A stretch of DNA of 64,000 nt from Orobanche coerulescens (taxonomy: Eukaryota > Streptophyta > Magnoliopsida > Lamiales > Orobanchaceae): NCBI GenBank assembly GCA_033398695.1, contig CM065815.1, positions 98,422,501 to 98,486,500 on the forward strand. The letters run 5' to 3'. Below are positions 1 to 64,000 of the stretch, piece after piece. Position numbers and translations under genes: made by a program. The notes under the pieces are model-generated. The model ran no database searches. It was not told where the DNA came from and saw only the letters and a program-made list of their open reading frames with translations. The first letter of the stretch is position 1. The number at the start of each line of letters is the position of its first letter.

Positions 1-1125
1 TTCTGTCGATTGCCTGTTGTGTCGTCTCCTTGATTTCGTTATTGTGAGTAGCGGGGACGACCTTCTTTTATAAGTGGTCGAATGTAATACCCGTATTATT
101 TTTGGACTTCTTCATTTCCTCTTTCTCAAGTCTATCGACTCGCTCGTGTTTGTTGATACTTTCTGAACTTGTTCTGTATTTTGGTTTCATCGTCCGAACG
201 AGCTGTGATCTTGTTGTGGGTCGATCTGGTTATCGCTGTGACTTTTTCGAGTTCAGTTCGATTCTTGTGAACCTTGTTCGGAAGTGACATCATTTGGTTC
301 TATTAGGTTCTTTTATTCGAAGTGGATCGGATTTGGAACTTCTGTATTTTTGACTCTGTCGACTCGTTTATGTTCGTTGACATTTTCTGAGCTTGTCCTG
401 CCCCTTGCTTTTGTTGATCGAACGAGCGTGGTATTGTTTCGGAATAGCTCGTTTGGCGTTGTGACTTTTCAATTTCTATTCCCTCTCATGTGGATCTTAT
501 GTGAATGCATATGTTGTTGTTTTTACCGGATCATATATTGTCTCGAGTCGAGATGTGAACCTTGGAGTTGTTGTTTGAATTTTTATTGTTCTTCGTGATT
601 CGAACATGATCGTTCGATTTTTGTTGTCTCGATCTTTGTGGTTCGATCGTTTGATTGTTCGGTTTTTGTTGATCTCGTTTCGTAATTTTTGAGCGTTCAG
701 ACTCCTTCCTAATTCCCTGTTCGGGAAATTAGTCTCGTTTCGATCTTCCAACCCTTGGGCGGTGGAATTCCGTATTTGTTCAGCGTTTGACTCGCGTTTG
801 GATTGATGAACCGTTAGGTTGGTCAATCGTATTGATTTTCGTTCGTTGCGTTTTGTGATTGTTCGGATAATTGACTTGACTATATTATCCGTTTGATGAC
901 GCTTGTCATTTGTTGGTTTTATTATATTCCTAACGGCGACGTTGTGTTGGTCGTCGTGGAGCGTGTTTTCACGCCGTATGTCTCTTTTCGTTTCTTGAAG
1001 CGTTTCGCCGTCGGGCGCGAGTTTTCGGTTTTTGCGTATCTCGTCGAGTTTTCCTGACAGGGTATATTGCTTCCCCCTACTTGTTTTAAGTTTCGGGATG
1101 AAACTTCTTTTAAGGAGGGTAGAAT
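1..1125 (+). mobile_element. Decayed 3' internal region of a Ty3/gypsy element
   Basis: No intact reading frame survives. The last ~50 bases read like the end of a Tekay/Del-type polyprotein and end in a purine-rich tract (aaggagggtagaa), directly followed by TGTAATATCCG, the start of the LTR at 1126. A second, weaker junction of the same kind lies near 60-82 (cttcttttataagtggtcgaa then TGTAATACCCG). Between them, ~100-280 and ~284-470 look like a diverged internal duplication. The 5' part of the element lies outside the window. I cannot tell whether 82-1125 is a second truncated LTR or decayed internal sequence. Confidence 0.5.
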
Positions 1126-1660
1126 GTAATATCCGCAATTTCGAATTTCGGTAATTTTCTTTTTTTCGGCGGAAGTCCGTTTTGACGACTTGCTCATGAC
1201 CGTTTCGTCATTTCGAGAATGATTAATTCTGCACTTTTTGTCATCCGAGTTCGTTTCGGTGTCGTTTTGTTGAGTTCCGTGCTTTTTAGCGACTTTTCCG
1301 CACTTGAGCTCGATTCTTGCGAATCTCGTCCGAAACTGTTGTTTCGAGTTTCTCGCAAGTTCATTTAATGTTATTATTCATGTTGCGAGCTTTGGTTCGG
1401 TGTTTCGATAACGTATCGTGATTTTCGGACGTTTTGGGCCATTTTTGTAATTTCCCAAAGTTTGGGGTAATTACTTCCGTTGTCGAATTCCGACACTTCG
1501 GGTGGTCGGAATCGTGTGTTCTCTTAGCGCTTGGATTCATCTTGGCGAGTACCTCGTAACCGTATCTTCGATTTTTACTCAGGTTCGGGTTTCGGGGTCG
1601 TCCGGGCCGTCGGAGTGGCCACGGCCGAGTCACGGCCGGGCGAGGGCTGGCTTTGGCGAG

Positions 1661-1927
1661 TTCTGGCCGTAAGGTGCGATTCTGGCCGTAAGGTGTGCGA
1701 GTTACGGCCGTAAGCGTGATCGGGTCTGGCCGTCTGAGCGGGCGGATTTTACGAAGGCGATTCTGGCCGTAAGGTGTGCGAGTTACGGCCGTAAGTGTCC
1801 GGCAGTCTTGGGCGATTCTTGACGAATGCCGGTTACGGCCGTAAGGCTGCCGAGTACGGCCGTAAGGGACCGAGTTACGGCCGTAAGACACTGCCGATTA
1901 CGGCCGTAACCTCTAGGCTATATATAG
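1661..1927 (+). promoter_or_regulatory. Palindrome array TTACGGCCGTAA plus TATA box in the LTR
   Basis: Between 1661 and 1910 there are about nine copies of GGCCGTAA, of which five are the perfect 12-bp palindrome TTACGGCCGTAA (near 1702, 1782, 1832, 1874 and 1899). The array ends eight bases before CTATATATAG (1918-1927), the best TATA box in the LTR. Its position suggests the U3 promoter. What binds the palindromes is unknown. Confidence 0.75.
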
Positions 1928-2861
1928 CACAGGCTCGGCAGAGACTTCATTTTTTTTCTCGTTTTTCCCACTTCCTTCCTCCTCTTCCGCGGTTGGAGAC
2001 TTATGGATCATGGAGGCATGTTGTCATACATACAATCCATGAAGTTCTTGAGTTTATAACATCAATCAATCATCCCGTAACCTCCTCCGATCTACAGAAT
2101 CAAGGTTAGATTTCTTGAAATCTAGTTTTGGGGAATTTGGGTATTTTGGTTGTTTTTGTCCGATTAATCCGATTTAACTTAGGATTGTGATGGATTGATG
2201 ATTATTTAGATTTTTTATATCATTTCCCTTGTTATTCCATGGTTGGATCGTATCGATTCGTTATTTGGGTCGAGTTCTTGACCGATGCCTTGAAGGTGTC
2301 CGGTAAAATGTCTTAGAGGGGTTTTCGGGCGTTCTACGATTATCCTTCCTCGTATGATTGTTGATTTATGGATTATATGTTGTTAGGGTCGAGTTTCTTG
2401 CGAAGAAACCAAGTTGAACCCTTCCGTTCGTTGTCGTTTTCCTTTTCGAAAACATCGGGCGTTTCGAAGCTTTCCGGTTGAGCCGTGTTCGTCGGGATAC
2501 TTGCGTGCCGATTTTGAGGCAAGTACCTTGTCCATACTTTTCTTGTTTTGTGGATATGATGATTGGTGATCGTCTTGGTTTGTTTGTTTGGTTGAAATGA
2601 GTTTTCAAAAGATTTGGTTAGCCTTGTTAAAGGCCCTCTTTCAAAACCGTGTGTGTTTTGTGATTGGTGTGATTCGTGAATGAGTATGTGAATCTTATGG
2701 ATATGTTTGGTGTTGATGATGCACTTGGTATTTGCGTGTAGATGTATATTGTTTCATTTCGGTGCATTGTGGTTTGACGTGTTGTTTTACTGAGTGTTTG
2801 ATGCCTCTGGGTGAATTGTTGGATATCCTTGGTGTGATATGTTACTCGTGCTTGAGATTAT

Positions 2862-3325
2862 TTCGCTAGCGACTCGGGGTCGGCGGGATCACGGAGTGGG
2901 ATTCGTGGCTTCGTCCCGGTCTGGCGACGTGTGGTGCTTGAGTATTTCGCTAGCCAGCTCGGGGGTCCGACGGGATCACGGAGTGGGATTTGTGGCTTCG
3001 TCCGGTCTGGCGATGCGTGTACATGTTTTGTGAATGTGTTTGCTCACCTCGGGAGGGTTCGCGGGACCACGGAGGAATTCCAATGGCTTCGACACAGGTT
3101 CACGAGTGATACTTCACGGATTCGTGTGTCTATTTGGTGTATGTTGTTCGCTCACCTCGGGAGGGTCCGATGGGATCACGGAGGGAATTCCATTGGCTTC
3201 GACCTGGATTCACGAGTGCGGTTGCTTATGTTTTGTGAATGTGTTTGCTCACCTCGGGAGGGTTCGACGGGGCCACGGAGGGAATTCCATTGGCTTCGAC
3301 ACGGATTCACGAGTGAAACTTCACG
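2862..3325 (+). repeat. GC-rich minisatellite inside the LTR
   Basis: Five diverged tandem units of about 86-110 bp, starting near 2862, 2948, 3040, 3150 and 3243. Each contains a 'ctcggg...gggatcacggag...ttc..tggcttcg' core. The ORFs that cross it (for example 2931-3443) only translate the repeat and are not genes. Element B carries a different minisatellite at the equivalent place in its LTRs. Confidence 0.75.
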
Positions 3326-3682
3326 GTGCGTGTGTATTTTATGTCCGTCGAGGACGCGTGACGTGGGTTTCAACCACTGTATTATTGTCGGTTTTCTATT
3401 TGCGAAAACAAAACCTTTGGTCAGAATTTGTGACCACTGTTGATTTTGGAAAGAGAAGGATTTGATAATCCTAAGTTGTTTTCTATCAAAACTCTCGATG
3501 GCATTTAAACGGTTTTATAAATTGTTTTCCCTTGATTTGTGACCTTTCGGTTTTAGAATGTTTTACCAAACTCTTGCCTCGGGAAGTACTTTTCGTCACA
3601 TTTGGATTTTTAAGGATTCCTGGTTGTTGTTATTTGTGAAATGTGAATTGTATGGCTCGTATTTTTGCACTTGTACTTGCAC

Positions 3683-3724
3683 TAGCGAAACAGTGGAGTT
3701 TTGCTAACCCCTGAGTATTCGGGG
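3683..3724 (+). other. Conserved double hairpin in the LTR transcript
   Basis: Hairpin 1 is TAGCGAAAC-AGTGGA-GTTTTGCTA (3683-3706) and hairpin 2 pairs CCCC (3708-3711) with GGGG (3721-3724). The same pair is found in both LTRs of element B (54357-54399 and 59826-59870). The closing pair of hairpin 1 is C-G here and T-A in B's 5' LTR, with the loop AGTGGA unchanged, which supports real base pairing. The function is unknown; position downstream of the TATA box places it in the element RNA. Confidence 0.55.
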
Positions 3725-4089
3725 GGTGGATGTCTATTTTTGCATTCAGGTTTTGGAGCATAGCACAGAGTCGGCACGAAGGATGATGAAAGATGAACGA
3801 TACTAATCACACGAGGATCCGTTGATGTCGTACTGGTCTAGTTGTATTTTCTTTTCCGCTGCAGTATCTTTTCCCCATTGTACGGGAGTTTATTGTATTT
3901 TGACCCCTGCGTGGGTATGTGTTTGGAATTGAGTTGTATGTTATTATTGAAAGACCAAATCGGTCTACTGTGTCATTTTAGCCTGAAAGGCGATGTCTAG
4001 ATGTTTGATTTTAGTTATCAGCCTGGTAGATCCTCTAGGAGAGGGTCTACGGCGTGTAATATCCCTGAGCGGATTGGGGGTGTTATACA

Positions 4090-5455
4090 TTTGGTGTTGC
4101 AGCGACTCTTTTTAGTGACTCGTTACAAGTGCCATGGGATACAACTTCCTTTGGCTGTGGCGGTGCTGACGTTCCCTTGTACATAAGTTACAATGATCTT
4201 TTGGAAATCATTCTAGACAAGCAGTGGCTTAGCTTATCGATTCTACAGTTTTGGACTTTGTAATTAATTATTTACATGCATATTCATATATATTTATCAA
4301 AAATTCATAGTTTGGAATATAAATTAGATATTAATATTTTGTTTAACAAATTAGGTATTTATCGAAATTGTACGTGGGCACGATGGATGAGGATTTATAT
4401 GGATATTTTGATCCTCAGTCCATACAAAATATGGGAAATAAAAGGAGAGGAGACCTCCGGATACATCACTTTGCGTATGTCGGATACAAAAAAAAAATAT
4501 CTCGGAGCTTACCATCATGAGTAAGTGCAGATTTAAAAATTGCATCTATGTTATATTTGCATATTTTCTCCTCTTTTTTCTAAATTGATTTTGAAAAGAT
4601 CTAATATTTGTCTCACTACCCTCTTTTTTCTCTAAAAGTCTTAATATTTCTTTCATGTCTTTGTAGATTTTTATATTAATAATTATATAAGTAGATGTGT
4701 TTAGATTGATTTGATATGGAAAAATTAAATAATTCGGGTCATCCCCCCGCTTGTAATGCACTTGTTAAGGCAGTGAGCATTGGCAACGTTCGGTCATTAT
4801 TCCGACAAAAGGGGTTATTGTGCGGTTTTGTTCACTACACCGTAAGCCCGACAATTGCATTAAGGCCGTAGTCCATAAGTAAGTTTTAACTTGTAGCATT
4901 TACTTGAAAAATGTATTATATTTTCATTTCATAATATATTAGTACTTCTTTCGAACAGTGTCGTGACCGCGTTTAAGGTTATGGGGGTAAGCATACAAGT
5001 AAATCCAAATAGATGATTAGGATATATCTCAAAGTAAGTAATACATTTAGTCACACACACACACACACATATAATATATAGTTATATATTAGCTATATAT
5101 TTATATATATAATTGAGTTCATATTCTTTTTAGTGTAATAAACAAAATGGAGGTTGAGAGTGTGGGTATTACGTCATGCACTGGATGTCGACTATTATCC
5201 GAGCTCGTATTATCGATGGATGGATGGAGGTGATAAACTTTATTTCAGTTTTTTGAATTATTCAAATTAATTTCAGTTTTTTAAATTATTTTAGTTTAAA
5301 AGTGATTTAATAGTTTAATTTGATGGGTTTGTTAATTTATATGTTTATATATACAAATGTTTGATGATGTTGCAACACTTCCTATGGATAGAATTCATGA
5401 AATTCGAACCGAATGGGCAAAATAATTTTTGGAGGTTAGGAACCGTTTATATGCG
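4090..5455 (+). pseudogene. Ulp1-like (C48) cysteine protease gene of the CACTA element, partial
   Basis: Exon-like blocks follow the usual plant transposon Ulp1 order. 4090-4261 encodes a segment with SYNDLLEIILDKQWLSLS. About 4376-4519 encodes EDLYGYFDPQSIQNMGNK. 4773-4879 encodes HWQRSVIIPTKG and FCSLHRKPDNCIK, where the HW is the expected catalytic histidine context. About 4961-4990 is a short exon. About 5155-5230 encodes ECGYYVMHWM, the catalytic cysteine context. 5362-5455 encodes the C-terminal IHEIRTEWA. Blocks are separated by AT-rich introns with plausible GT/AG ends. A TGA codon sits just before the ECGYY block, so the copy is probably dead, and the N-terminus was cut off by the gypsy LTR. 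These proteases are thought to act on SUMO or related conjugates; the role in transposition is unclear. Confidence 0.7.
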
Positions 5456-5779
5456 TAGATTTTTTTGACATTTGATTTTGTAAGAATTATCATTGTCTTG
5501 TTTGGTTAGTTCGTGAATTGTGTTGTTGTATTTATTTTGAACTGGATGGAACGCCATTGTATTGGTATTCACCTCTGTAGATAGTTGTAATGAGCGTTAT
5601 TGTATTTGATGGTTGGATGAAAGTTGTGTTATATTGGCGAATGAATGAAAGTTGTGTTGTTGAGGTTTATTTGAGATTGTTGTATTTTGGTTTGTTGTAC
5701 TGTTTTCTTTTTTCTGAAATTATGTAGCAGGTAGGTAAATAAAAAACATACCTGGTATTAAAAAAAATATAACATTAAC

Positions 5780-6137
5780 ATCGGTTCTTTAAAATAACCG
5801 CTGTTAAATTACACTTTTCAGATTAACAGCGGTTTATTTTAAAGAACCGCTGTTAATTTAACAGCGGTTATTCTAGATAACCGCTGTTAACTGGACATTT
5901 AACAACGATTTTGCTGGAAAATCGTTGTTAACTTCTGTTGAACTTTAACAGCGATTCTCTTAAAAAACCCGCTGTTAATACCTTTTAACAACAGTTTTCT
6001 ATAAACCGCTGTTAAATTAACATCGATTTTTTAGAAAACCGTTGTTAAATTTAACAGTGTCGCCTTTAATAGTCGTTCCGGAACCGCAGTTTAAATGACT
6101 CCAAAACCGCTGTTAAAACCCTATTTTTGTAGTAGTG
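5780..6137 (+). repeat. CACTA subterminal repeats and terminal inverted repeat
   Basis: At least ten copies in both orientations of a motif close to AACAGCGGTT (or its complement AACCGCTGTT) are spaced every 25-45 bp, ending at the 19-bp terminus 6119-6137. In CACTA elements such subterminal motifs bind the element's TnpA-type protein. Many adjacent copies are in inverted pairs and would fold into hairpins. Confidence 0.85.
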
Positions 6138-6369
6138 CGAGTTTGACATCTGTTTAAAATTTTATTGTGTTAAATCAAACACATGATAAAACATTTATCC
6201 ATGAACCAAATGCCGCCTAAATGGTGTGCTCAAACCCAACGATCTCCTAACAAAATTTTGAAAAAATTTACGAGTAATTTTATATTTGTATAAATGTTTA
6301 TATTAATTGTATATATTTGTACTAGATAGTGTATTAGGCCCTATTTTTTTGGACTTATTTTTCAGTTTT
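6138..6369. other. AT-rich non-coding stretch, nothing recognised
   Basis: No ORF, repeat terminus or RNA gene could be recognised between the CACTA terminus and the simple-repeat block. Confidence 0.5.
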
Positions 6370-6465
6370 TCAGTTTAGTTCGATTCGATTCGATTCGAGT
6401 CCATTCGGATTCGAGTCGATCGATTCGAGTCCATTCGATTGGTCGATTCGATTCGATTCGATTCC

Positions 6466-6498
<33 letters not shown>

Positions 6499-6835
6499 CT
6501 TGATTATTATTATTATTATTAATATTGTTGTTGTTGTTGATTACTATTGTTATTACTAATAATATTTACTATTATGAATAATAATATTTATTATTGTTGT
6601 TTTTACTATTATTATTTTATTATTATTTTTATTATTATTTAGTATTATTTTTATATTTATTATTATTTTTATTATTTTATTATATTTATTATTTTTAATA
6701 TATATTATTATTATTATTTACTCTTAATATATATTTCAATTCAATTCAATTCAATTCAATTGATTCGATTTAGGTCCATTCGATTCGATTGATTCGAATC
6801 AATTCGATTCGATTGATTCGATTGATTCATTCGAT
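6370..6835. repeat. Compound microsatellite: (ATTCG)n, (TTA)n, (CAATT)n, (GATTC)n
   Basis: In order: GATTC/GATTCGAGTCC pentamers (6375-6465), a long (TTA)n/(TTG)n tract with impurities (6466-6735), (CAATT)n (6735-6760), then GATTC pentamers again (6765-6835). The related pentamers on both sides of the TTA tract suggest that it expanded inside an older GATTC array. The minus-strand ORF crossing it is an artefact of the repeat. Confidence 0.9.
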
Positions 6836-6840
6836 CCAAA

Positions 6841-7262
6841 AAAGTCTTAGAACTATAATAAATAAAAATTGACCAAACTCTGATTGCAGGTCCATTAATC
6901 GTTGGCCGCAATTCATTTGAAAATTGTGACCCTGAGCCACCCATTCGGCAATTCGTTTTTTTTTTTTTCCCACACACGCACACGAGGGGGATTGTCACTG
7001 CCGTCCTCAAAGAGCTCGAGCTCACCCCCACGTCAGTGGTAAGTTCTTGGCGTAGCTGATCGCGCAATTGTCCTCCGCTTAGATTCTGTACACACTCTTG
7101 GCGAGCAGGGTTAATGGTTTCATCCCATTCGGAATTTTGATTGATGTTGGTGGTTTAATGATTCACCAACCGAAGGCTTAACACGCAGTATTAAAATGAT
7201 TTCACATATGTGTATTGTGGGGGAATAAATGACAAATTCCGCGCTAAATATTGTTTTTATAT
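6841..7262. other. Non-coding stretch, nothing recognised
   Basis: Contains a T(14) run with CACAC (6957-6980) but no supportable gene. Confidence 0.4.
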
Positions 7263-7277
7263 ATAAAGACAATTAAT

Positions 7278-7410
7278 TGTCAGTGTGCTCTAGAGCAGCT
7301 GGTCACAAAGTCTCAATTTGAGTCTTGTGTTTGGGTTTTCCACAGGTTCGAACTTGTTATAAGATTTGTAAACTAGGATTTCTACCGCTGAACCAAACCT
7401 TTCAAAAAAA
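7278..7410 (+). mobile_element. tRNA-derived SINE with perfect 15-bp target-site duplication
   Basis: The 133-bp body is flanked by the identical 15-mer ATAAAGACAATTAAT at 7263-7277 and 7411-7425. It has an A-box-like sequence (tagagcagctggtca, ~7290-7305), a B-box-like ggttcgaac (~7345-7353) and an A-rich 3' tail (7404-7410). These are the hallmarks of a Pol III-derived SINE mobilised by an L1-type machinery. The perfect TSD suggests a fairly young insertion. The family could not be named. Confidence 0.8.
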
Positions 7411-7425
7411 ATAAAGACAATTAAT

Positions 7426-8110
7426 AAATTAATCTCTGAATCCTTTGTTCAGCAAATCGCGGAATCAGAATGATTAGTTGACAATCCGTATAAAATTCCA
7501 TCTGCCAATTTAAAATTATTATCATATTTTTTTTTTCAAACTTTAAAATGTGATTTTTAACAGACATACTTGGTCAAGAAAGCAAGAATGGCAGTCAATA
7601 ACGTTGGACATTGTCTATTTTTCATCTTCGTATCTATCTTGCTTTTTTGGTATTTAAAAGGGGTTGGCTAAATATACCAATTCAAATTACTAATTATACC
7701 AACTTTGTGTCTTTTTGGATCTTTTTTTTTTTTTTGGCTTTTACCCCTCCCTCCCCCTGGTGCCCCCTTCTCCCGCCCCTTGCAGCCGGTAGCTTTTTTT
7801 TTGTAGTTTTTTATTTTTTTAATTTAATTTACTTACTTATAAATATACTAAATTTATATAAATAGACATATTATATATGATGATTCATAATATAAATATA
7901 TATTATATTAAAAATAGATAAATATAATTATGATAATACCAAAAAAATTGTGTAAAAATGTATTATTTAAATAGATAAATATTATACATCATGTTTATTA
8001 AATACATTACGTAAGATAATACAAAAAAGTAGAGAAGTACACTTATGATAATACAAGAAAAAAACTAATTCTTTCACGACATGGAGTGCAGAAGTTCATT
8101 ATACAAATTT
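7426..8110. other. AT-rich non-coding stretch, nothing recognised
   Basis: Contains poly-T runs and a C-rich patch (7744-7780). ORF 7611-7865 is translated low-complexity sequence and has no recognisable protein features. Confidence 0.4.
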
Positions 8111-8119
8111 TACAGATTT

Positions 8120-8925
8120 ATATACGGGAAGGCCCATGTCGGGTCATAGTTGTAACGAAACCTTTGCGGATGTTAAGAGGTAATGAAGAATTTTCTTGTA
8201 ATTATACTTGGACGTAGTGGTTACCGACCAATGTCATCGCACCTATATTATGTTGTTGTGATCGTGGCGAACTAGACCAAAGTGGTAAGCACAGCGTACT
8301 GGATGACTCGCTTAAAAAAATAACAGCAATGTCAAACCGTGAAGCAATTGGTAAACCAGTCATTGGCATAATCATCCATTTATCAGGCAGCACAGAACCG
8401 GGTTCTTGGAGACTCAATGTGTACTGCATTCGTGCTATATCAGCAGCTCCGAATATGTCTTTGTATACGTTATAGTGCATAACTAACTCGTTCAATAATT
8501 CCATCTGAAAGTTATGTAAAATGTCTTCTTGGTTGATAAAATATCGCGGGGCGCCACATTCATCGTTGTTAATTCTGCAACCAAGCTATATTCATCCTCA
8601 GATAAACGATTTGCATATGGATGCCCCTCCATATACTGTGCAAGTTGATGGTTATGTTCATCACATATCACCCTTAACCTCCATTAATCATATTCATCTA
8701 AATATTTTCCTTCTAATTCAAATGGACAATTGCTTTTTCTAGTGCCGGGAACTTTACTTGAATCCTTAACTTTATAGTCGCCGCCACAATCACACATGAG
8801 TACAACTTTATACACGAAACTACAAGGTTTCTTATTTGATCTTTTTTTGACCATGACAACACCTAGAGAGTGTGCCATGTTTTGTACCCAATCCATCAAT
8901 TCTTCACGAGACCCGAACACCTAAA
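8120..8925 (-). pseudogene. Internally deleted Mutator-like element (MULE) gene: FAR1-type N-terminus joined to OTU-like C-terminus
   Basis: Reading right to left, 8920-8684 encodes a FAR1/MULE-type DNA-binding region (FGSREELMDWVQNMAH, then CDCGGDYKVKDS and GTRKSNCPFELEGKY). It continues through 8683-8520 with VICDEHNHQLAQYMEGHPYA and NVAPRDIL, the usual end of this zinc-binding module. It then joins almost directly to 8504-8202, which resembles the C-terminal OTU-like protease region of plant MULE/OTU proteins (DKWMIMPMTGLPIASRFDI, then GNHYVQV). The MULE transposase DDE region that normally lies between the two is absent, so this is a deletion derivative that cannot encode a transposase. 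Weak C-terminal similarity continues to about 8120. Terminal inverted repeats were not found. Confidence 0.65.
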
Positions 8926-9829
8926 AATAAATTGCAAGTTTATAAAAAATCGACATTTACAAAAGATTAAAATTATATAATTGTACCTGATTAGTGGCAA
9001 ATTCTGGCGTCATCGTGAAAAATCCAGCATCTTCAGTTAAATTATTTTCTTTAAAAATCGACATCTGTGGGCGTGGGTGTATATGTGTGTTCAGTTGTGT
9101 GCGTTCAATTTTTTGTGTGACCCATCTAAATATAGACATAATTTCAAAGTCGTGTGTGTGTTGGGGGAAGGAAAAAAGTCCGTGATCATTTTTTTTTAAC
9201 TTTTTTCTTTGTCCACTCCCCTGTGTCAGGTTCCCCATGCAATTTTTGTCCGAAAATGGCATGGATTGAAGAGAGAGAAAGAGAGAGAGAGAGTTTTTGT
9301 TGATTATTAAATTCTTGTCCCCATTAGACAACATGAAAAAAGAGTGGAAATAAAAAAATAAATAAAAATGATGAAAATTACGTTAGGGGGTTGAAAGTAT
9401 ATGCAGCTACCCACCATTTGTTAATTATTAAATTTTTGTTCCCATCAAATTCCCCATGCTTTTTTTTTTTGGTATATTTAGCAACTCTCGTTTAAAATTT
9501 TGGATACTGAGAATGCTGTTTTTACTGTATAGGTCAGGAAAAATGTTATATTATTATATAGTATGTGATTGTATTATTTAAATTAAAAAAATAGACGATG
9601 TTGTGTTTATTATAAGTACTTAGTTGTGTAATATTTAATTATATTATTTAAAGATAAAAATGATAAAGAGACAATGTAATCTAAATAGATATAATCTATA
9701 TGAAAATTGTTGGTTGAGTATTTAAAATTTGAATCTTAGAATAAAGAGGGGTTTGATTTAAATTCCAAATCCGATAGTTAGACCCTATAGGACAAACATG
9801 GCTAAAAGAATCACATTTTGAAGCTTGTA
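8926..9829. other. Non-coding stretch with (GA)n microsatellite
   Basis: A GA tract lies at 9270-9296. The rest is AT-rich with no supportable gene; ORFs 8957-9334 and 8994-9185 are shadows of low-complexity sequence. Confidence 0.4.
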
Positions 9830-9830
9830 T

Positions 9831-9874
<44 letters not shown>

Positions 9875-9890
9875 GAAGAAGAAGAAGAAG
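9830..9890. repeat. (TAA)n(GAA)n microsatellite at the 5' edge of the LINE fragment
   Basis: About 15 TAA units (9830-9874) followed by about 5 GAA units. The LINE-like coding sequence starts directly after it. Confidence 0.9.
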
Positions 9891-11310
9891 ATCGCTGCCC
9901 CCAATCTTATGAAGAAATTGGCAGATATATATTTCGCGATGGTGGCCGCTACTGCTGAATCTGACTACTCTTTAACCGCTCGACAGGTTGCATTACGAAA
10001 ATCCCAGCATGGTGTGCATACTTCTGATTGGCTTCGGGCGGTTCCTATCTCTGGATTAGGGCAGACCATGAATGGGCGGACTTATCGCAGTGTCCTGAGC
10101 TATCGGCTAGGTATTCCCCTATTTCCGGTATCTCGACCGTGCTCTGCCTGTTCTCGGGTCTTTCATGGCGACATCTTCGGCGATCATGTCGTGTCCTGCT
10201 CTGGTATTGTTGGGGTTAAACACCGCCACAACCTGATTCGTGACACCCTCTTGGATGTCTACTTTCGGTCGGGGATTTCAGCGGCTAAGGAAGTGGATGT
10301 TGGTTTGGTCGACGGGCAGGACAAGCCCCTTCGTACTGCGGATTTGTTGTTATACTCTTGGGACAAGGGACAGGATGTGTCTATAGATTTGACTGGTTCC
10401 TCCCCCTTAACCCAGTCTGCTATGGCTGACTTCGCACCTGGACGAGCTGTGGTTGATGCTGCTCGGCGCAAATGTGCCAGGTACCGAGACTTGTGTGAGG
10501 CGCGGGGATATGGTTTCTTACCCTTCTCTTTCTCTTCGCTGGGGGAGTTGGAGGCGGGTGCAGTTGCCTTACTCAAAAGTAGACCCGGAAATTTACTACA
10601 CGACACGAAAACGACACAAAAATTTAGTGTTTGGATTTGCATTTTGAGTACACGACACGAAAATACACGAACACGAAAGTACACGACCCAGATTTAGTGT
10701 CGGTTTTGTGTTTACCCTTTGGGTACACGACACGACACGAGGTACACGAAATAAATAAATAAATAAATACAATATTTTATATTTAATTTAATAAAAATAA
10801 ATATTTTATGAATTCTGTTTATACTAAACTTTAAAATTTGAAAATGTAATGTGAATTTTCATAAATTTCGTGTAAACATTCGTGTTTTCGTTGCCATTCG
10901 TTTCATTTCGTCTACTAAAACCTATAAAAATAATATTATAATATTAAAATTATTATTTTTATAATATTTTAATATTTATTTTATATTATGTGCCTGACAC
11001 GAAAACACAACACGAAACGACATGAATTTGCGCGGTACACGACACGACATGACACGAATTTATTTAGTGTCGTGTATGGGTTTGGACTTTTGGTACACGA
11101 AACACGAAAGTACACGATACGAAAATACACGACACGAACGAATTGCCAGGTCTACTCAAAAGGATTCAGAAGGTTTCAGTATCGCATGATGCTGGGAGAC
11201 GTGGTGCTGCTCATATCTTTACTCGAGTTGGTTTTATTATTGCAAAAGGAGTGGAGACCCAGATAGTATCTCGGTCGCCCACTAATTTCTTGTAAACTGT
11301 TTTTGAGCTA
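9891..11310 (+). pseudogene. 5'-truncated LINE ORF, C-terminal zinc/nuclease-like region, split by a MITE
   Basis: The frame 9891-10579 encodes the C-terminal part of a protein family I know from plant reverse-transcriptase-like ORFs: HTSDWLRAVPISGLGQTMNG, then a CCHC-like cluster (CSACSRVF..GDHVVSC), RHNLIRDTL, KEVDVGLVDG, RTADLLLYSW, VSIDLTGSS. The spacing of the Cys/His cluster, the E, the AD and the later D resembles the restriction-like (PD-D/ExK) endonuclease region of R2/Dong-class LINEs; that is inference. The ORF is interrupted at 10580 by a hAT MITE and resumes in register after it (11155-11293: IQKVSVSHDAGRRGAAHIF ... stop). A 3' UTR of ~15 bases then leads into an ATA/TAA-rich tail. 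No RT domain remains. Confidence 0.6.
10580..11154. mobile_element. Non-autonomous hAT-like MITE (575 bp) with 8-bp TSD
   Basis: The ends are near-perfect inverted repeats: the left end TAGACCCGGAAATT matches the reverse complement of the right end (TAGACCTGGCAATT) at 12 of 14 positions. The flanking 8-mer CTCAAAAG is duplicated (10572-10579 and 11155-11162). An 8-bp TSD and a TAG start fit the hAT superfamily. The interior is non-coding, AT-rich in the middle, with many CACGACACGAAAA-type motifs in inverted orientation towards both ends, so the whole element could fold back. It split the LINE ORF above, which reads through once the MITE and one TSD copy are ignored. Confidence 0.8.
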
Positions 11311-11353
11311 TAATAATAATAATAGTAGTAATAAAAATAATAATAATAATAAT
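11311..11353. repeat. (TAA)n-like tail of the first LINE fragment
   Basis: An imperfect ATA/TAA repeat with a few CAA units. The second LINE fragment begins just after it. Confidence 0.8.
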
Positions 11354-11363
11354 AACAACAACA

Positions 11364-11512
11364 GAGTCAGAAGATTTCGGTATCTCAAGATGTTGGGAGA
11401 CGCGTTGCTACTCATATCTTTACTCGAGTTGGTTTTATTATTGCAGAAGAAGTGAGACCCAGATAGTATCTCGATTGCTCATTAATTTCTTGTAAACTGT
11501 TTTCATCTAATA
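11364..11512 (+). pseudogene. Second, shorter 3' fragment of the same LINE
   Basis: It repeats the last ~150 bp of the first fragment (11163-11310) with about 10% difference. It encodes the same C-terminal residues (TRVGFIIA) and the same 3' UTR, and it too ends in an ATA/TAA/CAA tail (11512-11560). It lies exactly behind the TAA tail of the first copy. Either it inserted into that tail or the 3' end was duplicated. Confidence 0.7.
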
Positions 11513-11560
11513 ATAGAATTATTATAATAATAACAACAACAACAACGACAATAATAATAA

Positions 11561-12599
11561 ATGAACATTGACCGGTGGGATTTTATATGAATACCCCATG
11601 ATCATTATATGATTTGCTGAACAAAGGACGGGGTGGTCAATTTGTTAGTTGCGTTTATACACATTGCGATTTTTATTGAATACTGAACATTGCATATAAA
11701 AGATAAATATATAATGTTTGAAACATCTTTTAGGAATAACAAATAAAAGAATAGTTTTTATACTACCATATTAAATAAAATAATCAAAATCATATATGTA
11801 TATGCAAAGCGAATAACACCGAATCGAACAGAATAAGTATTTTTCCAAGGGGACCAATAGATATAAAACTCGAAACAAAATCGAACCGAAACCAAATTTT
11901 GTAGTTTGAGGAGAACTTCATTCTCTACCCCGACCGAGAACTAAAACTAGAATTGGGTCTGTAAGGCATATACCAAAACTTTTTACTCATAACTTCTGTC
12001 GTATCGAAAAGGTAATATCATAAGTTAATATTGATACTCTGTCGAATGTAACTTTGTACCGAGATACAATATACAAAAATTACAATATAATATACATATC
12101 ATACTGTATCATACCAAAAAAATAGGTAATCTCAAAATTCATATACCAAAATACCAATTCTTTTATGATACTTCGACAATATATATACACACACATATAT
12201 ACACACACGCGCGCGCGCGCACACACACACACACACACCGAAATGTTGGGATTTTTATTTGCATACCAATATCGCACCATACCAAACATCACTGTACACC
12301 AAAAAACAATATTTTTCGGTATTTTTTTCTCAACCCTACCTCTACCAACCATTAGAAGCTCTGATACTACTAGATTAACTCTTGGTGAATAAATTATGAG
12401 GACTATCTTACTTAGTGACGTAGATATAGAGATTATTAATCCAATTAAATCTTGATGATCTTTATCAAGAAAAAGTGCTTCCCTTCAAACATGTAGACTC
12501 CTTTATTCTCAAGTAACTTCCTCAGGAAATTCCATAAAAGATTCAAGCAAACATTCAAAATACCAATTCCATGTCGATAAAATTAATAGAAGTTAGTCA
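11561..12599. other. AT-rich non-coding stretch with a (CA)n(CG)n(CA)n microsatellite
   Basis: The microsatellite spans 12183-12238 (TATATACACACA, then CGCGCGCGCG, then ACACAC). The alternating purine-pyrimidine tract could adopt Z-DNA. The two opposing ORFs across it are artefacts. Nothing else is recognised. Confidence 0.6.
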
Positions 12600-13639
12600 T
12601 GTTGGAGCAAGATCGGTATATGCGCCGTTGTGCGGAAGCGTAAACTAAAATGAGCGGAAATTAAATGTCACACGAATTTATAGAGGTTCGGCTATAAACG
12701 AGCCTACGTCCTCTCTCGGTATATTTTTCTATAGGTTCAAGATAAAAACCTCTGCACCTCTCTTCTATCGGGCGAGGGATAACCGTTACAATCACGTCTT
12801 CTATTGGTCCGTGATAAACCACTCGTACTTGTCTTTGTGTCGGTCCAAATTAAACCATTTTCCTTTTCTATCGGACAAGGAATCAACCACTCTAGCTTTC
12901 TATCGGTACTAGATAAACCTCACGAAGATATCCACTGCGATTCTAATAATGTCGGATCCTTGATCCTAATAACACCGAATCCAATCGTATCTTTTCTTTT
13001 ACCTCTCGTGTATGATGTTGAATGTATAAACACTCAAACTAACAATATAAGCTCAATATCACACTAATAATAATATCAATATGAATATCTGATCAATGAG
13101 TTGTTTGCTCTTCGTTGTATGGATGAATACCAAGGATGTGGTATTTATAGGCATTGGAGCCTTACTAGCCGTTAGCACCCTGAAACTCCATTACGTACGC
13201 TATCTTCTTCACATTACGTACGCTACAGATATTACGTACGTTATATCGACTTCGTTACGTACGTTAGCACGTACCAGTTTCAGTCCAGTAACATTTGTTT
13301 CTTTCCTTACGTACGTTATCAAAAATCCATCACATACGTTCAGCTTATGTTATTGCAGACGTCATATATCTGTTGCTGCTTTTCTGACTTTGACTCTTCC
13401 CAACGTTCATCTAGTTTGAACACCTTTACGTATGTTAAGTAACATTCATTACGTACGTTATTTTGCACAGGTTACGTGCGCTATTCTTTATCTCTTACGT
13501 ACGTTAGCCTTGTAGAATTCTAGCTTTTTGCACTTCGTTTCCTTCGATACTTTGCTTCGCCTCTTTGTTATTTTGTATTGTGTAACAACTTAATCATCAA
13601 AACACTATTAATACATGTATGGAATAAAATGTTCCAACA
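12600..13639 (-). mobile_element. Copia element D, left LTR (3' LTR in element sense)
   Basis: It starts TGTTGGAGCAAG and ends TTCCAACA, giving inverted termini. The adjacent internal side shows, on the minus strand, a polypurine tract (aaaaagggggagat, 13640-13653). It is about 95% similar by eye to the second LTR beginning at 15783. The best promoter in element sense is the minus-strand CTATAAATACC (13141-13150), with an array of TTACGTACGTTA palindromes upstream of it (13187-13510). Confidence 0.85.
13141..13510 (-). promoter_or_regulatory. TTACGTACGTTA palindrome array upstream of the copia LTR TATA box
   Basis: About ten copies of TTACGTACG(T/C)TA or one-base variants lie between 13187 and 13510. 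In element (minus) sense they lie upstream of the TATA box at 13141-13150. ACGT is the core of many plant bZIP sites, so host factors could bind, but this is inference. The second LTR repeats the layout (TATA 16327-16336, array 16375-16690). Confidence 0.75.
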
Positions 13640-15782
13640 ATCTCCCCCTTTTTGATGATTACAAAACAACACTTCATCAATGGGATTTACCTGCAAAAAT
13701 ACAAATATATGTATATGTGTACAAACCAAAGTTTTCGAATTTGTCTGTTTCGTTAGTTTCTTCTCCCATTTCTTTTTCTTCGACTCCTTCTTTCCCTTTC
13801 TTTTTCTTTTCGAATTTTCAAATTTTCATCATCTTTTCGGCGTCTCCTCATTTTTCTTTTCAACTTCATCTTTTCGACTTTTTTTCTCCTTTTCTCCTTT
13901 CAACTTCCATTTTTCTTTTCAATTTCAACTTTTCGACTTTTCTTCGATTTCGATTTTTCTATCCCTTTCAGGGTTAATCCCATTCTTCAATTTCTCCTTT
14001 CTCTCTCTCTTTTTGTTTTCATCAAAAAGTATAAATAAATATAATGATACCAAATTTAAAATATGCATGATACCAAATGATAAATATAATTATATGCACG
14101 AATATGGTATAAATTTCCCCTGAAAATATTATCTCCCTTAAAAAAAATTATTACTCCCCTTAAGTAAAATATTTTGATAAAAAAATCATTTTTTGAGGAT
14201 CCAACCGAGAGTTGGTTTTTCATTTGAAACATAGACGATATTTGAAATATTTGTTCCTTTAGGAACCCAAATCTTTTTAATTTTAATCGTCCGGTGTGGG
14301 CTTTTACAGTTAGAAATGTGATGCCTGATTTTCAAATATTTTTCACAACGGGGTATCTTTAAATTTAAGGATTCGTTTTTAGAACGAGGTGTGAATCCCA
14401 ACCCCTGTTTATTTAGAGTAAACTTTTGCACCGAGAGTATATTTTCAAATTTTTCGTTTCCGAGAGAAAATTTCTTCGTCAAATTTTTGAGCTCGGTTTG
14501 AATTTTGATAAGATCATCCTTTAAAAATATTTTTGTTTTCAATGCATTGTGAATGATCGGTCTCGATAAATTTCCCTTTTTCAAGAATTTTGGAATTTTC
14601 AATTTCCAATGATTTATTTTTAAATTGAAGGGATTTAATTTCGGATAAAGCATTTTGATAATCCGTATGCAATAATTCAAGTGCTTCAAAAAGTTCGTCG
14701 TAAGAATTACTTACTTGGATTTCGACGTCGCTATCGTCGAATGAACTTCGAGCCATGAGAGCGAGATTATTTTGATTGATAAAATCATCATCTTCGTCGT
14801 CATCGCTCCATGTTGCAACGAGGACCTCCTTCTTGGGTTTAGCTCGACAATTCTTAGCAAAGTGGCCTGGTTTTCCACATAATCGACAAGAATTGTCGAA
14901 TTTCTTAGACTCGCTCGTTTGGATGTCCTTCTTTCTCCAGTTTAATAAGTGTTGGAACTTATTAATATTCTTAGCATAATATGCCGATTCTTCGTCGCTA
15001 TCTACCACCGGAATTTCTTCTCTCTTTGACATCTTAGGCTTCATGGCTATTGATCGTTCCTTAGGCTTTGGCTTGACACTTCGTGATTTTAAAACTATCT
15101 CATAATTAATTAGCGAACCAACGAGTGCGCTAAAATCAAGCGTATTGAGATCTTTAGATTCCATAATCGCAGTCACGGGGCCGTCCCATTCACTAGGTAG
15201 TGATCGTAAAATTTTCTTGACTTTTTCACTGCTAGATAATAGTTTACCGAATGAAGCAAGTCCATTGGTGATGACCGAAAACCGATCGAGCATGTTGGTG
15301 ATGGACTCGTCACCTTTCATCATGAATAATTCATAGTCATGGAGAAGCATATTGATCTTCTTCTCCTTGACTTGATTTGTCCCTTCGTGTGTGATTTTAA
15401 GAATTTTCCATATTTCTTTAGCACTTTCACATGATGAGATTCGATTGACCTCTTCAGGATTTAAGGCACAATATAGAAGTTGAGTAGCCTTACAATTTAG
15501 ATGGTCGTTCTTCCAATCCTCGTCATTATATTCTTCAAAAGTCTTAAGAGATCCGTCAGGTTTGATTGGAACTTTCGGGCCAAGACAAATGATCTTCCAA
15601 ATCTCGATGTCATACGCTCGGATGAATATTGACATATTTTTCTTCCATGTCATGAAATTTGCGCCATCAAAAAATGATGGTCGGTTAAGAGCAAGGCCTT
15701 CGACTGGAGCAAATTGAAACGCCATTTAGATCGACTCCTCGGATGTTAAGCCATGTATTGGAGGTACCGCTCCGATACCAAT
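13640..15782 (-). mobile_element. Copia element D internal region: gag only (TR-GAG type)
   Basis: From right to left: primer-binding site (15769-15780, TGGTATCGGAGC in element sense, initiator-Met tRNA type), gag (15725-14186), ~550 bp of pyrimidine-rich non-coding sequence, and the polypurine tract. Protease, integrase, RT and RNase H are all absent. LTR-gag-LTR elements of this kind are known in plants as TR-GAGs and need enzymes supplied by an autonomous partner. Confidence 0.8.
14186..15725 (-). pseudogene. gag: Copia-type Gag with one zinc knuckle
   Basis: The main frame (15725-14514, 403 aa) starts at an ATG 57 bases inside the LTR. It has the copia Gag N-terminal motif (FDGANFMTWKKNMSIF), the UBN2-like middle (ATQLLYCALNPEEVNRI, then ESAKEIWKIL) and a CCHC zinc knuckle (CRLCGKPGHFAKNC) near residue 280, followed by an acidic patch and a coiled-coil-like stretch. 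It stops at 14514. A second frame (to 14186) continues the protein into a KIWVPKGT motif seen ahead of protease in long-Gag copia elements, so a frameshift occurred around 14520-14570. Gag would form the particle and bind RNA. With only one frameshift this gag is among the better preserved ORFs in the window. Confidence 0.8.
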
Positions 15783-16777
15783 TGTTGGAGCAAGATCGGT
15801 ATATGCACCCTTGTGCGGAAGCGTAAATTAAAATGAGCGGAAATTAAACGACACACGGATTTATAGAGGTTCGGCTATAAATGCGCCTACGTCCTCTCTC
15901 GGTATCTTTTTCTATAGGTTCAAGATAAAAACCTCTGCACCTCTCTTCTATTGGTCGAGGGATAACCGTTACAATCACGTCTTCTATTGGTCCGTGATAA
16001 ACCACTCGTACTTGTCTTTGTTTCGGTCCAAGTTAAACCATTTTCCTTTTCTATTGGACAAGGAATCAACCGCTCTAGCTTTCTATCGGTACTATATAAA
16101 CCTCACAAAGATATCGATTGCGATTCTAATAATGCCGGATCCTTGATCCTAATAACACCGAATACAATCATATCTTCTCTTTTACCTCTCGTGTATGATG
16201 TTGAATGTATATACACTCAAACTAACAATATAAGCTCAATATCATAACAACAACAATATCAATATGAATATCTGATCAATGAGTCATTTGCTCTTCGTTG
16301 TTGTATGGATGAATACCAAGGATGTGGTATTTATAGGCATTGGAGCCTTACTAGCCGTTAGCACCCTGAAACTCCATTACGTACGCTATATTCTTCACAT
16401 TACGTACGCTATAGATATTACGTACGTTATATCGACTTCATTACGTACGTTAGCACGTACCAGTTTTAGTCCAGTAACATTCGTTTCTTTCCTTACGTAC
16501 GTTATCAACAATCTATTACGTACATTAAGCTTACGTTATTGCTGACATCATATATCTATTGCTACTTTTCTGACTTTGACTATTCCCAACATTCATCTGG
16601 TTTGAACACCTTTACGTACATTAAGTAACATTCATTACGTACGTTATTTTGCACAGGTTACGTACGCTATTCTTTATCTCTTACGTACGTTAGCCTTGTA
16701 GAATTCTTGCTTTTTGCACTTCATTTCCTTCGATACTTTGCTTCGCCTCTTTGTTGTTTTGTATTGTGTAACAACTT
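15783..16777 (-). mobile_element. Copia element D, second LTR, left part
   Basis: It starts TGTTGGAGCAAG and follows the left LTR closely until the sequence gtgtaacaactt, where the Tat element inserted. The remaining ~50 bases of this LTR are at 28888-28935. The 5-bp AACTT (16773-16777) is repeated at 28883-28887. Confidence 0.85.
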
Positions 16778-17737
16778 TGTTGTTACCCAAAATATTATCC
16801 GGAGATAGTATTGCTGGAACGATCGAGTAACAAACAAATGCGAGAACACTCCCGCGGGAAAATAAATAACACAAGATTTGCCGGGGTTGTTAATCTCGGG
16901 CTTGAATGCTCTCGCGAGATGTTATTAATAAATATACTGTGGAGTACAAATATTAATGATAGAATCTATTACAACGAGTGTAAAGACTTCTAGTTATCTA
17001 AGCTGTAGAGTGTGTAGATTGCCGGAAGAACTGGATATGAAGATCTGTGAGTTCTTGCTTGGGATGTATTGTAAGTATGTATGGATATCACTATGAATGT
17101 GTAAGTAATTGCCAGATGAGTCTATGATTCTCTCTCTATGTGTTTTGCACTTGTATTCACGGTAATGACAGCCTCTCCTAGCCACTGTAGTGAGCCTCCT
17201 ATTTATAGGAGATAAGGTTGCTGGGACCTCTCCGGCGATCGCGGGCGACCGCCGTTTTCTATATTATAATAAGATGGCCGATCGTCCCGTCACGTGAGGC
17301 TGTTCCCTTAAAGTCTGGGGCTGTTGCTGGCGGCCAGCTGTGCGAGCCAATGGGGAGCCTGCACGCGGCCTGAGTCACTGTCCGGGGAGGACCCACTTTG
17401 TACCTTTCGGCGGCCCTGTCGGTAGGTGAGGTAGGTGACAGGCTGGGGTCAAATGTCTTATCTGTCGGTGCCCTTTGTGGATCTGCACGTGGGCCACCGT
17501 ATAAGATTCGGTCTTCGACAACTTTGACAGATGTTGGATTCATACGTGGCACGAGACGATCGTCTCCGGTTGGGCATTTATAGACGATCGCCAATTAACA
17601 AAAGACGATCGCCGGATACCGAAAGACGATCGCCGTGGGTGCCGACTGCTGGGTGTTTGCCCAGAGTATGTCTTCTATGGTAGACTCTCTGATCGTTATG
17701 CCGATCGCCTTCGAGGCGTATTAATCGCCGCACAACA
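16778..17737 (-). repeat. Tat element C, 3' LTR
   Basis: 960 bp, TGTTGTTACCC...GCACAACA in plus orientation. The minus-strand TATA (CCTATAAATAGG) is at 17198-17210. Upstream of it in element sense lie CGATCG-bearing motifs near 17232, 17279, 17551, 17583, 17604, 17624, 17691 and 17703, the best being the palindrome AGACGATCGTCT. Confidence 0.9.
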
Positions 17738-18110
17738 ATTGCCCCCCAGCTCGCTTCGATGTTGAAAACACGGGGTGAGGTGTCACTGTTGGCGATCGCC
17801 AGTGTTCAGACGATCAGGCGATCTGATTTCAAATTTGGACGATCTCTTTTGCGCTGGGAGCAGCGGGAAAGGAATGCGGGCTCTCGAAACGTTGCAAGGA
17901 CACGCGTCGCGCCACCATTGGGGGAGTCCGATGGTTTGTCAGCCTTGTCGCCTGGCGTGCCCTCGAAAAGACACGTACGCGGGATTCGAGGGCTGCATTT
18001 AATGTGTCCCCCTTCCGACGGTTGCACTCCAGCCCTCGGAATTTTGCCTATTTGCACGGAGACCCCTGCTCCCGCCTATAAAAGGGGCTAGGGTTACTTC
18101 ATTTTTACCC
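17738..18110 (+). promoter_or_regulatory. Promoter region of the antisense gene in element C
   Basis: A plus-strand TATA box, CCTATAAAAGGGG (18076-18088), sits ~150 bp before the gene's ATG and is followed by a typical leader. Upstream are several GATCG motifs (17789-17830) and CACGCGTC/ACACGTACGCG-type CpG motifs (17900-17980). So the antisense gene seems to have its own promoter, facing away from the adjacent 3' LTR. Confidence 0.6.
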
Positions 18111-18234
18111 TTCACGCGTCCTTGCCTTCTTGCTGAAACTCTGCAGAAATTTCCGAAGCTTCTTGTGCCGATCGTCCTCCTTTTTCTTTTTAGGTAAGAA
18201 AACCAATCTTCTTTCTCCCTTTATTTTTCATAAT

Positions 18235-20852
18235 ATGTCTGGAGGATCTAAGACCTTCGAGACCGGAAGCACCTCCACCGCTGCAGCTTCGCCCGACCGG
18301 GAGGAAATTCCCGCGGGACTTCACATTGAAACAGCCGTTGAAGCCATTCGTGCGGGGATTGCGCCCGCAGAACTTGAGGAGCTCTTCAACGAGGCCGAGG
18401 TGGCGAGAACAGAGACGGCGGTGGAGCAGGGGGGCTCGCCGGCGGATAAGGACGAACTGGTGCGGCTGTCTTGGGAGCGGGACAGTGTATTCGGCCCCGC
18501 CTATATGGCTTTCGCTAAGCTTATGGAGGGGATCGCTGGACCCTGTCCAGAATTTGATTTTGATGCTTACTCCACCGCTCATCCTTATGAACATGTGAAG
18601 CGGACGGCGTTTCGGGCCGCCGACCTGTCTCAGTGGACCCTTGGTCAGATCCGGAGTTCGGCGACCCGGAAAGACTTGAAACGCTGGAGGGCGAAATATC
18701 ACATTCCTTCTGATGTTTCCCTGCACGTGCCCTCGGAAAACGAGCATGCCGATCAACCTCCCGAGGGTCTGGTCGCCGTCAATGAGATGATTATGAAGGC
18801 CGGCCTACGGTTCCCCTTGCCGTTCGCCGTATCCTATTTGTTGATCGCCTGGAATTTGGCGCCGCTCCAACTGACGCCAAACGCCTGGCTACAGATCATC
18901 TGCACCCAGACACTTTTCGGCGGTCACCGGTTGTTCCATCTCCTTTCTGCGATGGAAATGAACTATCTCTTCAAACTGGCTGCGCAGAAAGGGTCGGTCG
19001 GCGGTAATCACATTCAAGGCCGAATGGGAAGAGTGGTCCTCGGGGTTCCAAACAAGTCTCGGGGCGATCTGGCAAAATGGTGCTGGGTTGGCGGAGCCTG
19101 GAGGTCGGCGTCGAGTGAAAGGCCGGAGGAAGAGTTGGAGATTCCCACCAATTTTCGGGAGAGGAATCCGAGTAAGGGTTTTAACTCTCCCTTTGATCGG
19201 ACATGTCTTGGACTGATCTAATTTCGTTGCCTTTTTGCAGGATCCCTTGTTCCAGCGAGCGGCGATCTCCCTTTCGATTTCTTGATCGTTTGGGAGTGAA
19301 TTCGTGCCTTGCCGGATTCCTACATAGATGTTCGCTCACTCGGTGGCGAACTTCATTGGTTGGGGGCTCGATTGTTTCGCTTCCCACATCATCTGAAAGT
19401 CCCAGGTATAAATTTTACTTCTTCTTCCTTGCTTGACGATCGTCTGATTTGAAGAGGTGTTTAACTTGTTTGAACTTGTTCTTTGGCAGAGGTTCATTTT
19501 CCCCGCTTCGTCGAGCCACCACAAGAGATCGCCATGTCTAACCCTGGTCTCATTGGTCGTCTTCACCTGGGAAAGAAGACGGGTCGCGTTGCTGCGACGT
19601 CGTCGCGCCCTGCCCCTGTGGTGAGGCCCGCTGTGGTGCTGGTCGCCGAGCCGGAAATTCAAGAGGAGGAACAACTCCAACACAACCGCAAGAGGCGAAG
19701 GCCGTAGGAATCCCTGCCTACTACTAAGTCGGACTTAGCTATCTTGGAGCCGCCGATCGCCGCTCCCCCCGTTTCTTCCGTTCTGATGGCGGAGGGGTCT
19801 GGTCCTAGGCCCTCGGCGTCCGGCTCCAGGTCATCGGCCGGTTTCTTGAAAAAGGTGGCGATCGCCGAAGCTGAAACTTCTCGGGGCAAGCCCTATTTTG
19901 GCCGCGACCCCGAATTGGTCAACAGGTAAGACCGGATTGATCTTTCCGAGTTAGGAAAATTTAGTTAGGTATCTTCTAACTCCTTTGTCTCTTTTGTTTG
20001 TGTTGCAGGGTCCATCTTACTGATCCATACGTCTCACCGATGGTGCTGGATTTCCTGGCGAGAAAGTCTCCGCAGAAGTCCCTCGATGTCCCTACTTACG
20101 TCCAGAAGGCCATCACCTCTCTGCCCAAGGCTTGGACGACTGATCTCGATGCGATCGCTCGTCGGCGATCTGGAGATGTCATGCAGGAGACCCTTGCCCT
20201 GGCTCTCCAGACGGCGACGATGGCCGTCCAAGATGCAAGGGATTACGAGGGGCGACCCTCTAATGCTCGTCTCCATAGCGACCTCGAGGCCGCCCGGAAC
20301 AAAAACATTGAATTTGCTAACCGGATCCAGGCTATGGAGAAGGAGTACATAGAGACGGCCAAACGAGCTAAACAGGAAACCGATCGGATGAAGCAGGAGC
20401 TGAGCCGCTCCAAGGAAGTGGACGATCGGTTCTGCGACCAGGAGAAGGAGGCTCGCCGGATGCACGTGGCCTCGCAGGAGGAGGCGGTCGGGCTGAAGGC
20501 GACGGTGGATCGGCTCAACCGCGAGCTGGAGGCGGCGAAGGGAGATCTGGATAAGGCTAAGGGGGAAACAACTGCTAAGGTGGTTGAACTGGCAGAAGCT
20601 GAGAAGATGACCACTGAGCTGAGAGGGCAGCTGAAGGCAATAGAGACCGATCCCTACCTCAATGTGGCACTCGTCGGCAAGTTCGCCTATTATGTGGCCT
20701 ATGCCGACGCTGCCCGAGCCGCCAAAAAGGTAGGGATCGAGATCGGTCCTTTGATGGAGAGCTTTAAGGCCTATGCATTTGAGCACCCTTTGCATCCGGA
20801 GTTTTCCCTGCCGATCCTTGACCTCGTCGACTTGGGGATCGACTTGAGTTGA
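18235..20852 (+). pseudogene. Antisense gene of the Tat element: 4 exons, transposase_28-type and coiled-coil regions
   Basis: Exons are 18235-19171, 19241-19405, 19490-19925 and 20009-20852, with GT/AG introns at every junction. Exons join in phase: the first junctions are phase 1, and the total (2382 nt) is divisible by 3 and ends at TGA. The start ATG lies after the TATA box at 18076. About residues 178-230 (AGLRFPLPFAVSYLLIAWNL, then LTPNAW) match the Pfam family called putative gypsy-type transposon (transposase_28). Exon 4 encodes a long charged coiled coil (20270-20640). There are two in-frame stops: TGA at 19297-19299 and TAG at 19705-19707. The family's function is unknown. AATAAA at about 21037 is a fitting poly(A) signal. 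Otherwise the gene structure is remarkably complete. Confidence 0.75.
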
Positions 20853-21499
20853 TATCCTTTTCCGGATAAACTCGTTCATCCTGAGGCCGAAGGGGGAGCG
20901 CATGCCGATCCGCCTCCTGGGGGCGAAGACCAGCCGGAGGGACCTTGAGTGACTTCTTTGTTTTCTTTCACTTGTAATTTTTTCCTCTTTCTTTGTATTG
21001 CCTTCGGGCTTCGTTTTGTACGAACTTCTTGTCATGAATAAAATACTCCCTTTTTGTATCTGTGTCTTTAAATGTACGATCACCTTTGAATGTTTGCATG
21101 CGAATTTTTTCGAGTATGTGTATGATTGCTTCCGATGTCTTGTTCATCCGATCGATTGTTTGAATGTATCGACATGTTTTGGAAATTCTTACTTGTAAAT
21201 ATTGTTGAACAATTCCGATCGTCCTGCGTGTGTTTGAACGAAGCCGATCGAGTATGGTTCCTTCTTTCCGATCGCATTTAGGATTAGCTCGCCTCCTTTG
21301 CCCCCTTGTTTTTGTTTACTTATTGTAAGTAAGGGAACAAAAATAGTATGTCTGGTGAGCTATCTTCAGTTTTGCCGATTGTGAGGAACCGTGCACGGTC
21401 GCGGAATTCGATGGACCGACCTCCACAACCGTGTCTTTGTGTGCGAGGGATATTCCCGCGACTCACTTTATTGTGAGGGTCCTCCGTTAGGCTGCGCCC
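20853..21499 (+). other. 3' UTR of the antisense gene and spacer
   Basis: Contains the AATAAA signal (~21037) and several CCGATCG motifs (for example ~21150, 21217, 21245, 21271). No further ORF is supportable. Confidence 0.5.
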
Positions 21500-21911
21500 G
21501 CCTTGTATTTAAACGAAAGGTGGCCGGTCTTGGTCTGGAGGAGTCCTTGCACGGGGCGTCGTCGGTTTATTCGACTCCACGTCCGTGGCTTGTTAGCTCT
21601 GCTTCCACCTCGGCCCGCCATGAAGATGGTGACCCTCGACGGTGTACGTTGAGACGGGGGTAGTGGCACGTCGCATTGTTCGGGTTCACCACATTAGATG
21701 ATGAACCTTTGAGGGCGGGCGATCATGTCCACTGATTAGTTTTGGAGGGGCCTCAGACTACGTCGGCCTCGTATTTAAACAAAGGGCGGGCGATCTTGGC
21801 CCAAAGGGACCTTGCATGGCCGAAGCAGTCGGTTCTATCGACTACCAGGACCAGGGCTGCACTCTTCTACCTCGGATCGTCATGTTAGATGGCGACCCTC
21901 GACGGTATACG
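21500..21911. repeat. Two-copy direct repeat (~265-bp period) in the Tat spacer
   Basis: 21500-21648 and 21765-21911 share 'gtatttaaac', 'ccttgca(c/t)gg', 'tcggtt(t/c)' and 'gaccctcgacggt(g/a)tacg' in the same order. The repeat lies between the 3' ends of two converging transcripts (antisense gene and integrase). Confidence 0.6.
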
Positions 21912-22007
21912 ATATGCCTGGTGGGGCGATCGTTAGAATAGATGGGATAGGAAGAAATCTCATTATATTCTTTGTACACTGGGTAGTTGAAACTGAATAC
22001 AAAATTT

Positions 22008-22853
22008 TCACTGGTAGTTCTTCTTCAGGTGAACGGCGTTCCAGGGATTTTGATCCGGAGTACCGTCGGGGTGTTCAAGTTCGTATGCTCCCTTGGTTAG
22101 CCATTTAGATATCCTGAAGGGGCCTTCCCAGTTCGGGCCAAAAACACCTGTGTGGGTCTGGATCTTTTTGAGGACGAGATCACCCACTTGAAACCTTCTT
22201 TCCTTGACCTTCGAATTGAAGAACTTCTCGGATCTCCTTTTGTGTATTGTGTTCTTCATTTCTGAGGTCAATCGTCATTCTTCGAGCATGTCGAGGTCGA
22301 TCCGTCGGGCCACATCATTGTCGGTCGTCATCTCTTGTTTGGTTCGATGGCTGAGGACGGCAATCTCCGAGGGGATCACCGCTTCTGTTCCGAAGGCGAG
22401 GGCGAATGGGGTTTCGCCGGTTGAATTACGGGTCGTCGTTCGATAAGACCACAAAATGTCAGGGAGCTCGCTCGCCCACCGTCCTTGCCTGGATTCGAGT
22501 CGTGCTTTAATCGTGTGTTTGAGGATTTTGTTCACGGCTTCTACCTTCCCGTTCGTCTGAGGGTGGTAGGGGGCCGAGAACAGCCTCTTGATTCCCCACT
22601 TCTCGCAGAATTGCATGACTTCTAAGCCGTCGAACTGCTTTCTGTTGTCGGAGATGATGGCCTGGGGTAGACCGAATCGGCATATGATGTTTTTCCAGAT
22701 GAACTTGATTACTTGTTCTTGGCCGATCTTGTTTAGCGGTTCGGCTTCATCCCATTTGGTGAAGTAGTCGACCCCTACGATGGCAAACTTACACCCCCTA
22801 GCGCTGTCGGCAAGGGACCTATAAGGTCGATGCCCCATTAGGCGAAAGGCCAT
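22008..22853 (-). pseudogene. int: Integrase core and C-terminus, Tat element C
   Basis: DDE integrase: first Asp in VGVDYFTKW, second in ISDNRKQF (usual consensus has Gly where Arg stands), Glu in NGKVEAVNKIL. It is followed by the conserved ELPDILWSYRTTTR, GETPFALAFG and the C-terminal FQVGDLVLKK...FGPNWEGPF fold. One in-frame stop lies at 22275. Its frame differs from the upstream RNase H/HHCC segment, so there is a frameshift near 22855-22865. Confidence 0.85.
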
Positions 22854-22864
22854 GGGCTATACAT

Positions 22865-24058
22865 TCAAGTGAGCTGCTCGGGGGAGAGTTTGATGTTTAG
22901 TCCCATTACTTGACACCTATGACACGATCTGGCATAGGCGATCGCATCCTTCTGAAGTGACGGCCAGAAAAAACCTTGCCTGGTTGTTTTATGGATGAGA
23001 GCTCGTCTGCCAGCATGGTTTCCACAGATCTCGTCATGGATTTCGGATAAAACGAGCCGACCTTCCTCCGGTGTAATACACTTGAGGAGGGGAAGGCTGA
23101 AAGCTCGCTTGTAAAGCCGATCGTCCAATAGGGCGTATCTGGTCGCACGGAGCTGGAGTTGGCGAGCTTTGATACGGTCGTCAGGGACCATTCCATCTTT
23201 TAAGTATTTGATGAACGGAGTCATCCAGTTCTCCTCGGCAACGGCGACTGTGGTAACCAGGTTTCTGTCGATTGATAGCCTTGCTGATTTTGTAATTTGG
23301 ATATTAGAGAAGTCGGCTGCCCCATCTGACGACGCTAGCTTGGATAGGGCATCGGCCTGGGAGTTGTGCTCTCTCGGGACTTGTTCGATTAGCACTTCCT
23401 CAAATTTCGTGCACATTTCGGTGACCAGCTCTTGGTATTTGACCATCTATTCGCCGCGCGCCTCATATTCTCCTTTGACTTGGTTCACGACCAAGAGGGA
23501 GTCCATGAAGATATGGAGGCGACGAACATCTAGGGAGAGGGCTAGATTGAGCCCGCCTACCAAGGATTCGTATTCGACTTCATTGTTGGTCGCGCGAAAC
23601 CCGAAACACACGGCATTTGTGAAACTTTGTCCATCTGGACTGATGAGGACTATCCCTGCCCCTGCTCGGAAGTTGGTCGCCGAGCCATCCACATATAGCT
23701 TCCCGGCAGGTCGGCCGATCTGGATTGGACCGTGAGGGAATGTTAATTCCACCACGAAGTCTGCCAGAGCTTGGCCTTTGATCGCCGTGCGAGGAGCGTA
23801 TGTGATACCGTATTGGGCGATCTCCAGTGGCCACTTGAGGAGTCGCCCGTTGGTGTCTGGCCGGTGTAGAACTTGCCTTAGAGGTAGAGTTGTCAGAACT
23901 TCCACTTGATGTTCAAAGAAGTAAGCCCTTAGCTTGCGAACACTCATGACTAGAGCGTAGGCGATCTTCTCCAATGGTGTATACCATGTTTCTGCGTCGT
24001 GGAGTGCTTGACTAACGTAGTAGATCGTCAAGTGGACTTGTCCATCCGCTCGCACCAA
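22865..24058 (-). pseudogene. RNase H (two domains) and integrase zinc-binding region, Tat element C
   Basis: 24058-23447 holds the end of the first RNase H (YYVSQALHDAETWYTPLEK) and then the start of the archaeal-type second RNase H (KLYVDGSATNFRAGAGIVL). After one stop the same frame goes on to 22865: REHNSQADALSKLAS, then the HHCC zinc-binding module (EIHDEICGNHAG...CHRCQ). A dual RNase H is characteristic of Tat elements. Confidence 0.85.
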
Positions 24059-24087
24059 AACGGCACTCAGTGCGACCTCCGAGGCCG

Positions 24088-25119
24088 CTAGGTAAAGGAA
24101 TAATTTCTCACCGGGATCGACTTTGCCAGGATCTGGGAGTTAGATAGATATTCCTTGATTTTGGCGAACGCTTCTTGACTCTCCTTCGTCCATGCGAACT
24201 TCTTGTTCTTGATGTTCGCGAAGAAAGGCTTACTTTTATCGCCGAGCCGAGATATGAAACGGTTGAGGGCGGCTAGACAACCTGTGAGTCGTTGCACCTG
24301 CTTGACATTCCGTGGCTCCTGCATGTCGAGGATTGCCTGAATCTTGGTGGGGTTCGCCTCGATCCCCCTTTTGCTAACGATGTGCCCCAGGAATTTTCTG
24401 GAGCCCACCCCGAAGTTGCATTTCTTGGGGTTCAATTTCATGTTGAACTTCTCGAGGATGGCGAACGTCTCAGCGAGATCATCGAGGTGGTCTTCCTTCT
24501 TAAGGATTTTGACCACGATGTCGTCAATGTAGACCTCCATGGTTTTACCGATCTGATTGGCGAACATTCCGTTGACTAGACGCTGGTAGGTAGCCCCCGC
24601 ATTCTTCAAGCCGAACGACATTTGGAACCAAAAGTATATGTCCTTTTCCGTGTGGAAAGATGTGTGCTTTATGTCTTTCTCCGCCATTGGGATTTGATGG
24701 TATCCGGCGAAGGCATCCATGAACGACATCATTTCGCAAACTGTTGTACTATCGACCAAGTGATCAATATGAGGCATCGGAAAGTGATCTTTTGTACATG
24801 CCGCATTGAGGTCGGTGAAGTCGATGCACAACCTCTAGGAGCCAGTTGGCTTTTTGACGAGCACCGCGTTGGCGACCCATTGTGGATCGTCTGTAGTTAC
24901 TCCGATTAGTTTGTTGTTGAGTAGCTTTTTGACCTCTATGTCGAGCGCCGCGTACTTCTTAGGACCGAATTTCCTACGTTTCTGGTGAACAGGTTTCCTT
25001 GCCGGGTCGATTTTAGGATAGTGGCAGGCGTGTTCAGGACTTATGCCAACCATATCTTGATGCGACCAGGCAAAGACTCCGATGTTCTTACGTAGTAAAT
25101 TGATCAGTCCCTCTTTCAA
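24088..25119 (-). pseudogene. Reverse transcriptase, Tat element C
   Basis: 25119-24835 has the N-terminal RT motif (KEGLINLLRKNIGVFAWS, then VLVKKPTGS). After one stop (24834) the frame continues to 24088 with CIDFTDLNAACTKDHFP, MSFMDAFAGYHQIPM and the catalytic YIDD in EVYIDDIVVK, then LGHIVSKRGIEANP. Only the two carboxylates of YIDD are needed for catalysis, so the active site itself is kept. A frameshift separates it from the gag-protease frame. Confidence 0.9.
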
Positions 25120-25361
25120 TTCGCAATCGATGCTTGCGCCGATCTGTACTTCCCGCTCCGGGCGAACAGGATCTATCGTTACATTTTCTAACTCTTCAAC
25201 GGGGACGGTCGCCTCTCGTTTGGAACGATTTCCGGACTCAATTCTTGGATCGATGTCGATACTTGGCTCGAAACCGATCCTTGGCTCGATGTCGTCCGTT
25301 AATCGATGTGAGATGGCGTCCTCTGAATTGAGTTGGTACGATGTGCTTGGCTCATCGATCT

Positions 25362-27797
25362 CTATGGGTTGATCGTCGATCGTTTCAATGTTTTACACAT
25401 AGCATGGGTAGTATTGAAAGAAGTTACGACATAGGAGTAGTTCAAACATTTCTTTGCCATTAGCTGATCTCCTTTTACAGTACCGACCGTCCCATAGGCT
25501 GTGGGGAATTTGATACAGTAAAAGAAAGACGAGGTGACCGCCTCAAAGGTTTCTAGAAACGGACGACCTAGGAACCCATTATAGATGATGGGCCTATCTA
25601 TGATTACAAAATTTAGGTTCCTAGTAATCCTAACCTTGGGATCGTAAAAGCATATTAGCTCGACAGAGAGCTTGATCCTTCCGTAGGCTTGGACTGTGCT
25701 GTCGCTGAACCCTTGAAGCATGGTGTTGAACGGCTTGATGAACTTGGTTAGATTGCCGAGCTGGTCAAGAGCGGACTTGAATATGATGTTGCAGAAGCTC
25801 CCGTTGTCAACCAGCACGCGGTCGACCATCTTCCCAAGGATACAAGCAGAGATCACCAATGCATCCTCTTTGGGGCATTGTACTCCCTCCCTGTCCTTGT
25901 TGGAGAAGGAGATGAGCGCATCTTTAGAGATGGTCGGCTCTGGAGGTACCACGACATGGACCCCGGCGAACGCCCTTAGTTCGGCCTTTTTCTTCCTGTT
26001 TGACATGGTGGAAACCGGGGAAAGGACCCCGAGGTTTCCACCTCCTACTTGAAGCATATTAATCCGACCGCCAGGGTTGATCGGAGGGATCGATTCATCA
26101 GAATACTCCGGCTCATGCTCGATCCTGGCGACCGAATTGGGAGGGGTCCTTTCGTTTTGTCGGCGCTCGCGCCTTCCGGTCCTCTCTGTCCTAGGTTCTG
26201 GCTTGGTGACCAAGTTGTCCAATTTGCCTTCCTCAAACAGTCGCCAGAGTTGTCTGAGGAGGTCGCGGCATTGGCTCGTGTTGTGGCCAGGACTCTTGTG
26301 GTAGGCACAGAATTTGCTACGGTCTAGATGACCGTGGTTCCTTATCGGCTTTGGTTTGGATAGCCATTCGTGCCCCTTGATCGCGTTGAAGATGTGGGCT
26401 GGAGATAAGTTGAGGTTGTGGAGAAGGTGGACCTCCACATCTTCGAAGGCTTTGAACTCACTAGGCGGCTTTGCGACCGCCTTTCTGGGCTTGGCGACTG
26501 CCTTCTTCTGGACGTGGGACGGCGCCTTCCCTTCCCCGGAGGGTCACTCGCCCAAGCGGAGGGAGAGCATCCTTTGCCTGGCCAGGAAATCGGCGGCTCT
26601 GACGCGGAAGACCGAGTAGGTCGGAGGGATGTCCTTAGTGAGGTGCCTGAACATGGGTGAGTGGCCGCAGAATCCCCCCAGGACTGAGTAGAGGGTGAGC
26701 TCGTCGCTGATGGGCTCGCCGGTGAGGACTATATCGTCTACCCGGTTGATGTAATCTTCATCTGATTCATCCTTCCCTTGCCTGATTTTCATCATGCGGT
26801 GGGGGCCTTCCGGACGAGTGACTTTGGCGGCGAAGTACGACGTAAAGTCGTTCGCCAGCTTCTCAAAGCAGTTGATTGAGCGAGGTGGCAGTGAGATGTA
26901 CCACCTGTGGGCGAGGTCGCCCAGAGTTAATGGGAACATTCGACACTTCGTCGTATCTGATGCTCCGCATCCGGTCATGTAGATCCGGAATTTGCTTAAA
27001 TGGGTCTCCGGATCTGATCTCCCCTCATACGGAGGTGTTTGTGGGGGAGCGATCTTCGGTTGTACTGAGGCGAGCTCGATCTGGACCGCGAGTGGTTCAC
27101 TTGGTCCAGCGATCGATCTCCTGGCGCCTGCCCCAGTTTCCAGGAGCGCCTTCATCTCGTCGAGCTGGCGCTGCATGGCGGCCATCGCCGTCGCCTGACT
27201 GCTCGCTGATTGGCTCCCGGAGCGCGAGCCAAGGCGATCGTGCACAGATCCCTTGGCCCGATGGTGGATGATGAGTTCCTTGCCAGCGAGCTCATTTCTT
27301 GGGAGAGCGGGGGCTTGCTGACCGGCCTGTCTTCTGGGAGTCGGATATGCCGAGCTCATGGTAAAGGATTCGGATACCGATGTCTCCCAGCTGGGGCATG
27401 AGTGCCCGGGTCGCCATGAGGGATCGCTTCCCAGGCGGCTGAAGACGGAGTCATCCCGCCTGACGAGAGCCTTCTCCTACGGCTCGGGGCTTTCTGTCGA
27501 TTTCTGAACATAGATCCCCTTGAGTTTCCGCTTGCCTGCTCAGCGGATGGCTGACGGAGTGATGGTGGGCGATTCGCATGCCCTCCGTCGCTCCCTGAGG
27601 ATGGCTATAGCCTCCTCAATCTGTTCCGCAGTCTGGAACTAATCGAGTGAGAGGCTAGGACCATCCCTCGGGGGCGGGAGTGAGAGCCTTGCGTCGTCGT
27701 GGTCGCCTTCCGCCGTGGGCTGGGATTCGGTCTGGGCCGGAATGAGGTTTCCGGCAGATCGCAGGGTGGCTCTCTTGGAGGTCATTGCAGATGTCAT
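25362..27797 (-). pseudogene. gag: Gag-protease, Tat element C
   Basis: One frame can be followed from the ATG at 27797 to 25362, broken by in-frame stops (near 27640, in 27480-27560, and at 26544). The retrotransposon Gag domain lies at about 27090-26560 (PYEGRSDPETHLSKFRIYM, then LGDLAHRWYISLP). A zinc-knuckle-like FCAYHKSPGHNTSQC is at ~26310. The aspartic protease motif is VLVDNGSFCNIIF (~25800), with DNGS in place of the usual DTGS/DSGA, a known Tat variant. The segment from 27797 to 27359 is degraded; 27359 is an alternative in-frame ATG. Confidence 0.8.
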
Positions 27798-27925
27798 TTT
27801 TCTGAAGGCTTTTCTTTTGAAGAACAGTGAGTGTTTCTTCAAGTATATGTCCGGAGAACAGTGAGTGTTCTTCGAGACGGTAGGAATAAAAATAAAGGTT
27901 TAGGTCCCCTTCTTCTAGCGCCAAT

Positions 27926-28882
27926 TGTTGTTACCCAAAATATTATCCGGAGATAGTATTGCTGGAACGATCGAGTAACAAACAAATGCGAGAACACTTC
28001 CACGGGAAAATAAATAACACAAGATTTGCCGGGGTTGTTAATCCCGGGCTTGAATGCTCTCGCGAGATGTTATTAATAAATATACTGTGGAGTACAAATA
28101 TTAATGTTAGAATCTATTACAATGAGTGTAAAGACTTCTAGTTATCTAAGTTGTACAGCGTGTAGATTGCCGGAAGAACTAGATATGAAGATCTGTGAGT
28201 TCTTGCTTGGGATGTATTGTAAGTATGTATGGATATCAATATGAATGTGTAAGTAATTGCCAGATGAGTCTATGATCTCTCTGTGTGTTTTGCACTTGTA
28301 TTCATGGTAATCACAGCCTCTCCTAGCCACTGTAGTGAGCCTCCTATTTATAGGAGATAAGGTTGATGGGACCTCTCCGGCGATCGCGGGCGACCGCCAT
28401 TTTCTATATTATAATAAGATGGCCGATCGTTCCGTCTCGTGAGGCTGTTCTCTTAAAGTCTGGGGCTGCTGCTGGCGGCCAGCTGTGCGAGCCAATGGGG
28501 ATCCTGCACGCGTCCTGAGTCACTGTCCGGGGAGGACCCACTTTGTACCTTTCGGCGGCCCTGTCGGTAGGTGAGGTAGGTGACAGGCTGGGGTCAAATG
28601 TCTTATCTGTCGGCGCCCTTTGTGGATCTGCACGTGGGCCACCGTCTAAGATTCGGTCTTCGACGACTTTGACAGATGTTGGATTCATACGTGGCACGAG
28701 ACGATCGTCTCCGGTTGGGCATTTATAGACGATCGCCAATTAACAAAAGACGATCGCCGGATACCGAAAGACGATCGCCGTGGGTGCCGACTGCTGGGTG
28801 TTTGCCCAGAGTATGTCTTCTATGGTAGACTATCTGATTGTTATGCCGATCGCCTTCGAGTTTTATTAATCGCCGCACAACA
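27926..28882 (-). repeat. Tat element C, 5' LTR
   Basis: 957 bp, paired with 16778-17737, with about 25 scattered differences. The minus-strand TATA box is at about 28343-28355 and the same CGATCG motif field lies at 28377-28858. Unlike elements A and F, this 5' LTR keeps its upstream motif field. Confidence 0.9.
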
Positions 28883-29094
28883 AACTTAATCATCAAAACA
28901 CTATTAATACATGTATGGAACAAAATGTTCCAACAATCTCCCCCTTTTTGATGATTACAAAACAACACTTCGTCAATGGAATTTACCTACAAAAATACAA
29001 ATATATGTATATGTGTACAGACTAAAATTTTCGACTTTGTCCATTACGTTAGTTTCTTCTCCCATTTCTTTTTCTTCAACTCCTTCTTTCCTTT
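28883..29094 (-). mobile_element. Copia element D: end of second LTR plus start of a further internal region
   Basis: 28888-28935 completes the second LTR (ends TTCCAACA). It is followed not by host DNA but again by the polypurine tract and the start of the pyrimidine-rich internal region (28936-29094), matching 13640-13798 with few differences. So this LTR also served as the 3' LTR of another copy to its right, of which only ~160 bp remains. The order LTR-gag-LTR-internal shows a tandem structure truncated on the right. Confidence 0.8.
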
Positions 29095-29185
29095 TTTGGG
29101 CTTTGACACGGGCCGAAACAGCTAGCCAAAACTTTCTAACGGGGAAGGCAATTTTGCGCCACCACTCCCTCACCTTAATCTTCAC
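29095..29185 (-). pseudogene. Possible host-gene exon remnant
   Basis: The minus frame encodes a basic, tryptophan-rich stretch (VKIKVREWWRKIAFPVRKFW) with balanced composition, unlike the surrounding repeats. It is cut at 29094 by the truncated copia internal region. The upstream frame is open for ~12 residues to a stop and has no ATG at the expected place (GTG). It vaguely resembles small plant proteins of unknown function. It could also be chance. Confidence 0.2.
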
Positions 29186-29516
29186 TCTCCTCTGCCGAGC
29201 GCCGTCGCCGATGTCGCTGAGTCATCTCAACAACTTTATCCCAACCAGGACTGTATCTCATCTCGAACTTTTAATAGCTATCCCTTTTAAACATAAACTT
29301 ACCAGAAAAAAGTAGACTGTTAACATGCAGAAACACAGTGGTGAAAGAGAGTGTGTAGAGAATGGAAGATCTCTTTCTTTTCTTGGCGATGATTTGAAGC
29401 GAATGGTTTAATCATTACGCCACTTGGGAAATGCATTTTAATATGAGTCATTCCCACCGACGCGTGACTATATGCGGTGGATCTTTTTCTTTCTTACCAT
29501 TTTCTTTCTTTCTTCC
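29186..29516. other. Non-coding stretch, nothing firmly recognised
   Basis: The plus-strand ORF 28911-29315 runs from the copia fragment into unrelated sequence and is not supported. The C/T-rich end (29488-29526) is the complement of the LINE poly(A) tail. Confidence 0.4.
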
Positions 29517-30679
29517 CTTTTTTTTTGCGAAAAGTTAAAATAAATTTATTAAACATAGTACAAGAGATACTCAACCCCAAAAACACAAAAAAAAGTTCAA
29601 GAATATAAAAATTGAGATTACTTCAATTTACTCGGAATACACATGATAGAACAGAAAATCTAGTCCGAAATAGAAGAAGAAAATGACTTAGCATATTTTC
29701 CTTTGATCCATTTCCAACTATGCCATATTATCTCGTCCATCACGCCTTTGAAAATTGATCTCCTCTTTTTTGAAAATGAAGTTATTCCTAGCCTTCCATA
29801 TACACCAAACAACACATTGCCAAATAATGTTCAACATCAATCGATCAATCTTCCATGGCCTATGAAGTATGGACTGAAGAAAATGATCTTCTATGGAAGC
29901 TTGATTAGTCCCTAAGATACCAACCCAAGAGAAAACCTCCAACCAAATATTAGAAGCCAAAGTATATGAAATGAAGAGTTGCTCTGAAAATTCCACATCA
30001 TGCCGATTGGGCACAACGAAGATGAAATATCTTAAATAATACACCGAGCCAGCAAAATATCTCTAATGGGAAAATAATTTATGATCTCCACGACGCTGCA
30101 GAAATTTTGCCTAGAACGAGAATGTGCCAGATCCTCTTAAAAATAGGATTAGCCGCCTCTTTACCCTTGAAATGCGTCAACATCAGGTCATAGCAAGACC
30201 TATTCGAAAAACAAGCATCTGTCGATCCCTTCAATACAAATCTATCTTCTTTGTTAGCTTTGCAACTGAGCCCACGTAATATGGAGAGAAAGTCTAATGA
30301 TTCAAGAAAAGAAATGGTATTAAAGTCTCCCTCCCAACGAAATTTCCATTTCCACATCCCATCAATCCACCTCCCCATATTGTTCACCAAATAGTTTTTT
30401 TGACTAGATACTTGAGAAAGGTTCTTAAACCTATATTGTAAACTACTCTCACCTTTCACCCAAGGATGATGCCCCAATAATACAGACCTCTCCTCCCCCA
30501 ACCTAAGGGACCTATTACTACAAAACACTTCACCTACCTCACAATTCATCATCCCTATCAGATCCTTCCACCACAAAGATGGTTCTACGACATTTTCCCT
30601 CAAACCCATCCCCTCTCCCACTCCCGACCCGGATCTAGAAGTAATAATCTTTAGCCACGAAGCCTCTCCACCTCTCCTC
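29517..30679 (-). pseudogene. L1-type LINE, 3' part of ORF2 and poly(A) tail
   Basis: The 3' end is an oligo-A tail (T run on plus, 29518-29527) preceded by AATAAA-like sequence. 30621-30079 encodes the zf-RVT-like C-terminal region (LRGLSCKANKEDRFVLKGST, NPIFKRIWHILVLGKISA). 30044-29718 continues it in another frame (SYTLASNIWLEVFSWVGI, IIWQCVVWCIWKARNN), the usual end of plant L1 ORF2. It is interrupted upstream at 30680 by element B. The LINE reading frame continues on the other side, at 60264-60338. Confidence 0.85.
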
Positions 30680-30958
30680 TATAATACCCGAGATTTTTAT
30701 TTCCGGTTGCCTTAAACTATTTGTCGTTTGGTGTTGGTTATTTTGTTTCATTATGACTATGTGGCATACATTTCTTTGTTATATACGGTATGATATATTC
30801 CGTTGTAGTGTTCGTCGAGTGAGACTTGTTGTCGCGTGCGCCTCTTCATTTTAATGTGTGCTTGTAGTGTGGTACGTTATGTTTCGTAGTTTGCTCGTTA
30901 TTATTTTGAATCTTAGACGGTGCGTTAGTGTGACCGAGACGTTGTTGAGCGCCTGACC
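30680..30958 (+). repeat. Element B 5' LTR, first part
   Basis: TATAATACCCGAGATTTTTA... matches the start of the 3' LTR (57931 onward). It ends at the TGACC target site where element A inserted; the LTR resumes at 52703. Confidence 0.9.
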
Positions 30959-31754
30959 TGTAATACCCGGTTGTAATTCATTCATTATCATTCAGTAATT
31001 ATAAGTCAGTAATTGTTACTCAGTAATTTTCACTCATTAATAATCACTCACCATTCATGATTCATTCATTTGTATTCGTCGTTGGCATATTTTTAACCGT
31101 GTATTATATGTCGGATCATTCACCTTTCGTAACGAGAAGACGGAGTTGTCGGACTGTGTCATTTCCAGCAGCGAGTTACGACCGTAACGGATCATGCATT
31201 ACGGCCGTAACATGCATTCGTTGGCCTAATACTTGTTTGATATAATACCCCAATGAACTTGGTTTAGTCGTATCGACGTTTTGAGTTAGTTATAATTGTG
31301 TTTGATTTGTATATTGAACGGATTGTTGGTAATTGTGTTATTCAAGGTTGTTCGAGCGACCGACACCTCATTTAGGACGTTTGTTCGTGGAAGGACATTC
31401 TTCACCGGTGTTGTGTAAGTTAATTCTTACTCGGTTAAAAGGATATTCATTCCTTTCATTGTTGTTTAGTCATAATCATAATCCATTCATAATGTATTAA
31501 CTGTATTGAGACTTGTAATTGTCGAATAATCACTTCATTCACGAGGAACGACGGTTCCAATAATTTCATTGAGCTATCACTCACTTCACTATTATTTCAT
31601 CTTGGTGAGTCATTCTTAACTTTGTCGGATTGTTATTCATTAATATTCATCATGGTCATTCTCGTTCATATGACCTTCTGGGTTCGTATTGCGTGGCCGG
31701 GTGGTGATGTGTGGAATTTTTAGTCCGGCATATGATGGTCACGTGTTCGGGTTC
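30959..31754 (+). repeat. Element A 5' LTR, first part, promoter deleted
   Basis: Starts TGTAATACCCGG. Compared with the 3' LTR it lacks ~134 bp (equivalent of ~50417-50551) and ~905 bp (equivalent of ~50675-51600). The second deletion removed most of the TTACGGCCGTAA array and the TATA box; only two distal motifs remain (31175-31206). It ends at GGTTC, the target of element F. Confidence 0.85.
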
Positions 31755-33537
31755 TGATGGACAAATTATATACTCGCAAGTGTACGAATCGCTTTTGTAG
31801 GAAGCGGCAAGTAACTCCGAGGTCGATCTCTCGAGGAATTAAAAACGGTTTAAAGTTCGATAATGTTCGGCAAATAGTCGAATGAACAAAAGTAAAATAA
31901 ATTAAAATACATCATTGGTTGATAGGTTTACAATTAATAACGTATAAAAATAAACAAAGCGATAACAACACCAAATTAATTATCGGATAATTGAGAGATT
32001 ACAATAATGAGATTGATATGGGAATTTAGAGTCACCGACACACACGTAATCAATTATTAGTTCCGATACTCAAATAAATAAGGTTTGGAATTATCGATTG
32101 CTCACGATTAAAAGAAATCCATTTGATGGCGGTAATTCTAAAAATCACGATTGTTCTTTTCGAAAATAAGAGATACTCTTTTGATGGGGACGAATCTCTA
32201 CTAAAAATCGACTAGCTAATACCTTTGATGGTGTAATTCGCTAAAAGATCGCGGAAAAAGGTTTAGAACATTCACAATCACTTCTATCGGGTTGTTTAAT
32301 GGCGAACACCGACAAAAACCCTCGATTTGAATAATAATAACAACTAAGAAATAGGTTTGATGATCTAAATCAAAAGTTCTTAAACGAAGAACAAACAAGA
32401 GGAACAATCCCAAACTTTTACCCGGAAAATCAATAGAAACTAATAATCGATAGCATGTGTGTGGCTCAATCTAAAAACCCATACGAAAAGATTAGCTACA
32501 CATGATTATTTCAACAACAATAATGGAAATTGAAGAACAAAACATGGTAGAAACTTCCCTTGAAAATGCCGAAATTGAATTCCCGATGAAGCTTTGATGT
32601 TCTTCCTTCAAAAACTCATGACAATTGATGCAAGAAAATGTAATATCTCACAAATGTATTTTTCACTCCAAGGACATACAAGGAAGATGATGAAACAATC
32701 TCACTTTTTCCTCACTTTTTGGTGTTTTCTCTTTCAATCTTGTGTTTTTCCACCCCAAAATATCTCCCACAAGATAAGAATATCTCACCTAGGGTCTCCA
32801 CACCTTATTTTATAGCCAAATGATCAAGAAAAGGGCTCAAAATTGTGCAAAAATGTCAAAGAAAATGACTTGCACCGAAAAGTGACACGGCCCGTGTCCT
32901 GGGACACGGCCGTGTCGTACTACCCTGAAAACAAGAAAAAGTGTTCTGTCCACAGACCCGGCCGTGTCCCATGACAAGGCCGTGTTGTACTGCACAGGAA
33001 ATACATTTTAGGCTGGATAGGGGCTCGGCCGTGTCCCATGACACGGCTGTGTTGTACTGCACAGGAAAATGGGTTTTTAACTGTAAAGAGACCCGGTCGT
33101 GTTATATGGCACGACCGAGTTGCCTGGTGCGGCCCGAGTTGTTTTCTTCTGTTTTGATTCCGGTTTTTGGTCTTCTTCGACTTGATCCCTCGTTCTTGTA
33201 TCAATACACCTCGGATTTTAGCATATGATATACCTTTTCGAAGCTAATTTCACGAGGAATTTATATCAATGGAGAACACATCTCAATTCGGAGTGGTGAT
33301 TCTGGAATTTAGAAGATTCGACCGATACTGCTTCAATCTTTTGTCGTTTTAGGCCCCGTTTTAGCTCTTGATCCAATATTAGCTATGAAAACGCATATTT
33401 CACCACAATCTTCGCTTGGTTACCTATAAATTAAAAAAACACAACATACCACGCATAAAAGAGAACAAAAATACTAAAAACCAAACAAAAACACGACTAG
33501 ATAGAACAGAATGAGTCGATCAAGAATCGACTCATCA
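31755..33537 (-). repeat. Element F 3' LTR (1783 bp)
   Basis: Contains the full palindrome array at 32883-33120 and the TATA box at 32806-32814 in minus sense. It differs from the 5' LTR mainly by the ~280 bp that the latter has lost. Confidence 0.9.
32805..33120 (-). promoter_or_regulatory. Athila LTR promoter: ACGGCCGT palindrome array and TATA box
   Basis: Four units of ~60-80 bp each bear two copies of CGGCCGTGTC/GACACGGCCG, including the perfect 14-bp palindrome GACACGGCCGTGTC (32903-32916). In minus sense the array lies ~70 bp upstream of GGCTATAAAATAAGG (32803-32817). The unit ends in gtactgcacaggaaa. Confidence 0.75.
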
Positions 33538-35012
33538 AACCCCCCAAACTTGAACTTTGATCATCCCGAGCAATGCATTTTAAAATAATCACTCACAAAG
33601 GGAGAACTCAACTGTCAAAATACCTCAAAGGACCTCTTCGAAAATTTCATCAATACTCACAAGTAAAATAAGTCGAGTTCTACAAAGTTTTCAAACCTCC
33701 GGGGTGCTTTCTTAACATCATAGTCAATATCTTGGCAATATAAACCTCACCGGTCAAGTGTATTCACACACTCTCAAAGTGATAGGGATAAATATACGCT
33801 CGGAACTCATTCAATGAAATAAGGAAACCCATAGGCTTGCCAATCGTCTTCATCTCTACCACTGTCTTGTGCATGCGATATTTTCGTGAATCAAAAAGGG
33901 CTTTACTCGGCTTGTAATGTAGGCTTGGGTCGAGGTGGGATAAATATGGCTAAAGTGACTTGACTTGAGCAATTTTTTTTAGAACTATATCACCATATTC
34001 GCTTTAAAAGCCCAAGATTTTTGAAGTTTCCTACTTTCATCCCCTTAATTATGAATTACTTGCAACAAGCACTATCGAAAGTGAAAAATGCAGCGTCAAA
34101 CCCTCCTTATTGCTCCGATTTTTTTTTTTTTTTTTTTTGGCTTGGGTTGTTTTAGGATCCGTTTTACGCAAATGTAAACGATGGGTCACATGAATACACC
34201 CGGTTACTAGGATCAAAACATACACAACTGCTTCCAAGCATACTCATATCTAAGGTAACCGTTTTACGCGAATATAAACATGGGTCACATGAATACACCC
34301 GGTTACTAAGTTTCCAAAAATAGCGGAGTAATTATTTTCACCAATTCAACACTCCCAACAATATGTATATCACCCAATGTCACCACAATCTTAGTATCCT
34401 CTTCAAAAATATTTTCTAATCGCTCAAGTATGGATCGAAGGATTATAGTAATTGAATGCTCGATATGTGGTTTAAAAATGAAATAGATAATGACCTCAAT
34501 TGGGTTTATTTAAGGAATGATCAAATGTTGGGTTGGCCAAAATCGAAGGGTTAGGATCAAAGGCGCCAAAAAGCATTTTCACTCAATTTTCACACACACT
34601 AGTGGTTTTAAACAAGATACCAAGGCAAGTTCTAGAGTCTTAACTCGAGAATGAAACACTCGACAATGAAACTTGCATTTTAGAAAATGCACGAAGGCTC
34701 AATAGCTCACAAGTAGGTTTGTTCATACCTCCAAGATATTTAAATTACTTATTCAATTTCACACCCGTTTCGATTATCAACAATTTTTCCTCTACAAATT
34801 ATCCTCGATTTGTATATCAAAACAACGAATTAAATCCCGAGGCATTTCAAGAAAAGAGTTCATACTTCAAAGTTTTAATCAAATTTGCAAAATGCTCAAA
34901 ACACACCAAATGTAAATAAAAACACACCACAAATAAGTCTACTACCAAAAACAACCAAAATTAAACAAACAAGCATAATAGTATCCGAAAACAAATAAAA
35001 ACAAGAGTAATG
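33538..35012 (-). other. Element F 3' non-coding region
   Basis: No supportable ORF. It holds the polypurine tract next to the LTR (aagtttggggggtt in element sense, 33538-33551). A ~55-bp direct repeat (34154-34210 and 34259-34308) shares 'gggtcacatgaatacacccggttacta'-type sequence. There is also a T(18) run (34120-34138). Confidence 0.6.
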
Positions 35013-35115
35013 AAGTATTTCTTGACCAATCCCCCCCCAAACTTGAATTAAAGAATATACGAACGAAGGGGGTATAGTATTTAAATGAAAGAATTTCATT
35101 GGTCAAGAAATACTT
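35013..35115 (-). other. 18-bp perfect inverted repeat with a second polypurine tract in the loop
   Basis: AAGTATTTCTTGACCAAT (35013-35030) is the exact reverse complement of 35098-35115. In element RNA the 67-nt loop ends in TTCAAGTTTGGGGGGGG (35031-35047 on plus, as C8), nearly identical to the genuine polypurine tract next to the LTR. It begins ~7 bases after the stop codon (35122-35124) of the env-position ORF. It could be an extra plus-strand priming site, an RNA structure, or the scar of an old LTR end. Confidence 0.7.
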
Positions 35116-35124
35116 ACGACCGGT

Positions 35125-36472
35125 TTACTGGTGGGGCGGAGGGAAGTGGCCTTGCTGGACATGCCACCCGTGCATTTGTCTCACAAGAGATAATATCTCG
35201 TGTCGCTCCCGTCTAGCCTCCTGTTGCCTCTGTCTAGTTTCCTCTCGGAAGGCTACGAACTCCTCCCTTAATGTTGGGCCGAGGGGGCACGTCCAATCTC
35301 GTGCTTTCTTCTTCTTTTTCTTCGCTCTCTTCTTCTTCCTCTTCATCCGGGCCTCTTTCATAAGCCTCCTCCTCTTCCATCCTCTCGGCTCTATCTTCAT
35401 CCATAATGCGCCTAGGTCGAACATTTCGGTCGAGAGGTCTGTGACCCGGGGAAGCCAATCCAGCTGATATCCATGCTCGTCGATGTGCCTCCGTAGCCAT
35501 TTGCAGATTTCCCATGTCCCGAATATTATTTATGATTGTCAAAGGCGGATTCGGGAAAAGGAAATGGTCATTGTCGATCTGGAGGAAGACTGTGCGCTGT
35601 TCATAGTCCAGGATGTTCATTACCTTCATCACGGAGATCGAGAGTAGCTTATTTCCTAGAAGGGGGGTCCTCTGAGCTAAGGAAATCTCGAAGTGAAGTG
35701 CGATAGGGGTAATCAAACCCCCTATCCATATCTCCCCCTTTGGCTTTGTCGCGACATCCTCAAAATGTTCTGCTACCATAGCCCCGATTGCTGGAATTGA
35801 GTTATCGAGCATGTGAGTTAGGATGTATAACTCCCGCAGTGAAATGGGCCCGGTTTCCTTTCAGCCATATATAGTATTCGCAATCACCTTGTGTAGATAT
35901 CAAAGTATTGGATTGCGAATGTTTGATCCTTTAGCCGATCTTGCAATATAATATCGCGCCTCGCTCCCCAGGTATTCCACCATAGCTCTCCAATAAGTTT
36001 CATGTGCGAACCGGTTTATCGGGTAATGGCCGTTGTGTCTTGCATGATAAATTTCTTCCAGCTGGACGATGGTTAGTATCTCTTCATTGTTGTTGAGCCG
36101 GAATGTCATTTCGGTTGGTTCTCGAGTCACCGAATATCTTCTGACAGTAAGAGTGCTGAGAAACTCCACCGTGAGACATCTATAAGTCGACCATTGTTGT
36201 GTCATCATCCACGCCCAATTCACTCTTTCAAGGAATTTCATCACGTCTTCTCTTATTCCCATTGCGTTCATGCATTCGTCATCGGGCCATCTCGTAGGGA
36301 GCATCTTTTTCTGACCCAGCATTTCCCACCTTCCATATTGTGCTTCAGGGAGTTCGATTCCATAAGAATCCGGAGTTTCCACAGCCCTTTGAATAGCCAT
36401 TCTTGCCGGCTGAACTTGTTCTCCGCCGTTCCTACCCATTCCGCGTTGAGAATTTCCTCGTCCTCGTGCCAT
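35125..36472 (-). pseudogene. Athila-family ORF in the env position
   Basis: It starts at ATG 36472, three bases after a splice acceptor. The frame goes to 35234 with two TGA stops (35900-35902 and ~35864). It carries the ATHILA ORF-1 family pattern: WAWMMTQQWSTYRCLTVEFLS, MTFRLNNNEEILTIVQLEEI, then LYILTHMLDN and IGGLITPIALHF, then a Glu-rich acidic tract (~35290-35350). A frameshift near 35270 moves the C-terminus to another frame (LREEFVAFREETRQRQQEAR) that ends at 35125. No signal peptide or membrane helix is evident, so calling it an envelope is by position only. Function unknown. It seems to have its own promoter and a leader intron. Confidence 0.75.
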
Positions 36473-36475
36473 TTT

Positions 36476-36826
36476 CTGTAAAAAAAAAAAATTTAATTTA
36501 TCATTTATTTAAGGACTTGATAACGTATTCCACCCCCAAACTTATAGCAAACAATGAAATACCCCCAATATAAACATTATTGATCAAAACAACTCCCAAG
36601 CAAAATTTATCGTTTGAATTCATCATCTTCATCATGGAAAACATCCCTTAACTACAAGAATTTCCAATCGAGAAATTTAATCATCAAGCATGAAGAATTA
36701 TCGAAAATCCCCAAATTTCATCACCTTCAATTTATTCAAGAACCCTAGATAATCAAGGACTAGTGATTCTAATTACCATAGCATGTTCATAACCAAGAAT
36801 AATCATCAAAAACATGAGAAACATAC
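36476..36826 (-). other. Predicted 5'-UTR intron of the Athila env-position ORF
   Basis: In minus sense the donor is CAAG|GTATGT (intron starts at 36826). The acceptor is a T-rich run (36481-36491) ending TTTACAG (AG at 36477-36476). The exon then reads AAA ATG, where the ATG is the ORF start at 36472. The intron is AT-rich and 351 nt long. This is a textbook plant leader-intron layout. Confidence 0.6.
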
Positions 36827-37420
36827 CTTGATTTCGGAGATATTGAAGAGAGAATAAAAAAATTAAAAACCGATCCCAATTCGTCCGATTGTCCCCCTTG
36901 AAGAGTGAAATTGGTTGAAAAATGATGATTACGTAATTGATTCTTGTATCTCTCCTTGATTTTGCACAAAATTCCTTTGAAAATGAAGAGAAAAATCGAA
37001 AGTATTGATGCTAGGGTTCGGAGGGAAGAAAATAAAAATCTGGAGAAGATGAAAATGGCGATTCGGCCGTGCTTCCCTTTATAAAGGACCGACTGACACA
37101 GCCGTGTTGCATATGACACGGTCGTGTCGAACTATACGGAATAAGCAAAACTCACTGCCTCATCGACTCGGCCGTGTCCTATGACACGGTCGTGTCGTAC
37201 TCTCCCAGAAAATCAAAATTTCACTGTCTTGACACCCGGCCCGGCCGTGTCCTGTGACACAGTCGTGTCATGCTGTTCAAAATAAGCACAAATCGACTTT
37301 TTAGACACTCGGCCGTGTCCTGTGACACGGTCGAGTCGTGCTGTTCTAGAAAATAAAATTCCCCCTGTTTTGCGACTCGGCCGTGTCAGATGCAACTCGA
37401 CCGTGTCCAACCTACCCAGA
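36827..37420 (-). promoter_or_regulatory. Internal promoter-like region: palindrome array, TATA box, leader exon
   Basis: Five ~70-80-bp units (about 37095-37420) carry CGGCCGTGTC...GACACGG(T)CGTGTCGTACTG, the same unit as in the Athila LTR (32883-33120). In minus sense the array is followed by CCTTTATAAAGGG (37076-37087), a good TATA box, then by a leader (gaaccctagcatcaa..., ~37050-36827) that ends at a splice donor. The arrangement copies the LTR promoter and points at the env-position ORF. Confidence 0.65.
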
Positions 37421-37548
37421 TTGTTAGTTTCTGATAACGCACTCGTTTCCTGCATTTTTAACACCCACAGTTGAACCGGTCAGTTTCGAATCGAGTAAAA
37501 ACAAATAAGGAAAATAAATTCGAAAAACAAAAGACAAAAAAAATCTAA

Positions 37549-40500
37549 CTAAACCGTTGGGTTGCCTCCCAAGTGTCCGAAATACGGCTTCACTCTATGC
37601 CCGTTTACCTTAAAGTGCTCGTTCTTCCGTGGATCAAGAATTTCTACTGCTCCGTGTGGCCATACTTTAACGACCTTAAACGGTCCGCCCCATCGCGATA
37701 CCAATTTTCCGAGCATGAGCTTAAGACGGGAGTTATGTGACAGAACATCCATCCCGGGTTCGAGAAATTTGCGAACGATACGCTTATCATGATACCGTTT
37801 CGTCCATTCTTTGTAGAGTTTAGCATTTTCGTACGCCTCATATCGCATCTCATCAAGCTCATTTAAATGTAAAAGTCGTTCCTCGCTCGCCTTTTCTTGA
37901 TCTAAATTGAGCGCTTTGATTGCCCAATACGCCTTGTGTTCCAACTCAACGGGTAGGTGACATGCTTTCCCAAATACTAGGCGATACGGGCTCATTCCAA
38001 TTGGAGTTTAATAGGCCGTGCGGTATGCCCATAAAGCGTCATTCAAGTTCAATGCCTAGTCCTTTCTTGTCGGTTTTACCATCTTTTCGAGTACTGCCTT
38101 TATTTGTATATTGCTCACTTCGACTTGCCCGGAAGTTTGTGGATGGTATGCCGTTGTGACCTTATGCATCACATTGTACTTCTTAAGAAATCCTGCAAGT
38201 TGTTTATTGCAAAAATGCGTGCCTCTATCGCTGATTACAGCTCTAGGCGTCCCGAACCTGCAGAAAATCACATCCCTAAAAAAATTGCAAACCACGTTAG
38301 CATCGTTAGTTCGGGTTGGAATTGCTTCCACCCACTTAGAGATGTAGTCCACAGCAACTAAAATATACTCAAAGCCATGGGAAAGTGGAAAAGGACCCAT
38401 AAAATCAACTCCCCAAACATCGAAAAGTTCCACAACAAGATTGTTTGTCAACGGCATCTCATTCCTTTTGCTTATATTCCCCGTTCATTGACAACGATCG
38501 CAACTCTTTCAATGGGAATAGGCGTCCTTAAATAATGTTGGCCAGTAGAATCCCGATTGAAGGACCTTGTGCGCCGTTTTCTTTGCGCTAAAATGTCCCC
38601 CACAGTGCAACTCATGGCAAAATAATAATATGCTTTCGTGCTCTTCCTCCGGGACGCAACGTCGGAATATCTGATCAGGCCCCAACCTGAATAAGTAGGG
38701 CTCATCCCAAAAGTAATGCCTGTACATGGAAACAAACCTCTTCTTCCCTTGATAGGTCAATTCGGGCTGCAAAACACCACTAACAATGTAATTGACAATA
38801 TCAGCATACCAAGGTGTCCTTGTTACATCGAATAATTGCTCGTCAGGGAAAGTTTCAACAATTGGCAAAGGATTATCGAGCTTAAAATTATCTCCCTCGG
38901 TTAACCTAGATAAATGGTCGGCAACTACGTTCTCCGAACCCTTTTTATCTTTAAACTCCAAATCAAATTCTTGCAGCAAAAGAACCCACCGAATTAATCT
39001 TGGTTTTGCATCGGATTTTTTTAATAAATATTTCAATGTGGCATGATCCGTATGCACAATTACTTTTGCGCCAACCAAGTAGGATCGAAATTTGTCTAAA
39101 GAATACACAACGGCTAAAAATTCTTTTTCGGTGGTAGTATAATTAGCCTGAGCTTCATCGAGCGTTTTGCTAGCATAGTAAATAACGTGGAAAAATTTAT
39201 TCACTCTTTGCCCCAAAACGGCACCAATAGCAAAGTCGGACGCATCGCACATAATTTCAAATGGGAGAGACCAATCGGGAGCAACAACAATAGGTGTGGA
39301 AGTTAACTATTCTTTCAAAGCATCAAAACCGACTAAACATTCCTCGGTAAAATCAAATTTGGCATCTTTGCACAAAAGGTTACTCAAAGGGTGGGCAATT
39401 TTCGAAAAATCTTTAATGAAATGCCTATAAAACCCGGCATGCCCTAAAAAGCTTCGAACTTCTTTGACACATGAAGACGGAGGTAATTTAACAATTAAAT
39501 CAATTTTAGCCTTATCAACCTCCATTCCTTTATTGGAAACCACATGACCCAGAACAAGACCTTGTTTTACCATAAAATGACTCTTTTCCCAACTAAGTGT
39601 AAGATTACACTCAATACATCGTTCTAGCACAATAGTCAAATTATTTAAACAATCATCGAAAGTGGTTCCAAACACAGAAAAGTCATCCATGAATACCTCG
39701 ATGGATTTTTCTAACATGTCGGAGAATATGGATAGCATGCACCTTTGAAAAGTAGCTGGAGCATTGCAAAGACCAAACGACATCCTCCTAAAGGCAAAAG
39801 TGCCAAAAGGGCAAGTGAAAGTGGTCTTCTCTTGATCCTCCGGAGCAATGGGAATCTGATAGAAACCTGAAATACCATCTAGAAAACAGTAATAATCATG
39901 CCCCGCTAAACGTTCCAATATTTGATCAATGAAAGGAAGGGGAAAATGATCCTTTTTTGTTACAACATTTAATTTTCGGTAATCAATGCACATTCTCCAA
40001 CCGGTTACTGTTCTAGTGGGCACCAATTCATTTTTATCATTACGAACCACCGTTATTCCAGATTTCTTAGGCACTACATGCACATGACTCACCCACTTAC
40101 TGTCGGATATCGGGTAGATGACTCCGACATCTAGTAATTTCAAAACTTCTTTTTTCACAACTTCCTGCATATTCGGATTCAAACGCCTTTGAGGTTGCCT
40201 AACCGGTTTAACATTATCCTCAAGAATTATTTTATGCATGCACCTAACAGGACTTATTCCCTTGATATCGGAAATACTCCACCCAATTGCTTCCTTTAAC
40301 TTAGTCAGAACTTCTACTAATTTGTTTTCTTGCAAGGGAGTTAATTCGGAAGAGACAATTACAGGGTAAGTGTCTCTTTTGCCTAAGAAAACATATTTAA
40401 GATTTGCCGGAAGTTCTTTCAATTCAAGTTGGGGTGGGGTGATTTCAACGGGCTCCTCAAATTTTAATTCCAATGGTATCTTAAAACCGTCAACTTCATC

Positions 40501-41406
40501 AATTGCTTCGGAATTATCTAACAATGCAACATATTCTTCAATTTCTAGATTATTCAGCCCCATATCATGTTCAATGGTTAGAGCATCATGCAACATGTCC
40601 CCTACATCATCATGCAAATATGTATCATTAACCAAAGAATCAATGCAATCAATAAAATTCACATCATGGGCAGCATAAATATGAGAAGGGATAGGAGATG
40701 AACCGAACACGTTGATTTCCACAGTTTCGCCCAAGACGGTCATGGTGACCTTTCCTTCATCAACATCGATGATTGTTTTTGTTGTACGCATGAATGGCCA
40801 TCCTAGAAGTATTGTCCCTTCATTTTCGCTTGTCCCGAAATCGCTCATCTCCAAGATAACAAAATCGGCCGGAATCACCAACTTGTCCACTTGCACTAAT
40901 AGGTCTTCAATGACTCCCTTGGGGTATTTCACCGACCTATCCGCCATTTGAAGAGTCATTCTTGTTGGTTTGATTCCCCCGAGTCCAAGCCTCAAATAAG
41001 TCGAGTATGGCATGAGATTCACACTTGCTCCCAAATCTAACATCCCACGAGCAACTTTCTTATCTCCCATAGTGATGTCGATCATAAAACTTCCGAGATC
41101 GCCTTTCTTTTGACCCCTTACTTCTACCTCGTAGAGCACCACTTTCTCTTTCGCATTGTATCTTCTTTTGTTGGAGGTCAACTCTTTGAAAAATTTTGTA
41201 TAAGCGGGAATGTTCTTCACAACATCCAAAAGAGGTAAGTTGACATGAACTTTTGAAAACATGTCGTAGATTTCGGAAAATTGCTCATCTTTCTTTGCTT
41301 TTCTAATCCGGCTCGGAAAAGGGATTGGTGGCTTATATGGTTGAGCGGATTTGTGAAGCTTGGAAGTCGAAGTTGCTTCGTCTATTTTCTCCTCTTGGTT
41401 TCCCGA
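37549..41406 (-). pseudogene. pol: Pol polyprotein of Athila element F: protease, RT, RNase H, integrase
   Basis: A single frame from gag to 37549 without any frameshift. Protease: MLDLGASVNLMPYSTY (~41060). RT: CIDYRKLNVVTKKDHFPLPF, catalytic VFMDDFSVFG (~39690). RNase [17 protein letters not shown] (39250). Integrase: [16 protein letters not shown]...CDRCQ zinc module, Asp in [11 protein letters not shown], Asp in ISDRGTHF, Glu in [11 protein letters not shown]-terminus: [19 protein letters not shown]. In-frame stops: 39304-39306 (TAG), two near 38470-38508 (TGA), one at ~38053 (TAG), one at ~37996 (TAA). The polyprotein would make the enzymes for reverse transcription and integration; this copy cannot. 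Confidence 0.9.
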
Positions 41407-43136
41407 CTAGTCCTCTTTCTCATCTCCCCTTTCTTTTACTTCGGAATTAGCTTCTTTATTAATCACTTTACCACTTCGGAGAGTGGTAATAGCTTGAGCT
41501 TGCTCGGGTTGACTTGGTAGTTTACCCCTTTCTTGTCTACGTGCCTCGGTAGCAAGTTGCCCAATTTGAATCTCCATTTTCTTCATCGAAGCTTCTAAAG
41601 ATTTGAACCTTTTATTGTTCTCCGCTCGGTTTTCCTTGCTCTCCTTAATGAATGCCGCAATACTCTCCTCAAGAGAGTTCCTTTGTTGTGGAGGTGGTTC
41701 ACTTTGCGTTGGTTGTTGGGCTCGGTTTCCTCCGTTGTATTGAGCTTGGGCGCTTGTGTCGTATGGCATCGGGTTGTTGTTTCTCCATGAGAAATTCGGA
41801 TGGTTTCTTAGCCTAGGATGATAAGTATTTGGGAGAGGTGCATTTCTTGCATTTCCGCCATAATTATTTCTCCTCTCTTCCCATTCGGGCCTTCCCGTGC
41901 TTTGTCGCATAGCCCAATTAACTTGTTCGGTTTGTTCTCCCGGAAAAGTATGAGGGCATGAATTGGCATCATGTCCGGGTGCTCCGCAAATCTCGCAAAC
42001 TCGTGAGCTAGAAGATTTATTTTGAGTCTTGAGTTGTCTTAGTTCATTTGTCAACTCATCGATTTTAGATTGCATCTCGTCCTTCTCGTTTACTTGGTGC
42101 ACGGCTCCCCTATGAACACGTACACTTTTTTGTTGAGAATTTTCTCCCAATGTTTCATACACATCATACGCTTGTCTCTCCGTCAAACCCCAAAACGAAC
42201 CACCGGCTGCATTATCTACCGCTCCTTGGCAATATTGAGTCAATCCGTCATAGAAGAATTAAGTAGTTGATGCGGATAGTGATGGTGTGGGCATTGAATG
42301 AGTAGCATTTTGAATCGGTCCCATGGTTCGTGAAATGCCTCTCCGTCTTGTTGTCCGAAAGTTGAGATTTGAGTTCTCAATTGCGTAGTCTTTGAATGAG
42401 AGAAGTACTTGGTAATGAATTTATCGTAAACTTCATCCCATGTTCTTAGTGAGCCGGGCGCCAAAGTCATCAACCATTGTTTCGCCCCATCCTTGAGTGT
42501 ATAAGGGAAGCACTTCATTCTTAGTTGATCCTTGCTCAACCCATTTAATGAGAAGTTGTCAATCGCCACATAGAAGTCTCGGATGAATGATAACGGATCC
42601 TCTCGTGCTAATCCGTGAAATGAGGGCAATTGCTCGATGTGAAATCCGCTTATGTGGTAGTTCCTTGTGGTCGGTGCTAATTGGATGCATGAAATGGCGG
42701 TGTTCACCACGGGCTTTGCATAGTCCCGCATTAAATGTTCGATCGGAGGTTGTTGAGGGATGTTGTAGTTTGCTTCCATCCCATATTGAGGTCCGGGATA
42801 ATAATTTGCTCCATATTGCACTCCAGCGGGTGGTTGTCTCGGATAGAAGTATCTCCCTTGTTGAGCTTCGGGTATCCCTTGATTGCGCCCAACATTCTCA
42901 TATCTCGGAAACCTTGGTTGACGAATTTCTTCCTCATCTATATTTTGTGCAACATTCTCAACCCTCGGTTGACGAGGGTTATCTTCTTGGAGCAAAAGTC
43001 GCTCTTTAAGATCCGGATTCACCTCGTCGTTTGCTATTGATGATGTGGCCATGGTTTTTGGTGCTCTAATCCTTTGAACTTCGTCTATGGGCGGAAGAAT
43101 CGGGTTACCCAACGATCTCCTACCAAGCATAAACAA
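41407..43136 (-). pseudogene. gag: Gag of Athila element F
   Basis: 43136-42240 holds the N-terminus and the retrotransposon Gag domain (FHGLAREDPLSFIRDFYVAI, KDGAKQWLMTLAPGSLRTW, YFSHSKTTQLRTQI). One frameshift near 42250 moves to 42243-41407 (TQYCQGAVDNAAGGSFWGLT), with the zinc knuckle CEICGAPGHDANSC (~42000) and a coiled-coil-like stretch before ITTLRSGKVI. A TAG at 41404-41406 separates it from protease in the same frame. In intact relatives gag and pol are one frame, so this TAG is probably a mutation. Confidence 0.85.
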
Positions 43137-43250
43137 AGGAAGTAAGAGCGAATTTTATCGAAATAAAATTGATCAAGAATAACAATTCAACTACTATTAG
43201 AACAAGATTAAAAATTAAACGCCAATTCCCCGACAACGGCGCCAAAAACT

Positions 43251-44755
43251 TGATGGACAAATTATATACTCGCAAGTGTATGAATCGCTTTTGTAGGAAG
43301 CGGCAAGTAACTCCGAGGTCGATCTCTCGAGGAATTGGAAATGGTTTAAAGTTCGATAATGTTCGACAAATAGTCGAATGAATAAAAGTAAAATAAATTA
43401 AAATACATCAATGGTTGATAGGTTTACAATTAATAACGCATAAAAATAAACAAAGCGATAACAACACCAAATTAATTGTCGGATAATTGAGAGATTACAA
43501 TAATGAGATTGATATGAGAATTTAGAGTCACCGACACACATGTAATCAATTATTAGTTCTGATACTCAAATAAATAAGGTTTGGAATTATCGATTGCTCA
43601 CGATTAAAAGAAATTCGTTTGATGGCGGTAATTCTAAAAATCACGATTGTTCTTTTCGAAAATAAGAGATACTCTTTTGATGGGGACGAATCTCTACTAA
43701 CAATCGACTAGCTAATACCTTTGATGGTGTAATTCGCTAAAAGATCGCGGAAAAAGGTTTAGAACATTGACCATCGCTTCTATCGGGTCGTTTGATGGCG
43801 AACACCGACAAAAACCCTCGATTTGAATAATAATAACAACTAAGAAATAGGTTTGATGATCTAAATCAAAAGTTCTTAAACGAAGAACGAACAAGAGGAC
43901 CAATCCCAAACTTTTACCCGGAAAATCAATAGAAACTAATAATCGATAGCATGTGTGTGGCTCAATCTAAAAACCCATATGAAAAGATTAGCTACACATG
44001 ATTATTTCAATAACAATAATGGAAATTGAAGAACAAAACATTGTAGAAACTTCCCTTGAAAATGCCGAAATTGAATTCCCAATGAAGATTTGATGTTCTT
44101 CCTTCAAAAACTCATGACAATTGATACAAGAAAATATAATATCTCACAAATGTATTTTTCACTCCAAGGACATACAAGGAAGATGATGAAACAATCTCAC
44201 TTTTTCCTCACTTTTTGGTGTTTTCTCCCTCAATCTTGTGTTTTTCCACCCCAAAATATCTCCCACAAGATAAGAATATCTCACCTAGGGTCTCCACACC
44301 TTATTTTATAGCCAAAGGATCAAGAAAAGGGCTCAAAATTATGCAAAAATGTCAAAGAAAATGACTTGCACCGAAAAGTGACACGGCCCGTGTCCTGGGA
44401 CACGGCCGTGTCGCACCTCAGATTTTAGCATATGATATACCGTTTCGAAGCTAATTTCACGAGGAATTTATATCAAAGGAGAACACATCTCAATTCGGAG
44501 TGTTGATTCTGGAATTTAGAAGATTCGACCGATACTGCTTTAATCTTTTGTCGTTTTAGGCCCCGTTTTAGCTCTTGATCGTCATAAACTCCAATATTAG
44601 CTATGAAAACGCATATTTCACCACAATCTTCGCTTGGTTACCTATAAATTAAAAAAACACAATATACCACGCATAAAAGAGAACAAAAATACTAAAAAGC
44701 AAACAAAAACACGACTAGATAGAACAGAATGAGTCGATCAAGAATCGACTCATCA
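43251..44755 (-). repeat. Element F 5' LTR (1505 bp), palindrome array deleted
   Basis: Matches the 3' LTR but lacks ~280 bp: after the unit nearest the TATA box (44380-44413) the sequence jumps to 'cacctcagattttagca', removing three of four array units. The TATA box (rc of ttattttatag, ~44302-44312) remains. Confidence 0.9.
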
Positions 44756-44760
44756 GGTTC

Positions 44761-45349
44761 ACCGACACAATGGACTGTGCACACGGTAACGTACCTTCAT
44801 GAGACTAATTAGGTACAAGGGCGGGTGTGTCCAGTCACTCGTCTTGTGCACATGCACATACCATTACGGGCGTACTACGATGCCCCTCTCCAGCTTAATT
44901 TCATAATTAAGATATATCATGATTGTGTATATTCAACTCTTGAGGATTGTTGTTCTGTGTAACTGACCCCGTTGGGGGATATTGTTTTCAGGTCATGGCA
45001 AGGCAAAGGCACGGGAAGAGAACGTTGACGGCGAGGAGTCCCAGTGATACCAGTAGGGGGCCCCAGTCCTTTCAGTCATTCATGTTGTCTTCATTTTATT
45101 TCCGCTGCAGATTTCCGTTTGGATACTCATTTTCATTTAGTGTTGTATATTTTATCTTCATATAAAATATACATGTATTCTGTATTATCTTGGGTGTGTT
45201 GTACTTGAAACTCCTCATCGGAGTAATTAATGATATAATGTGGTTCGAAACTACAATTATATTATTTAAGTCATCAATTTTGATTCGCCTGGTGGGTCCT
45301 AGTCGGGGGTCCACGGCACTGTAATAGTCGCCTAGTTTGGGGTGTTACA
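44761..45349 (+). repeat. Element A 5' LTR, second part
   Basis: Continues the LTR after element F (matches 52109-52697) and ends GGGGTGTTACA. The PBS TGGTATCGGAGC (45354-45365) follows after four bases. Confidence 0.9.
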
Positions 45350-45365
45350 TAGTTGGTATCGGAGC

Positions 45366-45843
45366 GTGGTTTTGAATACTATCTTCCGAGTCATGTCTCA
45401 TTTGAAATCATCGTCATCAGACTAGTATCATTGGACTTTCGCGTCACGTGTGACCTGTGCAAATGCCGAGCCCCTCAGACCGAGAGAACTAAGATTTCTA
45501 ACGCCATGGTATAATTTCTGGCAATAAGAATCACTCATTCATCATTCAACAGTCAACAATCCTCATCATCATTCATTTTGATCATGTCGATCATGTTAAC
45601 TCATTAATCACTCAGTTCATTTCACTATTCAGTTGTTGATTTTGAGGATCATATCATTAATCTTGTTAACTTGTTCAAAATAATCATTTCAAGAATTTCA
45701 TCAGATAATCATGTCACCTCAGCTAATCATTCATTTAATCACTGTGTTAGAGCGCGTATGCTCATTTTTATCATTTCATAACATAATCATAACAAGGTAC
45801 TCATGAGATATCTATAATTATTATTTGGCCTTCTTACTCCAGT
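45366..45843 (+). other. Element A leader
   Basis: AT-rich untranslated sequence rich in 'tcattcat/aatcattca' motifs, with no supportable ORF. Confidence 0.5.
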
Positions 45844-46596
45844 TTGGAGAGAGCTGTCAAAGGATGCAAGGGGAGAGGCCGCGGTGCGGGCCAAAACCCG
45901 GGAAATAATCATTCACAGTCAGGAAGTTGTACCCGGGACACAGCTCAATCAGAAGGTGTTCGGGTTGATCCACTCGCTTTTATGCAAGGCATGATGGCCC
46001 AGATGAAATTGCTTAATAACCAATGCGCTACTCTGACCGAATTAATCGAGAAAGCTCTTACTGATGAGCTTACTACTAAGGAAATTGCTGAGCAACAACC
46101 TTCATCTGCTAGCAAGAAATCAACAAAGCGTAATCAGTCCGAAGGCGGTCAGTCACCCTTCAAGAAGTCTCGTGTGGGCTCTACTTTTTCTGAGCGACCT
46201 CTTATGACGCATAAGCCCACAGAGTCTCAGTCCCGAGCGGCCAGTTCGGCCATCACCTGTTTCAACTGTGGAGTGCCGGGTCATTTCAGCACTAGGTGTT
46301 CGAGGCAGACTATCACCTGTTTCAACTGTGGGATTGCTGGGCATAAGGTCCGTTTCTGCCGAAGAGACTCCAAGCATACTCCGGTGGCATCTCAGGCCCC
46401 GAAGCAATCAGCGGTTCAGAATCAGGCCACTCAATCCGTGCTGTTTAAGACGACGGGAGCAACTAAAGGCGGAGCTCATACTTATCAGACAGGAGCATCT
46501 AGTTCGGGGGCCGGCAAGCCCCAAATTCACGAGGTGAAGAGGACCGACGATCTAGAGGCCCGAATGATCTCAGGTATACTCGAAATTCGATCCTAA
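45844..46596 (+). pseudogene. gag: Gag of element A, internally deleted
   Basis: The frame opens with a Gly/Arg-rich N-terminus (no ATG at the expected start; TTG in its place). It passes a short helix (DPLAFMQGMMAQMK) and then reaches the linker and two CCHC knuckles (CFNCGVPGHFSTRC, CFNCGIAGHKVRFC, 46258-46359). The ~200-residue retrotransposon Gag domain that should lie between is missing, as comparison with element B's Gag shows. It stops at 46594, just ahead of the protease. Confidence 0.8.
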
Positions 46597-47000
46597 CCTG
46601 CGTGTATCCTTTGTGATACTGGTGCATCGCATTCATTTATTTTCGAGTCATGTTTGAGTAGACTACTTCTAGATAGTTCCACTAGTTGTGAGCCTTATGT
46701 CATTGGTCTACCAGACGGTAGAAGAATTTTCGGAAATCGTGAGGTTAAGAAATGTCCAAATTAAGCTTAATGACCGCGATTGGTTGGCGGACCTAATCGT
46801 GGTGGATTTACCTAAGGACGATTTAATATTGGGTATTAATTGGATGGATCTTCATGATGCCATCCTCCGTGTTCGTAAGCATATGGTCACTATCATTTCA
46901 GACGATGGAGCCGAGTGTGTATTTCAGGGAAGTAATCTCAGTTGTTCCGGAAGAATCATTAATATGAGGAAAGCAGTGAAATTACTCAATCAGGGTTGTT
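46597..47000 (+). pseudogene. Aspartic protease region of element A
   Basis: The active-site motif reads CDTGASHSFIFESC at ~46609-46650. A frameshift near 46690 leads into 46688-47032, which has the linker WLADLIVVDLPKDDLILGIN and then KAVKLLNQGC. The coding sequence then runs into the 56-bp tandem repeat. Confidence 0.75.
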
Positions 47001-47486
47001 CAATCATTCATTGTATCATTGTCATCGATTGACCGTTCTAAGGCAATCGAGGTGTTCAATCATTCATTGTATCATTGTCATCGATTGACCATTATAAGGC
47101 AATTGAGGTGTTCAATCATTCATTGTATCATTGTCATCGATTGGCCGTTCTAAGGCAATCGAGTTGTTCAATCATTCATTGTATCATTGTCATCGATTGA
47201 CCGTTCTAAGGCAATCGAGGTGTTCAATCATTCATGGTATCATTGTCATCGATTGGCCGTTCCAAGGCAATCGAGTTGTTCAATCATTCATTGTATCATT
47301 GTCGTCGATTGGCCATTCTAAGGCAATCGAGGTGTTTAATCATTCATTGTATCATTGTCATCGATTGGCCGTTCTAAGGCAATCGAGTTGTTCAATCATT
47401 CATTGTATCATTGTCGTCGATTGGCCATTCTAAGGCAATCGAGGTGTTCAACCATTCATGGTATCATTGTTATCGATTGGCGGTGT
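46995..47486 (+). repeat. 56-bp tandem repeat inside pol of element A
   Basis: Eight full units plus a partial ninth, with starts of 'caatcattca' at 47001, 47057, 47113, 47169, 47225, 47281, 47337, 47393 and 47449. The last four units alternate two variants, giving a 112-bp higher-order repeat. Because 56 is not a multiple of 3, all three frames translate the same peptide in turn. It lies exactly in the protease-RT linker. Confidence 0.95.
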
Positions 47487-49086
47487 ATTCCCAGACGAGC
47501 TACCTGGTTTACCTCCACCGAGGGATGTGGAATTCACGATTGAGTTGGAGCCCGGTACGTCTCCAATATCGAAGGCACCGTATCGGATGGCCCCGACCGA
47601 AATGCAGGAGTTGAAGAATCAACTTGAGGAATTGTTCGAGAAAGGTTATATCCAACCGAGTGCGTCCCCGTGGGGAGCACCAGTGTTATTTGTTAAGAAG
47701 AAGGACAGTTCTTTTCGTTTGTGTATTGATTATCAGGAGTTGAACAAGGTGACAATCAAGAATAAGTATCCTCTACCCCGTATTGATGATCTCTTAGATC
47801 AACTTCAGGGAGATTCAGTATTTTCCAAGATCGACTTAAGATCTGGATATCATCAGTTGCGAATTCGAGAGTCGGATATCGCAAGGACGGCGTTTCGAAC
47901 ACGCTATGGTCATTATGAGTTTGTGGTAATGCCGTTTAGGTTAACTAATGCACCTATGGTGTTCATGGAGTTAATGAATCGGGTTTTCATCGACTAATTG
48001 GATCAGTTCGTGGTTGTCTTCATTGATGACATTTTGATTTATTCTCGTGACCGAGAGGAGCACGAGGTTTACCTTCATCAGGTTCTCGACGTGTTGAGAC
48101 GAGAGCAACTCTATGGAAAGTTTTCCAAATGTGAGTTCTGGATGTCCGAAGTGACGTTTCTAAGACATGTAATTTCATTAGACAGTGTGCGTGTTGATCC
48201 TCAAAAAACGGAGGCTATCCGAGATTGACTACCTCCGAAGAATGTTAAGGAAATCCAAAGCTTTCTCGGATTAGCCGGTTATTATCGGCGGTTTGTGGAA
48301 GGATTTTCTAAAATTGCTCAATCCATGACAAACCTTCTGCGGAAGGATAAGAAATACACGTGGTCCGACGCGTGTCAACGGAGTTTTGAGGAACTCAAGA
48401 GCCGGTTAATTCCAGCACCTATCCTTTCCTTGCCGCAAGGGACGGAGGGATTCGTGGTTTATAGTGACGCGTCCGGACACGGTCTTGGATGTGTATTAAT
48501 GCAGAATGGGAAAGTTATTGCCTATGCTTCGCGGCAATTGAGACCCTACGAGGTCAATTATCTGACCCACGACCTGGATCTAGCAGCCGTGGTGTTCGCA
48601 TGGAAGATTTGGCGTCATTATCTTTATGGCGTTACCTGTCAAATATTCACCGATCATAAGAGTTTGAAGTATATATTTACTCAGAAGGAGTTAAATATGC
48701 GACAGCGGCGGTGGTTGGAACTAATCAAAGATTGCGATATTGAGACACTATACCACCTGGGCAAGGCGAACGTTGTCGTCGATGCCTTGAGCCGCAAGTC
48801 CGTTCAGGAGAAAACGCTTGCTCGTTTAACAGTTCAGAAGGAGCTTCAGCAGGAATTCCTGAGACCCGAGATTGAGGTCTGGGTTCAGCGAGTACAAGGA
48901 CAACTTTGTATGTTAGATATTTCATCGCCACTCGAGGAGGCGATCATAGTGAGTCAGGGTTTAGACCCATTTTCATTGCGCATCCGAGAGGATGTGGCTC
49001 AGGGGAAAGCCCCTGGATTTGTGGTCCACGAGGATGGACTATTGCGATTTAAGAATAGGTTATGCGTACCGGCGAATTACTGGTAG
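47487..49086 (+). pseudogene. Reverse transcriptase and RNase H of element A
   Basis: The frame starts with the clade's conserved [17 protein letters not shown] and keeps RT motifs: [47 protein letters not shown], and the catalytic [15 protein letters not shown] (47995) precedes that motif and a TGA lies at ~48226. RNase H follows in the same frame ([34 protein letters not shown]). It ends at TAG 49084 just before the integrase zinc-binding region, which is missing or degraded. Confidence 0.9.
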
Positions 49087-50263
49087 AGTAATATGAAGCG
49101 AGAAGTCGTGGAATTTATTTCGAGATTGCTTAAACTGTCAGCAAGTCAAGATAGAATATCAGCAACCGGCGGGTATGTTGAAACCGCTCCCTATTCCATA
49201 GTGGAAGTGGGAGGATATTTCTAGGGCCTTCATCACGAGTTTGCCAACGAATCGTCGCGGCATGAATACAATTTGGGTAATTGTGGACCGTTTAACTAAG
49301 TCAACTCATTTCCTTGAGATTAAGGATATGTGGAGTCCCGGGAGACTTGCCCAGTTGTTCATCAAAGAGATAGTGAGATTGCACGGTACTCCTAAAGTAT
49401 TGTTTCTGATCGTGATGGGCGATTCGTGTCACATTTTTGGAAATCAGTTCATCGTGCCATGGGAACTCAGCTTAATTTCAGCACAGCTTTTCATCCTCAG
49501 TCCGACGGACAATCAGAGAGAACTATTCATACATTGGAGAACATGTTGAGGGCATGCGTCCTCGATTGGAAAGATGATTGGGAAGCCCAACTACCATTGA
49601 TCGAGTTCACGTACAATAATAGTTGGCATGATTTGATTAAGATGGCACCTTACGAGGCCTTGTACGGTCGTCGTTGTCGATCTCTTTTGTGTTGGGATGA
49701 CTTATCAGAATCAATCGGCACCAAGCTCGATATGCTTATAGCCGTACGTGAGAAGGTAGCTTTGATCAGGAGTCGTTTGTTGACCGCTCAGAGTCGACAG
49801 AATCATATGCAGATAATCGTCCTCGACCATTAGAGTTTGAGGCAGGTGACCACGTTTTGGTCAGGGTTCGTTTCGGGAAGCAGGGAAAGTTGAGTCCGAG
49901 ATTCATTGGACCGTTTGAGATTTTGGATCGAGTAGGCAGTCTGGCTTATCGATTGGCTTTACCTCCAGCGTTGAGCCGAATTTGTAATGTGTTTCACGTC
50001 TTTCAGTTGCGGAAGTATGTTGCCGACCAGAGTCACATACTTTAGTCGACGAAATCGAGATCGCGGATGATCATTCGTATGAGGAGCGTCCTATACGAGT
50101 CTTAGAGTGGCGAATCAAACAGTTGAGGAACAAGGCAATTCCTTTGGTTGAATTCAGTGGTCTAGACACGGAGTCGAAGAGGCTACTTGGGAAACTGAGG
50201 ATAGTATACGGGAGAGTTATCCCGAGTTGTTAGACCCTCAGTTTCAAGGACGAAACTCTTTCT
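49087..50263 (+). pseudogene. int: Integrase of element A with C-terminal extension
   Basis: Frames change several times. Asp 1 is in WVIVDRLTKSTHF (49241 frame), Asp 2 in VSDRDGRFVSHFW (~49407 onward, other frame), Glu in DGQSERTIHTLE. The C-terminal part is FGKQGKLSPRFIGPFEILDR and VFHVFQLRKYV. After a frameshift the end reads LEWRIKQLRNKAIP and EATWETEDSIRESYPELL, the weak chromodomain-like tail of Tekay elements. The polypurine tract follows. Confidence 0.8.
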
Positions 50264-50273
50264 AGGGGGAGTA

Positions 50274-52697
50274 TGTAATACCCGGTTGTAATTCATTCAT
50301 TATCATTCAGTAGTTATCAGTCAGTAATTGTCACTCAGTAATTTTCACTCATTAATAATCACTCATCATTCATGATTCATTCATTTGTATTCGTCGTTAG
50401 CATATTTTTAACCGTGTATCAGTTACCGATCGTCATTCATATCCGTTTGTGGATCGAGAAGAGAGTATTATCATAATCATCGTGAATGATAGTCTTGTGT
50501 TGGAAGTATCATCTATCACGTGTTATTGGACTTAATTACATTCATACAAGTATTATATGTCGGATCATTCACCTTTCGTAACGAGAAGATGGAGTTGTCG
50601 GACTGTGTCATTTCCAGCAGTGAGTTACGGCCATAACTGATCATGCATTACGGACATAACATGCATTCATTGGCTTAAGGATGTTTTGTCCGAAGGTGAG
50701 TTACGGCCGTAAGGATAGGCAGGCTATGGCCGTAACATGCGTTCGTGGTTTTCAGGACATGTCGGACGAAGAGGGCTTACGGCCGTAAGGGTTGCGGTAT
50801 ACGGCCGTAAGATGAGGCAGGTACGACCGTAAGGCTTGGCCGGTTACGGCCGTATGATTCGAGCAGGGTGCCCGGTAAGTTTCGATGATGGTTTCATACG
50901 CCCGTAAAGTCTTGCCAAGTACGGCCGTATGAGTCGAGTTACGCCCGTAAGGCAGGTGCAGTTACGGTCGTAAGTCTGTCGGTAGACTTTCGACGAAACC
51001 GAGTTACGCCCGTACGATGTGGCTGGTCACGGCCATAAGGTTGTTGACTTGGAGAGGTCACGGCCGTAACGTTCGGCAGTTTATATAGACTTGGACGGGA
51101 TTTTGCACTCATTTCACCCTTCTTCACTTGAGTTCCGAGAGAGAGGTTTTGGGGAGAGACTTTCTTCATCACATAACTTGTTAAGGAGTGTTCTAAACAT
51201 ATATCTTGGATTGGGAAGCTTGGATAGTCGATTTAACACGATTTCACCGGATCAAAGTGTTTGGATCTTCAAAGGTAAATTCTTTAACATCTTGGATTTC
51301 GATTTTGTGTTAAGATATGATGTTTTGGACATTATAATCATGTTGGATGAAGAGATATACATATGATTATGAGTTTGTATGAATATTCATTGGATTATTG
51401 AAGGATTATTCAAGAACACTTTGAATATTGAGTTGGATTTGGGGGTTTTCGATTAGTTGTGGTTGAAATCACGAATTGGATATTCATATTATATTATTGA
51501 TTGTATTGAAGATGTTTTGTTGGTTTGAAACACTCCTTGGGGATTTGATATTGGTATAATTAAGGATTGGCTGTAAACAATCGAAGAGTGGTTACAACGA
51601 TATAATGCCCCAATGAACTTAGTTTAGTCGTATCGACGTTTTGAGTTAGTTATAATCGTGTTTGATTTGTATATTGAACGGATTGTTGGTAATTGTGTTA
51701 TTCAAGGTTGTTCGAGCGACCGACACCTCATTTAGGACGTTTGTTCGTGGAAGGACATTTTTCATCGGTGTTGTGTAAGTTAATTCTTACTCGGTTAAAA
51801 GGATATTAATTCCTTTCATTGTTGTTCAGTCATAATTATAATTCATTCATAATGTATTAAATGTATTGAGACTTGTAATTGTCGAATAATCACTTCATTC
51901 ACGAGGAACGACGGTTCCAATCAATTCATTGAGCTATCACTCACTTCACTATTATTTCATCTCGGTGAGTCATTCTTGACTTTGTCGGATTGTTATTCAT
52001 TAATATTCATCATGGTCATTCTCGTTCATATGACCTTCTGGGTTCGTATTGCGTGGCCGGGTGGTGATGTGTGGAATTTTTAGTCGGGCATATGATGGTC
52101 ACGTGTTCGGGTTCACCGACACAATGGACTATGCACACGGTAACGTACTTCCGTGAGACTAATTAGGTACAAGGGCGGGTGTGTCCGATCACTCGTCTTG
52201 TGCACATGCACATACCATTACGGGCGTACTACGATGCCCCTCTTCAGCTTAATTTCAGAATTAAGATATATTATGATTGTGTATATTCAACTCTTGAGGA
52301 TTGTTGTCCTATGTAACTGAACCCGTTGGGGGACATTGTTTTCAGGTCATGGCAAGGCATGGGAAGAGAACGTTGACGGCGAGGAGTCCCAGTGATACTA
52401 GTAGGGGGCCCCAGTCCTTTCAGTCATTCATGTTGTCTTCATTTTATTTCCGCTGCAGATTTCCGTTTGGATACTCATTTTCATTCAGTGTTGTATATTT
52501 TATCTTCATATAAATTATACATGTATTCTGTATTATCTTGGGTGTGTTGTACCTGAAACTCCTCATCGGAGTAATTAATGATATAATGTGGTTCGGTACT
52601 ACAATTATATTATTTAAGTCATTAATTTTCATTCGCCTGGTGGGTCCCAGTCGGGGGTTCACGGAACTGTAATAGTCGCCCAGTTTGGGGTGTTACA
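50274..52697 (+). repeat. Element A 3' LTR, full length
   Basis: 2424 bp, starts TGTAATACCCGG after the polypurine tract and ends GGGGTGTTACA. It keeps the palindrome array and TATA box that the 5' LTR lost. Confidence 0.9.
50625..51088 (+). promoter_or_regulatory. Palindrome array and TATA box, element A 3' LTR
   Basis: About sixteen copies of TTACGGCCGTAA or one- to two-base variants (for example tacgcccgtaa, tacgaccgtaa) lie between 50625 and 51070, in a ~30-bp rhythm. Perfect copies are near 50700 and 50777. The TATA box TTTATATAG lies at 51080-51088. Many variants differ at CpG positions. Confidence 0.8.
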
Positions 52698-52714
52698 TGA
52701 CCGGACTGTCAGAA

Positions 52715-52965
52715 TGGTCGAGTTATGGCCGTAAGGCCTAGACGAGTTACGGTCATAAGGCCTGTCCGAGTTACGGTCATAAGGCCTATCCGAGTTACGG
52801 CCGTAATGCATTGTCGGGTTGTGGCCGTAATGCAACCACACATTTTGGGCAGTGGCCTGGGAGGCCTGGTTACGACCGTAAGGACCTTCCGTGTATGGCC
52901 GTAAGTGCCGAGCTACGGCCATAAGACCCTGTAGGTTATGGCTGTAATGGGTTCGGCTATATAAG
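52715..52965 (+). promoter_or_regulatory. Palindrome array and TATA box, element B 5' LTR
   Basis: About nine copies of (G)TTA(C/T)GG(C/T)C(G/A)TAA lie between 52715 and 52945, several degraded by C-to-T or G-to-A changes at CpG. The TATA box CTATATAAG is at 52957-52965. The 3' LTR has the same layout at 58205-58436. Element A inserted about 20 bp upstream of the first unit. Confidence 0.75.
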
Positions 52966-53861
52966 GCCTGGGCGATGCGCTTTGTCCCATTTTTCCCCTT
53001 TCTTCTTCTTCATTCGCGATGTTTGGCTGGAATTCAAGGGTAGTGATCAGAAGCATCCTTGTGCATCATTTTGGGAAGTTTGATTTATATCTAACATCAT
53101 TCTCTACTCGAGTTCGTCCGGATCTAAGGCAACTTCTTATAATCTCCTAAGTTTGACCTTCGGGATTTTGTTCTTGATTTCGCTGTTCATCCGATTTTTG
53201 ATTATTTGGATGGTGTTATCGGGTATTATAAATCATGTTCTACGGATTATATATCCGTATCTCGAATTTGTTTGAGCCCAACCATGATTTTTATGTTCTA
53301 AGGGATCCTTGAGCATTTAATGTCTGATTAAATGACTCAACGGGTTTTCCTTTGATTCTTGGGCCTATTTCACGTTGTTTCCGATTGTTATACTCATTGT
53401 AATCGTATTTTCGTTGTTTTCGCCTGGAGGATTGTAGGTGCTAGAGATTTCCCAGTTGAGCCGTATTCGTCAGAGTGTTCGGTATCGGTTATCGAGGCAA
53501 GTATCTTGCTTATACGATTTGTGTCTTGCAAATAGAAGTTACGTGTTGGGTTTACGATGACTTAGTTTTCTTTTGTGGATATGATTCGTGTGAATTGCTT
53601 ATTTCGAGTGTTGATTGTATCGATGATATATTTGTTTGTTGATGTTGAAATTGTGTTGATGATGTTAACCGTGTTGTTGTGTTGTGCGTGGTTGTTCTTG
53701 AATGAGGTACCGTGATGATTATGATAATTGGATCAGATTGATTATATACTTGGGTATGTATTGTGGTGTATTGTTGATTGGTTGGACATAATTGTAATTA
53801 TGTGTATTGTTTCGTGGTAGTGTCTTGAGATGATATTTACGTGTGGTGAAATGAGTGTGTG

Positions 53862-54060
53862 GAACCAGGTACGGTCCGTCGTGACCTCTGGAGTTCGGTA
53901 CATGATGTGTACGAATAGTGAATATGTGGAACCAGGTACGGTCCGTCGTGACCTCTGGAGTTCGGTATATGACGTGTACGAACAGTGAATGTGTGGAATC
54001 GGGTACGGTCCGTCGTGGCCTCCGGGGTTCGTTACCTGACGAGTACGAATAGCGATCGAA
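53862..54060 (+). repeat. 67-bp minisatellite in element B 5' LTR
   Basis: Three units of 'gtgtggaaccaggtacggtc...cgtgacctctggagttcg'. The same three-unit array is at 59328-59525 in the 3' LTR. ORFs over both arrays are artefacts of the repeat. Confidence 0.8.
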
Positions 54061-54788
54061 TGGATAATGTTTTGATGTTGGGTCACGGACCCGTGATGAT
54101 ATTTTAGCTAATATATTTTGAAACAAGAACCGGGCTGAGGCCCTAATTATTTCGGAAAAAGTTTTGTAACTTGGACTTGAGGTCCGAAAAAGTTTTCTAT
54201 TTCTTAAATCGTCGAGATGATGAGTTTATTTTCAGATACTTCTTTGCTTGAATTCGAAATTCTAAAACCTCTCGGGAATGTTTTGATAGTTGATTGTCGT
54301 ATATGATTCGTGGTTGCTATTTGCTTGTTACATTTTGTATAGTTTTATACTTGCACTAGCAAAATAGTGGAATTTTGCTAGCCCCCGAGTAATTGGGGGT
54401 GGATGTCTGTTTTGCGTCCAGGTACATGTAGGTTCGTGGGAGCAGTCACAGGATCGATACAGTAAGTGACGAATTACGATACTAATCAAGAGTTGGGAGT
54501 TAAGTTGAGTTGTGTCATATCGTCGGAGTTGTAATCCTCCTTCCGCTATTTTGTATCTTTACCCATGCATGGGTAATTATTGTAAAGAATCATATTTTTC
54601 TATTTGCGTCAGTTGTGCGACCTCATCGGTCAGTGTAGTTGTTTATAATTAACCTTAACGGTCCGTATCATTGTATTATTTGCCCCGGACGGGCAAACAC
54701 TTGGTCGTTTTGTGATGCTTAGCCTAGTAGATCCTCGTGGGGGGATCTATGGCGTGTAATATTCCCATATGGTTTTGGGGGTGTTACA

Positions 54789-56821
54789 TTTATGGTATCA
54801 GATCTTAGGTTGCGAAAACCTAGGTTATCGGGTCAAGTCGGGTCATGATTTGTCGAGTAGTATGTTGTCGTGTCATTCGAGTTGTCGGGTGACAAGTTGA
54901 GTTCTGCATAGTCACAACGTGTCATATGTGTTGTCGAATGAGATTAGTATCGTAGGTGACCGTCATCTCTGTGCGTCCTGTGGGCGTAAGTCTCCTCTTT
55001 CATGTGAGGTAACTGTGTTTCATGATTTCATTTATGTGAGATAATTGTGGTGCATAATTTTTGTTGCAAGATAATATGAAGTGGAATCCATGTTTGATAC
55101 TTATGGCACACCGTGTATGTATTGAGCTGAATGTATTGATGGTATGGGCACCGAATGGTGCAATATAATGTGAAAACTGTGAACCTTGATGTGTTCCAGA
55201 AAGTGTATCGATGGTAGAGTTCGTGAGGAACTCAGATGGATGGTTTTGATGTATGTTTAAACTTGGTGTTTACGAGTTGTATCTGATTGAACTAGTGATC
55301 TTGTTTTCCGATTGGGCATGTGGTTTCGAGTTCGATTATTTTTGGGTACTTGTAATTATGTTCGCTGCGTGTAGGTCTCAAAATGGGTTTCTGAAAAATT
55401 TTATAGGCTTGAGTATGTTTTTGGAAAAATCGATTTTTGAAATTTTTGATGGTGCGGTTAAACAACATTTTTGTATGGATTTCGAAATCGATTGAACTTT
55501 GACGAGCTAGTCATGTATTTTTAAATGGCATATTCAGACGGTATTTGAAAGTTGTGTTTTAAAAAGTACCTCGGATATTGTAAAATATAACCGTCATTTT
55601 TGGATATGATTGAAAGGATTTTGGAAAAATTTTAATTTGCAAAACGACTTTGATTTTCAGAATTAAAAACATTATGTGTTTATGTGTTGGGACTAAGTCG
55701 TTAAAACAAGCTTGTTATGTTGTTATACTCGTCGGAGAATTTTGCAGTGTTTCTAATGCCAGGATACATTGTTAGAAGTTGATCCTTAACCTTCGGAGCC
55801 GTTTTGAGGCTGCTCAGCTAATTTTGCTATCTTACAGCTAGTGGTTACTGCCGTAAGCTGTTAGATGTTACGTCCGTAAGCTTCTGATGGTCACGGCAGT
55901 AACTTTGTTATTACAACTGTATGTGCTCTTTATCGATCGTTTGATTTCTGTTGATATTGTCGTTTGGTCCGCTAACGACGATCGTGAACTTTAACTATTG
56001 TATCAGTAATGTTGCACTCGGTTGTTTATCCTGTATGGGTATTATTGACGTTGTTGATCGCTACCATTCTTGCTAATGAATTTCGGTTGTACACTTAAGT
56101 GTTGTGACTGCATAGTCTGATTTAATTGTATTATTCTAGGATGTTATCCTCATGTGATACTTGATTTATGGAATGATTAGTATGAGTACAAGAGGTTTTC
56201 CACCCGGGAATGGTTTGGCGAAACCTCTGGGGGTCGATGTTAAGGGGCATGGCCGCGGATTATCATGTGCGTTGTTATTTGTGATGGTGTGGCATGGTAA
56301 CATGTGGTTACCCTGTATGTCGTTAATGGTGATAATGATATGTGTTGATAAGGTCATTTTGATGATATCATTATCAAGTAGATTTGATAATTCAAAATGT
56401 TGTTTTGTAAATGATTTCAAAACGAAATAGTTATGATAATGAGTTCATGGTTTTGATTAAAGGGCCGAGGTATTAAAAGTATTTTAAAAAATTTCATTCC
56501 AGCAAAAACGTTCAAATTCAAAAATTTTAAAATATTATCATTGAAACGAATACCTCAGAAAATTTATTTTTAAGGAATGTTACAAATGTTTGACCACAAT
56601 GATATGTATGTGGATTTGACCGTGTTTGTTTTGGTAAAGGTCGTACATTTTTGTTGATGTGGCCAAGTGAATTACGTATGAATCTAAGTTGTATTGTTGC
56701 GTGTGATAGTTCGTGTATTCGTATAATGACTCAGAGTGAATATTTTATTGTGTTGCTGTTTGTTGTCCTATGTCGATTATGTGATGTTTGTTTTGTCGTT
56801 CTGAACGGCTGTCCATTCAGT
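54789..56821 (+). other. Element B PBS and long untranslated leader
   Basis: The PBS TGGTATCAGATC (54793-54804) matches initiator-Met tRNA with one likely mismatch. The ~2-kb leader has no supportable ORF. At 55845-55915 it holds four TTACGG-type palindromic motifs (ttactgccgtaa, ttacgtccgtaa, tcacggcagtaa) like those of the LTR, but no clear TATA box follows. Confidence 0.6.
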
Positions 56822-57925
56822 ATGCCGAGCGGACGAGGCCGAGGACATGGTCGTGGTAGTGGACATAATCAGGAGCATGAGAGGATGACTCGCTCGTTGT
56901 CGGGTGCCAATCAGCTCAGTACAGATGGTCGGGATGACCAGTCGCGTGATCAGGGGCAATCAGCCAGAGGTAGTGTTGAAATTGGCACCGTCACCATCCT
57001 TCGCAGGTGGCTGACCAGTTGGCGCAGATGAATCAGACAGTGCACCGGAATGATATCCCAGATGGGGATAACAGAGCTAGTAAGTGGTTACGAGACGTGA
57101 TGAGAATGCACCCGCCCCATTTTATAGGTTCTTCTGACTCGTTAGGTTGGGAGAATTGGCTCTTCTAGTTGGAAAGAACACTTGATGTTGTAGCTTGTCC
57201 TGAGGAAAGAAGAGTACCTAGTGCTCAGTACCTGCTCAACAAGTAAGCTGCAGACTTGTGGGAGGCCGTAGCGCCTAATGATCGTGCAGCCACTTGGGCT
57301 GAATTCGAGTGTGCCATGGAAGCTGGGTATTGTCCATTACCTGTTCGAGAATGCCAGATTGTTGAGTTTTTCTTGGCTACACCCTGGGATGTGTCGGCAT
57401 CTCAGGCTATAGTCGACTCTAATCGGCAGCTGTGTTATATCCGGGATCAAGTGAGAAGTGAGGCAGACAAGGTTCGTTATTTCGATATGCGTATGAAACC
57501 TCATGTTCGGAAGTGTATGGATCCTTTTATGTGTACAATGCAGAAGGACTATCAAGATCGAGCCTTAGCATTTGAAATGGCTATAATGTCTACAGAGTCT
57601 GTATCTGTATCAAAAAAACAGAAGACTTCTGATGGCGCGACGAGAAGTAAGGGAATTGGGATTCCTGAAGTTCAACCCTCGTATCAGTTGATCATGGAAC
57701 TTGATCGGTTAGCTGGAGAATCTAAAAGACCCAGGTCGGTGTTTTTGAGTTCTGCTAGTGCTCCAAGTTGTTTCAACTGTAATGTTCTGGGCCACAAGCG
57801 TACGAATTGTAAGGCACCGCCAGTGACTTGTTACAACTGTGGACACAAGGGACACCAAGTCCAGTATTGTGAGAGAGTGTCTAGTGCGGTCGATACTCAA
57901 GCTTCAGTGCCGGTGTTGAGATCGA
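56822..57925 (+). pseudogene. gag: Gag of element B
   Basis: It starts ATG with an Arg/Gly-rich N-terminus (SGRGRGHGRGSGHNQEH). A frameshift near 56980 and stops near 57160 and 57245 break it. The retrotransposon Gag domain lies at ~57110-57520 (ADLWEAVAPNDRAATWAEFE, then VRYFDMRMKPHVRKCM), followed by two CCHC knuckles (CFNCNVLGHKRTNC and CYNCGHKGHQVQYC, 57769-57870). Directly after ~18 further codons the 3' LTR begins, so the frame runs into the LTR and stops there. Gag packages element RNA; here it cannot be made intact. Confidence 0.85.
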
Positions 57926-57927
57926 TT

Positions 57928-60259
57928 CCCAAGATTTTTATTTCCGGTTGCCATAAACTATTTGTCGTTTGGTGTTGGTTATTTTGTTTTGTTATGACTA
58001 CGTGACATACTTTTCTCTGTTATGTATGGTATGATGTATTCCGTTGTAGTGTTTGTCGAGTGAGACTTGTTATCGCTTGGCCTCTTCGTTTTAATGTGTG
58101 CTTGTGGTGTGGTACATTATATTTCGTAGTTTGCTCATTATTATTTTGAATCTTAGACGGTGCATTATTATGACTGCTACGTTGTCGAGCGCCTGACTGG
58201 ACTGTCAGAATGGTCGAGTTATGGCCGTAAGGCCTGGCCGAGTTACGACCGTAAGGCCTGGCCGAGTTATGGCCGTAATGCATTGCCGAGTTGCGGCCGT
58301 AATGCAACCGCACATTTTGGGCAGTGGCCTGGGAGGCCTGGTTACAGCCATAAGGAGCTGCCGTGTACGGCCGTAGGTGCCGAGTTACGGCCGTAAGGCC
58401 CTATAGGTTACGTCCGTAATGGGTTCAGCTATATAAGGCCTGGACGACGGGTTATGTCCCATTTTTCCCCTTTCTCCTTCTTCCTTCGCAATTTTCGGCC
58501 AGAATTCAAGGGTAGTGATCGGAAGCATCCTTGTACATCATTTTGGTAAGTTTGATTCGTGTATAACATCATTCTCTATTATAATTCATCCGGATTGAAG
58601 GTAACTTCTTGTAATCTCATAGGGTTGACCTTCGGGATTTCCTTCTTGATTTCATTGTTCATCCGATTTTTGATGGTTTGGATGGTGTTATCGGGTATTA
58701 TAAATCATGTTCTACGGATTGTATATCCGTATCTCTAATATGTTTGATCCCAACCATGATTTTTGTGTTCTAAGGGAGCCTTGAGCATTTAATGTCCGAT
58801 TAAATGACTCAATGGGGTTTCCATTGATTTTTGGGCGTGTTTCGCGTTGTTTCCGGTTATTATACTCAATGTAATCGCATTTTCGTTGTTTTCGCCCGGA
58901 GGATTGTAGGTGTTCGAGATTTCCCGGTTGATCCATGTTCGTCGGAGTGTTCGGTATCGGTTATCGAGGCAAGTATCTTGCTTATACGATTTGTGTCTTG
59001 CAAATAGAAGTTACGTGTTGGGTTTACGATGACTTAGTTTGCCTTTGTGGATATGATTCGTGTGAATTGCTTATTTCGAGTGTTCATTGTATCGATGATA
59101 TATTTGTTTGTTGATGTTGTGAAATTGTGTTGATGATGTTAACCGTGTTGTTGTGTTGTGCGTGGTTGTTCTTGAATGAGCTACCGTGATGATTATGGTA
59201 ATTGGATCGGATTGATTATATACTTGGGTACGTATTGTGGTGTATGTTGATTGGTTGGACATAATTGTAATTAGGTGTATTGTTTTGTGGTAGTGTCTTG
59301 AGATTATCTTTACGTGTGGTGAAATGAGTGTGTGGAACCAGGTACGGTCCATCGTGACCTCTGGAGTTAGGTACATAATGTGTACGAACAGTGAATATAT
59401 GGAACCAGGTACGGTCCGTCTTGACCTCAGGAGTTCGTACATGATGCGTACGAACAGTGAATGTGTGGAACCGGGTACAGTCCGTCGTGGCCTCTGGGGT
59501 TCGTTACTGGACGAGTACGAACATCGATCGAATGAATAATGTTTTGATGTTGGGTCACGGACCAGTGATGATATTTTAGCTAATGTGTTTAACAAGAACC
59601 GGACTGAGGCCCTAATGATTTCGGAAAAAGTTTTGTAACTTGGACTTGAGGTCCGAAAAACTTTTCTAGTTCTTAAATCCCAGTGATGATGAGTTTATTT
59701 TCAGATATTTCTTTGCTTGAATTCGAAATTCTAAAACCTCTCGGGAATGTTTTGATAGTTGATGGTCGTATCTGACTCGTGGTTGCTATTTGCTTGTTAC
59801 ATTTCGTATAGTTTTATACTTGCACTAGCAAAAGAGTGGAAATTTGCTAACCTCCGAGTAATCGGGGGGTGGATGTCTGTTTTGCGTCTAAGTAAATGCA
59901 GGTTTCGTGGGAGCAGTCACAGGATTGACACAGGAAGTGACGAACTATGATACTAATCAATAGTTGGGAGTTAAGTTGAGTTGTGTCGTATTGTCAAAGT
60001 TGTAATCCTCCTTCCGCTATTTTGTATCTTTATCCATGTGTGGGTAATTATTGTAAAGAATCATATTTTTCTGTTTGTGTCAGTTGTGCGACATCCTCGG
60101 TCAGTGTAGTTGTTTATAATTGATCTTAACGGTCCGTATCATTGTATTGTTTGCCCCGGCCGGGCAAATACTTGGTCGTTTTTTGATGTTTAGCCTGGTA
60201 GATCCTCGTGGGAGGATCTACGGCATGTAATATTCCCATATGGTTTTGGGGGTGTTACA
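57928..60259 (+). repeat. Element B 3' LTR
   Basis: It pairs with the split 5' LTR. Its first few bases (TGTAAT) are missing: 'gattcccaagattttta' replaces 'taatacccgagattttta'. It contains the palindrome array (58205-58420), TATA box (58429-58436), minisatellite (59328-59525), double hairpin (59826-59870) and the terminus GGGGGTGTTACA at 60259. Confidence 0.9.
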
Positions 60260-60264
60260 TCCTC

Positions 60265-60338
60265 AATTTCAAAATCCATTTACACAATAAGGCAAGATCA
60301 AAGAACTTAATATCCTTCACCTCAACACCCCATCCTGT
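60265..60338 (-). pseudogene. L1-type LINE, ORF2 segment on the far side of the nested elements
   Basis: The minus strand reads GVEVKDIKFFDLALLCKW, the conserved plant L1 motif just ahead of the zf-RVT region. Across the 30-kb insertion and one copy of TCCTC the frame continues without a break (KLRRGGEASWLK), which shows the two LINE pieces were once contiguous. On the right it ends at 60338 where an LTR-like repeat begins. Confidence 0.85.
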
Positions 60339-61155
60339 TAGGTATATGTCCTAGAATACCACTCAGAGGATGAGTGGGTGAGAGTATTATACGTAATGAT
60401 GAATATTAAATTAAATAAGGTATCTATTATTTCTATATTATTGTACATAACTGGCATTGTGATTTGGTATATAGAATAACAGTCCTTGCATTTGAGAGCA
60501 AACATTCCACTCCTTATGGAGATACGGGAAAAGGCATTGAAAGTGTTTAGGGCTCGAATGCTTAATCGGTTCGCAAGTCGATAAAACTTAATTGGGCATT
60601 AAGTTTAGACAATGCTTGTATAACGTATACTTTGACATGGAGAGTGCCTATTTCCACTAAGGGTTAGTGGGAGCACACATTATAGGTATGCTAATCGGAT
60701 TAGTATACTCGAACTCGACTCACATCGATTCGGTCATATGGATTTCACTCTGGGATTGTCAATGACTGAATCAAAAGATTATGATAGCTATACGTGAACC
60801 TTTGACTTGAAGTTTCAGTAGGATATGTACTTGTGACATTAAGTTAGTCATTATAGTAGTTCGATCATATCACTATCTGGTGGGGTCAACCTCGAAGTGA
60901 AACTTAGTGGGCAAGTAGCAATTTCTACTGAATACCAAGATAGGATTATTTCTCCTATAAGTGAGCAGGTAAATGTCCTATGCGGTTAATGGCAAATGAG
61001 ATCATAAGTCATCGGCCAAAGCATTTAGAGCTAGTTTTATTTGATACACGAGAGCTCAGTGATCTCGTTGTATTAACAAATGCATAGCGTCAAGTTACAA
61101 TAGGGTTTGACTTTACCGTGACCCTAATACTTGACCAGGGTATATGTCTGAAGGG

Positions 61156-61192
<37 letters not shown>

Positions 61193-61799
61193 TTCATAAC
61201 GTAAAGGTTTTGGAATGATCCCTGTCATTCGTTCTCAGTTGGATTACGGTGTAGGCCACGAGACTGGCTAGGTGGTGCTAGCACTCATTGGATCCTCCCA
61301 GTGCTAACTGAGACAAATCTGCATAGTCACGGCACAATAATTGAGGACGGATTATTTTTAGCTTATACTCATTAGATGTTTAATTTAATTTATTAGATTA
61401 AATAATTCGATCTAGTGAATTAAATAAATTACTCGATAATTAATTTTATTCATATTATTTCTTAGAGAATTTATACTTAATATAATTAATTAATTAGATT
61501 AGTTAATTGTACTAATATTAAAATGTACCAAGGTATCTACCGAACTAGATACACAACGTTCGTTTCACGGATCGAACCAACTCCATAATGCTTCATCATG
61601 CCTCCCCACTCCATAATTCACCTGGTGACTTATCATTTTTGTCATGGTATTATTTTTATATTATGATATGAGGTGTATGATAATTATTAATTGTTAGTAA
61701 TTAAGGGTGGTGTGTGGAGTGAGGCGGGAGGTGACTTTTGTTTATATAAAGAAAACCCTCCACTCGGTGGAGTTAGTATTGTACGTGAGAAAAAAAAGG
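60339..61799 (+). mobile_element. LTR-like repeat, probably copia type, solo or truncated
   Basis: It begins TGTTAGGTATATG where the LINE sequence stops. It has LTR-like features: no ORFs, an (AT)13 tract (61161-61190), a good TATA box TTATATAAAG (61741-61751) near the 3' side and a T/A-rich U3-like body. No clear CA end, TSD or partner LTR was found, so the right boundary is a guess. Confidence 0.4.
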
Positions 61800-61908
61800 C
61801 AATTCGCTGATTTTTGAGGTTCATGGGTGAACTTCACCTATTGAACTTTCTTTTTGTTCACCTGCCTATTATGGTGAACTAAAAAAGGCAGTTCACTGAT
61901 TTTTTTTT
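61796..61908 (+). repeat. 24-bp direct repeat, 89-bp spacing
   Basis: AAAAAGGCAATTCGCTGATTTTT at 61796-61818 recurs with two changes at 61885-61907. Between them are three short 'ggtgaact/ttcacc' inverted motifs. Confidence 0.6.
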
Positions 61909-62134
61909 TATTTTGTATGATCATATTGTAAAAAATATTATTAAATATTAAATTTAATTAAAAAATGGAAAAAATAATAATATTTTAATTTTTCATTTTT
62001 TTTTAAAAAATTCACTAAAAATGCGAAAAAGTAACCATACTACTGAAAAACAACATTACAATGATAGAAATCACACCGGGCAAGTACAGTAAATCGAAAT
62101 GAAACAACACATTCACGCTTCAATGCAGAAAAAA
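61909..62134. other. AT-rich stretch, nothing recognised
   Basis: Probably the 3' flank of the Harbinger element before the RTE LINE inserted; no terminus was identified. Confidence 0.3.
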
Positions 62135-62143
62135 CCTTAGCAA

Positions 62144-62956
62144 CAACAACAACAACAACAACTAAGCCTTAGTCCCAAAATGATTTGGGGTCGGCTAATA
62201 TGAATCAAACTTTGAAACCGTCAATAATCGTTACATAAATAACATAAAAGGAAAAAAGAGGGTTAAAAATAGAGAAAAAAGCAAATAAAAAAAGAGAATG
62301 AATGTTAAAAAAAAGAAAAAAAAGGAAAAAAAATGAAAAATCCGGAAAAATAAATTAAAAGATAACATGGAATAAAAGAAAATAGGAATAAAAATACAGA
62401 TTATAAAAAAAAAGGAATCATATTCCATCCACCATCTGTATTCGTTCCCGCCATATTTGCCTCTCCATCGCCATACTTTCTCCAATTCCAAGAAACCGCA
62501 TATCATTTTCAATTATCTTTATCCAAGTTTTCTTGGGTCTTCCTCTACCTTTTACAACATTACTTGTTCCCCAACTTTCTAGCCTCCTCACTGGGGTATC
62601 AACAGGTCTTCTTCTCCCATGACCAAACCATCGTAATCGATTCTCCATCATCTTGTCTTCTATAGACGCAACTCTTACCTTCTCTCTAATCACCTCATTT
62701 CTGAGCCGATCCTTTTTTGTATGACCACACATCCATCGTAGCATACGTATCTCTGCCACATTCATCTTTTGAACATGACACTATTTTACAGCCCAACACT
62801 TGGTGCCATATAACAGCGCAGGCCTAATTGCCGTGCAGTAAAATTTACCCTTTAATCTATGAGGCATGTCAGGATCACATAAAACCCCTGTGGCACTCTT
62901 CCACTTCAACCACCCTGCCTTTATTCTGTGAGCCACATCGCCATCTAGCTCTCCAT
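62144..62956 (-). mobile_element. 5'-truncated RTE-type LINE with 9-bp TSD
   Basis: The 3' end (left) has the plant RTE tail: in element sense ...GCCGACCCCAAATCATTTTGG, ending in (TTG)n (62144-62161). The 9-mer CCTTAGCAA flanks it (62135-62143 and 62957-62965). Coding remnants: 62956-62781 [20 protein letters not shown] and [15 protein letters not shown], a stop, then 62765-62418 with MNVAEIRMLRWMCGHTKKDR, LRWFGHGRRR and GRGRPKKTW, the normal C-terminal end of RTE proteins. A/T-rich 3' UTR 62200-62417. Truncated upstream of the RT domain end. Confidence 0.85.
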
Positions 62957-62981
62957 CCTTAGCAAACAAAGCAAAATAAAA

Positions 62982-64000
62982 CTAAGTGCGTGGACCAAAT
63001 CTTTCCCAAATGTGTTCGACTAGGTCAGCCTGTAGGGCGTTATGAATTTGCCGATCCTGCATATGGCTCCTCTTGGCAAAGTAATCCTCAATCGAACCAA
63101 CCACCGAGAGCCGTCAAGTGAAATCGAACGTTTCAGGTTCCCTAGCTAAGTTGGTCCTTGCTCCACTTGAGGATGCTCCAGTCGGATTGGTGATTTTTTC
63201 ATCGTACCCACTTGGATCGTCGTAGTTCAGAACGGAGTCTAGCTCATCTTCTATTATCATGTAATGCAAAATGATACATGCGTTCATGATTTTTCCCATT
63301 AACTCCTGTGTCATTGACTATGATGGGCGCTTGATGATATGAAATCTTTTTTTTAAAACTCTGAAAGCTCGCTCCACATCTTTCCTGCATGACTCTTGAT
63401 AATTTGAAAATAAGCATTATTTTCTAGTTGCCGGACCTTTGATGGCAGGGACGAACGTTGACCAGCGTGGATAGATACCATCACTGAGACAGTAGGCCAT
63501 TTTGTATCTGTGACCGTTCACTTCGAATTCAACGGTCGGTGCAGCGCCATTAAGAACATCATCAAATACAGGGGAATGCTGGAGGACGTTGATATCATTT
63601 AACTTACTGGACACTCCAAAGAATGAATGTCAGATCCAGAGGTCCTTTAATGCAACTGCTTCCAAAACAAGAGTTACTTTTTTACCCTGCCCCTGGTATT
63701 GACCTTTCCATGCTGTAGGCCAATTGGCCCACTTCCAGTGCATGCAATCAATTGATCCAATCATGCCTGAAAATCCTCTTTCACCGTTGATCCGAAGTAG
63801 CCTCCACATATCTATTTCATTGACTGTTCTCATGTAATGTGTGCTGAATTTTGCATATAGAAAGTCACAAAACCGCTCTAGTGAGTTCCGTGAGGAGGTT
63901 TTACTAAATCAACAATACTCGTCCAAGCTGTCTGCGCATGAACCATATGCAAGCAAACATATTGATGCAACACATTTTTGTAGTGTGGACAAGCCCATTC
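62982..64000 (-). pseudogene. PIF/Harbinger-type transposase, partial at window edge
   Basis: One frame from the window edge to ~62990 with several in-frame stops and no frameshift. The DDE nuclease pattern is visible: Asp in GMIGSIDCMHWKWANWPTAW (~63745), Asp in HSFFGVSSKLNDINVLQHSP (~63600), Glu in RKDVERAF (~63390). Further family motifs are LVLEAVALKDLWI, NGHRYKMAYCLSDGIYPRWS, IMNACIILHYMIIEDE and the C-terminal LVEHIWERFG. The N-terminal part lies beyond 64000. The partner Myb-like gene and the inverted termini were not seen. Stops make this copy inactive. Confidence 0.85.

Follow-up and report, generated by a model that had tools for sequence, protein, structure and literature searches.

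A candidate internal promoter, with LTR-type palindromes, a TATA box and a putative leader intron, ahead of the env-position ORF of an Athila-type element

The extra ORF of env-bearing plant retroelements has variously been proposed to be expressed by splicing, by readthrough or from an internal promoter. Two described systems stand closest to the present one. For Athila6A of Arabidopsis thaliana, the accessible portion of one report marks transcriptional start sites, ORFs, an intron, an "ENV ORF promoter" and an "internal promoter region" (PMC4977677, Genome Biol. 2016). For 13 Sireviruses, palindromic repeated motifs (RM), with a CGG-CCG form in all but one, were placed upstream of the LTR TATA in the available text of PMC2829016 (BMC Genomics 2010). 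Nine elements with ENV also had RM in the linker; 77 of these 79 copies were upstream of ENV, and the authors took them to favour an internal promoter but did not conclusively identify one. According to PMC7264820, the accessory gene gene23 of Grande, a plant LTR retrotransposon, is transcribed from a promoter of its own. The same source gives Bagy2 as a plant retrotransposon with an env-position ORF, the env-like ORF being expressed via splicing. In foamy viruses an additional, internal promoter lies in the 3′ portion of the genome; it and the LTR U3 both carry response sites for one factor (PMC3798896, as far as the text was accessible).

We examined an Athila-lineage element in which a promoter-like array, a TATA box and a leader lie between pol and the env-position ORF, as read from sequence and conservation, and which resembles Athila6A in this respect. 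An internal promoter in Athila has a precedent in the reported Athila6A ENV ORF promoter and intron (PMC4977677); the earlier note's assertion that no LTR-U3-like internal promoter had been described in Athila elements was, therefore, wrong in part, the more so with the Sirevirus palindromes before ENV (PMC2829016). Novelty is limited accordingly, the Athila ENV ORF promoter with its intron and the Sirevirus CGG-CCG palindromes both having been described, in so far as these sources were available. The difference from Athila6A is the LTR-type palindrome array, which the accessible text of PMC4977677 does not mention for that element. The accessible parts of PMC1142308, PMC3276544 and PMC12844716 hold nothing on an Athila internal promoter, and in the literature searched, which was mostly open-access, partly in excerpt, and does not prove absence, we recognised no report of LTR-type palindromes in one.

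The likeness to the Sireviruses consists of CGG-CCG palindromes clustered ahead of the LTR TATA and again ahead of the env-position ORF, going by the available Sirevirus text. Sireviruses are Ty1/copia elements, whereas the element studied here is Gypsy by its domain order and by PF03078, i.e., the same design in a non-member; its array is, moreover, followed by a conserved TATA and a leader intron. The gene23 of Grande is antisense to gag-pol, whereas the ORF studied here is in sense (PMC7264820, in part). The foamy virus is an animal virus, and its internal promoter is located within env and controls the transactivator Tas (PMC3798896, accessible text), whereas any transactivator of our element would be hypothetical.

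The window, i.e., the whole 64-kb stretch of DNA that was analysed, contains this Athila-type Ty3/gypsy element at 31755-44755 on the minus strand, as delimited by self-BLAST, LTR ends and flanks. It is flanked by a 5-bp target duplication, GGTTC (31750-31754 and 44756-44760), and is nested within another repeat. The 5′ LTR (1505 nt; 43251-44755, minus) and the 3′ LTR (1783 nt; 31755-33537, minus), both set by self-BLAST and LTR ends, are 97% identical over 31755-32920. Between them are the gag region (41407-43154, minus; PF03732) and a pol in broken pieces with protease, RT, RNase H and integrase (37549-41406, minus; Pfam and similarity). The Pfam order of gag, protease, RT, RNase H and integrase zinc-binding domain is the Gypsy order, and stops interrupt it; the C-terminal integrase piece had 3066 protein matches, and, among the 120 listed, the named matches with an organism were plants.

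The env-position ORF (ORF3) carries PF03078 and is located between pol and the 3′ LTR, as expected of the Athila lineage. It is broken in the window copy. The first open piece (35903-36472, minus) matches the ATHILA ORF-1 protein family PF03078 at E 3e-15; the second, in another frame (35237-35860, minus), shows a weak continuation of PF03078 (E 0.092) that lies below the family cut-off. After ORF3 there is an extra polypurine-tract copy (35033-35047, minus), an exact 15-nt copy of 33540-33554; an extra tract between pol and the 3′ LTR is known in Athila4 and Calypso (PMC2829016, available text), and the window element has one in the same place. Unlike a retroviral-type env, ORF3 has no membrane-spanning segment by Kyte-Doolittle 19-mer means, the maxima being 0.35 and 1.52 for the two pieces and 0.97 for the Orobanche gracilis ORF3 relative P0122, the structure model of which had a mean pLDDT of 36.8 and was set aside. 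A sunflower Athila ORF has been described with partial similarity to Transposase_32, which is related to PF03078, and with a predicted nuclear localisation signal (PMC11728184, in the portion available). A small minus-strand frame after ORF3 (34899-35102) reaches a hydrophobic 19-mer mean of 2.59 and may hold a membrane segment.

Upstream of ORF3 the earlier note had described five palindrome units, and TRF and motif search confirmed them at 37095-37407 (minus): each unit spans about 68 bp, and the five together hold ten palindromes resembling GACACGRCCGTGTC. TRF reported a period of 68 bp with 4.0 copies at 37112-37387. The ten 14-mers, each within 3 mismatches of GACACGRCCGTGTC, start in minus sense at 37407, 37387, 37337, 37319, 37269, 37251, 37196, 37178, 37128 and 37108, and form five units of two palindromes placed 18-20 nt apart within the pair; a weak extra palindrome (4 mismatches) lies beyond the internal TATA, at 37073. 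At 2 mismatches or fewer the palindrome had 34 matches in the 64-kb window against 0.28 expected, a number reached by 0 of 100 shuffles; most sites are counted twice in this figure, because both strands were counted. All but two of the 34 matches (32) fall in the internal array or the element's LTRs, and the remaining 2 represent a single site at 1618.

The same note had equated the array unit with the one upstream of the LTR TATA, and the geometry bears this out. The 3′ LTR U3 array (32884-33121, minus; motif search and unit listing) consists of four units, each a palindrome pair spaced by 18 nt, at 67-70 nt from unit to unit, with the LTR TATA from 32814; seven palindromes were detected by the search, and one more, with an additional base at its centre, by reading the units. 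In the internal and LTR arrays alike, the palindromes of a pair are spaced by 18-20 nt and a unit measures 67-73 nt. The internal TATA lies 11 nt past the last palindrome, and the LTR TATA about 70 nt past its own. The equation needs further correction: BLAST aligns the internal block with the LTR at about 70% (best E 8e-14) but no further than the array, and the 5′ LTR retains one palindrome pair only (near 44412-44380, with TATAAAA from 44310). The 5′ LTR is 278 nt shorter than the 3′ LTR and has lost most of its palindrome array, while the internal array still has five units.

A copy of the LTR, as had been proposed for the origin of the block, was supported in one part. The repeat unit is common to both places, but the TATA, leader and intron have no similarity to the LTR, and any copying may have gone in either direction; copying of a whole LTR fragment into the element was thus rejected, the likeness being limited to the array. 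The 9 nt preceding the palindromes agree between the arrays at 0.51, compared with 0.26 +/- 0.036 for random spacer 9-mers, while with the palindromes masked no spacer homology between the arrays was detected (198 of 500 shuffles attained the score). Among 29 elements the internal array resembled its own element's LTR array no more closely than the LTR arrays of other elements (the observed mean was reached in 529 of 2000 permutations). This gives no sign that the two arrays of an element recently exchanged sequence or still do, and any copying is therefore old. LTR-like repeats inside the element were found in one of the four LTR elements of the window that were tested (31755-44755), the other three having none at E 0.01.

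Beyond the array, the layout that had been claimed, a TATA box, a leader exon, a donor at 36826, an acceptor at 36476 and an ATG four bases later, is present almost to the base. By sequence, TATAAA occupies 37083-37078 (minus) and is followed by a putative leader exon of 234 nt that is free of ATG (37060-36827, minus; its 5′ end is approximate). A putative leader intron of 351 nt (36826-36476, minus; sequence and splice-site scoring) then contains 16 ATGs between a donor CAAG/GTATGT and an acceptor TTTACAG, and the ORF3 ATG stands at 36472, four bases past the acceptor end. On the element's strand the donor ranked first among 671 GT sites and the acceptor second among 741 AG sites, ranks that come from approximate matrices; AAGGTATGT is found once in the 64 kb when both strands are searched.

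The ATG-free leader gives support of modest weight, because 0.85 ATGs are expected from its own composition (P0 0.42), as compared with 4.7 from that of the whole interval (P0 0.009); the leader is G-poor, and TGA and AGT are likewise rare in it. The leader is richer in C than the intron (51/234 vs 31/351, p 1.6e-5). As proof of an exon-intron border, the composition change point was rejected, since the sharpest change lies at 36978 (14.6) instead of at the donor (11.2; the shuffle maximum was 10.0). Neither leader nor intron has convincing similarity to the LTR or to any other part of the window, and this favours another origin for the block, in which the element would have taken up the 5′ end of a plant gene (promoter core, 5′ UTR and leader intron) along with the ORF, LTR-type repeats spreading into it later. 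The leader and intron resemble a plant 5′ UTR with a leader intron, and we count this for the same origin. We regard such a capture as improbable, and the block it would have left behind would still be functionally a promoter.

We consider it likely that the block at 37407-36476 (minus) serves the env-position ORF3 of an Athila family as an internal promoter for RNA polymerase II, with a leader that is spliced; the same block was sought in related copies. A search of the 3.65-Gb host genome gave 1669 first-look candidates, of which 40 were scored (41 rows listed); 39 non-window copies, which are related to one another and were chosen for carrying the block, were compared, with variability measured on alignments. 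TATA[AT]A was present in all 39, with exact TATAAA in 25 and with TATAAA, TATATAA and TATATAG forms occurring; a GT donor was present in 38, AAGGTATGT in 35, YAG ahead of ATGGC in 35, and TATA, donor and acceptor together in 34. The leader was free of ATG in 29 of the 39, and the total of ATGs was 13 in leaders and 640 in introns.

Might the array be an inert tandem repeat of the region between pol and the 3′ LTR, of a kind common in plant Gypsy elements, with the TATA and splice-like sites arising by chance or persisting as relics? The palindrome number, which ranges from 6 to 14 among the block-chosen copies, would fit with this, but the way in which the copies vary does not. Within the internal array the palindrome columns had a variability of 0.065 compared with 0.173 for the spacers, a 2.7-fold difference (p 1.2e-5, a value that assumes independent columns although the copies are related) seen despite the palindromes being richer in CpG, and the LTR arrays of 29 copies gave parallel values of 0.070 and 0.177. 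(An LTR match was absent in 6 of the 39 copies, and 4 of the remaining 33 did not contain the TATA string at which the arrays were cut, leaving 29; the LTR TATA figures were not used because they are partly circular, the TATA string having served for the cutting.) The internal TATA forms an island of invariant letters, its first four columns varying by 0.00 and the next two A by 0.10 and 0.15, with flanks up to 0.51, and the units are arranged as in the LTR U3. An inert repeat is, in our judgement, very improbable. The proposal that the ORF has its own promoter and a leader intron thus draws support from conservation in genomic copies, with the reservation that conservation of the donor 9-mer is unexceptional, as 101 of 532 9-mers vary equally little or less.

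A second set was chosen by the ORF3 protein alone, 20 copies being taken from 150 listed rows (3121 first-look candidates). TATA was present in 18, GT in 18 (GTATGT in 16), the acceptor in all 20 and all three in 17, and the leader was free of ATG in 11. A third set comprised the six copies closest to P0122 among 149 listed rows; in four of these diverged relatives the array, a TATA variant and GTATGT are kept at 76-80% identity, CAAG/GTATGT and, by pattern, YAG before ATGGC each being present in three of the four. The 3′ LTR pieces read for two of these block-keeping copies both contained palindromes and a TATA. Relatives that keep the ORF without the array and TATA do occur and speak against the reading, although most of the ORF3-chosen copies and four of the six diverged ones keep the block. 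Two of the diverged copies have a different sequence upstream of the intron end, and one of the 20 ORF3-chosen copies (L096) is without the upstream block because LTR and primer-site sequence joins the ORF3 intron directly. This copy (G000:C12:9432200-9434400) is an internally deleted relative that has dropped gag-pol and the internal promoter. In most copies examined, then, the TATA, palindromes, donor, acceptor and ATG are retained. The proteins nearest to ORF3 in the protein database were four Orobanche gracilis gene models, three of which begin at the aligned methionine, so the host probably belongs to the Orobanchaceae; the model P0001, which starts upstream of the shared methionine, might read through a spliced leader. 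Also on the opposing side, an exact gapped pattern for spliced genomic copies, which is a weak test, had 0 matches. No relatives were found in viral contigs and prokaryote contigs.

On these features we infer transcription, splicing, factor binding and co-regulation of the internal block, as follows. A host or element factor would bind the paired CGG-CCG palindromes as an enhancer array, and would do likewise in the LTR U3; the TATA at 37083 would set the start, which is expected near 37055; and the leader intron 36826-36476 would be spliced out. Its removal would take out the 16 upstream ATGs, so that the ORF3 ATG would become the first. The LTR promoter would thereby drive gag-pol, the internal promoter would drive ORF3, and both would be under like control sites. 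One type of palindrome array at the LTR and at the internal promoter, as in the unrelated Sireviruses, points to shared control. We take the window copy, with its broken ORF3, as a relic of this working design. For Athila, the internal-promoter model now has concrete parts, namely array, TATA and leader intron, and the family is of high copy number, so that selection can be counted for each of them.

Expression of ORF3 may instead have depended upon retrovirus-like splicing of genomic RNA started in the LTR, with the acceptor at 36476 joined to a donor in either the LTR or the gag leader and the internal promoter inactive or minor. The acceptor is strong enough for this (2/741) and has the ATG four bases on; a donor-like site, AAGGTATTA, is present at 43718; a spliced env-like RNA is known from Bagy2 (PMC7264820); and acceptor sites were predicted in Bagy2 and Athila (PMC2829016), as given in the accessible parts of these two sources. 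The top donor of the element is, however, that at 36826 (10.6 bits) and not that at 43718 in the genomic leader (7.7 bits), and such splicing leaves the retention of the TATA and palindromes unexplained. We therefore hold it to be unlikely, and prefer an internal promoter.

An extension of the internal-promoter reading, which we offer as speculation with little probability, is a two-promoter circuit. ORF3, which has an RG-rich N-terminus, or one host factor, would recognise the palindromes of both promoters in a manner resembling that of foamy viruses; the internal promoter would make ORF3, which would act on the internal and LTR arrays, and the CGG-CCG design would have arisen separately in Copia Sireviruses and Gypsy Athila.

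Other repeats of the window were also noted. A second LTR element at 16777-28883 (LTRs at 16777-17738 and 27925-28883) has gag and RT on the minus strand and, in its 3′ part, long opposite-strand frames (18130-19221 and 19998-20852) with no Pfam hit; it is perhaps a Tat/Retand-type element with antisense ORFs. Retand elements contain tandem repeats, according to the available text of PMC11963269. Further repeats, one LTR pair included, have their own short GGCCGTAAGGCC-like tandem repeats at 52719-52800, 58211-58302 and 1656-1909. Finally, a tandem array of 56 bp (46997-47481; 8.7 copies, 92% matches) lies just ahead of a plus-strand RT-like sequence.
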